This document shows, piece after piece, positions 1-35,921 of a DNA stretch of 35,921 nucleotides (position 1 is the stretch's first letter; each line of letters begins with the position of its first letter). This DNA is from Nitrospiraceae bacterium (GTDB lineage: Bacteria > Nitrospirota > Thermodesulfovibrionia > UBA6902). The notes beneath the pieces were generated by a model. The model saw only the letters and a list, made by a program, of their open reading frames with translations, searched no databases and was not told the DNA's origin. Where the stretch lies: NCBI GenBank assembly GCA_003599505.1, contig QZKO01000071.1, positions 1-35,921 of the forward strand. The letters run 5' to 3'. The position numbers and the translations under genes were made by a program.

Positions 1-703
1 TGTTGCACAGATGGGAACTGCTTGGCAATTTCTGGATTAACGAATCAAGCAGGACCTCCTGCCCTGACGTCCATTTATTCAATATATACATGCCGGTGCC
101 GACCGGTCTTCTTGTGAAATCTGTTTTTGTAATGTCTTTGCCTTCAAGTAGGTGCTTCGGAAGGACCACGAGGTTCCCCCAGGTGGTAAGGGCCGGAGCA
201 AAGGGTTTGCCGTAAGTGACCCTGAACGTGTATCTGTCAAGGACTTCGGCCTTTTTGACCTGGAGATAATCTTCCTTATATGGTGTCGGCGTCTTTTCAT
301 CGATGATGGTTTTATATCCGAACATCACATCATCGGCCGTAAATTCAACGCCGTCAGTCCATCTCACGCCCTTTTTTAAATTAAAAGTAATTACGAGCCC
401 GTCAGGAGAAATGTTCCACGATTCGGCAAGTTCCCCGATAACACTTAGGTCCGTGTCATATTTAACAAGCCCGTTAAAGACCAGTCCAGCGACATCATGT
501 GAAGCGCTGTCGCCTGCAAGCATCGGGACAAGGACGCTCGGCTCGCCGATAGAGCCTGCTATCAGGGCGTCTCCGTAAGCCGGCTGCGCAGTTTCGTCAG
601 GAACGGGAGCAGGCTGAGACGTCAGACCGCTGCTCCCTGTAAAAATAATGCTTAAAGCCAATATCAAATAAAGAAAGAATAAATTCTTATGTGCCTTATT
701 CAT
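1..703 (-). CDS. Family 5 extracellular solute-binding protein (DppA/OppA-like), partial
   Basis: Periplasmic binding component of a peptide, nickel or related ABC importer. The frame opens at the ATG at 703 and runs off the window at position 1, giving 234 residues. The start has a basic then hydrophobic stretch (KNLFFLYLILALSIIFTG) that fits a signal peptide or uncleaved anchor; no lipobox Cys is seen. The body carries SBP_bac_5 hallmarks: LVFNGLVKYDTDL, LAESWNISPDG, FNLKKGVRWTDG, FTADDVMFGYKTI and RPVGTGMYILNKW. No strong ribosome binding site is seen upstream. The last 13 or so codons before the edge do not read like the family, which normally has asparagine-proline-aspartate-tyrosine there, so a frameshift or sequence-end error near position 30 is possible. 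The family is clear; the substrate is not. No related permease or ATPase gene is in view. Confidence 0.85.
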   Translation of the reverse strand, partial: MNKAHKNLFFLYLILALSIIFTGSSGLTSQPAPVPDETAQPAYGDALIAGSIGEPSVLVPMLAGDSASHDVAGLVFNGLVKYDTDLSVIGELAESWNISPDGLVITFNLKKGVRWTDGVEFTADDVMFGYKTIIDEKTPTPYKEDYLQVKKAEVLDRYTFRVTYGKPFAPALTTWGNLVVLPKHLLEGKDITKTDFTRRPVGTGMYILNKWTSGQEVLLDSLIQKLPSSSHLCN

Positions 704-759
704 TGGAGTTAAATTAATTAAAAACGTATTTATTGTCAATATCTCCAACATAGAATCTT

Positions 760-814
760 GTAGGGGCGATTCGATGAATCGCCCTTTTGGGCGAGGCGCC
801 GCCTCGCCCCTACA
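760..814. repeat. Double palindromic intergenic repeat
   Basis: Two adjacent hairpins: GGGGCGATTC pairs with GAATCGCCC, and GGGCGAGGCG pairs with CGCCTCGCCC. The outer ends are TGTAGGGGC and GCCCCTACA. The arms match the ends of the 28-bp palindromes found elsewhere in this window, so this is probably a larger member of the same family. The rest of the 704-958 interval shows no gene. Confidence 0.75.
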
Positions 815-958
815 TTCCCGGATTCTCCAGGAAGCTATAAACAACATACATGACAAAAAGCGTCACTTGCGACATATTGTTGAAATATTTTCTTGTCCAT
901 CTTCAATCCATAACGACTTAACTCCCCGTAATAATTGACCTTTTAAATAATTTTACAA

Positions 959-975
959 GTGGTATAAAAAATGCT
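959..975 (+). promoter_or_regulatory. Sigma-54-like promoter for the pilin cluster
   Basis: TGGTATAAAAAATGCTT has the sigma-54 layout: GG at 961-962, exactly ten bases, then GC at 973-974, with T before GG and T before GC. Many pilA genes are known to be transcribed with sigma-54 under PilSR control. Transcription would start near 986, leaving about 130 nt of leader before the first pilin. This is a pattern match only. Confidence 0.5.
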
Positions 976-1018
976 TTTATTAAATGCAAAACAGATTAAA
1001 TGTTCAACCAAGACAAGA

Positions 1019-1110
1019 GGAGGTGATGGTTTAAGTAATAGACAGGGGGTAAAAAAGTATAAAAACTACCCGAGATCCGGCAGATATGCCGGAAATAAAC
1101 CTAAAGGAGG
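1019..1110 (+). promoter_or_regulatory. Structured 5' leader of the pilin gene
   Basis: The leader can fold into a closing stem, GGTTTA (1028-1033) with TAAACC (1096-1101), enclosing two hairpins. One is GGGTA (1047-1051) with TACCC (1067-1071) around a 15-nt A-rich loop. The other is TCCGGCA (1076-1082) with TGCCGGA (1087-1093) around a GATA loop. The closing stem ends five bases before the ribosome binding site AGGAGG (1105-1110). A second AGGAGG at about 1018-1023 precedes a two-codon ORF (ATG GTT TAA) that overlaps the closing stem. It does not match the c-di-GMP-I riboswitch core as I remember it. A regulatory role is inferred. Confidence 0.4.
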
Positions 1111-1116
1111 ACGTAA

Positions 1117-1626
1117 ATGTTTAAAGCAGTTAACAATCTCAGAGAACAAAAAGGTTTTACCCTTATTGAATTGCTGATAGTCGTTGCGATTATCGGTATC
1201 CTCGCTGCTATCGCGATCCCCGGATATATCGGTATGCAGGAGAGAGGCAGAATGGGCGGAGTCAACAGGGGTGTTTCAAGTGCGATTCCTGAGCTTCAGG
1301 CTTATTTAACGGCGGCAAGAGATGGACGAGCTGCCAACACATGGGTTGATACCGATGGTAGTGGTGCAGTCCCAGCTGGTGACCAGACTAATGCCGTATT
1401 AGCAGCCGACCTTGCAGCCGCTAATGGAATTTGCACAAGATTTATTGCTGCTCCACCGAGAACTACCCAAATGTCTCCATGGGTTCCTACCCAGACCTTA
1501 TGGCTTGCTGGTGCTCCCGCAGCAGGACGAGTTTCCTGTACTCATCCTGCAAACGGATCTATTACATTAGTTGCACAGGACGGCGCTGGTGCCGTAATTT
1601 TAACACAAGTCGTCTCAGCCGACTAA
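1117..1626 (+). CDS. Type IV major pilin-like protein (PilA family), copy 1
   Basis: Prepilin of 169 residues. The leader MFKAVNNLREQKG ends in Gly and is followed by [20 protein letters not shown], the class III signal with Glu5 and the hydrophobic N-terminal helix cut and methylated by PilD. The globular part has two Cys residues (GICTRF and VSCTHP), which suggests the disulfide of the pilin D-region. Residues near 85 read DTDGSGAVPAGD, which fits an EF-hand-type calcium loop with oxygen ligands at positions 1, 3, 5 and 12. The ribosome binding site AAAGGAGG is 6 bases before the ATG. It heads a three-pilin cluster and is followed by a strong terminator, so it is probably made in excess over the next two. 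It could be the main pilus subunit or a type II-like pseudopilin; its length and Cys pair favour the former. Confidence 0.9.
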   Translation: MFKAVNNLREQKGFTLIELLIVVAIIGILAAIAIPGYIGMQERGRMGGVNRGVSSAIPELQAYLTAARDGRAANTWVDTDGSGAVPAGDQTNAVLAADLAAANGICTRFIAAPPRTTQMSPWVPTQTLWLAGAPAAGRVSCTHPANGSITLVAQDGAGAVILTQVVSAD

Positions 1627-1636
1627 AAGAAAAAAG

Positions 1637-1664
1637 GGGAGGGAATATTCCCTCCCTTTTTTTT
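1637..1664 (+). terminator. Intrinsic terminator after the first pilin
   Basis: GGGAGGG (1637-1643) pairs with CCCTCCC (1650-1656) and is followed by eight T bases (1657-1664). It lies 11 bases after the first pilin stop and before the second pilin, so it should weaken or stop readthrough. Confidence 0.9.
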
Positions 1665-1672
1665 AAGAACTT

Positions 1673-2188
1673 ATGTCGATAAGGCTTCTCTATAAAAAAG
1701 AAAAGGGGTTCACACTAATTGAACTTCTCATCGTAGTCTCCATAATCGGTGTTCTTACTGCAGTCAGTATTCCGGGATATATCGGTATACAGGAACGCGG
1801 GAGGCGAGGCGCCGTAATAAAGGCTGCGGAACAGTCTGCCTCCGAACTGCAGGCCTGGATTCATGCAGCCAGGAGTATAGGACCCGATGCACTTGCAACA
1901 GGAATCGATACGGATGGAAACGGTCAAATTCAGGCCGGCGTAGATTTAAACAATGCCGGGCTGACTGCGTTATATGCTAATGTAGACGGTTTATGCGTTC
2001 GCTATGCGGCAAACAAGGCAATAAAGCCCGACGTTTCGCCGTGGAATCCCGGGCTTCTTCTCTGGAAAACCGGGGGCCCGGCGCCGAGGCAAATCGACTG
2101 TTCTCATCTTCCTTTTGGCTTCATCACCATCACTGTACAGGACAATTCTGCCACTACGATTTACACCAAATTAGTTGCAGCGGACTAA
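1673..2188 (+). CDS. Type IV pilin-like protein, copy 2
   Basis: Prepilin of 171 residues and a clear paralog of the pilin just upstream. The leader MSIRLLYKKEKG is cut before FTLIELLIVVSIIGVLTAVS, followed by the shared PGYIGIQERGRRG. It keeps the two Cys (GLCVRY, IDCSHL) and the SPW motif before the second Cys. Its calcium-loop-like segment is DTDGNGQIQAGVD, where the last acidic ligand is one position later than in copy 1. There is no clear ribosome binding site before the ATG and the gene follows a terminator, so expression is probably lower than copy 1 or driven separately. It may be a minor pilin or an alternative subunit. Confidence 0.88.
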   Translation: MSIRLLYKKEKGFTLIELLIVVSIIGVLTAVSIPGYIGIQERGRRGAVIKAAEQSASELQAWIHAARSIGPDALATGIDTDGNGQIQAGVDLNNAGLTALYANVDGLCVRYAANKAIKPDVSPWNPGLLLWKTGGPAPRQIDCSHLPFGFITITVQDNSATTIYTKLVAAD

Positions 2189-2231
2189 TGAAAAGGACGC
2201 TTTTTGTAATATGATGGGAAAGGAGGAAATT

Positions 2232-2645
2232 ATGAAACATATAGTCCATTCAAAAGGCTTTACCCTGGTAGAGCTGATACTTGTCGTGACCATCATCGGC
2301 ATCCTTGCGGCAATCGCCATCCCGGCCTATGTCGGCCAGCAGAGGAACGCGGCGCGGACAGAGGCGTATTCAAACCTTCCGGCCTTGCGGCTGCTTGAGG
2401 AACAGTTCTTTGCGGAAAACGCAACTTATACCGCGGGCGCCGCAAACACGGCAGCGGTGCAGGCATTGTTTACCGGTTTCCAGCCGGGCAACGGCCTGAA
2501 TTTTACCTATTCAATAACTCAGAATGTTGACATTAATGGCGCTGCTCAAACGCCATGTTTTAGCGCAATTGCAACCGGGATCGCAGGGACACGGGTTGCC
2601 GGTGAGGTTTACGCGATAGACTGCAATAACAACAGGACCTTTTAA
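2232..2645 (+). CDS. Type IV pilin-like protein, third and more divergent
   Basis: Prepilin of 137 residues. The ATG at 2232 is chosen because AAAGGAGGAAAT lies just before it and the leader then becomes a normal MKHIVHSKG, cut before [20 protein letters not shown]. The frame is open upstream to 2175, but that gives an unusual longer leader. After the helix it reads [20 protein letters not shown], typical of the small GspG/PilA/PilE-like pilins. Two Cys close the C-terminal half (TPCFSA, IDCNNN). It differs from the two upstream pilins in length and sequence and lacks the calcium-like loop. Its stop codon overlaps the stop codon of convergent purF. Confidence 0.87.
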
Positions 2646-4087
2646 GAGCCTGAAAGGAAAAGCTCCATCTGCTCGATCCTGTCCTGTCGTGTCAGGACAG
2701 GATAATTGTCATCGAAGCACGCGGTGCAGAATTTTTCAGGATGGGGCACTACTTTTAACAACCCCTCAAGACTTAAATAACTCAGCGTATCGGCAGTAAT
2801 ATATTTCCTGATTTCATCGACCGTGTGGGTCGACGCGATTAATTCCTTTCTGGTCGGGGTGTCTATGCCGTAAAAGCACGGCCCTATGGTAGGGGGCGAG
2901 CTTATCCTCATGTGCACTTCTTTGGCCCCGCCGCCCTCACGTATCATTTTCACAATCTTTTTGCTGGTAGTCCCCCTTACTATGGAATCGTCTACCACAA
3001 GGACGCGTTTGCCTTCGAGAAGCTTCCGGACCGGGTTTAATTTAATCTTCACGCCAAAATGGCGTATGTTCTGCTGCGGCTCAATAAAGGTCCTGCCCAC
3101 ATAGTGGTTCCTTATCAAACCGAAGTCAAAGGGTATCCCGCTTTCCTGCGCGTATCCGAGAGCAGCAGGCACCCCTGAATCAGGCACCGGGATAACGACG
3201 TCGGCGTCAATGTGGTTTTCCCTCGCAAGCTGACGGCCCAGCTCTTTCCTTATCGCGTCAACATTGATGTTCCCGAATATATTGCTGTCCGGCCTGGAAA
3301 AATATATGAATTCAAAGATGCATTGGGCCAGTTTCGGGGAATGCAGCGGCTTCATGGAATTAATCCCGTTTTCATTGATGATGACCATCTCTCCAGGTTC
3401 GACGTCCCTGATGTATTTTGCTCCTATAAGGTCGAATGCGCATGTCTCGGAAGCGATAACATAGGCCCCGTCATGCCTGCCGATGCTCAACGGCCTGAAC
3501 CCATAAGGGTCACGTATTGCAATAAGCTCATTTTCAGTCATTATGATGAGACTGAAGGCCCCGGAGACTGTCTTTGCCGCGTCGAGCAGACGTTCGTACA
3601 GCCCTCCGGCCCGTGAGCTCGCGATCAGATGGACAAAGACCTCGCTGTCCGAAGTGGATTGGAATATCGCGCCCTTTGCCTCAAGCTCGTTTCTTAATTC
3701 CAGCGCGTTTACGAGATTGCCGTTATGCGCGATTGCGAGAGAGCCGAGGGAAAAGTTGACCATTAGGGGCTGGACATTTTTCAAAGAGCTTGAACCCGCG
3801 GTGGAATAGCGGTTATGACCTATGGCAATCTCGCCCGGCAGGCGTTTCAGCCGTTTTTCCGTAAAGATATCCGTCACAAGCCCCATCGATTTTTCAATAT
3901 AAAGTTGTCTCCCGTCGGAAGTGCATATGCCCGCGCCCTCCTGCCCCCTGTGCTGAAGGGCGTGGAGCCCGAGATAGGTCAGGTTCGCGGCCTCTCTGTG
4001 TCCGTAGATGCCGAACACCCCGCATTCATCATGGAACTTATCGGAAGACTCAGAAGATAGTGAAGAGTCAGGAAATTTCTTGTTCAT
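2642..4087 (-). CDS. purF: Amidophosphoribosyltransferase
   Basis: First committed step of purine synthesis: PRPP plus glutamine to 5-phosphoribosylamine. The protein has 481 residues. An N-terminal propeptide of 21 residues precedes the nucleophile Cys22 in [11 protein letters not shown], so the precursor is probably cut to free that Cys, as in the Bacillus subtilis type. The glutaminase motifs HNRYSTAG and AHNGNLVN follow. The phosphoribosyltransferase loop [14 protein letters not shown] lies near residue 360. Cysteines in AQCIFE, GPCFYG and FCTACF fit the [4Fe-4S] cluster of the B. subtilis class. An AGAGGAAG ribosome binding site lies upstream of the ATG. The gene is 104 bases downstream of purL and probably cotranscribed with it. 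Confidence 0.96.
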
Positions 4088-4191
4088 ACTTTAATACTTC
4101 CTCTTTATAGATAAAAGTGGTTGCAGCAAGTTTAGTATAACATTTAAGATCAAAAATCCTGAATTCCGGCAATACCCCCTCTTTTTAATCC

Positions 4192-7100
4192 CTACCCCCT
4201 GTTTCTATCACACCATTGCCGCGCGTTCTGAAACATTCTCAACCACGGCGACGTCTGCAAATTTTGCCGCCAGTCCTCGGGCATCCAGGGCCACTGCCAT
4301 TTTAAAAAGGTCCGCTCCGGGTGCGGCATTATCGCAAGATGCCTTCCGTCCGGAGAACACAGGGCCGCGATGCCGAGCGCGGAGCCGTTGGGATTAAACG
4401 GATATTCCATGGTAATTTCATTATTATCGTCAACATAGCGCACCGGCGCCAGGTTGTCATTTTCAATTTTCTTCAGAATATCGTTATCCGGAAAATACGC
4501 CCTTCCTTCTCCATGCGCAACCCAGATGCCAAGCGCCGAGCCTTCCATCCCTTTCAGCATGATCGCGCTGCTCGGCAGGATTTTAACCGTAGAGAAGCGG
4601 GATTCGAAGCGTCCGGAAACGTTGTGAATAAACCTCGGCTGCTTTGCTCCATCAATCCCCTGCCACGGGGTCCATCCCAGTAAGGCCATAAGCTGGCACC
4701 CATTGCACACCCCGAGACTGAACGAGTCCTTTTTATGGTAGAAGGCCTGAAACTCATCCCATATTTTTTTATTGAACCTGATTACGCCGGCCCAGCCTTT
4801 TGCCGAATCCAGCACATCCGCGTAACTGAAACCTCCGACAAACACTACGCCTCTGAAATCGCCAAGCATGACCCTTCCCTCAAGAAAATCCGTCATTGTT
4901 ACGTCCCACGGCTCAAACCCCGCCTGGTAGAATGCCGACGTCATCTCCCTGTCGCTGTTGCTGCCCTCCTCCCTGATGATGGCAACTTTAGGGAGGTAGG
5001 GAGTAGGGGGAAGGGGATAGGGGAGATCAGGATCAAAGGTTAAAACATAATCCGGTCCTTTCCTGTCATAAATATTCTTTTTTTCTTCCTCCGCGCATGC
5101 GGGACCGACCTGAAGACGCTCCAGTTGATAACCCGTCTCCTCCCAGATTCCGCGCAAAACCTGCATATCTTCGTCAAGTAAAGTGAGAAGTGAGAAGTGA
5201 GAAGTGAGAAGTTTAATTGTAATTTTCTTTTCAGATAACGTCCTGCCGATTATTTCAAAAGGGACCTCAAAGTTATTAAAAATAGAACTTATCTCTTTTT
5301 CCTTTTCAGGCAGATACTCTATTACCATGCCCAGCTCTTCGGAGAATAGCATCGGGATCAAGTCCTTTTCTAACCCCTGACCCCTAACCCCTAACCCCTG
5401 TATTTCTATTCCGCAATTCCCGGCAAAAGCCATTTCAAGAAGCGTTGTTATCAACCCTCCGTCGCTCCTGTCGTGTCCGGATAGGACTATATCTTTATCA
5501 ATTAACTCCTGTATTGCATTAAATGTTTGTCGCAACAATTTAGAATCGTCAACGTCCGGCGGCTCGTTTCCAACCTGATTATATACCTGCGCCAGCGCGC
5601 TTCCGCCGAGACGGTCCTTTCCCCTCCCAAGGTCTATATAAACAAGTTTGCTCTGTCCGGGCCTTTTAATATCAGGGGTAACCATTTTTGTTATATCAGG
5701 ACATGTAGCATAGGCGGAGATAACGAGAGTGCCCGGAGATTTTACAGTCTCAGTAGTCTGTTCTTGCCCCTTGCCCCTTGCCCCTTGCCCCTTGCCTTTC
5801 ACCTGCGCGGCCATTGAAAGGCTGTCCTTGCCGCCGTCTATGGCTATGCCGAGTCTGGTCAGAATATCGCTCAATGCGACTGCCGCATCGTATAACTTTG
5901 CCCCTTCACCTGGGAGTTTGGCGGCCCACATCCAGTTGCCGGAGCATTTAATATCTTCAAGCGCGCTGATCTTCGCCCAGACCATATTCGTTAATGCCTC
6001 ACCTACGCTCATACGCGCCATGGCAGCGGGGTCAAGCAGTGTCTTTAGCGGCTGTTCCCCGATGGATATCGCGGCGCCGGTCAGTCCGAAATGACTTTGC
6101 GCAACAACAGCAACATCCGATACAGTAAGCTGCAAAGGCCCCGCGCACTGCTGACGCGCGATAAGACCTGTTACGCTGCGGTCCACCTTGTTTGTCAGAA
6201 ACCTCTTGGACCCTACCGACAGCAATTTAAGGACCCTTTCAAGAGCGTCTCTGAAAAAAGGGCGAGGGGCAAGGGGCGAGAGGCGAGAGGGTGAATCTGA
6301 ATTCCAGGGTAAAACAAGAGGCTGCAGATTCATGGGCACCCGCTCGAGGTTAAACGTCTTTTGAGGCATGTGTCCGAGAATTTTATCAAGGGAAAGATTA
6401 ACAGGCGCGCTGCCGTCGGATTCATCGTACAGAACAATATAACCGTCGCCTGTTACATTGCCGATTACGGCATACGGAATTTTTTCACGCGCGCATAACT
6501 TCCCGAAAAGCTCAATCCCCTCCGGTCTTAAAAGCAGCGCGTTCTGCTCCTGATATTCGGCGCCCCATATCTCAAGGACTGACAGTGTATTGTCGCCGAG
6601 CTGGATTTTTCTGACTTCGATCCTGGCTCCGGCAGGATAAATAATCTCTTTTACGACATTGCAGTTCCCCCCCGCGCCCTGGTCATGAATGCTGACAACC
6701 GGATTGGCGTCACCCATCTCAACACAGGCGCGCAAGACCCTGTTCATCTTCTGCTCCATCTCCGCATCGCCGCGCTGGACCGCGTTAAAATCGAGTTCGG
6801 CTATATTCTCTCCCTGTATCATGCTTGACGCCGCACCTCCGCCGATTCCGATCCGGTAAGCCGGTCCGCCGATCTTTATTACAAGCATCCCCTTTTGCGG
6901 CACGCCTTTTTCAACGTGCCTCGCATCCATCTGTCCGACACCGCCGGTAAACATAATCGGTTTAATCCATTCATAACGTTCTCCGTCCTGCAGCCTGATG
7001 CCGAAAGAACGGGTAAAACCCTGTACGACAGGCTCTCCGAATTTGTTACCGTAGTCGGACGCGCCATTGGACGCCTGAATCTCTATCTCAAGCGGGGACG

Positions 7101-8208
7101 CCAGGTTGTCGGGATAATGAAACGTCCTGTCTTCCCAGGGCAGCTCGTACCCTGGAATCCGGAGATTGCCGACGCAATATGCGGCAGTGCCCGCGATTAC
7201 AAGTCCACTCCTTCCCGTGGCCTGTACATCACGTATTCTTCCGCCTGTGCCGGTCTCAGCCCCGGGAAACGGAGCAACCCCGCTCGGAAAATTGTGGGTC
7301 TCAGCGGTGAAAATGACATCGTAATCAAGCCCGGTCATCCTGAAGCGCGAAGGGGCCGCGGGATTTTCAGGAACCAGGGTCTGAACTCCATATCCTCTGA
7401 TTGAACTTGAATTGTCTCTAAAAGCAATAACGCTGTTGTTCGGGTTTAAATCCAGAGGGTGCTTGACAAGCTCGATAAGATTAAGAGGCATTTCAACATC
7501 ATCTATAATGAGTTTGCCTTTGAAAAACCAGTGGCGGGAATGTTCGCTGTTGGACTGGCTCAGGTCAAAACATTCCACGTTGGTGGGGTTCCTGCCTATA
7601 TCGCGGACGAACAGATTATAATAATATTCTATATCCCAGTCATCAAAACCAAGCCCCATCTCCCTGTTGATCTTCCGCAGTGCGTCAGGCCCTTCCTCAA
7701 TCAATGGCAGGGTATAAACAGGTTCAGGCGTTATCCCGGTTTCAAACGATTCAAGAGGTTTGGGGTATGGGCATTCCGTCATCCGGTCGTGAATGAGACC
7801 CGGAAAGGGTCCGAGGGTCCGAGGGTCCAGGGGTTCAAGGGTCATAAGTTCATAGCGCCTTGAACGCTCTATCCGTTTAATCTTTGTCAGTCCGCAGGCA
7901 TGACAGACTGCAACAGCGTTTGTCGACCAGGCGGTAGTAAAATTCATGCGCGGACCTACCTCGATAATGGGTTCGAAGTTTAAGAAACTTTTATCTGAAA
8001 AATTTTCCTGCTCAAAGGTCTCGGAAAGCAGCCAGCGGAGGATTTGCCGCTCATCCGGCGTAAGTTGTCCCGTGGTCTCAACATTGAAGCAGTATTCAGT
8101 TTGAATATCCGATACTTCAGCGGATACCTTCAGCCTCACGACCGACAAAAGCCCGCTCTTCTTGGCCTCTGACAGGGCCGGGGCCCTGTAAAAACGGATT
8201 ATACTCAT
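4192..8208 (-). CDS. purL: Phosphoribosylformylglycinamidine synthase, large single-chain type
   Basis: Converts FGAR, glutamine and ATP to FGAM in purine synthesis. At 1338 residues it is the long form with a fused C-terminal glutaminase, as in gamma-proteobacteria and eukaryotes, not the separate PurS/PurL/PurQ type. Seen motifs: FTAETHNFPSGVAPFPGAET near residue 300, GGVGQMDARHVEKG, HDQGAGGNCNVVKE, and the glutaminase triad region with SLGVCNGCQLMALLG (Cys near 1165) and MPHPERTFLKW near the C-terminus. The chain is interrupted by at least five short tandem arrays that read as low-complexity inserts: TLEPLDPRTLGP, PSRLSPLAPRPF, KGKGQGARGKGQ, IQGLGVRGQGLEK and LLTSHFSLLTLL. All keep the frame, so the gene looks functional. 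AAGGAA precedes the ATG. It is followed by purF. Confidence 0.95.
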   Translation of the reverse strand: MSIIRFYRAPALSEAKKSGLLSVVRLKVSAEVSDIQTEYCFNVETTGQLTPDERQILRWLLSETFEQENFSDKSFLNFEPIIEVGPRMNFTTAWSTNAVAVCHACGLTKIKRIERSRRYELMTLEPLDPRTLGPFPGLIHDRMTECPYPKPLESFETGITPEPVYTLPLIEEGPDALRKINREMGLGFDDWDIEYYYNLFVRDIGRNPTNVECFDLSQSNSEHSRHWFFKGKLIIDDVEMPLNLIELVKHPLDLNPNNSVIAFRDNSSSIRGYGVQTLVPENPAAPSRFRMTGLDYDVIFTAETHNFPSGVAPFPGAETGTGGRIRDVQATGRSGLVIAGTAAYCVGNLRIPGYELPWEDRTFHYPDNLASPLEIEIQASNGASDYGNKFGEPVVQGFTRSFGIRLQDGERYEWIKPIMFTGGVGQMDARHVEKGVPQKGMLVIKIGGPAYRIGIGGGAASSMIQGENIAELDFNAVQRGDAEMEQKMNRVLRACVEMGDANPVVSIHDQGAGGNCNVVKEIIYPAGARIEVRKIQLGDNTLSVLEIWGAEYQEQNALLLRPEGIELFGKLCAREKIPYAVIGNVTGDGYIVLYDESDGSAPVNLSLDKILGHMPQKTFNLERVPMNLQPLVLPWNSDSPSRLSPLAPRPFFRDALERVLKLLSVGSKRFLTNKVDRSVTGLIARQQCAGPLQLTVSDVAVVAQSHFGLTGAAISIGEQPLKTLLDPAAMARMSVGEALTNMVWAKISALEDIKCSGNWMWAAKLPGEGAKLYDAAVALSDILTRLGIAIDGGKDSLSMAAQVKGKGQGARGKGQEQTTETVKSPGTLVISAYATCPDITKMVTPDIKRPGQSKLVYIDLGRGKDRLGGSALAQVYNQVGNEPPDVDDSKLLRQTFNAIQELIDKDIVLSGHDRSDGGLITTLLEMAFAGNCGIEIQGLGVRGQGLEKDLIPMLFSEELGMVIEYLPEKEKEISSIFNNFEVPFEIIGRTLSEKKITIKLLTSHFSLLTLLDEDMQVLRGIWEETGYQLERLQVGPACAEEEKKNIYDRKGPDYVLTFDPDLPYPLPPTPYLPKVAIIREEGSNSDREMTSAFYQAGFEPWDVTMTDFLEGRVMLGDFRGVVFVGGFSYADVLDSAKGWAGVIRFNKKIWDEFQAFYHKKDSFSLGVCNGCQLMALLGWTPWQGIDGAKQPRFIHNVSGRFESRFSTVKILPSSAIMLKGMEGSALGIWVAHGEGRAYFPDNDILKKIENDNLAPVRYVDDNNEITMEYPFNPNGSALGIAALCSPDGRHLAIMPHPERTFLKWQWPWMPEDWRQNLQTSPWLRMFQNARQWCDRNRG
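5181..5212. repeat. Heptamer array AAGTGAG in purL
   Basis: Four and a half copies of AAGTGAG. On the coding strand it adds LLTSHFSLLTLL to PurL, between the conserved core and the glutaminase domain. Confidence 0.9.
5371..5400. repeat. Heptamer array TAACCCC in purL
   Basis: Four copies of TAACCCC/TGACCCC. It adds IQGLGVRGQGL to PurL without breaking the frame. Confidence 0.85.
5764..5796. repeat. Heptamer array TTGCCCC in purL
   Basis: About 4.7 copies of TTGCCCC, encoding KGKGQGARGKGQ on the minus strand. The same array recurs near 18309, 19283, 20656, 22735 and 25401, always read in the same orientation by minus-strand genes. Confidence 0.92.
6261..6290. repeat. Heptamer array GGCGAGG in purL
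   Basis: Four copies of GGCGAGG with single-base variants (GGCAAGG, GGCGAGA). Encodes LSPLAPRP in PurL. Confidence 0.8.
7803..7842. repeat. Octamer array AGGGTCCG in purL
   Basis: About five degenerate copies of an 8-bp unit (AGGGTCCG, later AGGGTCAT), one of the few arrays here not in 7-bp steps. Encodes LEPLDPRTLGP. A related degenerate stretch lies downstream of ispF at 13829-13862. Confidence 0.75.
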
Positions 8209-8337
8209 TGCTTGTGGTTCCTTTTTGATAGTAGGGCAATGCTATTTTAGCATTTTGGATATCAAAAAACTAAAGCTTCCCTCTCAATATTCCGATAAAT
8301 AAAACAGGGAAACAGGTAATACGGAAGAGGAGAGATA

Positions 8338-8499
8338 ATGTACAGTTTCATGGTTTTCAATACGGTAAAAAGAACATTATACAGGGACTTTCTTTCCTAT
8401 TACAAGAAGAATTCAGGCGACGATTTCTACATTGTTTCGTTAAACAACCCGAAATTGATCCAGTATCTCGAAGAATTTATAGAAAGAAGGCTGAACTGA
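8338..8499 (+). CDS. Small hypothetical protein, 53 residues
   Basis: ATG at 8338 preceded by GGAAGAGGAGAGATA, a good ribosome binding site 6-7 bases away, and a TGA at 8497-8499. The product begins MYSFMVFNTVKRTLYRDF and ends LIQYLEEFIERRLN. It is charged and probably mostly helical, with no signal peptide or membrane segment. It lies on the opposite strand to its neighbours, in the 299-base gap between purL and bioA, and almost fills it. I do not recognise a family. Codon use looks ordinary for the region and the good ribosome binding site favours a real gene, but conservation would have to confirm it. Confidence 0.6.
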   Translation: MYSFMVFNTVKRTLYRDFLSYYKKNSGDDFYIVSLNNPKLIQYLEEFIERRLN

Positions 8500-8507
8500 A
8501 ATCCCTG

Positions 8508-9881
8508 CTATCCGGCAACTTCCTGAACAGCCCTGGCGGTTATCCGCGCGAGGCTTTTTAATTCCCCGGCAGAAATACTGAGAGGCGGCATGAGCACAAT
8601 AACATTGCCGAGCGGTCGTATGAGTACCCCCTTTTCCCCGGCCCTGTGACAGACCTTCCAGCCCATTTTGTCTTCAAGCGGATACGGCTCCTTTGTTTTT
8701 TTATCCTTCACAAGCTCAATCCCGACCATAAATCCTCTCTGCCTCACGTCTCCGACATGGGTGAATTTCCTTATTTTGTCCAGTTCGTTTCCGAGGAGCC
8801 CGATCTTCCGCTGCATGTTCTTCAGGGTTTTTTCTTTTTTAAATATCCCGAGACCGGCAAGAGCGGCAGCGCACGCAAGCTGGTTCCCTGTATATGTATG
8901 TCCATGGAAAAAGGTCTTGAGCTCTTTGAATTCACCAAGGAAGGCCCCGTATATTTCATCAGTCGCAAGGGTTGCGGCAAGCGGCAGATACCCCCCGGTT
9001 ATACCTTTTGCGAGACAGAGGATATCGGGACTTACCCCTTCATGTTCACAGGCAAACATCTTCCCGGTCCTGCCAAAACCCGTTGCCACCTCATCGGCTA
9101 TCATAAGGATGTTGTACTTGCTGCACAATTTTCTGGCCCCTTTCAAATACCCTTCAGGGGCCGTGATCATCCCTCCTGCCCCCTGTACAAGGGGCTCAAT
9201 GATTAAAGCGGCAATCTCCCGGTGATGCTTCCACATAACCTTCTCCATCTCCTGAAGACAGCGGAGCCTGCATGAAGGATACTTCTTACCAAGCTTGCAG
9301 CGGTAGCAATAAGGAGAGGGCGCTCTATATGCCTTAAAAAGCAGGGGGGAAAATATCTGATGGAAGACATCGATCCCGCCGACACTTACAGCCCCTAACG
9401 TATCGCCATGATACGCGTTATCAAGCGACAGAAAGGTCTCCTTGCCTTTAACGCCCTTTTGTCGCCAGTACTGAAAAGCCATTTTGAGGGCCACCTCGAC
9501 AGCAGTTGAGCCGTTATCGGAATAAAAGACTTTGCTTAAGCGCAGGGGCAAGCGGCCGTTCGCCCCTACAATCTTCACCAGCTTCTCCGCCAGGATTGCC
9601 GCCGGCGGATGGGTGAGTCCAAGCAGAGTGGAGTGGCTGATTTTATCAACCTGTTCCTTTATGGCATCGTCAATTTCCTTCCTGCAGTGGCCGTGGACCG
9701 TCACCCAGAGAGACGACACCCCGTCAATATACCATTTGCCGGTAATGTCTTTCAGAAAAGACCCCCTGCCGCCGGTAATTATTACAGGGGACTCTTCCGT
9801 CCAATCCTTCATCTGTGTAAAAGGGTGCCACAGATACTGCCTGTCCAGTCTTTCAATATGCCTTTTAAAGGTTTTGATCAT
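8508..9881 (-). CDS. bioA: Adenosylmethionine-8-amino-7-oxononanoate aminotransferase
   Basis: PLP-dependent transamination of 8-amino-7-oxononanoate to 7,8-diaminononanoate in biotin synthesis, with S-adenosylmethionine as the usual amino donor. The 457-residue chain begins with the BioA signature YLWHPFTQMKDW and continues with VSSLWVTVHGH, FYSDNGSTAVEVALKMA, DEVATGFGRTG and the PLP lysine in LCLAKGITGGYLPL (near residue 290). Near residue 110 a 28-bp palindromic element is translated in frame as GANGRLPLR, just before the conserved KVFYSDNGSTAVE. It stands alone; no bioB, bioD or bioF is in the window. No biotin operator was recognised. Confidence 0.95.
   Translation of the reverse strand: MIKTFKRHIERLDRQYLWHPFTQMKDWTEESPVIITGGRGSFLKDITGKWYIDGVSSLWVTVHGHCRKEIDDAIKEQVDKISHSTLLGLTHPPAAILAEKLVKIVGANGRLPLRLSKVFYSDNGSTAVEVALKMAFQYWRQKGVKGKETFLSLDNAYHGDTLGAVSVGGIDVFHQIFSPLLFKAYRAPSPYCYRCKLGKKYPSCRLRCLQEMEKVMWKHHREIAALIIEPLVQGAGGMITAPEGYLKGARKLCSKYNILMIADEVATGFGRTGKMFACEHEGVSPDILCLAKGITGGYLPLAATLATDEIYGAFLGEFKELKTFFHGHTYTGNQLACAAALAGLGIFKKEKTLKNMQRKIGLLGNELDKIRKFTHVGDVRQRGFMVGIELVKDKKTKEPYPLEDKMGWKVCHRAGEKGVLIRPLGNVIVLMPPLSISAGELKSLARITARAVQEVAG
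9542..9569. repeat. 28-bp palindromic element inside bioA
   Basis: Arms GCAGGGGCAAGCGG and CCGTTCGCCCCTAC, centred on CGGCCG. The outer arms match the GTAGGGGC/GCCCCTAC family found in the B12 cluster, while the centre differs. Translated as part of GANGRLPLR in BioA. Confidence 0.8.
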
Positions 9882-10017
9882 TTGAGCATTCGGGTTTTGT
9901 ATTTGTTTCGTATTTCGATATTCGGATTTCGGATTTTCCTTCCGTATCGTAAGAATATAACATGTCGTTTCATGTAATCAATAGCAAAATACGGCACGGT
10001 AATATGGCCTGTCGGGG

Positions 10018-10047
10018 TTTACAAGGTCAAACTTCCGGATGTATAAT
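10018..10047 (+). promoter_or_regulatory. Sigma-70-type promoter for htrA, apparently leaderless
   Basis: TTTACA (10018-10023), an 18-base spacer and a perfect TATAAT (10042-10047). Transcription would start within a base or two of the ATG at 10055, and no ribosome binding site is seen, so the mRNA may be leaderless or nearly so. Confidence 0.6.
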
Positions 10048-10054
10048 TTGATTG

Positions 10055-11527
10055 ATGAAAAAAACAACCTTCCTGATTTTTGTGCTGATCGCATTAATAT
10101 CAGGTTACATAATAGGGAACCGTGCAAATATATTTCCGGTAAAATCCTCATCGCCGCCTTATACTTACAATTTTCAGATTCCCAAGGAGCTTTCCGGGGA
10201 AAGTACGGCCTTTTCAGAAATCGTGAAAGTAGTAAGCCCTGTTGTGGTAAATATCTCTACCTCAAAGATAGTTGAACGGGATTCCAGTCCTTTGCCTGAC
10301 GTTTTCGGCGACCGGCTTTTTGATTTTCTCGAGCCCTATCAAAGGCCCAGGAAATGGAAAGAACAGAGCCTCGGCTCGGGGGTAATAGTCTCTCCTGACG
10401 GTTATATCCTGACAAATGCGCACGTTGTCGAGAAGGCGGACGAGATACAGGTCACGTTATATGACCAGCAGAATTTCAAAGGGAAAATCATCGGGTCTGA
10501 CCCGAAAACGGATATCGCGGTCATAAAAATCAGCGCCGGAAGCCTGCCGGCTGTTAAATGGGGAGATTCGGACCACATCTCGGTCGGCGAATTTGTGCTC
10601 GCCTTTGGAAATCCCTACAGCCTGAGCAATACCGTGACGATGGGGATCGTCAGCGCGGTGGGCAGGGCCAATGTCGGCATCGCGGATTATGAAAATTTTA
10701 TCCAGACCGACGCCGCGATCAACCCGGGCAACTCCGGCGGGCCCCTGGTAAATATTAAAGGGGAGATGATAGGCGTCAACACCGCAATCTTTTCAAGGAC
10801 CGGGGGCTATCAGGGAATAGGATTTGCGGTGCCGAGCAATATGGCCAGGTCCGTAATGACCCAGCTCGTAAAGGAAGGCAAAGTTGTCCGCGGATGGATC
10901 GGGGTCAACATACAGAATTTCACGCCGGAGCTTGCGAGAGAATTCGGCCTCGCCAAATCCTCCGGCGCCCTTGTCACCGAGATAGTGAAAGGAAGCCCGG
11001 CTGAAAAAGCGGGTTTGCGCAGAGGCGACATCATCATAGAAGTCGACGGCAAGGAAATCAGGAACGTGGAGACCCTGCGAAACACTATCGCCCAGAACAG
11101 GGCAGGAAGTAAAATCAGATTAACGGTCCTGAGAGACGGGGAAAAAATAACTCTCAGCGCGACAATTACCGAATTCCCGCAGGACCTGGCGCAGGCTGAG
11201 CCAACGGAGCCTGAAGAAAGTTTTTCTTATCAGGAAAACGCCCTTGCCGGCTTCAGCGTGATGGACCTGACGCAGGAGATAGCAAAACAGCTTGATCTTT
11301 CAAAAAACGAGAAAGGGGTCATAATCGTTAAAGTCGAACCATATTCCGCTGCAGAAGACGCGGGTCTGAGAAAGGGGGATATAATCCAGGAGATTAACAA
11401 AAAAAGCATAAAAACCATAAACGACTTCAACAACATTGTCAGTAGAGTAAAAAAAGGCGACACCCTGCTTCTTTTCATGAACAGAAGCGGAAGCAAGTTT
11501 TATATAACATTAAAAGTTTACTCCTAA
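10055..11527 (+). CDS. HtrA/DegP-type periplasmic serine protease with two PDZ domains
   Basis: Envelope quality-control protease and chaperone of 490 residues. An N-terminal hydrophobic segment (FLIFVLIALISGYIIG) is a signal peptide or anchor. The trypsin-like triad is visible: His in ILTNAHVVEK (near 123), Asp in DPKTDIAVIKI (near 152) and Ser in INPGNSGGPLVN (near 226). PDZ1 follows with RGWIGVNIQNFT and GSPAEKAGLRRGDIII. PDZ2 has VEPYSAAEDAGLRKGDIIQ. A TTG codon lies directly before the ATG and could be read instead. It is followed after 11 bases by the PIN/TRAM gene and probably starts a transcript that reaches ispD. It may be DegP, DegQ or DegS-like; two PDZ domains exclude DegS. Confidence 0.93.
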   Translation: MKKTTFLIFVLIALISGYIIGNRANIFPVKSSSPPYTYNFQIPKELSGESTAFSEIVKVVSPVVVNISTSKIVERDSSPLPDVFGDRLFDFLEPYQRPRKWKEQSLGSGVIVSPDGYILTNAHVVEKADEIQVTLYDQQNFKGKIIGSDPKTDIAVIKISAGSLPAVKWGDSDHISVGEFVLAFGNPYSLSNTVTMGIVSAVGRANVGIADYENFIQTDAAINPGNSGGPLVNIKGEMIGVNTAIFSRTGGYQGIGFAVPSNMARSVMTQLVKEGKVVRGWIGVNIQNFTPELAREFGLAKSSGALVTEIVKGSPAEKAGLRRGDIIIEVDGKEIRNVETLRNTIAQNRAGSKIRLTVLRDGEKITLSATITEFPQDLAQAEPTEPEESFSYQENALAGFSVMDLTQEIAKQLDLSKNEKGVIIVKVEPYSAAEDAGLRKGDIIQEINKKSIKTINDFNNIVSRVKKGDTLLLFMNRSGSKFYITLKVYS

Positions 11528-11538
11528 AAGGATTTAAT

Positions 11539-12543
11539 ATGCTATACAGGATAATTTTTTTTCTGGTATTCACGGCAGGCGGATACATTCTCGGATTCAG
11601 GGCTGAAGCAGCGTACCAGGGTCTCATATGGGGGGCCTCGGTAGGCGTTATAGCTCTGCTCCTTGAATATGTGCTCCCCAGGGTCGGTTTCGGCACTGTA
11701 GTAGGAGGGCTGATCGGCCTGTCAGTAGGTCTTTTATTCGCAAAACTGATTTATTTCCCGATTAAAGCCGTTTTTACCAATATAGACGGGACGTACATCG
11801 CCGTTGTCTTTAACGCCCTCTTCGGCTACAGCGGACTGCTTCTTGGTTTGAGAGCCGGCAGGGATTTCACTATCTCAAACATTGTGAAGGCCTTTAAAAC
11901 CAGGGTTGAGGAAGAACACGCCAAGCTTATCGACACAAGCGTAATTATTGACGGGAGGATAGCGGACGTCTGTGAAGCGGGATTTCTGGAGGGGCCTTTT
12001 ATTATTCCGCAATTCATCCTGCAGGAGCTGCAGTATATCGCGGATTCCCCTGATTCCATCAGAAGGGCGCGGGGCAGGAGGGGTCTCGACATCCTCCACC
12101 GGATCCAGAAAATGTCCAATATCACCGTAAAAATTACTGATGAGGACTTCCCGAAGATAAAGGAAGTTGACGCCAAGCTGGTTGCGCTTGCGCGGCTTCT
12201 CGGCGCCAAAATAATTACAAACGACTTCAACCTTAATAAAGTCGCCGAGCTTCAGGGGGTAAGCGTACTCAACCTCAATGAACTTTCAAACGCGCTGAAA
12301 CCGGTTGTCCTTCCCGGCGAATCAATGAATATCTTTATCGTAAAAGAAGGGAAGGAATTCAACCAGGGGGTCGGCTACCTTGACGACGGCACTATGGTAG
12401 TCGTAGACAACGCAAGGAAACTGATCAACCAGCAGACCGATGTTGTCGTGACAAGCGTCCTGCAGACCACCGCGGGGAGAATGATATTCGCAAAGCTAAG
12501 GGAAGACGCCGAGCGGGAAGAGATGCGGATGGCGCGGCACTGA
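11539..12543 (+). CDS. PIN/TRAM-domain membrane protein (YacL family)
   Basis: Protein of 334 residues. The first 110 or so residues hold about four membrane segments (FFLVFTAGGYILGF, LIWGASVGVIALLLEY, VVGGLIGLSVGLLF, YIAVVFNALFGYSGLLLG). A PIN-type nuclease domain follows, with acidic residues in LIDTSVIIDGRIAD, QELQYIAD, DAKLVALARLLGAKIITND and FNLNKVAE. A C-terminal TRAM RNA-binding domain begins near 280 (EFNQGVGYLDDGTMVVVDNA). The family resembles B. subtilis YacL, which is often next to ispD/ispF, as here. The RNA target is unknown. AAAAGGA lies before the ATG, and its TGA overlaps the ATG of ispD. Confidence 0.9.
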   Translation: MLYRIIFFLVFTAGGYILGFRAEAAYQGLIWGASVGVIALLLEYVLPRVGFGTVVGGLIGLSVGLLFAKLIYFPIKAVFTNIDGTYIAVVFNALFGYSGLLLGLRAGRDFTISNIVKAFKTRVEEEHAKLIDTSVIIDGRIADVCEAGFLEGPFIIPQFILQELQYIADSPDSIRRARGRRGLDILHRIQKMSNITVKITDEDFPKIKEVDAKLVALARLLGAKIITNDFNLNKVAELQGVSVLNLNELSNALKPVVLPGESMNIFIVKEGKEFNQGVGYLDDGTMVVVDNARKLINQQTDVVVTSVLQTTAGRMIFAKLREDAEREEMRMARH

Positions 12544-13253
12544 TGTGGGGGAAAATTATCGCTATTGTCCCCGCGGCGGGGCTCGGCAGGAGATTTGACG
12601 CAAAAATAAAAAAGACATTTGTAGCCGTACATGGCATGCCCCTTCTTGTCCATACGCTGAAAAGGCTCGCGGGAGAGGAAGTAATATCGGAGATCATCCC
12701 CGTGCTCGGTGAGCAGGATGCCGGGAACGGATTTCAACTGCTTAAAGAGCACCGTCTGGAAAAAATAAAACGGATTGCCCCGGGCGGTAAAGAGCGGCAG
12801 GATTCAATAAATAATGCGTTGAAACTCCTTGAAGGAGACAGGACCGCCCCCGACAGCATTATTTTAATCCACGACGGCGTGCGGCCGTTTATCCCCCCGG
12901 GCCTGATCGCGTCTCTTTCCGGCTGGTTAAAAAACTTTGACGGCGTTATTCCAGGCATCCCGCTGAAGGAGACTTTGAAGGAAATAGCTTCAGACGGCTC
13001 TGTTCTTTCAACGGTAAACCGGGAGCGGTTCCGGTCCATCCAGACCCCTCAGGCTTTCACATTCAAAGTCCTTAAAAACGCGTATGACGCCGCCTTTGCT
13101 GAAGGATTCTACGCAACAGACGATGCCGCCCTTGTTGAAAGAACAGGCGGAAAGGTGAAAATTGTTCCCGGCAGCCCTTATAATATCAAAGTAACAACAC
13201 CGGAAGATTTAGAGATGATGGAGTGGATACTGGGAAAAAGTCATAACATGTAA
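12543..13253 (+). CDS. ispD: 2-C-methyl-D-erythritol 4-phosphate cytidylyltransferase
   Basis: Third step of the MEP isoprenoid pathway: CTP plus MEP to CDP-ME. The 236-residue protein has the nucleotide loop PAAGLGRRF, GKERQDSINNAL, the active-site IHDGVRPFI, IQTPQAF and TDDAALVE. The usual Lys after the glycine-rich loop (PKQF in many homologs) appears as KKTF, still basic. It overlaps the upstream PIN/TRAM gene by one base (TGATG). The ispF gene follows after a 109-base gap that holds a palindromic repeat, so ispD and ispF are probably one transcript. Confidence 0.95.
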   Translation: MWGKIIAIVPAAGLGRRFDAKIKKTFVAVHGMPLLVHTLKRLAGEEVISEIIPVLGEQDAGNGFQLLKEHRLEKIKRIAPGGKERQDSINNALKLLEGDRTAPDSIILIHDGVRPFIPPGLIASLSGWLKNFDGVIPGIPLKETLKEIASDGSVLSTVNRERFRSIQTPQAFTFKVLKNAYDAAFAEGFYATDDAALVERTGGKVKIVPGSPYNIKVTTPEDLEMMEWILGKSHNM

Positions 13254-13258
13254 ATAAA

Positions 13259-13316
13259 CACAGAGGCACTGAGAAAAACACAAAGAGAAATCTCTGTGTC
13301 TCTGTGACTCAGTGGT
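13259..13316. repeat. Palindromic repeat between ispD and ispF
   Basis: CACAGAGGCACTGAG on one side faces CTCAGTGGTTAT and CTCTGTGTCTCTGTG on the other, so the RNA can form a long imperfect hairpin. It resembles widespread intergenic repeats built from CACAGAG and CTCTGTG. It has no T-run and is unlikely to be an intrinsic terminator. Confidence 0.7.
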
Positions 13317-13362
13317 TATTAAGAGACTCTTTTCAACTAAGACACGAAGAGAATAAACTTTT

Positions 13363-13836
13363 ATGAGAATAGGCATCGGTTACGACTCGCACAAATTAGT
13401 TGAAGGCAGAAAGCTCATAATCGGAGGAGTGGAAATCCCCCACGAAAAGGGGCTTCTCGGGCATTCTGACGCCGATGTGCTGTGTCACGCGATAATCGAC
13501 TCGATCCTCGGGGCGATGGGAGAGGGCGATATCGGGAAACATTTCCCTGACACGGATGGGAAATGGCAAGGCGCTTCGAGCATTCGACTCCTTTCAAAGG
13601 TTATAGAGCTGGCCGGACAGAAAGGTTTCGGCATCGTCAATATTGATTCAACCGTCATAGCGGAAAAGCCAAAGCTTGCTCCGTACATTGAAGCGATGAA
13701 AGACAGCCTTTCAAAGGCGGGCTTACCGTCAGCTTCAATAAATATAAAAGCGAAGTCAAACGAGGGCATGGGTTTTACAGGAAGAGGAGAGGGAATAGCG
13801 GCAGAGGCAGTTTGCCTGTTAAAGACAAGGGGTTAG
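13363..13836 (+). CDS. ispF: 2-C-methyl-D-erythritol 2,4-cyclodiphosphate synthase
   Basis: Cyclises CDP-ME 2-phosphate to MEcPP, with loss of CMP, in the MEP pathway. The length of 157 residues is normal. The metal ligands are seen as IGYDSHKL (Asp8, His10) and [14 protein letters not shown] (His42). [12 protein letters not shown], the catalytic-loop region, [20 protein letters not shown] and a normal C-terminus are all present. The ATG at 13363 lacks a clear ribosome binding site, but the protein starts exactly where the family starts ([10 protein letters not shown]). Confidence 0.96.
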
Positions 13837-13923
13837 GGGTCGAGGGTTCAAGGGTCCAAGCCGGGAACATTCGACGACTGCTTTAAGTTATAATAATTTC
13901 AATTTAATTGTTCAGGGGGTATT

Positions 13924-14439
13924 GTGAAACATAAAGGTCTTATACTGATTATTGTTGTCGTGCTGTGCGTTGCCGTATTATTCCTTCTTCCAAAAGACAA
14001 GAAATACGGGGAAATCGCAGCAGTGGGCAAGCCTGCTCCGGTGTTTGAGCTGAAGGACGCGGAGGGCAATCTGTGGAGGCTGTCGGACCTCAGGGGAAAA
14101 GTTGTGTATCTGAATTTCTGGGCCACCTGGTGCACAACATGCAGGGCTGAAGCGCCGTCCAAGGAAGCGCTTTTCCTGAAGATGCAGGGCAAGCCTTTCC
14201 AGATGTTCGGCGTGCTTTTCAGAGACAACCCCGCTAACCTCACATCATATTACAGAACACAGGCAGTCAGCGCCCCGACCCTCATCAGTCCCGGAAACGA
14301 GATGGCGAAGCTTTACGGCATCACAGGCGTTCCTGAGACTTTTATCATAGACAAAAACGGCATTGTCAGAGAGAAAATAGTGGGTCCGATGGTTTGGGAC
14401 AGCGCCGAAAGTGTAAAAATGATCGAGAAGTATCTGTAA
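13924..14439 (+). CDS. TlpA/ResA-like thioredoxin-family protein
   Basis: Membrane-anchored thiol-disulfide protein of 171 residues facing the periplasm. It starts at GTG with CAGGGGGT upstream. Residues 5-22 (GLILIIVVVLCVAVLFLL) are a membrane anchor. The AhpC/TSA-Redoxin fold follows, with VGKPAPVFELKDAEG, the active site FWATWCTTCRAEAP (CxxC) and the cis-proline loop GITGVPETFIIDKNG. Such proteins commonly reduce apocytochrome c or other envelope thiols. The next gene starts 14 bases downstream, so they may be cotranscribed, but no cytochrome maturation gene is in view. Confidence 0.9.
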   Translation: MKHKGLILIIVVVLCVAVLFLLPKDKKYGEIAAVGKPAPVFELKDAEGNLWRLSDLRGKVVYLNFWATWCTTCRAEAPSKEALFLKMQGKPFQMFGVLFRDNPANLTSYYRTQAVSAPTLISPGNEMAKLYGITGVPETFIIDKNGIVREKIVGPMVWDSAESVKMIEKYL

Positions 14440-14453
14440 GACAGAAAAGTGAA

Positions 14454-15110
14454 ATGTACAATGAACTTAAAGACATCGCCGTTTCCGCGGGCCTGACCGC
14501 GTTCGGTGTCGGCCATATTGAAGATTTGAGACCCCATTTCGACGCCCTTCCGATGGACCAAACGGAAAAATTATCCTGCGGTATTTCCATCGGAGCAAGG
14601 GTTTCCGCTTCAGTGCTTAAAAGCTGCATCACCGGCCCTACCCGCCATTATCTTCATCATTATAAAATGCTCAACCTTCTGCTCGACCAGACCGCGCTTA
14701 AGATATCACTCGCCCTTCAGGATAAAGGCTATAACGCGCTCCCTGTTCCCGCAAGCCAGATCGTAGACTGGGAAAAACAGACAGCCCATCTTTCACACAA
14801 GATGGTCGCCCTCCGCGCCGGCATCGGCTGGATAGGGAGAAACAACCTGCTCGTCCACCCTGCCGCCGGCTCCGGGATAAGGATTGCAACCGTGCTCACC
14901 GATATGCCGCTGCAAACGGACAAGCCCCTTGAAAAGGACTGCGGCAGTTGCAGAAAGTGTATGGAAATTTGCCCTGTATCGGCAATCAAAGAGTCGTACA
15001 AAGAATGGGACAAGGCAGCCTGTCTTGAGAAACTGAAATACTTTGCCAGGGCACATAATGTAGGCCAGTACATCTGCGGCCTCTGCGTCAAAGCCTGTCA
15101 GCCGTTGTAA
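14454..15110 (+). CDS. Short epoxyqueuosine reductase (QueG)-like iron-sulfur protein
   Basis: Protein of 218 residues in the QueG/4Fe-4S double-cluster family. ATG 14454 is chosen because the upstream extension would overlap the TlpA-like gene. RAGIGWIGRNNLLVHP and GSGIRIATVLTDMPL are QueG-type motifs. The first cluster is CGSCRKCMEICPVSAI, and further Cys lie in AACLEKL and YICGLCVKACQ, enough for two [4Fe-4S] clusters. True QueG is about 350 residues or more with a C-terminal repeat domain; this one stops right after the second cluster, like the short QueG-like proteins of anaerobes. QueG itself is cobalamin-dependent. Whether this form binds cobalamin or acts on tRNA is open. Confidence 0.8.
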   Translation: MYNELKDIAVSAGLTAFGVGHIEDLRPHFDALPMDQTEKLSCGISIGARVSASVLKSCITGPTRHYLHHYKMLNLLLDQTALKISLALQDKGYNALPVPASQIVDWEKQTAHLSHKMVALRAGIGWIGRNNLLVHPAAGSGIRIATVLTDMPLQTDKPLEKDCGSCRKCMEICPVSAIKESYKEWDKAACLEKLKYFARAHNVGQYICGLCVKACQPL

Positions 15111-15116
15111 CTGACG

Positions 15117-15914
15117 TTATCTCCTGTAGTGAAGCTCGCACCTGATCGGGGAATCCCCTGCCAGTCTCCTGGCTTCTTCTTCAACAGCCTTATGCTCCTT
15201 CGGATTGTGCACAACGCCGCGCAGGACGATGCCGCTTTCATCGCAAGAGACATCAAGTGTCGGTATAAATAATTTATGATTTGTCAGCAACCCTGCCTTG
15301 ACTCTCGCGGCCCCGGCGCGCATCCTGAGTGGTTCGGCGTCAGAAACAAGCTGTTCTTTTTCCAGGAGATTGTCCCTTATTATTTTTATTATCTCCTCTT
15401 CCTGCCGCCTGTGTGTATCGAACACGATATCGTATTCATCCGGATCGTCCCATTGCCTGCCATAAACTGAACGGATAAAGCATGCCCTTTCATTATCAGT
15501 CTTCTCCATCAGCCATTTAGCGGTCTTTTGATCAACGGATTCACGCATCATGATACTCTCAATCCTTTTTTCAACAGGGGCGACGATGCGGACTCTCCAG
15601 GCGGACAAAATGCCTTTAAGCAGAAAATTTCCCCCCCTCCCCATAATCACCACCTTCCCTCCGAGCGCATGATTAAGAATGCAGCTTTGAATCAACGCGG
15701 AAAAACCCCTGAAAGACCAGTCGTATTTTTCCCAAACGGTTGGGCAATGCTCATCAAGTTCTTTCCCCCATTTTTCCCACTCGCTGCCCGCAGCTCTTAA
15801 GTCGGAAAGTATCCTCTCCTTGTCCACATATTCATAATTCAGCAGGGCCGCTACCGCGTGCCCGATTTCCCTCCCGCCGCTGCCGAATTCCCTTGAAATA
15901 GTCAGTATAGCCAT
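15117..15914 (-). CDS. Cytidylate-kinase-like protein with C-terminal BON-like domain
   Basis: Protein of 265 residues. The N-terminal 195 or so match the cytidylate kinase-like family: AILTISREFGSGGREIG (P-loop-like), EYVDKERIL, VVIMGRGGNFLL, RIVAPVEKRIESIM and YDIVFDTHRRQEEEI. Residues from about 200 on read LTNHKLFIPTLDVSCDESG, VLRGVVHNPKEH and EARRLAGDSPIRCELHYR, a BON-like domain that in other proteins binds lipid or ligand. Similar fusions occur in anaerobes; the substrate is unknown. It faces the QueG-like gene, with stops 6 bases apart. No secretion signal is seen, so the BON domain would be cytoplasmic. Confidence 0.8.
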   Translation of the reverse strand: MAILTISREFGSGGREIGHAVAALLNYEYVDKERILSDLRAAGSEWEKWGKELDEHCPTVWEKYDWSFRGFSALIQSCILNHALGGKVVIMGRGGNFLLKGILSAWRVRIVAPVEKRIESIMMRESVDQKTAKWLMEKTDNERACFIRSVYGRQWDDPDEYDIVFDTHRRQEEEIIKIIRDNLLEKEQLVSDAEPLRMRAGAARVKAGLLTNHKLFIPTLDVSCDESGIVLRGVVHNPKEHKAVEEEARRLAGDSPIRCELHYRR

Positions 15915-15989
15915 ATAAATTCTCCCGTAATTCTATGTGTAAATTCAACGATCATGAATTGTTATTGTGAACACGGCTAACCATATTTT

Positions 15990-16022
15990 CAAGCTGTTAG
16001 CTATTAGCTGATAGCTGTCAGC
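15990..16022. repeat. Degenerate heptamer stretch TAGCTGA
   Basis: Three to four imperfect copies of TAGCTGA/TAGCTAT just downstream of terC. The last copy supplies the TGA stop of TerC (HEES stop). Confidence 0.6.
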
Positions 16023-16746
16023 TTTCTTCATGAACATGCTCCTTTTTCTCTTCCCTTGAGATTTTCCATTTCATCCATAGCTTCCCGGCCGCGATAACCC
16101 CGATCGCAAATATAATCTCTACGGAATATTGCAGCGCTTTACCAGGACCGAACATACTCACGACGACAGGGTCCGTAATTATCATCTCTCCTCCGACTTT
16201 CCCGAGCACCGCAGCGCCGATGTAAATGATTATGGGGTACTTATCCATCAGCATGGAAAGCAGGTTGCTTGTAAAGACAACCATGGGAATGCTTAACCCC
16301 AGGCCGAAAAGCAGGAGAAACAGGTTGCCGTGAGAGGCGCCGCCGACCGCGAGCATATTGTCAACAGCCATTGTTATGTCCGCGATGACTATAATCTTGA
16401 CCGCCTGCGCAATGGTAGCCGCTTCTTTTCCGGTATTATCCTCAGGCACGCCCTCCATGAAGAGCTTCACCGCTATCCATGTGATCAATATGCCGCCGAC
16501 TAATTTTATAAAGCTTATCTGAAGGAGCTGCGCCACGAAAAAAGTCGCTATGACCCTCAGTAAAACAGCGGCGCCGGCCCCATATAATATTCCCTTTTTC
16601 CTCTGCCCTGACGGCAGCGACCTCACCGCCATCGCGATAACAACAGCATTATCTCCGGCGAGTATCAGGTCTATTATAACGATGCTTGCAAGACTTGACA
16701 GAAAATTAAGGTCAAATGTTATTTTGCCGAGAACGCCTAAGTCCAT
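16018..16746 (-). CDS. TerC-family integral membrane protein
   Basis: Predicted 6-7 TM membrane protein of 242 residues, of the TerC/YjbE class proposed to move metal ions such as manganese. Conserved acidic motifs are IIDLILAGDNAVVIAMAVR near residue 25 and VIADITMAVDNMLAVGG near 125, both with the family Asp residues inside membrane helices. The C-terminal tail is charged and contains HVHEES. The region upstream of the ATG (16747-16844) was checked for a yybP-ykoY manganese riboswitch and none was recognised. It points the same way as the kinase-like gene 103 bases downstream. The ion is not certain. Confidence 0.9.
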   Translation of the reverse strand: MDLGVLGKITFDLNFLSSLASIVIIDLILAGDNAVVIAMAVRSLPSGQRKKGILYGAGAAVLLRVIATFFVAQLLQISFIKLVGGILITWIAVKLFMEGVPEDNTGKEAATIAQAVKIIVIADITMAVDNMLAVGGASHGNLFLLLFGLGLSIPMVVFTSNLLSMLMDKYPIIIYIGAAVLGKVGGEMIITDPVVVSMFGPGKALQYSVEIIFAIGVIAAGKLWMKWKISREEKKEHVHEES

Positions 16747-16829
16747 GTTTATATCGACTTTCTTTCAAAATATTTTGCATAACAATATTACCTGTTATTG
16801 CATGGTAATAACAACGTTATCCTGTTTGT

Positions 16830-16835
16830 TATAAT
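16830..16835 (+). promoter_or_regulatory. -10 element for the DUF4416 gene
   Basis: TATAAT at 16830-16835, nine bases before the ATG at 16845, so the transcript would begin at or next to the start codon. No convincing -35 box is present. Upstream lies an imperfect inverted repeat (GTAATATTG, GGTAATAAC) that could be an operator. Confidence 0.4.
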
Positions 16836-16844
16836 TACACCTGT

Positions 16845-17375
16845 ATGAATATTATGCTCCCGGGTCCCCATCCGGTGAAATTGTTCGTCGGGATGCTTTC
16901 ACAGGATGTCTCTCTTATAGAACATCTTGCTGAAACGCTTAAAAGTTTTTACGGCCCTTCGGACATGGAAAGTCCTGTCCTACCATGGGAACATACAAAA
17001 TATTATTCAAAGGAAATGGGAGCGGGACTGAAGAGGAAGTTTGTCTTTTTCAGGGACCTGATAAATCCGGGAGCCGTTTCAGAGATGAAACTCAAAACAA
17101 TCGAACTTGAAAAACAATTCCTTAATGAAAAGGGCGGAAGAAGGATAAACCTGGACCCCGGCTATATTGATTCAGCAAAAATCGTTCTTGTCTCAACCAA
17201 GGATTTTTCCCACAGAATTTATCTGAATAACGGCATTTACGGGGAAGTTACCCTTGTTTATTCAGGCAAGAATTATCAAATACTGCCGTATACCTATCCC
17301 GACTTCAGGACCGAAGAGTATTTTGAAATTTTCAGGAAAGCACGGGAGATTTATAAGGGGCAGGGGCAGGTTTAA
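16845..17375 (+). CDS. DUF4416 family protein
   Basis: Protein of 176 residues matching the DUF4416 pattern known from anaerobes: KLFVGMLSQ at the start, ESPVLPWEHTKYYSKEMG, RKFVFFRDLINPG, KLKTIELEKQF, GGRRINLDPGYID, VLVSTKDFSHRIYLNNGIYG and PYTYPDFRTEEY. It appears soluble with no signal peptide. The function is unknown. The last codons, GQGQV, come from a short GGGGCAG duplication near 17357. It converges on the BPL_N gene, with stops 9 bases apart. Confidence 0.85.
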   Translation: MNIMLPGPHPVKLFVGMLSQDVSLIEHLAETLKSFYGPSDMESPVLPWEHTKYYSKEMGAGLKRKFVFFRDLINPGAVSEMKLKTIELEKQFLNEKGGRRINLDPGYIDSAKIVLVSTKDFSHRIYLNNGIYGEVTLVYSGKNYQILPYTYPDFRTEEYFEIFRKAREIYKGQGQV

Positions 17376-17384
17376 AACCCGACC

Positions 17385-18785
17385 CTACGTCAGTAACAAA
17401 AACAGGAAGTTATCAATCTCATCAATCAATTCCTTGAACATGCCTCCATGGCTTTTTGCGTCTCCAAACAATTCCGTCCTGATTTTCCGAATCTCGGGAT
17501 CATCACATCGTTCGTAGGTTATATGCCCTTTCTGCATGGCCTGGCGTTCTAATATCAAAAGCCTTTTCGCTTTCACGATAAAAGGAATTAACAATTCTTC
17601 AACTTTCCTGAGCTTGTTGCCTGTGTTCTGTGTTCTGTGTTCTGTGTTCTGTGTTTCGAGTATTTCCGTAATTTCTCTTATCATAATATACAGTGTGCAA
17701 TACTCAAGCCCCCTCACACCCCGTCTCCATTGCATGAGCATGGAATTTCGCCTGAACCAGAGAAAGTTCCGCTCACCAAAGGAGATGAGGCCGGCTGCCG
17801 CGGTTTCGAGTTCAGAGAGTTCAGAGGTTAGAGTTTGGAGTTTGGAATTTACAATTTCGGATTTCGGATTTCGGATTTCGGATTTTAAAACTTCTGACTT
17901 CCGACTTCCGACTTCCGACTTCAAAAGATATTTCCATAAATTTCTCAAAACCTGCGGCCCGTTAATATCATCAGGCGTATCAAAATGGACAAGCGACAGA
18001 ATGACCTTCCCTCTGCCGTAACATCCTTCGACTACCGCCGGTTCATCTCTCAACCTTTTCGGATCGAGGTTTATGCCATAGACCTTTTCAAGCTCTTCCC
18101 AGTTGCCGTTGGCTTCAATATCTCCGGTATTTAAATCAGAGCTGAATGAATCAGGAAGCGCTTTGCCATAGGTTGCAAGGACCTTTATGCCGCTCTCATC
18201 AATTAAGAACTGCGAGGGCCACCAGGCGTGGAAAATCAGTGACGAGTGACAAGTGACAAGTGATAAGTCTTTTGAATTTTGAATCTTGAATTGTGAATTT
18301 TCCTTATCTTGCCCCTTGCCCCTTGCCCCTTGCCCCTGTGTTAACCACATCGGGTGTTCATTCACATTAAGACATATCCTTCCGCTGAAGCTCGGCACCC
18401 TTTCTTTTGTAGGTTTTCGCTTAAGATCCAGAAGGCCGATACCGTCAAGCGTCGCAAGCCCGGCGCCGCCGCAAAAGCCGAGATAACTGCCGCCGGTTTT
18501 TACAAACTCCCTTATCGCTTCCGCTCCTTTATCACCCAGCGCTTTTTTTTTGTTCGACGCCCACCCGCCCGGGACAAAGAGCATGCTGTAATTTTTCAGG
18601 GTCCCTGATTGAATATCTTCTGAACGGACCAGATCAAAGGGCAGGTTCATATTTCGTAATGCTTTGTATGCCATGACCCCCCAGAGGGTCGATTCGTCCC
18701 AAAGAAAGGCTACGCTTTTCTCAATTTCGGATTTCGGATTTCGGATTTCGGATTTTAAAAATTCAGATCTTGAATTTTTTTTCAT
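17385..18785 (-). CDS. BPL_N-domain (class I glutamine amidotransferase-like) protein at the end of the B12 operon
   Basis: Protein of 466 residues. The first 26 residues come from heptamer repeats (FLKSEIRNPKSEIEK). A glutamine-amidotransferase-like domain as in the N-terminal part of yeast biotin-protein ligase follows: VAFLWDESTLWGVMAYKAL, LFVPGGWASNKKKAL and the nucleophile elbow GSYLGFCGGAGLATLDG. The domain resumes after repeat inserts with IFHAWWPSQFLIDESGIKVL and EPAVVEGCYGRGKVILSLVHFD. A helical C-terminal domain follows. No biotin ligase domain is present. It overlaps the cbiG-cbiH gene by 23 bases, with GAGGGGAT before the ATG, so it is translationally coupled to B12 synthesis. Its role there is unknown; a processing or amidation step is only a guess. 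Confidence 0.75.
   Translation of the reverse strand: MKKNSRSEFLKSEIRNPKSEIEKSVAFLWDESTLWGVMAYKALRNMNLPFDLVRSEDIQSGTLKNYSMLFVPGGWASNKKKALGDKGAEAIREFVKTGGSYLGFCGGAGLATLDGIGLLDLKRKPTKERVPSFSGRICLNVNEHPMWLTQGQGARGKGQDKENSQFKIQNSKDLSLVTCHSSLIFHAWWPSQFLIDESGIKVLATYGKALPDSFSSDLNTGDIEANGNWEELEKVYGINLDPKRLRDEPAVVEGCYGRGKVILSLVHFDTPDDINGPQVLRNLWKYLLKSEVGSRKSEVLKSEIRNPKSEIVNSKLQTLTSELSELETAAAGLISFGERNFLWFRRNSMLMQWRRGVRGLEYCTLYIMIREITEILETQNTEHRTQNTGNKLRKVEELLIPFIVKAKRLLILERQAMQKGHITYERCDDPEIRKIRTELFGDAKSHGGMFKELIDEIDNFLFLLLT
17621..17655. repeat. Heptamer array CTGTGTT
   Basis: Five exact copies of CTGTGTT. Encodes TQNTEHRTQNTG in the BPL_N protein's helical domain. A variant recurs at 27086-27117 at the end of cbiO. 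Confidence 0.9.
17803..17922. repeat. Chain of heptamer arrays in the BPL_N gene
   Basis: Degenerate AGTTCAG/AGTTTGG units are followed by ATTTCGG x4 (17853-17884) and then ACTTCCG x4 (17890-17922). They encode SEVGSRKSEVLKSEI and NPKSEIVNSKLQTL in tandem, an insert of about 40 residues. Confidence 0.88.
18238..18340. repeat. Composite repeat module, copy A
   Basis: GTGACAA-type heptamers (18242-18268), then TTTTGAA-type units (18270-18303), then TTGCCCC x4 (18309-18338). The same order recurs at 19196-19320 in the next gene. Encodes GQGARGKGQDKENS, QFKIQNSKD and LSLVTCHSSL. Confidence 0.88.
18724..18755. repeat. Heptamer array ATTTCGG at the start of the BPL_N gene
   Basis: Four and a half copies, identical in unit to the array at 17853-17884 of the same gene. 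It forms the N-terminal extension KSEIRNPKSEIEK. Confidence 0.88.
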
Positions 18786-20700
18786 ATCCCCTCGGCGTTA
18801 TCATCCTGTTATTCCATACAACCGTTTGTGAATTGCCGATTATCACGGTTGTCTGCATATCTATGCAGTGAGCAAGCATATTTTTGAGATCTGTAATGAT
18901 TATCTCTTCGTTCTCCCTCATCGCGCCCTTGACTATTCCGACAGGCGTTTGAGGGCTTCTCTCTTTCAAGATTATTTTCTGGGCCTTATGAATGTGTTCA
19001 GGTCTCCCCTTGCTTTTAGGATTATACAGGGCAATGACAAAGTCTGCCTTTGCCGCGGCCTTCAGCCTTTTCTCGATAACGTTCCAGGGAGTGAGCCTGT
19101 CTGAAAGACTTATGGACGCAAAGTCATGCATAAGCGGAGCGCCGAGGCGCGCAGCACAGGCGTTAAGCGCGGATATGCCGGGGATGACTTCGACAGAAAG
19201 TGGCAAGTGACAAGTGGCAAGTGACAAGTTTTTTGAATTTTGTCCCGACTTATTCGGGATGAATTTTGAATTTTCCTTTTCTTGCCCCTTGCCCCTTGCC
19301 CCTTGCCCCTTCAGCAGTTCAAACACCAATCCCGCCATCGCATATATACCCGGATCACCACCGCTGATAATGGAGACTGTTTTGCCGGACAGCGCAAGTT
19401 CAACCGCTTTCCCGCACCTGTCAACTTCCTGCGTCATGCCGGTTGAAACGATCTCCTTGTCCTTAATCAGGTCTTCTATTAAATCAAGGTATGTCCCATA
19501 TCCAACGATAACGTCCGATTCCCTGATAGCTTCCTGCGCGCGCGGCGTGATGTGTTTAATGCCTCCCGGTCCCGTCCCGACTATATAGAGTTTAGAGTTA
19601 TGAGTTATGAGGTTAGAGGCTTTATGATACTTAACTCTTAACTCTTGACTCTTAACTCTTTCTGCCACTGCCACCGTTACATTCCCTCTTTTTTGTTTTT
19701 TCACAATCAATGTATCAGCTCCTGCAGCAAGCAAAGCCGCAGGCTCAGCAACTGCATAAGCGCCTGTTGCCTTGAACGCGGCATTAGAAAGGCTGATTGC
19801 TGATTGCCGACGGCTGAATGCTGAATTAAGTTCATCAGGAGTAAATATACTAATCCCAAGATCGTATTTTTTAGCAAAGGCGATTAACCCGGGTTCATTC
19901 CCCTTTTTGTCAATAGTTGCGATGGAATGAATGGAAGCGAAAGCAAGGTTGTGTTCGCCCAGGGTCTTTTTAACTGCATCCTCAATCTCATCTGCTGAGG
20001 TCCTGCTGTTACATCCGATGCCGATGACAAGATTTACAGGACGCAGATAGAGTTTTGAGTTTTGAGTTTTGAGTTTTGAATCTTTATTGGCAATAACCAT
20101 ATCTGCCGGTTTCGGATTATTGACCTGTAAAAATTCTTTGGGCAGGGTCAATTCATGAATTGCCCCTGCATCTGCATATACTTTCAAAACACCTTTATTG
20201 ATAAGTTTTGTGGCAATCTTCGGAATGAGCTTCCAATTCTCAATAACAAGGTTGTTCTCTCTTGCCCACAAATCAATTGATGGTAAATTGTTTATATCCG
20301 ACGCCGTGGTAATCACTGCATCTCCTTTCAGAAAACCTGCAATGTCTTTCGCAATCTTGTTTGCCCCGCCGAGATGACCGCTCAGAAGGCTGACGGCATA
20401 TCGGCCTTTTTCATCAACTACGACGACAGCCGGATCGTTTTTTTTGTCTTTTATCAGGTTTGCTATCGTCCTTACTATAATACCTGCAGCCATGATGAAG
20501 ATGAGACTTTTGCATTTGTTCCATTGTAGGGGCAATTCATGAATTACCCCTGCGGATGTAAATTTTACAATCCGCGCATCGGGATAAATCTTCGATATTC
20601 TTTGCGCAAGCCTGAAGCCGTTATCCGTTATATAATAAATTGCTGTTTTTTTCTTCTTGCCCCTTGCCCCTTGCCTCTTGCCCCTATTTTCTAAACCCAT
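18763..20700 (-). CDS. cbiGH: CbiG-CbiH fusion: cobalt-precorrin-5A hydrolase and precorrin-3B C17-methyltransferase
   Basis: Two consecutive activities of anaerobic corrin synthesis in one 645-residue chain. CbiG (to about residue 365) opens the ring by removing acetaldehyde; seen are IFIMAAGIIVRTIANLI, LLSGHLGGANKIA, LVIGIGCNSRTSADEI and the C-terminal GAYAVAEPAALLAAG. CbiH/CobJ follows with the methylase motifs IVGTGPGGIKHITPRAQEAI, VVGYGTYLDLIE, ISGGDPGIYAMAGLV, VIPGISALNACAARLGAPL and FVIALYNPKS. The ATG at 20700 is chosen since it has AAGGAA upstream and overlaps cbiF by 17 bases. Several repeat inserts are translated, including two 28-bp palindromes in CbiG (AGVIHELPLQ, AGAIHELTLP) and a 100-bp composite in CbiH. 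CbiH normally acts before CbiF and CbiG after it. Confidence 0.93.
   Translation of the reverse strand: MGLENRGKRQGARGKKKKTAIYYITDNGFRLAQRISKIYPDARIVKFTSAGVIHELPLQWNKCKSLIFIMAAGIIVRTIANLIKDKKNDPAVVVVDEKGRYAVSLLSGHLGGANKIAKDIAGFLKGDAVITTASDINNLPSIDLWARENNLVIENWKLIPKIATKLINKGVLKVYADAGAIHELTLPKEFLQVNNPKPADMVIANKDSKLKTQNSKLYLRPVNLVIGIGCNSRTSADEIEDAVKKTLGEHNLAFASIHSIATIDKKGNEPGLIAFAKKYDLGISIFTPDELNSAFSRRQSAISLSNAAFKATGAYAVAEPAALLAAGADTLIVKKQKRGNVTVAVAERVKSQELRVKYHKASNLITHNSKLYIVGTGPGGIKHITPRAQEAIRESDVIVGYGTYLDLIEDLIKDKEIVSTGMTQEVDRCGKAVELALSGKTVSIISGGDPGIYAMAGLVFELLKGQGARGKGQEKENSKFIPNKSGQNSKNLSLATCHLPLSVEVIPGISALNACAARLGAPLMHDFASISLSDRLTPWNVIEKRLKAAAKADFVIALYNPKSKGRPEHIHKAQKIILKERSPQTPVGIVKGAMRENEEIIITDLKNMLAHCIDMQTTVIIGNSQTVVWNNRMITPRGYEKKFKI
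19196..19320. repeat. Composite repeat module, copy B
   Basis: GTGACAA/GTGGCAA heptamers (19198-19229), TTTTGAA units interrupted by a TCCCGA...TCGGGA hairpin (19243-19260), then TTGCCCC x4 (19284-19315). It lies in the CbiH part of the fusion and has the same order and orientation as copy A, with the hairpin as an extra insert. Confidence 0.88.
19585..19662. repeat. Heptamer arrays AGAGTTA / TTAACTC in cbiGH
   Basis: AGTTATG-type units, then TTAACTC/TTGACTC units, in opposite orientations around a short spacer. They encode the linker between CbiG and CbiH (VKSQELRVKYHK and ITHNSKLY), a place where inserts should be harmless. Confidence 0.8.
20046..20082. repeat. Heptamer array AGTTTTG in cbiG
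   Basis: About five copies of AGTTTTG. Encodes SKLKTQNSKLYL inside CbiG. Confidence 0.85.
20142..20169. repeat. 28-bp palindromic element in cbiG (first)
   Basis: Arms GCAGGGTCAATTCA and TGAATTGCCCCTGC. Translated as AGAIHELTLP. Confidence 0.88.
20526..20553. repeat. 28-bp palindromic element in cbiG (second)
   Basis: Arms GTAGGGGCAATTCA and TGAATTACCCCTGC. Translated as AGVIHELPLQ near the CbiG N-terminus. Confidence 0.88.
20656..20687. repeat. Heptamer array TTGCCCC at the start of cbiGH
   Basis: About four copies. Forms the N-terminal RGKRQGARGKKK of CbiG and ends at the stop of cbiF. Confidence 0.88.
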
Positions 20701-21448
20701 GCCTGAATTCCTTGTGATAAAGTCTTGATTCTTTTCCAAGCGCCGCTTCCGATGCCCTAAGAGCTTCCCCGACATAAATCAATGCGGTCTTTCGAATATC
20801 GGCTGTCTTAACTTTTTCCTCAATGTCTCTCAACGTCCCTCTCACGATTTTCTGCCCAGGCCATGAAACCTTCTCAATCACTGCAACAGGTGTATCCTCA
20901 GGATAGCCTTTCAGCAGCTCATCCCTCACTTTCGCAATCATCCCGACGCTCAGGAAAATCACCAATGACGCGCCATGTTTTGCAAGCTCCCCAAGACATT
21001 CTTTCTCCGGCACAGGAGTCCTGCCTTCCATACGTGTAAAAATAACCGTCTGGCTTATCTCGGGAATTGTAAGTTCCTGGCCTAACAGCGCGGCCCCTGC
21101 AGTCGCGGAGGACACCCCTGGAATTACCTCATATCTGATATTAAGTTCACGAAGTCTCTCTATCTGCTCGGATATGGCGCTGTAGAAGGCCGGGTCGCCT
21201 GTATGAAGACGGGCGACCTTTTTCCCGTTTTCAACAGATACCTTGACGATATTAATTACCTCATCAAGCGTCATCCCCGCTGAATCGTAAACCGCCGCTT
21301 TAATGCCGTCAAGCAACCGGGGGTTCACAAGACTCCCGGCGTAAATAACCACATCGGCTTCATCAAGAAGCCTTCTGCCTTTGAGGGTGATCAATTCGGG
21401 ATCCCCGGGGCCGGCGCCGATGAAACAGACCATAGCCTGCTCAGACAT
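20684..21448 (-). CDS. cbiF: Cobalt-precorrin-4 C11-methyltransferase
   Basis: SAM-dependent methylation of C11 in the corrin ring. The 254-residue protein starts at ATG 21448, 8 bases inside the end of the HD gene, with AAAGG upstream. Motifs: VCFIGAGPGDPELITLKG, VVIYAGSLVNPRLL (the CbiF/CobM signature), ARLHTGDPAFYSAISEQ, YEVIPGVSSATAGAALLG and FLSVGMI. The C-terminus lacks inserts. It is the only methylase of this cluster without an embedded repeat, apart from the overlap region. It lies between the HD phosphohydrolase and cbiGH in an overlapping operon. Confidence 0.96.
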   Translation of the reverse strand: MSEQAMVCFIGAGPGDPELITLKGRRLLDEADVVIYAGSLVNPRLLDGIKAAVYDSAGMTLDEVINIVKVSVENGKKVARLHTGDPAFYSAISEQIERLRELNIRYEVIPGVSSATAGAALLGQELTIPEISQTVIFTRMEGRTPVPEKECLGELAKHGASLVIFLSVGMIAKVRDELLKGYPEDTPVAVIEKVSWPGQKIVRGTLRDIEEKVKTADIRKTALIYVGEALRASEAALGKESRLYHKEFRHGFRK

Positions 21449-22226
21449 TTTGCAGCCTTTCTGAAACATACCGGTTTATCACCTCTAACGCTTTAAGTAT
21501 TTCTTCTGTCCGGGGCAGTTTGTCCGCAATCTTGCTGATGTAATCTTTTTCATGCAGCAGCCTGATTGACTCTCTGAAATGCATGTCAAAAAGCCAGGAC
21601 AGCTTCATAAGCCTGAAATCGTTTTCCGTCCGGATATCCGAGTAGCTCGCAACTTTGCGGTTCATAATACATGAAAGCATGACCCCGGAATATCCCGGAC
21701 TGTCCGGCACTCCAAAGGCAGTAGCGGACGCCCTGTCTTTTGCCGGGCTTTCGTAGTATTCGATGAAAACACGATAGATATCAACCTTGTCAGCATCCCT
21801 GATCAGCTTCAGGAACAGGAGGACATCATCAGGAACATTCGGGATTGCAAAGGCGTTATGAAACTTCACGGCTTCAATTATTAATTGCCGCTCATTTTCA
21901 GGAAGGTCGCGTAAAACATTTTTCTCTGCCAGGATTTTTGAGCCCAGGAGACCGTGATTTACAGAATCCGCGTCTCTGAAGGTTTTATATTCGGCGTATT
22001 GAGAAAAGCGGCCTACATCGTGAAACAGCGCCACTGTCTCGGCAACTTTTATCTGATTGTCGCTAAGAGTTGAAGCCTTCGCTATCCTGACGATGTTCCC
22101 GCATACGTTGTGAGTATGCACAACTTTGAGTATTATGTTCTTCCGGTCCTCTTCATTCATCGAATAGAACAGCCTTGTATAATCAGCAAACCATTTTTTC
22201 AGATAAATCAGATCGGCCTCTGTCAT
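21441..22226 (-). CDS. HD-domain phosphohydrolase inside the cobalamin operon
   Basis: Protein of 261 residues of the HD superfamily (metal-dependent phosphohydrolases). The metal motif is visible: His in VVHTHNVCGN, His-Asp in VALFHDVGRFSQY, further His in NHGLLGSKIL and KFHNAF, and the final Asp in IRDADKVDIYRV. No signal peptide or membrane segment. It overlaps cbiL by four bases (ATGA) and cbiF by eight, so it is made together with the corrin methylases. The family acts on nucleotides or phosphate esters; the substrate here is unknown. The window lacks an alpha-ribazole phosphatase, so a role there or in removal of damaged intermediates can be imagined, but nothing in the sequence proves it. 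Confidence 0.85.
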   Translation of the reverse strand: MTEADLIYLKKWFADYTRLFYSMNEEDRKNIILKVVHTHNVCGNIVRIAKASTLSDNQIKVAETVALFHDVGRFSQYAEYKTFRDADSVNHGLLGSKILAEKNVLRDLPENERQLIIEAVKFHNAFAIPNVPDDVLLFLKLIRDADKVDIYRVFIEYYESPAKDRASATAFGVPDSPGYSGVMLSCIMNRKVASYSDIRTENDFRLMKLSWLFDMHFRESIRLLHEKDYISKIADKLPRTEEILKALEVINRYVSERLQNV

Positions 22227-22978
22227 TTTTTTACAATCACCATTGAAAAGTAGTTTAAATCTTCAGGTCCTGCGTCTCTGATATTATGAAATACCTTTTC
22301 ATCATCCATGCCGGCACGGGAGATGTACGCTGCCCTGTCGAGCAAGTCCATCTCATCGAGCAACTTCACAACCTCATCAAATACTTTATGCACCTTCATA
22401 AGCACAACCGTATCAAATGTCTCTAACGCCGATCTGAGGTCGCCCATATAATTTGCCGGCAGTATGGCAATCTTCTCATCTGCAAGCCCGAGGGATATTT
22501 TCGCGCTTGCAGCGGATGAGGTGATGGATGAAACGCCCGGTAAAATTTCTGTATTCAAACCCGGATGAAGGGTATTAAGCTTATCATACAAATAATAAAA
22601 CGTGCTGTAGATTGCAGGGTCCCCGAGAGTGAGAAAGGCAACGTCGCTTCCTTTTCTGAGCCTGTTCAGGATGGTTTCTGCTATTTCATTCCATTTATTG
22701 TTCAGCTCGTCTTTTTCTTCTGCCCCCTGTCTTTCTTGCCACTTGCCACTTGCCCCTTGCCCCTGTTTTTTTGTTTTTCTCATCGGAAAATGCGCCTCAA
22801 TAATCTCCTTGCCGTCGAGAGGAACCGCTCTCTCAACAATCGACAGGGCAAGGCTGCTGCCTTCTTCCCTTCCTTTGGGGACGCAAATCACCGGAGACTC
22901 CTTAATAATCCTTACGGCCTTGAGCGTCAAAAGCTCAGGGTCTCCCGGGCCGACGCCTATGACGTATAATTTACCCAT
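22223..22978 (-). CDS. cbiL: Cobalt-precorrin-2 C20-methyltransferase
   Basis: SAM-dependent C20 methylation of (cobalt-)factor II/precorrin-2, the first methylation after cobalt insertion. 251 residues. Motifs: LYVIGVGPGDPELLTLKAVR, VICVPKGREEGSSLA, VAFLTLGDPAIYSTFYYLY, TEILPGVSSITSSAASA and VVLMKVHKVFDEV. A heptamer array (22735-22765) adds QGQGASGKWQER in the variable region near residue 75. AGAGG precedes the ATG, which lies 22 bases inside the end of cbiET. Confidence 0.95.
   Translation of the reverse strand: MGKLYVIGVGPGDPELLTLKAVRIIKESPVICVPKGREEGSSLALSIVERAVPLDGKEIIEAHFPMRKTKKQGQGASGKWQERQGAEEKDELNNKWNEIAETILNRLRKGSDVAFLTLGDPAIYSTFYYLYDKLNTLHPGLNTEILPGVSSITSSAASAKISLGLADEKIAILPANYMGDLRSALETFDTVVLMKVHKVFDEVVKLLDEMDLLDRAAYISRAGMDDEKVFHNIRDAGPEDLNYFSMVIVKK
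22735..22765. repeat. Heptamer array TTGCCAC / TTGCCCC in cbiL
   Basis: About four copies, mixing TTGCCAC and TTGCCCC units. Encodes QGQGASGKWQER. Confidence 0.85.
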
Positions 22979-24273
22979 TTGCCTCTTACCCCTGTTATTA
23001 CAAACACCGGGTTCAGCGCGCTCATGTGTCGTTTATTGCCGACCGTCTTCGAGCGTGAAACCGATACCTCGCTTATTTCGATTATGAAACTGTTCTTTTC
23101 AAGACTCCGGACTGCCTCATTCAGTGTTTCAATTGTGGTTGCGTTTATAACAACAATGCCTGAACCCATCTTTCCGGAAATCAGGTCCACAATCGCATCC
23201 ATCCTCCCTCCGCTGCCGCCGATAAAGACCCTGTCCGGAGACGGCAAGGCCTTCAATGCCTCCGGCGCCTCTCCTTTTACAACCTCGATATTTGTGATAT
23301 TGAATCGGTTTATGTTTACAGCAATGTTATTAATCTGTTCTTCATCTTTTTCAACCGTAAAGACCTTAATGCCGTGAGAAAGCCGCGCGGCCTCAACAGA
23401 TACGGAACCGGAACCGGCTCCGATGTCCCAAAACACGCCTTTTTGCGGCAGCCTCAATTTATGTATCGTAACCGCCCGCACTTCGTCTTTGGTTATCAAT
23501 CCTTTTGTGTGCTGGATCTCGTCTTCTTTGAGACCGAAGGCGTGTAGGGGCAATTCATGAATTGCCCCTACGGCGCTGTTGCACTGTTGCGCTGTTGTAT
23601 CCTTTATTATCACCACATTCGGGTCTGCAAACGACATCCCGGCAATTTCCTCCGGCGCTCCCTCCGTAATTTTTTCATCAGGGTAACCGAGCTTCTCGCA
23701 AACATACATGACGATTGACAATTGATGATTGACGATCGACGATTTAATAACTCCTGCAATCTTGGCCGGGTTATTCACTTTATCAGTCAAAATTGCAATC
23801 TTGTCATGTTCGGCGAGCAACGATGGGATATCATCCAATTCATGCTCAAGCTTTCTCCTTTTTGCCGGGTCAGGGCCTCCGTGAAGGCTTATGAGGAGGG
23901 CATTTTGTGATGACTCCCTTATCCTTGAAAACGCTACCTGTAAGCTTGACAGGTCGGGATAAATTTCAACCGCGTCCCTGCCGAGTCTTTCTATGACCAG
24001 CCGACCAATGCCGAAAAACATCGGGTCGCCTGCACCCAGAAGGGCTATCTTCTTTTCTCTGTAATTGTCCCTGATATAATCCAGCATTTCATAAACGCTT
24101 TTGTGCACAATTACCTTATCCTTTACCGCAGCATACTCACTATAGTCCCTGAACACATCAAGAAGTCTGTTATTGGCGAGGACTACATCCGACGCAAACA
24201 GGGCGTCCGCTGCCTTCCTTTCAAGGGGCCTGAAGCCGATTCCTATAACATGGACCTTATTCACTGCTTGCAA
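22957..24273 (-). CDS. cbiET: CbiE-CbiT fusion: precorrin-6B C5,15-methyltransferase and C12 decarboxylase
   Basis: 438-residue fusion (CobL type). The CbiE part, residues 1 to about 215, has VHVIGIGFRPLE, VVLANNRLLDVF, ALLGAGDPMFFGIGRLV and VEIYPDLSSLQVAFSRI. The CbiT part, from about 235, has the SAM site VFWDIGAGSGSVSVEAARL, VFTVEKDEEQINNI, PDRVFIGGSGGRMDAIV and GIVVINATTIETL. The start is a TTG at 24273 with AAGGAGAGATAA upstream; a GTG three codons later is possible. Two inserts are translated: a heptamer array giving SSIVNHQLSIVM and a 28-bp palindrome giving VGAIHELPLH in the linker between the two domains. It overlaps cbiD by 17 bases. Confidence 0.95.
   Translation of the reverse strand: MQAVNKVHVIGIGFRPLERKAADALFASDVVLANNRLLDVFRDYSEYAAVKDKVIVHKSVYEMLDYIRDNYREKKIALLGAGDPMFFGIGRLVIERLGRDAVEIYPDLSSLQVAFSRIRESSQNALLISLHGGPDPAKRRKLEHELDDIPSLLAEHDKIAILTDKVNNPAKIAGVIKSSIVNHQLSIVMYVCEKLGYPDEKITEGAPEEIAGMSFADPNVVIIKDTTAQQCNSAVGAIHELPLHAFGLKEDEIQHTKGLITKDEVRAVTIHKLRLPQKGVFWDIGAGSGSVSVEAARLSHGIKVFTVEKDEEQINNIAVNINRFNITNIEVVKGEAPEALKALPSPDRVFIGGSGGRMDAIVDLISGKMGSGIVVINATTIETLNEAVRSLEKNSFIIEISEVSVSRSKTVGNKRHMSALNPVFVITGVRGKWVNYTS
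23544..23571. repeat. 28-bp palindromic element in cbiET
   Basis: Perfect palindrome with arms GTAGGGGCAATTCA and TGAATTGCCCCTAC. Translated as VGAIHELPLH in the CbiE-CbiT linker. Confidence 0.92.
23709..23743. repeat. Heptamer array GACGATT/GACAATT in cbiE
   Basis: About five degenerate copies. Encodes SSIVNHQLSIVM. Confidence 0.75.
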
Positions 24274-25435
24274 TTATCTCTCCTTCGTACGATACAAGAT
24301 GAGTTGAAACCGGAAGTCCTTCCGTTATCACTTCGGCATATTTCCTTGCTGCATTACAAACACCTGTAAAGGGGTTGGGGGTTAGAGATCGGGGCCTGGA
24401 ATTAATTAAATCAAATATCTCCCGTGCTGTATTAAACTCATAACTCATAACTCTTAACTCCAAATTCAGATTTTGTAAAAATTCTACCGCCTTCTTAATA
24501 TCAATCGCCCCGAACCTTACATGTGTTTGAGGCGTCGCCATTGCAATTTTAACCATTTTTGCCCACTGGGCGCAAAGATGTATCTTTTTAAAACCGTGTT
24601 TCTTTGCCTCGCGCAACGAGAATTCAAGGTAATCACCCATCAGCACATAACACTCTTCGGAAAGATTATATTTCTTCAAATGCGCCTTTTCTGATGACCT
24701 TCCGGCGGAAATGACAATCTCCCGATGCCCCATTGCCTTTGCAACGTCCATTGATGAAGAAATTGTTGCAGTCCACGCCTCAGTTGATATTGGTTTTACA
24801 ATTCCTGTTGTGCCGAGTATCGAGATGCCCCCGGTTATGCCGAGCCTGCTGTTCAGTGTCTTCTTCGCCAATTCTTCGCCCATAGGAACGGAAATGGTTA
24901 TTTCCAGGGGGCAGCGTGTAGGGTGTAGGGTGTAGGGTGTAGGGTCTTGTAACTTGTAACTGTCTTCAATCGCTTCCCTCACCGCTTCTTTTATCATTTG
25001 CCTTGGAACCGGATTTATCGCGGCCTCTCCGACGGGCACAGGGAGTCCGGGTTTGGTGACAATACCAACGCCTTTTCCACCTTTGATAATAAGTGATATA
25101 TTCTCAAACTGTTCACTTCTTATTTCTGACTTCTGACTTCTGACTTCTACTGTTGCTGCTATCTCCGCTCCGTTCGTCACATCCGGGTCGTCGCCGGCGT
25201 CTTTAATAACGGATGCGGTCGCGACGGCAGTTGATCCTTCGATTCTGAATGCTGAATCCTGAATCTTGAATTTATGTCTGCTTCCGTCAGGGAAGGGGAT
25301 CTCGACTTCAGTGACAAGTGACAAGTGACGAGTGATGAGTAGAGTCGCCGCTTTTGCCGCCGCCGCCGCGCACGCCCCTGTAGTAAATCCCGATCTGAGT
25401 TTGCCCCTTGCCCCTTGCCCCTTGCCCCCTTTCAT
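24257..25435 (-). CDS. cbiD: Cobalt-precorrin-5B C1-methyltransferase
   Basis: C1 methylation in the anaerobic pathway. 392 residues. The family start is clear: LRSGFTTGACAAAAAKAA (residues 13-30), then VEIPFPDGSRHKFKI, ASVIKDAGDDPDVTNGAEI, GKGVGIVTKPGLPVPVGEAAINPVP, GITGGISILGTTGIVKP and LCAQWAKMVKIAMATPQTH. The first 11 residues (MKGGKGQGARG) come from a TTGCCCC array, and at least four other arrays are translated: LLITRHLSLVTEV, EVRSQKSEIRSE, LQDPTPYTLHPTRCP and NLELRVMSYEF. The ATG lies 1 base after the stop of cbpB. Despite its repeats all conserved blocks are intact. Confidence 0.95.
   Translation of the reverse strand: MKGGKGQGARGKLRSGFTTGACAAAAAKAATLLITRHLSLVTEVEIPFPDGSRHKFKIQDSAFRIEGSTAVATASVIKDAGDDPDVTNGAEIAATVEVRSQKSEIRSEQFENISLIIKGGKGVGIVTKPGLPVPVGEAAINPVPRQMIKEAVREAIEDSYKLQDPTPYTLHPTRCPLEITISVPMGEELAKKTLNSRLGITGGISILGTTGIVKPISTEAWTATISSSMDVAKAMGHREIVISAGRSSEKAHLKKYNLSEECYVLMGDYLEFSLREAKKHGFKKIHLCAQWAKMVKIAMATPQTHVRFGAIDIKKAVEFLQNLNLELRVMSYEFNTAREIFDLINSRPRSLTPNPFTGVCNAARKYAEVITEGLPVSTHLVSYEGEIIASSE
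24436..24462. repeat. Heptamer array ACTCATA/ACTCTTA in cbiD
   Basis: About four copies. Encodes LELRVMSYEF near the CbiD C-terminus. Confidence 0.78.
24916..24945. repeat. Heptamer array GTGTAGG in cbiD
   Basis: Four copies of GTGTAGG, flanked by CTTGTAA x2. Encodes LQDPTPYTLHPTRCP. Confidence 0.88.
25114..25149. repeat. Heptamer array ACTTCTG in cbiD
   Basis: About five copies of ACTTCTG with variants. Encodes EVRSQKSEIRSE. Confidence 0.85.
25308..25429. repeat. Two heptamer arrays at the start of cbiD
   Basis: GTGACAA x4 (25313-25340) encodes LLITRHLSLVTE. TTGCCCC x4 (25401-25429) encodes KGQGARGK at the N-terminus. Between them lies the conserved SGFTTGACAAAAA block, untouched. Confidence 0.88.
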
Positions 25436-25436
25436 T

Positions 25437-26765
25437 TTAATACTGATACTCCATCACCATCTGGTCCATAGAATCCTTACGCAGGAGGTATTTCACCTTG
25501 TCCTCCGCTATCATCTTAAACGCCTGCCTGATTATCTCTTTATAGAATTCGCAGAACTCTGCTTTTTTATACATATTCCCTCTTGCGTACATCTCAGCGG
25601 GACAAGGCGAGCCGCATATATGTCTGAAATCACAAGTGTCGCACTCATCAATCTTTTCGACCATCCTCTCCCGGATCTGTTTAAACGGTTTTGAATTCAT
25701 TGCCTTATCAATCGAAGTCCTGAAGATATTGCCGCCTGAGAACTCCTTGAAGCCGATGAACTCTCCGCACGGCACCATCTCCCCGTCCGCTGTGACAGTG
25801 AGGAAGGTCCTGCCGCCTCCGCATGGCGAGATGTCGCACATCATGCGCCGTGCCGTAGGTGAAATAATCGCCAGAATCACATTGGTGAAATTTCCGATTA
25901 CTATCTGGCGTCCTGTTTTTTGCGTCAGCTCCATCGCGGTTTCAACCGCCTTCATCAGGTTCTTTGCATAGACCATGTCGTCCGGCTTCAGCCCCCATGA
26001 GCGCTTCTGTGTAAGCCTCACAGGGTTTAAAAGCACGCAGGGGACTTTTTTCCTATGGAGGAATTTTACAAGTTCGGAAAGCTTATTCACGTTATATTTT
26101 GAGACTGTCGCGATTACGTTCAATCCCTCATAACCTTTAAACCAGTCCAGCGCCTGCACAGCTTTTTTAAAATTACCCCCTCCGGTTACTGAAACGCGCG
26201 AACGGTTGTTGACGGCAGCGGTTGCAGCGTCAAGAGATATGCCGACGCCTACGCGGTATTGCTTCATGAACGTCACGTCCTTCTTTTCAAGCAAGAGCGA
26301 ATTGGTCTGAATGCCGAAGAGCATTTTCCCGTGATACTCCCTGATGGCCTGAAAAAGGATGTCTTTGACAAGCAGCGGCTCTGCCGCGTGAAAAACAATG
26401 ACCGGCTTTTTCTTTGCGCCTTTAAAATGGTCCGCGATTTTTGACAGGGCAGCGTCGAGCTGCTCCCATGTCATCTGCTTGCCGTGCTTTCTTATCTTTG
26501 AAGGTATATAACAGTAAGGGCAGTTGGCGTTGCACCTGTCCGTAGGGTCGATATACACACAGTTCAGAGGCTCGTTGAACCTGAAGTTGCGCATCTCAGT
26601 ATCAAGGTGTTCGTGCTCTTTTTTGTAGAGGCTGATTAAATCATCGGGGAGCATGAATTCCCCGTTGCTTCGTGGAAGCAGGCTCCAGAAGATGTTCTCA
26701 GGATCCAGCGCCAGTTTCCATTCTGCGTCAATATTTGAAAACGAAATCCCGCGTGTGTTGCTCAT
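25437..26765 (-). CDS. cbpB: Radical SAM/SPASM peptide-modifying enzyme, CbpB-like
   Basis: 442-residue radical SAM enzyme. The core has DPTDRCNANCPYCYIPSK (C-x3-C-x2-C binding the SAM [4Fe-4S] cluster) near residue 78. The C-terminal SPASM domain is complete: CDISPCGGGRTFLTVTADGE with the following MVPC (G-x4-C), then CDTCDFRHICGSPC (C-x2-C-x5-C-x3-C) and a final Cys in AEFCEF, enough for two auxiliary clusters. ATG 26765 is chosen for AAAAAGGAGAAAA upstream; the frame stays open to 26966, but that would translate a repeat-rich spacer. SPASM enzymes typically modify ribosomal peptides. From memory, the family TIGR04163 (peptide-modifying radical SAM enzyme CbpB) is described next to cobalamin genes with a small partner CbpA; that fits this locus exactly, but I could not run the profile. 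Confidence 0.85.
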   Translation of the reverse strand: MSNTRGISFSNIDAEWKLALDPENIFWSLLPRSNGEFMLPDDLISLYKKEHEHLDTEMRNFRFNEPLNCVYIDPTDRCNANCPYCYIPSKIRKHGKQMTWEQLDAALSKIADHFKGAKKKPVIVFHAAEPLLVKDILFQAIREYHGKMLFGIQTNSLLLEKKDVTFMKQYRVGVGISLDAATAAVNNRSRVSVTGGGNFKKAVQALDWFKGYEGLNVIATVSKYNVNKLSELVKFLHRKKVPCVLLNPVRLTQKRSWGLKPDDMVYAKNLMKAVETAMELTQKTGRQIVIGNFTNVILAIISPTARRMMCDISPCGGGRTFLTVTADGEMVPCGEFIGFKEFSGGNIFRTSIDKAMNSKPFKQIRERMVEKIDECDTCDFRHICGSPCPAEMYARGNMYKKAEFCEFYKEIIRQAFKMIAEDKVKYLLRKDSMDQMVMEYQY

Positions 26766-26890
26766 GTTGTGTTTTCTCCTTTTTAATTGAAATGGGTTCA
26801 GCAGATCAAACCGTCCAAAACGTTCAAGCGGATTAAACTGCTTGAGCGGCTTGAACGGTTCAAGCGGCGGATGCCGCCTGAACCATTCTC
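26766..26890. repeat. Spacer with direct repeats and hairpins between cbpA and cbpB
   Basis: Repeated TTCAAGCGG/TTGAGCGG units fill 26806-26866. Two hairpins are visible: GCTTGAACGGTTCAAGC (26849-26865) and GGCGGATGCCGCC (26866-26878). They could slow or stop transcription between the peptide gene and the enzyme gene, or protect the peptide mRNA. No T-run follows. Confidence 0.6.
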
Positions 26891-27025
26891 CTACAATGGC
26901 ATCTTCTTCTTCGGCACGTCGCCGTACATCACGAAGTGCGTAAGCCCGTTGGCTGTCTTGGCGCATTTCATGTGAAATGAAATGGCGGCTTTTGTCTTTT
27001 TCTCAGCCTTATTTGCCTTGTTCAA
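26891..27025 (-). CDS. cbpA: CbpA-like small precursor peptide (candidate RiPP precursor)
   Basis: 44-residue peptide. It starts at TTG 27025, directly after AAAGGAGGTGA (27031-27041), a near-perfect ribosome binding site. An in-frame TGA two codons upstream fixes the start, so no ATG is available. The N-terminal third is Lys/Ala-rich (MNKANKAEKKTKA), leader-like. The remainder is AISFHMKCAKTANG then LTHFVMYGDVPKKKMPL, with a single Cys. Its stop lies 125 bases before the radical SAM/SPASM gene on the same strand. Small size, a strong ribosome binding site, a leader-like start and a directly following maturase fit a modified-peptide precursor. From memory, CbpA is the name given to the small partner of CbpB near cobalt/cobalamin genes. 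The product and any function are unknown. Confidence 0.75.
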   Translation of the reverse strand: MNKANKAEKKTKAAISFHMKCAKTANGLTHFVMYGDVPKKKMPL

Positions 27026-27051
27026 TATTTTTCACCTCCTTTCTCATTTTA

Positions 27052-27079
27052 GTAGGGGCAATTCATGAATTGCCCCTAC
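27052..27079. repeat. 28-bp palindromic element at the end of cbiO
   Basis: Perfect palindrome, arms GTAGGGGCAATTCA and TGAATTGCCCCTAC. It encodes the last CbiO residues CRGNS and its central TGA is the stop codon. It also sits 27 bases before the start of cbpA. Confidence 0.92.
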
Positions 27080-27995
27080 AGTCTGTGTTCTGTGCTCTGT
27101 GTTCTTTGTTCTCTATTATTTTTAAAATCTCCCTCCGCGCCTCACCGATGGTGAGGGGAATGCGGTCAAAATCCATTTTGTCCTCATGCTTTAATTTATA
27201 AAGCAGCTCAGCAATATGCGGCAGCCTGAGCTTGATATTCGCCATGTCTTCCGGCGCGTCAAAAACCTCTTCCGGCGTGCCGCCTCTGGTAATTCTTCCC
27301 TTGCTCAGGATATAAAGACTGTCAAGGAATACCGGCACAAGGTCCACGCTGTGAGTCGCCATTATAACAGTCACTCCGCTTTCCCTGTTCAATTTCCGAA
27401 GCAGCTTCATCATCCTGTATTCACCCATCGGATCAAGCCCGGCAGTGGGCTCATCAAGCAGGAGCGTTTCATGCCCCATTGCCAAAAGCCCGGCAATGCA
27501 CGCGCGCTTTCTCTGACCAAAGCTCAGGTTATGGACGGATTTTTTTTCAAGCCCTGTAAGCTCTACTTCATCCAGGGCAGACATGACCCTCTGTTTTACT
27601 TCATTGGAATTAAATCCCATGTTCATCGGGCCGAAGGCCACGTCCTCAAAGAGCGTAGGAGCAAAGAGTTGGTCATCCGGGTTCTGGAACACAAGCCCGA
27701 CCTTTTTGTATATCTCCTTTGGCGACAGTGTGCTGATATCAATTCCGCTTAAGCGGATACTGCCTTCAATCCCCTTGAGCAGCTTGTCCATGGCCCGAAG
27801 CAGGGTTGTCTTGCCCGAACCATTGGCCCCCAACAGTCCGACAAACGCTCCCTTTCTCACCTCAAGGTTTATGCCAGATAGCGCATGCGTTCCATCCGGA
27901 TATTTGTATGAAACGTTCTTAACTGAAAAAGCAGAGGCACACGCTATGTCCTGACTGCTGACTCCTGACTCCTGACTGCTTTTCATATCATCCAT
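27063..27995 (-). CDS. cbiO: ECF cobalt transporter ATPase
   Basis: ATP-binding subunit of the CbiMNQO cobalt importer. 310 residues. ABC motifs: Walker A LLGANGSGKTTLLRAM (residues 54-69), Q-loop VFQNPDDQLFAPTL, signature NLSFGQRKRACIAGLL, Walker B TLLLDEPTAGLDP and H-loop MATHSVDLV. The ATG at 27995 overlaps the end of cbiQ by 13 bases, with GGGGGTGCGGT before it. The N-terminal SSQESGVSSQD and C-terminal EHRAQNTDCRGNS come from heptamer arrays and the palindrome, outside the conserved domain. It is the last transporter gene before the CbpA/CbpB pair. Confidence 0.94.
   Translation of the reverse strand: MDDMKSSQESGVSSQDIACASAFSVKNVSYKYPDGTHALSGINLEVRKGAFVGLLGANGSGKTTLLRAMDKLLKGIEGSIRLSGIDISTLSPKEIYKKVGLVFQNPDDQLFAPTLFEDVAFGPMNMGFNSNEVKQRVMSALDEVELTGLEKKSVHNLSFGQRKRACIAGLLAMGHETLLLDEPTAGLDPMGEYRMMKLLRKLNRESGVTVIMATHSVDLVPVFLDSLYILSKGRITRGGTPEEVFDAPEDMANIKLRLPHIAELLYKLKHEDKMDFDRIPLTIGEARREILKIIENKEHRAQNTDCRGNS
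27086..27117. repeat. Heptamer array CTGTGTT variant at the end of cbiO
   Basis: About four copies with changes (CTGTGTT, CTGTGCT, TTTGTTC). Encodes NKEHRAQNTD, like the TQNTEHRTQNTG of the BPL_N protein. Confidence 0.78.
27947..27980. repeat. Heptamer array CTGACTG/CTGACTC at the start of cbiO
   Basis: About four copies. Encodes SSQESGVSSQD, residues 6-16 of CbiO. Confidence 0.8.
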
Positions 27996-28777
27996 ACCGC
28001 ACCCCCCGCAAGCACTACTATGAAGGCAGCGGCAAGCTCTGCGGCCTTTAAAGGCTGACTCTTTAACAGTGGGATATCACCTGTGTAGCCCCTCTGGGTC
28101 ATTGCATCCGCTGTCTTCTGGCTCTGCTCAAAGCCGCGCAAGACCAGTGAGCCTGTCAATACTCCAAATGAGTTCAGACTCTTTCTGAGCCCGGCATATC
28201 CAAGCCGGTTCTTCTGAGCGCTGTAGATAGTTTCAGCGTCCTCGAGAAAAACAAATAAATACCTGTAGGCAAACATCATGATCTCAATGAAAGGCCGGGG
28301 CACGCGCAGCCATGAGAGCGCTGCAACAAACTCGATAAACGGCGTTGCAAACCCAAGCGCGATTACAAGAGAGACTCCGCCAATGATTCTCGATGCAATC
28401 CTGATACCCTCCATAAGACCGTCCCAGTGACCCGTTAACATGAGAAATGGGAAGTGGGAAGTGGGAAGTGATATGACAAACAGCGTATCTTGCCCGGTGA
28501 AAAGACACTTCAATACTAAAACAACGACTGCCAGAAGCAAAGGCTGCGCCATCCTTAAGAGCAACGCGCGCATCGGCACGCCCATCCTCACGCAAAGCGT
28601 AAAAGAACAGACCGCAACAAGCATTGGGAAAAATATTCCCTTGTAGCTGAGCGCCATAAGCAGAAGGGCCAGCGTCACAAGCAGCTTGACCCTTGCGTCT
28701 ATGCCTGAAAGAAAATGCCTCTTACTGAAATGTTCGGAAAAACATTTACACGTTTCCACTGACTTTCCCCTTTCCAT
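27983..28777 (-). CDS. cbiQ: ECF cobalt transporter transmembrane protein
   Basis: Energy-coupling membrane subunit, 264 residues. It begins with the family SGIDARVKLLVTLALLL and has five or so membrane segments (LLVTLALLLMALSY, FPMLVAVCSFTLC, LLLAVVVLVLKCLF, GVSLVIALGFATPF, AAFIVVLAGGAVWM). The coupling helices lie in the region from AYRYLFVFLEDAETIYSAQK to RGFEQSQKTADAMTQRGYTG, with the two Ala-Arg-Gly-like motifs represented by AQKNRLG and AMTQRGY. A heptamer array gives LPTSHFPF in a loop. The long overlap with the cbiN-like gene (32 bases) suggests either coupling or a later start at a GTG six codons in. Confidence 0.93.
   Translation of the reverse strand: MERGKSVETCKCFSEHFSKRHFLSGIDARVKLLVTLALLLMALSYKGIFFPMLVAVCSFTLCVRMGVPMRALLLRMAQPLLLAVVVLVLKCLFTGQDTLFVISLPTSHFPFLMLTGHWDGLMEGIRIASRIIGGVSLVIALGFATPFIEFVAALSWLRVPRPFIEIMMFAYRYLFVFLEDAETIYSAQKNRLGYAGLRKSLNSFGVLTGSLVLRGFEQSQKTADAMTQRGYTGDIPLLKSQPLKAAELAAAFIVVLAGGAVWMI
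28444..28470. repeat. Heptamer array GAAGTGG in cbiQ
   Basis: Three to four copies of GAAGTGG. Encodes SLPTSHFPF in a predicted loop. Confidence 0.8.
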
Positions 28778-29123
28778 GCTCTGCTGTCTTTGTTCTGCCT
28801 TCTGTCAGCATCCTCCAGTAATAACCGGCAGCAAACCCGCCTATGACGCCGCCAATCAGAAACATAAACAAAAGCAGGTCTCCCTGGTCCGTATTTATCA
28901 AAGGCTCCTTTGCCTCCCTGCCGTGGTCCTTTGCGTACTTCTCCACAACAGACTCATCCACACCGCTCCATTCCGCTGCAAAGGCAGAAGTGGGAAGTGA
29001 GAAGTGGGAAGTGAGAAGTAAGGCGACAGTGAACAGTGAACAGTAAACAGTGAACAGTAAACGACTCAACCGGTTTTTTGTCTTTTTAACTCTTAACTCT
29101 GAACTCTTAACTCTCAACTTCAT
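28746..29123 (-). CDS. Small membrane subunit of the cobalt ECF transporter, CbiN-like
   Basis: 125-residue protein between cbiM and cbiQ, the usual place of cbiN. An N-terminal signal or anchor region of about 50 residues is encoded almost entirely by three heptamer arrays. Then follows AAEWSGVDESVVEKYAKDHG, an external acidic segment, and one membrane helix, LLLFMFLIGGVIGGFAAGYYW. CbiN proteins have two membrane helices with a loop between them that enters the CbiM channel; the layout fits, although sequence identity is not certain. AGAGGAGG precedes the ATG and the ATG overlaps the cbiM stop (ATGA). It may instead be another small auxiliary subunit. Confidence 0.65.
   Translation of the reverse strand: MKLRVKSSELRVKKTKNRLSRLLFTVYCSLFTVALLLTSHFSLPTSAFAAEWSGVDESVVEKYAKDHGREAKEPLINTDQGDLLLFMFLIGGVIGGFAAGYYWRMLTEGRTKTAEHGKGKVSGNV
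28987..29117. repeat. Three heptamer arrays forming the secretion leader of the CbiN-like protein
   Basis: GAAGTGG/GAAGTGA x5 (28987-29021), CAGTGAA/CAGTAAA x5 (29027-29062) and TTAACTC/TGAACTC x4 (29086-29117). On the coding strand they read MKLRVKSSELRVKK, RLLFTVYCSLFTVA and LLLTSHFSLPTSAFA: the basic start and the hydrophobic core of the signal sequence. Confidence 0.9.
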
Positions 29124-29878
29124 AATGCCGCCTCCTCTGCTTTTATCACGCCGAATTTTACCAGGAGATCCGCCCGTCTTTTAAAGAGCAGTTTGACCAT
29201 GCCCGCAGTCATTGCGCCCTCGACTATGCCAAGCGGCAACTGCGTGGGTATAAACGCAATGAGTATCTTTGTAAACAGAGGCCAAAAAGGTTCATCTCCC
29301 CTGATGCCTGCAGCAAGCTCAACAGATGTTGTGAAATAGATCGCCCAGTCGGAAATAAGGCCTGCAAAAAATGCCGAGAGCGCGAGGCTGACATTGAATT
29401 TCCTTATGAGCTTGAATACCGCGATGCCTGAAAAGGCGCCCATTATCCCCATTGATACAACATCCGCTCCCCATGTCGTGAGCCCTCCGTGTGCAAAAAA
29501 TAGCGCCTGAATGAGAAGCGCCACACCGGTAATCAAAACAGTTATAGAGGGGCCGAGGAGTATTGCCGGAATAGCCGTGCCGCCCGGATGAGAGCATGTG
29601 CCGGCAGTAGGCACAGGAATCGGCATAAGTGATACAACAAAAACAATCGCAGCCATTAAACCGACGAGCGGCTTGATTGACAAATCCTGCGCTGAAAGGA
29701 TTTTGAGTTTCCTCATCCCTAACGCAACAAAAGGAATTGCAACTGCAAACCACAGCGCCGCCCAGTTAAGCGGCAGAATGCCCTCGGAGATGTGCATGGC
29801 GCAGGCTTCGCCCGCAGTAAGCAGTAAGCAGTAAGCAGTAAGCAGAAAAATAAATATTCCATAATTTTTAAGTTTCAT
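29120..29878 (-). CDS. cbiM: Cobalt ECF transporter substrate-capture protein
   Basis: Metal-binding S component of CbiMNQO, 252 residues. After a signal peptide the mature start is MHISEGILPLNWA, with the conserved Met-His that binds Co(II) after cleavage. About seven membrane segments follow. TAGTCSHPGGTAIPAILLGP and LFFAHGGLTTWGADVVSMGI are CbiM/NikM signatures with the metal-binding His residues. The signal peptide core LLTAYCLLLTA is encoded by four copies of one heptamer. The ATG follows the stop of the outer-membrane gene with no spacing, and GAGGGGG is upstream. Confidence 0.95.
   Translation of the reverse strand: MKLKNYGIFIFLLTAYCLLLTAGEACAMHISEGILPLNWAALWFAVAIPFVALGMRKLKILSAQDLSIKPLVGLMAAIVFVVSLMPIPVPTAGTCSHPGGTAIPAILLGPSITVLITGVALLIQALFFAHGGLTTWGADVVSMGIMGAFSGIAVFKLIRKFNVSLALSAFFAGLISDWAIYFTTSVELAAGIRGDEPFWPLFTKILIAFIPTQLPLGIVEGAMTAGMVKLLFKRRADLLVKFGVIKAEEAAL
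29814..29845. repeat. Heptamer array GCAGTAA in the cbiM signal peptide
   Basis: Four and a half copies of GCAGTAA. On the coding strand CTGCTTA is read in all three frames in turn, giving LLTAYCLLLTA, the hydrophobic core of the signal peptide. Confidence 0.92.
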
Positions 29879-30664
29879 TTAAAACCCCCTCGCAAGTCCT
29901 GCAAGAACTGTATAGTCTGTTTCAGATTTATTAATTCCGGCTTTGACGCCAAAATCCACATCAAGTCCTTCTGATACAGAATAAATTAATCCTCCCAGGA
30001 TAAAAGCAGGATGTGTATATGATCCCTTGTCGGCATTCCTCTCCATACCGGTGTTTGCAACGAGCCGGAGGCTTTTTGCAACCTCTGCTTCGGCCGCAAG
30101 TGATACATGCCATATGTCTTTTCTATTGGCTTCTTTGTTTTCTTTTAGTTTGTATTCATTACGTGTATATCCTAAGTTGAGATGAAAGGCCCATGGCTCA
30201 ATCTCTCTTGTAGTTATTAAAGCAACCCCGTATGATGTTCTGCCATTTCCAAGCCCTTTCTCTTCATCGCCTGCAGGCAACGTAATCCCCGGCTTTACAG
30301 CAAGGCTCAAACCGTCTCCCTCAAAAAATCTCCATTTCACTTCCAGAGACATGTCAGAAATTCCATCTTCATCTGATATTATCTCTCCGTCTTCTTTAAC
30401 CCTGCTCCATTGATAAGGCAAGCCAATGACAACATCCGTGTTGTCTGTGATTCCATAAGACAGTATTGCCGCCAGCTCGCCGCCGGTCTCTTTGACAATT
30501 ATACCGGCTTCTGTTTCTTTATCATGTGTGAATTCACTATTCATCTCAATCGAAAATTTTCCTCTACCCTGTGACCCTGTGTCATCAGTTATAAGCGGAT
30601 GCGCACCGAATGCCGCTCCATACCATAATACGATTACAATCATTGTAAAAACTTTCTTAATCAT
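29879..30664 (-). CDS. Outer-membrane beta-barrel protein under cobalamin riboswitch control
   Basis: 261-residue protein with a signal peptide (KKVFTMIVIVLWYGAAFGA, cut before HPLITDD). The mature part is rich in alternating hydrophobic and polar strands (GKFSIEMNSEFTH, TDVVIGLPYQWSRV, LSLAVKPGITLPAG, WAFHLNLGYTRNEY, LDVDFGVKAGINKSE) and ends with Phe, as outer-membrane barrels do. It resembles the transporter family annotated as MetA-pathway of phenol degradation (PF13557), a poorly characterised barrel group. It is the first gene after the B12 riboswitch and directly precedes cbiM, so it is probably the outer-membrane entry for cobalt or a related ligand. That function is inferred from context. 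The ribosome binding site GGAAGGAG is at 30670-30677. Confidence 0.75.
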   Translation of the reverse strand: MIKKVFTMIVIVLWYGAAFGAHPLITDDTGSQGRGKFSIEMNSEFTHDKETEAGIIVKETGGELAAILSYGITDNTDVVIGLPYQWSRVKEDGEIISDEDGISDMSLEVKWRFFEGDGLSLAVKPGITLPAGDEEKGLGNGRTSYGVALITTREIEPWAFHLNLGYTRNEYKLKENKEANRKDIWHVSLAAEAEVAKSLRLVANTGMERNADKGSYTHPAFILGGLIYSVSEGLDVDFGVKAGINKSETDYTVLAGLARGF

Positions 30665-30688
30665 TTTTTCTCCTTCCGTCGAGGTTTT

Positions 30689-30836
30689 AGGAATAAACGG
30701 TCTTCCGGCTCAGGGCTGCCTACTTACCCGTCTTCCCATGTCGAAGATTCGGCACAGTGACTTCTATTGGGTTTTCGTTCCCTTTACGGCTGCGGGACAG
30801 CAGGGGATTCTCACCCCTTTCCTCGTTTTTATTCCC
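30689..30836 (-). promoter_or_regulatory. Cobalamin (B12) riboswitch
   Basis: Read on the minus strand it has the conserved core blocks: GGTGAGAATCCCCTGCTGTC, then CCGCAGCC, the B12 box GTCACTGTGCC, ATGGGAAGACGGG and GAGCCGGAAGACC. The closing helix forms from GGAATAAAAAC (30825-30835) and GTTTATTCC (30690-30698). No terminator hairpin with a T-run follows; the downstream ribosome binding site lies 12 bases from the end, so control is probably at translation. A CGAGG (30821-30825) at the 5' flank could pair with CCTCG (30680-30684) just before the ribosome binding site. It controls the outer-membrane protein and cbiM-N-Q-O. Confidence 0.95.
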
Positions 30837-30851
30837 TTTTTCTTAAATTTC

Positions 30852-30889
30852 GTTTACTTCTCACTTCCTACTTCTGACTTCTTACTTCT
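30852..30889. repeat. Heptamer array ACTTCTG/ACTTCTC before the riboswitch
   Basis: Five copies of an ACTTCTN-type unit lie just downstream of the cbiXC stop and just upstream of the riboswitch. Noncoding. Confidence 0.8.
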
Positions 30890-30894
30890 GATCA

Positions 30895-31896
30895 TCACCT
30901 CCCTCCCTCATCCGCAATTTTTAAAAGCGCATTTACAATCGCCACGGCGACCGGTGTGCCGCCTTTTCTGCTGAGGTTTGTTATAAACGGGAACGTCTGT
31001 TCCGCAAGCAGCGCCTTTGATTCCAACGCTTTTACAAAGCCGACAGGAACGCCGACGACAAGTTTAGAGTCAAGAGTTAAGAGTTCAGAGTTAAGAAAGA
31101 GATCTATCACCTTCAATAAAGCAGTTGGGGCATTGCCGATAGCTATGATGCCGATATTGTTGTTCTCTCTTAACACTCGCTCTATCCCCATCTCGGCTCT
31201 TGTTTTGACTCTTGACTCCTGACTCTTGACTCTTGACTCCTGAATCCCGCAGACCACCTTCCCGCCCCATTTTTCAAGCAGCTTTTTGTTTATCCCGGCT
31301 TTGACCATTTCAATGTCGGTGAGAATGTCTTTGCCGGCCTTTATCGCGGCGAGTCCGGTCTCTATCGCGTCGGGATGAAATACGAGACTGGTTTTAAATT
31401 CAAAGTCAGCGGTTGAATGTATTACGCGTTTTATAATCGGCAGCCTTTCCTCCGGGACATCGCTCAAGTCCAGCTCTTCGGAGATTATCTCAAAGCTCCG
31501 CTTCTCGATCTCCGCAGGCTTCAGGCCGGATGCCGAATGGATCCTTTCAAGCACCACCTGCGTCATCTTGCTGTGGATGCCGAGGGGTTCTGTATAGATG
31601 AACTCCACATGCGGAAACATCCCTTCCGCTTCTTTTACGATAGCCGGAATGTCCGTAGTTACATGCATGCCGCTGCTCAAAAAATACGGATGGATGACGA
31701 TCTTTTTTGCGCCGTCATTTGCACAGTTTTTGATAGCCTCCATTATGTCAGGCTGGGCAAATTGCAGGTAAGCGGCGCGAACGCAGGAGTTGGTGCAGCC
31801 GGGATGTATTGTGTTATGCAGCAACATCGCCACATTTTCAAGATTGTTTGCGTCTTTCCTGGGACTGCCGTGTCCCGCGATAAGAATTATTTCCAT
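30895..31896 (-). CDS. cbiXC: CbiX-CbiC fusion: sirohydrochlorin cobaltochelatase and cobalt-precorrin-8 methylmutase
   Basis: 333-residue fusion. CbiX short form (residues 1 to about 125) inserts Co(II) into sirohydrochlorin: IILIAGHGSPRKDANNLENV with the metal-binding His, then AAYLQFAQPDIMEAI, IHPYFLSSGMHVTTDIP with the second His, and IYTEPLGIHSKM. CbiC (from about 135) moves the C11 methyl to C12: PIIKRVIHSTADFEF, HPDAIETGLAAIKAG, NNIGIIAIGNAPTALLKV, VVGVPVGFVKALESKALL and RKGGTPVAVAIVNALL. ATG 31896 is chosen because GGGAG lies just before it and the protein then begins like CbiX. Heptamer arrays give QESRVKSQESRVK and LNSELLTLDSKL. It overlaps cbiA by 10 bases. Confidence 0.95.
   Translation of the reverse strand: MEIILIAGHGSPRKDANNLENVAMLLHNTIHPGCTNSCVRAAYLQFAQPDIMEAIKNCANDGAKKIVIHPYFLSSGMHVTTDIPAIVKEAEGMFPHVEFIYTEPLGIHSKMTQVVLERIHSASGLKPAEIEKRSFEIISEELDLSDVPEERLPIIKRVIHSTADFEFKTSLVFHPDAIETGLAAIKAGKDILTDIEMVKAGINKKLLEKWGGKVVCGIQESRVKSQESRVKTRAEMGIERVLRENNNIGIIAIGNAPTALLKVIDLFLNSELLTLDSKLVVGVPVGFVKALESKALLAEQTFPFITNLSRKGGTPVAVAIVNALLKIADEGGR
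31060..31097. repeat. Heptamer array AGAGTTA/AGAGTCA in cbiC
   Basis: About five copies. Encodes LNSELLTLDSKL in CbiC. Confidence 0.8.
31204..31244. repeat. Heptamer array TTGACTC/CTGACTC in cbiC
   Basis: About five copies of TTGACTC and CTGACTC. Encodes QESRVKSQESRVKTR. Confidence 0.85.
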
Positions 31897-33404
31897 AATG
31901 CTCCCATACAAAATTTTATAAAGTTTTCTGCTATTGAATGGTTACTTCCAAAGTGGATATGAATATAACCGGCAAGTGTGTTTCTCACCTGATAGCCCTC
32001 GTCCGGCAGGCTCTTCCCGGAACCGTCTTTAAGAGAGTAAATTAGTGCGGAAGCGCGTAAGCTCGTAAGTTCGGAAGTTACTTTCGCGCTTCCCCGCTTC
32101 CGCGCTTCCCCGCTATTTACAATCTCCGAATAATGAAATTCATGACCCCGCAATGACGCTCCTTTTTCACCAAGGATGGAGTCATGTTTCAATGTCACTT
32201 CTCTGTAACCGAGTTTTGCCCTTCCTTTTGTCATCTTTGTTTTTAACGGAAATAGCCCGACCATTGAGTAAAAAACATTGTTAAAATCGTAGATGCCTTC
32301 TGTAAGATACATGAATCCTCCGCATTCGGCATACACAGGCATATCGTTCAGCGCAAATTCCCTGACCGATTCAATCATGGATTTATTGGCGGATAACTGT
32401 CCGGCATAAAGCTCCGGATAACCACCGCCGAAATAAAGCGCGTCAACATTGTCAGGTATTTTACTGTCGGATAACGGGCTGAATATAACAATTTCCGCGC
32501 CTGTATTTTTAAGCAGATCAAGATTGTCCTCATAGTAGAAGCAGAAGGCATTGTCGTAAGCGACGGCGATCTTAAGCGTGGAAGCGTGGAAGCTCGGAAG
32601 TTCGGAAGGTGGAAAGTCAGGAAGCGACCTCTGTTCTTTAGTACTTCTTCGCTTCCCCGCTTCCCCGCTTCCCCGCTTTCGCACTATCTCATCCACATCA
32701 ACATACTTCAAAACCACATCCGCCAGTTTATTTATCGCTTCTTCACTGATGGGATTCTCTTCCGCTGTTGTCAATCCAAGATGCCTGTGAGGAATTTCAA
32801 AATCCGGGTCCCTCGGAAGATAACCAAGCACAGGTACATCCTGCACACTGTCACTCAGTCTTTTGAAGTGATTTTCTGATGCAACACGGTTGAAGATAAC
32901 ACCGATTATTAGCGCGGAAGCGCGGAAGTGGGGAAGCGCGGAAGTTACATTAAGGAGTTTTTTTTCTTTTGCACTTCTGCTCTTTTGCACTTCTGCACTG
33001 TATTCTATGAATCCTTTCACAATCGCTCCCGCACTCTCAGCCATCCCGTATGCATCAACAATAAGTATAACCGGCAGATTAAGTGTTGCTGCTAACATCG
33101 CTGTGCTGAATTTCCCATCGTATAATCCCATTACGCCTTCAACAACAGATATGTCAGCATCCTTAGAGTATTTCTTAAAACAATCCCTGACATAATTTTC
33201 TCCACACATCCAGAGGTCAAGGTTGCGGGCTGTCCTTTCAGTAATAAGCTTGTGCAAACCTGCATCAATAAAATCAGGGCCTGTCTTGAATGATTGAACG
33301 TTTAACCCTTTTTTCTTCAATGCAGCGAGGATGCCAAGTGTAACGGTAGTCTTGCCGCATCCGCTGTGCGTTCCCGCTATGATTATGCCTTTCATGTTTT
33401 CCAT
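31887..33404 (-). CDS. cbiA: Cobyrinate a,c-diamide synthase
   Basis: Glutamine- and ATP-dependent amidation of the a and c side chains of cobyrinate. 505 residues. The P-loop IIAGTHSGCGKTTVTLGIL, FKTGPDFIDAGLHKLIT, VEGVMGLYDGK and GVIFNRVASENHF belong to the synthetase domain. The class I amidotransferase domain has ALYFGGGYPELYAGQLS and the nucleophile in YAECGGFMYLTEGIYD; YIHIHFGSN near the end holds the catalytic His. Arrays of the GCTTCCC/GGAAGCG type are translated into KRGSGEAGKRRSTKE and similar inserts in the linker between domains and near the C-terminus. Confidence 0.95.
   Translation of the reverse strand: MENMKGIIIAGTHSGCGKTTVTLGILAALKKKGLNVQSFKTGPDFIDAGLHKLITERTARNLDLWMCGENYVRDCFKKYSKDADISVVEGVMGLYDGKFSTAMLAATLNLPVILIVDAYGMAESAGAIVKGFIEYSAEVQKSRSAKEKKLLNVTSALPHFRASALIIGVIFNRVASENHFKRLSDSVQDVPVLGYLPRDPDFEIPHRHLGLTTAEENPISEEAINKLADVVLKYVDVDEIVRKRGSGEAGKRRSTKEQRSLPDFPPSELPSFHASTLKIAVAYDNAFCFYYEDNLDLLKNTGAEIVIFSPLSDSKIPDNVDALYFGGGYPELYAGQLSANKSMIESVREFALNDMPVYAECGGFMYLTEGIYDFNNVFYSMVGLFPLKTKMTKGRAKLGYREVTLKHDSILGEKGASLRGHEFHYSEIVNSGEARKRGSAKVTSELTSLRASALIYSLKDGSGKSLPDEGYQVRNTLAGYIHIHFGSNHSIAENFIKFCMGALWK
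32048..32113. repeat. GGAAGCG / GCTTCCC array near the end of cbiA
   Basis: Units of 7-8 bp (GCGGAAG, GTAAGCTC, CGCTTCC) in both orientations. Encodes NSGEARKRGSAKVTSE and LTSLRASALIY in CbiA. Confidence 0.75.
32575..32685. repeat. Paired GGAAGCG and CGCTTCCC arrays in cbiA
   Basis: GTGGAAGC-type units at 32577-32615, then CGCTTCC-type units at 32648-32680 in the opposite sense. Encodes the interdomain linker (RKRGSGEAGKRRSTKE, PPSELPSFHAST). Confidence 0.78.
32911..33000. repeat. GGAAGCG and ACTTCTG-type arrays in cbiA N-terminal half
   Basis: GCGGAAG units (32911-32945) followed by TTTTGCACTTCTGC repeats (32966-33000). Encodes LPHFRASALI and AEVQKSRSAKEKK. Confidence 0.72.
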
Positions 33405-33430
33405 TGTGTTCCGATGTCATTCCGGCTTCT

Positions 33431-33458
33431 GTAGGGGCAATTCATGAATTGCCCCTAC
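33431..33458. repeat. 28-bp palindromic element between cobD and cbiA
   Basis: Perfect palindrome identical to those at 23544 and 27052. Its left end on the minus strand supplies the TAG stop of cobD (33455-33457). Confidence 0.92.
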
Positions 33459-34609
33459 GTTAAACAGGTTTGCAATTCTGCTAACAGCATCCTGTTATGC
33501 TTCCTCGATTTCACCGCCACCCTGATATAGGAGCCATCAAGTCCCTTAAAGTTTGAGCAATCCCTCACCAGGATGCCTTTTCCCCTCAACTTTTGAACGA
33601 TGTGGTTGCCGTTCATTATTCTTAGCAAATAAAAATTGGCATCCGAGGGGAAATACTTTATTCCCATCTTATTAAAACTATTTTCAAGAAATTCCTTTTC
33701 GCTTTTAATCAGCCTTTGCGTTTTATCTGCATATTCACTGTCGTAAAGTGCAGCAATTGCTGTCTTCTGAGCCAGATTATTTACAGTCCATGGTTCTTTA
33801 AAAGCCGTTATTTTATAAATTAAACCCGGATGAAAGATGCCATATCCAATCCTCAATCCCGTGAGGGCGTAGAACTTTGTCATGGACCGAAGCACTATCA
33901 GGTATGGGTTGTCCTGTACATGCCTGATCACAGACTCTTCCGGTGTAAAATCAATAAAAGCCTCATCCACCACAAGTACACATTTCATATCTCTTGCAGC
34001 TTCGGCAATTCTTAATACAGCCTTTCTTTTAAGAAGATGTCCTGTCGGGTTATTAGGATTGCAAAGAAACACCATATCGCACTTTGCCTCTACTTTTGAC
34101 TTTTGACTTTTGACTTTTGCCTTCATGTCCCCTCTCATGGCTGATATGAATTCGTCAGGATTTATTTCAAAGTTGTTCTCTTTTTTTAACTCATAACTCA
34201 TAACGCTTAACTCCGAACTCAATTTACAGGCCCTTTCATATTCCGAAAAAGTCGGCGCGGGAATGAGGACTTTTTTGGGTTTCAGCGCTCTCGGGATAAG
34301 ATAAATAAGCTCTGTGCTCCCATTTGCACACAGTATTGTTTCAGGGTCAATACCGTGATACTCCGAGAGGTTTTCCCTCAATATTTTCACATCCGGGTCC
34401 GGATAATTAATCAAACCGTCCAGGTTTTTTATAATTACATCTTTTACTTTCCCTGAGATGCCGAGAGGATTGATCGACGCACTGAAGTCGATCAACTTCT
34501 CCTCCGGAACGCCGAGATCCTCAGCAACCCTGTAAATATTGCCGCCATGATCGTAAGAGTTATGAGTTAAGAGTTTAGAGTTAAGTGAAACGGATTTCAT
34601 CGGTAGCAT
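33455..34609 (-). CDS. cobD: L-threonine-O-3-phosphate decarboxylase
   Basis: PLP enzyme that makes aminopropanol phosphate for the nucleotide loop. 384 residues, HisC-like aminotransferase fold. HGGNIYRVAEDLGVPEEKLID, DFSASINPLGISGKV and INYPDPDVKILRENL are CobD signatures. Further on: FLCNPNNPTGHLLKR, VVDEAFIDFTPEESV, the PLP Lys in RSMTKFYALTGLRIGYGI and IRVAVKSRKHNRMLL. ATG 34609 is chosen because AGGAG lies 6 bases upstream; the next ATG at 34600 overlaps the cbiB stop. The open frame further upstream lies inside cbiB. Heptamer arrays give LNSKLLTHNS, LSVMSYELKKE and KAKVKSQKSKVEAK. The stop comes from a palindromic element. Confidence 0.93.
   Translation of the reverse strand: MLPMKSVSLNSKLLTHNSYDHGGNIYRVAEDLGVPEEKLIDFSASINPLGISGKVKDVIIKNLDGLINYPDPDVKILRENLSEYHGIDPETILCANGSTELIYLIPRALKPKKVLIPAPTFSEYERACKLSSELSVMSYELKKENNFEINPDEFISAMRGDMKAKVKSQKSKVEAKCDMVFLCNPNNPTGHLLKRKAVLRIAEAARDMKCVLVVDEAFIDFTPEESVIRHVQDNPYLIVLRSMTKFYALTGLRIGYGIFHPGLIYKITAFKEPWTVNNLAQKTAIAALYDSEYADKTQRLIKSEKEFLENSFNKMGIKYFPSDANFYLLRIMNGNHIVQKLRGKGILVRDCSNFKGLDGSYIRVAVKSRKHNRMLLAELQTCLT
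34092..34120. repeat. Heptamer array ACTTTTG in cobD
   Basis: Four copies. Encodes KAKVKSQKSKVEAK. Confidence 0.88.
34553..34586. repeat. Heptamer array AGAGTTA near the start of cobD
   Basis: Four to five copies (AGAGTTA, TGAGTTA, AGAGTTT). Encodes SLNSKLLTHNSYD just before the conserved HGGN block. Confidence 0.85.
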
Positions 34610-35649
34610 ACACCGCTCCTCAGACATACAACTATCAAAGCAAACAAAAATCCCAGGCAAGAAGTAATCTTGACAATCAATACTGCTTTTTCTGAAGCGC
34701 TTAAAAGCTCATTATCAAATTCTATCCCCTTAACTCTTGACTCCTGACTCTTAACCCCGGGGTCCTCCCCGATGTACTGTTTCTCAACTATTATTCCCCC
34801 GTAGAAAGAAGGCCCCCCCAGTCTCACGCCCAGTGCGCCTGCCATTGCCGCTTCAGGAATGCCGCTATTTGGGCTCAGATGTTTTCTACCATCACGCAGC
34901 ATTGTTTTCAGTGACAAGTGACAAGTGACAAGTGACAGGTTAAGAATAAATGATGAAATAACAATCAATACTCCGGTAATCCTTGCAGGGATATAATTGA
35001 CAATGTCGTCAAGCTTTGCCGACGCCCATCCGAAGTTTTTGTAATTTTCGTTTCTATAGCCAACCATAGAATCAAGCGTATTAATTGCTTTATACGCCAT
35101 TGCCATAGGCAGACCGCCGATTGCAAAGTAAAACATGGGTGCAATAATCCCATCAGAAGCGTTTTCAGAGAGCGTCTCGATAGTCGCCTTCAAGATTCCC
35201 TTATTATCTAATTGGGTAGTGTCCCTCCCTACAATGAAGCCAAGCTTTTCCCTTGCACCTTCTTTATCTCCCATATTCACAGCGTCAATTACTGTCTTAC
35301 CGGATTTGATGAGGTCGTTTGTTGCAAAAGTAGTTGATGTGAGGAAGCCAAGCAACAGCAAAGGGAGCAGGGAGTAGGGGGTAGGGAGTAGAAATTTGTT
35401 GAGTATATAGAACGTTGAATACGTGATACCAATTATAACCGCAACAAGCAAGACGCCGGACAACTTTTCCGCCAGGTTCCCCCTTTTTACTTCCCCGCTT
35501 CCCCGCTTCCCCGCTTTCGCACTTCTTAGCGCCCTCTCCATCTTCTCAATACCCCACCCAATTATCCTCACAGGATGCGGCAGCCACCTCGGGTCGCCGA
35601 TTATAAGATCAAGGATGTAAGCAAATGTTAATATCGCAGCGTCTGTCAT
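34597..35649 (-). CDS. cbiB: Adenosylcobinamide-phosphate synthase
   Basis: Membrane enzyme that joins aminopropanol (phosphate) to adenosylcobyrate. 350 residues from ATG 35649, which overlaps the cbiP stop (ATGA). FAYILDLIIGDPRWLPHPVR and IGWGIEKMERALR at the start, VGRDTTQLDNKGILKATIET, LSENASDGIIAPMFYFAIGG, YKAINTLDSMVGYRNENYKNFGWAS (split motif) and GIPEAAMAGALGVRLGG are family motifs. Four to five membrane segments. Inserts from repeats: RSAKAGKRGSGEVKRG, LPTPYSLLPLLLL, LSLVTCHLSLKT and VKSQESRVKGIE. Next is cobD, whose product supplies the other substrate. Confidence 0.94.
   Translation of the reverse strand: MTDAAILTFAYILDLIIGDPRWLPHPVRIIGWGIEKMERALRSAKAGKRGSGEVKRGNLAEKLSGVLLVAVIIGITYSTFYILNKFLLPTPYSLLPLLLLGFLTSTTFATNDLIKSGKTVIDAVNMGDKEGAREKLGFIVGRDTTQLDNKGILKATIETLSENASDGIIAPMFYFAIGGLPMAMAYKAINTLDSMVGYRNENYKNFGWASAKLDDIVNYIPARITGVLIVISSFILNLSLVTCHLSLKTMLRDGRKHLSPNSGIPEAAMAGALGVRLGGPSFYGGIIVEKQYIGEDPGVKSQESRVKGIEFDNELLSASEKAVLIVKITSCLGFLFALIVVCLRSGVCYR
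34911..34939. repeat. Heptamer array GTGACAA in cbiB
   Basis: Four copies. Encodes NLSLVTCHLSLKT. The same unit occurs in cbiD, cbiH and the BPL_N gene. Confidence 0.9.
35366..35520. repeat. GTAGGGA and CCGCTTC arrays in cbiB
   Basis: GGAGTAG/GGGTAGG units at 35366-35390 encode LLPTPYSLLP, extending a membrane segment. CCGCTTC x3-4 at 35489-35520 encodes KAGKRGSGEVKRG. Confidence 0.78.
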
Positions 35650-35921
35650 GATATGCCTTTCGTGAGATGTTCCTTGCAGTACTCCATGCCGGTCTGCCGC
35701 AGGACAAAACATATGTCTACACTGTCTTTCAGGATATCGGCCCATCTGTTTATCGCTTCTTCTCTTTTGGCGAGGTAATTAACGGGCTCAACTTGCGGAG
35801 ATATCCCTTTTTTCATTCTCAAAGAAATTAACAGGTCCCTTCTGAAATCATCATTATCGAAAATGCCGTGTATATACGTTCCCCAGACATTGCCTTTCAT
35901 AGAGCCATCCAATAGGGGGTT
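35646..35921 (-). CDS. cbiP: Adenosylcobyric acid synthase, C-terminal part
   Basis: Partial; 91 residues are visible and the frame continues beyond the window. CbiP/CobQ amidates the b, d, e and g side chains of the corrin. The segment has LLDGSMKGNVWGTYIHGIFD with the catalytic His region of the class I amidotransferase domain (GTYIHGIF), then DFRRDLLISLRMKKG, as in the family C-terminus. It ends four bases inside cbiB. It shows that the cobalamin gene run continues past the window edge. Confidence 0.93.
   Translation of the reverse strand, partial: NPLLDGSMKGNVWGTYIHGIFDNDDFRRDLLISLRMKKGISPQVEPVNYLAKREEAINRWADILKDSVDICFVLRQTGMEYCKEHLTKGIS

Follow-up and report, generated by a model that had tools for sequence, protein, structure and literature searches.

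The window analysed here, 35,921 nucleotides of contig QZKO01000071.1 from a Nitrospiraceae bacterium, encodes between a cobalamin riboswitch and a cobalt importer a small barrel protein of the PF13557/COG4313 family, and the subfamily to which it belongs probably supplies the missing outer-membrane entry channel for cobalt, nickel and iron ions. The barrel is likely to act as a TonB-independent diffusion channel through which divalent transition-metal ions, or weak complexes of them, cross the outer membrane. On the evidence of gene sequence and context a role of the subfamily in acquiring such metals can be proposed with high confidence, and the passive passage of M2+ through an acidic-lined lumen is put forward with less certainty. 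It is commonly supposed that ferrous iron and nickel cross the outer membrane via general porins. A subfamily that spans three metals, with a sensor for each, and several unrelated pumps offers a direct and testable answer to the question of outer-membrane entry, which is most pressing for bacteria that have no TonB receptors. For cobalt, a 2021 review recorded that no specific outer-membrane receptor had been confirmed (PMC7689651). The fold and the family are already known, as are metal-linked outer-membrane channels in other families and Fur-controlled porins before feoAB. What appears to be new is the link of one PF13557 subfamily to importers of cobalt, of nickel and of iron at once, which was not found described in the open-licence literature, where no paper linking PF13557/COG4313 to feo, nik or cbi was found. 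The Pfam family name, which refers to phenol degradation, is misleading for members that lie beside cbi, nik or feo genes.

The locus lies on the minus strand in the order cbiX-cbiC, riboswitch, barrel gene, cbiM, cbiN-position gene, cbiQ and cbiO. The initial annotation, confined to 29879-30836, described a cobalamin riboswitch followed by a 261-residue barrel-like protein, with a signal peptide and a C-terminal Phe, and then cbiM with no spacing; each of these elements is borne out and the locus is real, although the right end of that interval falls 33 nt short of the aptamer 5' end at 30869 (minus strand). The aptamer, of the adenosylcobalamin type, occupies 30682-30869 (RF00174, 74.8 bits, E=7.7e-17, complete 1-189), and no other RF00174 match occurs among the 150 of 168 candidates scored in the genome, which is 95% complete. 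Only 17 nt separate it from the ATG of the barrel gene (29879-30664), a stretch that holds the ribosome-binding site GGAAGGAG and is too short to include an intrinsic terminator, such that translational control of the barrel gene is likely; comparably short spacing is seen in two relatives (L004 and L005). The barrel gene ends in ...GGTTTTAA, and its TAA abuts the ATGAAA... of cbiM at 29878 with zero gap. The cobalt importer is represented by CbiM, the ECF substrate-binding component (29120-29878, PF01891 E=1.3e-51; NF006184 E=3.8e-74, above its cut-off, with TIGR00123 slightly below its own), CbiQ, the transmembrane component (27983-28777, PF02361 E=4.1e-38), and CbiO, the ATPase (27063-27995, PF00005 E=4.6e-29), in CbiMNQO order. 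The 125-residue membrane protein at the cbiN position (28746-29123) is assigned by position and conservation, being kept in L004, L005, L014, L030 and L037; in spite of its right place and size it has no CbiN match in Pfam or NCBIfam.

Several other features of the cbi cluster may be recorded. Upstream of the riboswitch, cobaltochelatase and precorrin-8X methylmutase are fused in one cbiX-cbiC open reading frame (30895-31911, minus strand, PF01903 and PF02570). The cluster also holds a gene for a radical SAM-SPASM protein (25437-26966), retained there in L004, L014 and L030, and an HD-domain-like reading frame (21441-22226) between cobI- and cobM-like genes, in the same place in L004 and L014. 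Many of the cbi enzymes contain short dispersed in-frame repeats (31060-31240, 18763-25435 and 31887-34660), with peptides such as KSQESRVKTR, SELLTLDSKL and RKRGSAKV, which look like small mobile repeats inserted without breaking the coding regions.

The protein itself scores 85.6 bits against PF13557 (E=7.1e-24), above the curated gathering score of 22, in keeping with its earlier description as PF13557-like, and matches no NCBIfam model. The plug domain PF07715, already noted as missing from the protein, has no match in it or in the whole window genome. A signal peptide, read from the sequence (30602-30664, minus strand, approximately residues 1-21, MIKKVFTMIVIVLWYGAAFGA), ends in ...AAFGA before HPL, and the C-terminal residue is Phe, an aromatic residue being found there in nearly all of 33 aligned subfamily sequences. 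The mature N-terminus, ahead of the first strand, is a conserved segment (30557-30601, minus strand, residues 22-36, HPLITDDTGSQGRGK), within which P23, D27, D28, G30 and G33 are invariant in 33 relatives and H22 is found in 29. By analogy with the solved channel Pput2725 this strongly conserved segment may plug the lumen; its length fits an insert of about 14 residues, and model confidence is low at the segment. Conservation in the 33-sequence alignment covers HPLITDDxGTQGKG at the mature N-terminus together with D77, D104, E108, K110, W111, R112, K124, P130, G132, H161, N163, W185-H186 and K241. D104, P130 and G132 are invariant in the 33 rows, residues 130-132 reading PTG in the majority and PAG in the window protein; this Asp and P-T-G cluster is equated with that of Pput2725 by spacing alone. 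A shared metal site formed by H161 and H186 was considered and dropped, since the modelled strand register puts the two near opposite ends of the barrel and PF13557 proteins from outside the subfamily share H161.

The AlphaFold2 model, built with 33 aligned sequences (mean pLDDT 77, pTM 0.74, most of residues 1-29 at low confidence), predicts strands at 37-52, 55-71, 76-91, 94-116 (kinked at 103-104 and taken as one), 119-129, 144-155, 158-169, 184-196, 199-210, 220-231, 234-243 and 251-260. This is consistent with a barrel of 12 strands, a number that results from merging the kinked strand, as DSSP gives 13 segments. A PDB sequence search with the family profile found no relative; the fold search did, with FapF (5o65) the top-ranked solved structure by Foldseek and VIA-align (Z 23.6, rmsd 3.1, 229 aligned residues) and the COG4313 channel Pput2725 (4rl8) behind it (Z 23.1, rmsd 3.3, 239 aligned). 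The initial annotation had placed the protein in the outer membrane, and the signal peptide, the predicted barrel and the identity of the best solved matches, both outer-membrane channels, point the same way. When the facing of the strands is guessed from hydrophobicity, the inward side chains of the window protein comprise 17 D/E vs 5 K/R, an excess not seen in some nickel-type members (L017 has 11 D/E and 12 K/R inward).

The main difficulty for reading the barrel as a metal-ion channel is the behaviour of Pput2725. The channel proposed earlier fits the fold and the genomic context, but this solved relative opens only above 150 mV, with poor conductance below, and holds detergent in its lumen. 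The authors of that study prefer hydrophobic molecules, leaving through a lateral gate, as the substrate; they also report that ions pass through the narrow channel and that the cavity on its outer side is strongly electronegative (PMC4493636). The substrate of this COG4313-type barrel might therefore be an amphipathic or hydrophobic carrier of metal, such as a metallophore or lipid-like chelate, that is released laterally into the membrane or else into the periplasm and then feeds the importer. The P-T-G motif associated with the proposed lateral gate is retained at residues 130-132 of the subfamily, PAG in the window protein, and other COG4313 proteins handle trichlorophenol or sphingosine (PMC4493636). 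Such a carrier nevertheless seems unlikely, as the subfamily serves bare-ion importers for cobalt, nickel and iron (ECF, FeoB and HupE), no metallophore synthesis genes were recognised among the barrel-gene neighbours that were read, and the hosts seem to belong for the most part to anaerobic lineages, in which M2+ would be soluble. With regard to the diffusion channel, a flux of trace metal would demand far less conductance than a bulk porin provides.

The association with metal importers was followed in three surveys. In the first, GTDB contigs were scanned by sequence alone, blind to context, and 27 of the 37 relatives recovered are paired with metal genes, the other 10 being in other contexts. 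Cobalt-type cbiMNQO within B12 clusters adjoins the barrel in five (L004, L005, L014, L030 and L037); other CbiM-family ECF importers do so in 11 (L015, L016, L017, L019, whose contig starts inside the ECF operon, L020, L021, L022, L024, L026, L032 and L038), and feoA/feoB in 10 (L007, L008, L009, L011, L012, L013, L023, L029, L033 and L035). In the remaining case, L018, the barrel is flanked by a B12 riboswitch and by a cbiK whose N-terminus is leader-like. Profile matches were obtained for representative neighbours, namely NikR, FeoA, FeoB, Fur, CbiK and CbiM. For the second survey CbiM-family, subfamily, FeoB and all PF13557 genes were located, and their distances measured, in the window genome and 60 relatives. 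Here 23 of 28 subfamily genes lie directly upstream, on the same strand, of CbiM/NikM (16) or FeoB (7). Not one of the 29 remaining PF13557 genes is close to either (Fisher p=2e-11); these 29 are the right control because they belong to the same Pfam family and the same genomes. The third survey covered 297 genomes of the phylum to which G061, the genome carrying L015, belongs, and 37 of them had the subfamily; 25 of the 41 subfamily genes in the 40 regions read are with an importer (17 CbiM/NikM, 8 feoB) and in 4 further genes only nikR or fur is visible.

This second phylum also contains other partners. L185 has the order cbiC, hupE, riboswitch, barrel, uncharacterised gene, cbiD (HupE PF04955 E=2.4e-59), and in L218 the barrel gene follows immediately on one for a P19-type protein of Fe2+ transport (PF10634 E=8e-67). 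As HupE and P19-linked systems are unrelated to ECF or Feo, the pairing follows the metal and not one operon. Two DUF4198-type proteins lie by the barrel in L188, and in L149 a gene of this family, NikK-like, is between barrel and nikM. The barrel gene comes either first or last, after nikO or feoB. The enrichment near cobalt genes implied by the initial annotation is thus strong for the subfamily; as for its proposal of a partner for cobalt, the link to metal holds and the dedication to cobalt does not, since the subfamily as a whole is not cobalt-specific and nickel and ferrous-iron importers are paired with it in comparable numbers.

Between a quarter and a third of subfamily members adjoin no recognised metal gene, and some adjoin chemotaxis receptors. 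Genes for methyl-accepting chemotaxis proteins lie directly beside the barrel in L006 (10001-11952; L006/L073), L010 (10001-12341), L083 and L194 (780-4941), in the last between two barrel copies, an arrangement that possibly reflects metal taxis. These neighbours could mean that the barrel acts in metal sensing at the outer membrane, or as a partner in chemotaxis, and not as a channel, which is very unlikely given that they are a minority and that most members are found with importers and no signalling genes. Among other neighbours, a DUF2325 (PF10087) protein recurs in fur/feo/barrel clusters (L007:9703-10005, L008, L033, L081, L211 and L212), and a selenocysteine tRNA gene is found just upstream of the barrel in two distant loci (L087:1028-1118 and L214:4120-4214). 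In the Chlorobium group (L025, L027 and L039) the barrel is between mscL-like and TPR genes, and a CopA-type ATPase is encoded some 1.3 kb upstream; these members, with no adjacent metal importer, perhaps have a different role.

The regulatory sites divide in the same way as the importers. A B12 riboswitch is directly upstream of 12 of 13 cobalt-type barrel genes, and all 28 of the nickel- or iron-type genes that were tested lack it; beyond the window it directly precedes the barrel in L004, L005, L014, L030, L037, L076, L078, L079, L088, L091 and L184. Fur boxes of the TGATAATGATTATCA type, with at most 2 mismatches and within 300 nt, occur before 6 of 14 iron-type genes (0.04 expected), 0 of 13 cobalt-type and 0 of 17 nickel-type. 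The delta-proteobacterial NikR consensus is GTGTTAC-N13/14-GTAACAC (PMC545781), and a NikR-like GTRNYAC-N13-RTRRYAY is present in 9 of 17 nickel-type loci and in no other type (0.00 expected), numbers that are partly fitted as the pattern was composed after the first sites had been seen. A loose-mismatch scan for Fur and NikR sites was noisy at single loci, and stricter patterns with dinucleotide shuffles separated the types cleanly. The second phylum, which was not used in composing the NikR pattern, gives fewer sites with the strict patterns: NikR-like in 4 of 18 ECF-type and Fur-like in 3 of 9 iron-type loci, with Fur-like sites of 1 mismatch also in two loci of no assigned metal type (L193 and L203) and B12 riboswitches before the barrel in L184, L185 and L214. 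The nikR gene itself precedes the barrel in L021, L149, L192, L216 and L222, and in the first four of these the order is nikR, barrel, nikM. The regulator thus matches the metal of the partner importer, with no crossed cases. Control by a B12 riboswitch and a place in a B12 synthesis cluster would also suit a barrel that takes up cobalamin or a corrinoid precursor instead of cobalt; this is highly improbable when relatives 60-67% identical to the window protein accompany importers for nickel and for iron, controlled by NikR and Fur sites, and when the window encodes an extended corrin pathway.

In a tree of 56 sequences the cobalt, nickel and iron labels interleave, with at least 13 switches among the 43 labelled rows, and the barrel has therefore been re-paired with importers repeatedly. 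Strongly supported branches alone force 5-6 changes per metal label; the labels cluster more than they do after shuffling, in line with some inheritance. Barrel-free slots are seen in L130-L133, L135-L139 and L147, where cbiM directly follows cbiXC without a riboswitch or the riboswitch is immediately before cbiM, and no substitute outer-membrane protein was found in these slots. As several relatives have cbiM or nikM without the barrel it is dispensable there, and its absence from the slot in close relatives makes it an optional module. That an ordinary porin entered the cbi operon by chance, to which these empty slots might point, is scarcely credible against the 23/28 vs 0/29 comparison, the recurrence of the pattern in another phylum, the three regulators that match their metals, and at least 13 partner switches. 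Some barrel genes are broken by frameshifts or stops (L024, L030, L040, G057:C16 and G286:C80), which may represent decay in some lineages or assembly errors. A TonB-receptor plug domain is present in 48 of the 61 genomes, the window genome being one without, and its absence is weakly linked to a cobalt-type barrel (5/13 vs 5/48, p=0.03, kinship ignored).

For the metal-ion channel, the following scheme can be proposed. Co2+, free or in small weak complexes, would enter the periplasm through the barrel and be taken up by the adjacent CbiMNQO importer, and plentiful adenosylcobalamin would, through the riboswitch, lower the synthesis of both. Passage of M2+ would be passive, via a narrow lumen with an acidic excess, with the pump keeping the periplasmic level low. 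One type of barrel would serve cobalt, nickel and iron across the subfamily, the metal being set mainly by the sensor (B12 riboswitch, NikR or Fur) and by the inner-membrane pump that removes the ion. It is reasonably probable that this amounts to a modular, TonB-independent entry route in several phyla, in which the barrel is placed next to whichever importer matches the sensor (CbiMNQO, NikMNQO, FeoAB, HupE or P19-linked systems) in Nitrospirota, Desulfobacterota-like lineages and others. If so, the outer membrane would be opened to a given metal only on demand.

Comparison with known systems places the protein with the COG4313/PF13557 channels Pput2725, SphA and TcpY, with which it shares the profile family, some 15 residues before strand 1, a strand list that fits 12 strands, and the conserved Asp and P-T/A-G. 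Aromatic or lipid substrates are associated with the known members, whereas members of this subfamily go with metal importers and sensors and share conserved HPLITDDxGTQG and W-H motifs. FapF, an amyloid export barrel (5o65), has the same barrel fold, but it carries a periplasmic coiled coil and a helical plug and exports Fap proteins (PMC6173800), and a domain of this kind could not be accommodated in the window protein. The Bradyrhizobium japonicum protein MnoP, an outer-membrane channel for Mn2+ (Hohle et al. 2011, as cited in PMC6011978), and RopAe, for copper, are likewise described there as metal-regulated outer-membrane barrels for a divalent ion; each serves one metal, and the comparison with the window protein is by description. 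RopAe is a PF02530 (Porin_2) protein from which MnoP is described as distant (PMC6011978), and PF02530 is not among the Pfam matches of the window barrel. Cooperation between OmpC and FeoB is already known (PMC7315122), and the same idea underlies the Fur-regulated porins of Geobacter and Desulfuromonas, psp and an OprB-family porin before feoAB, the latter in the order Fur box, porin, feoA-feoA-feoB; these belong to PF07396 and PF04966, not PF13557, and serve iron only (PMC545781). Finally, the predicted cobalt TonB receptors of Novosphingobium are also B12-riboswitch outer-membrane proteins beside a cobalt importer, but they have a plug (PMC7689651), whereas the window protein is a small barrel without one.
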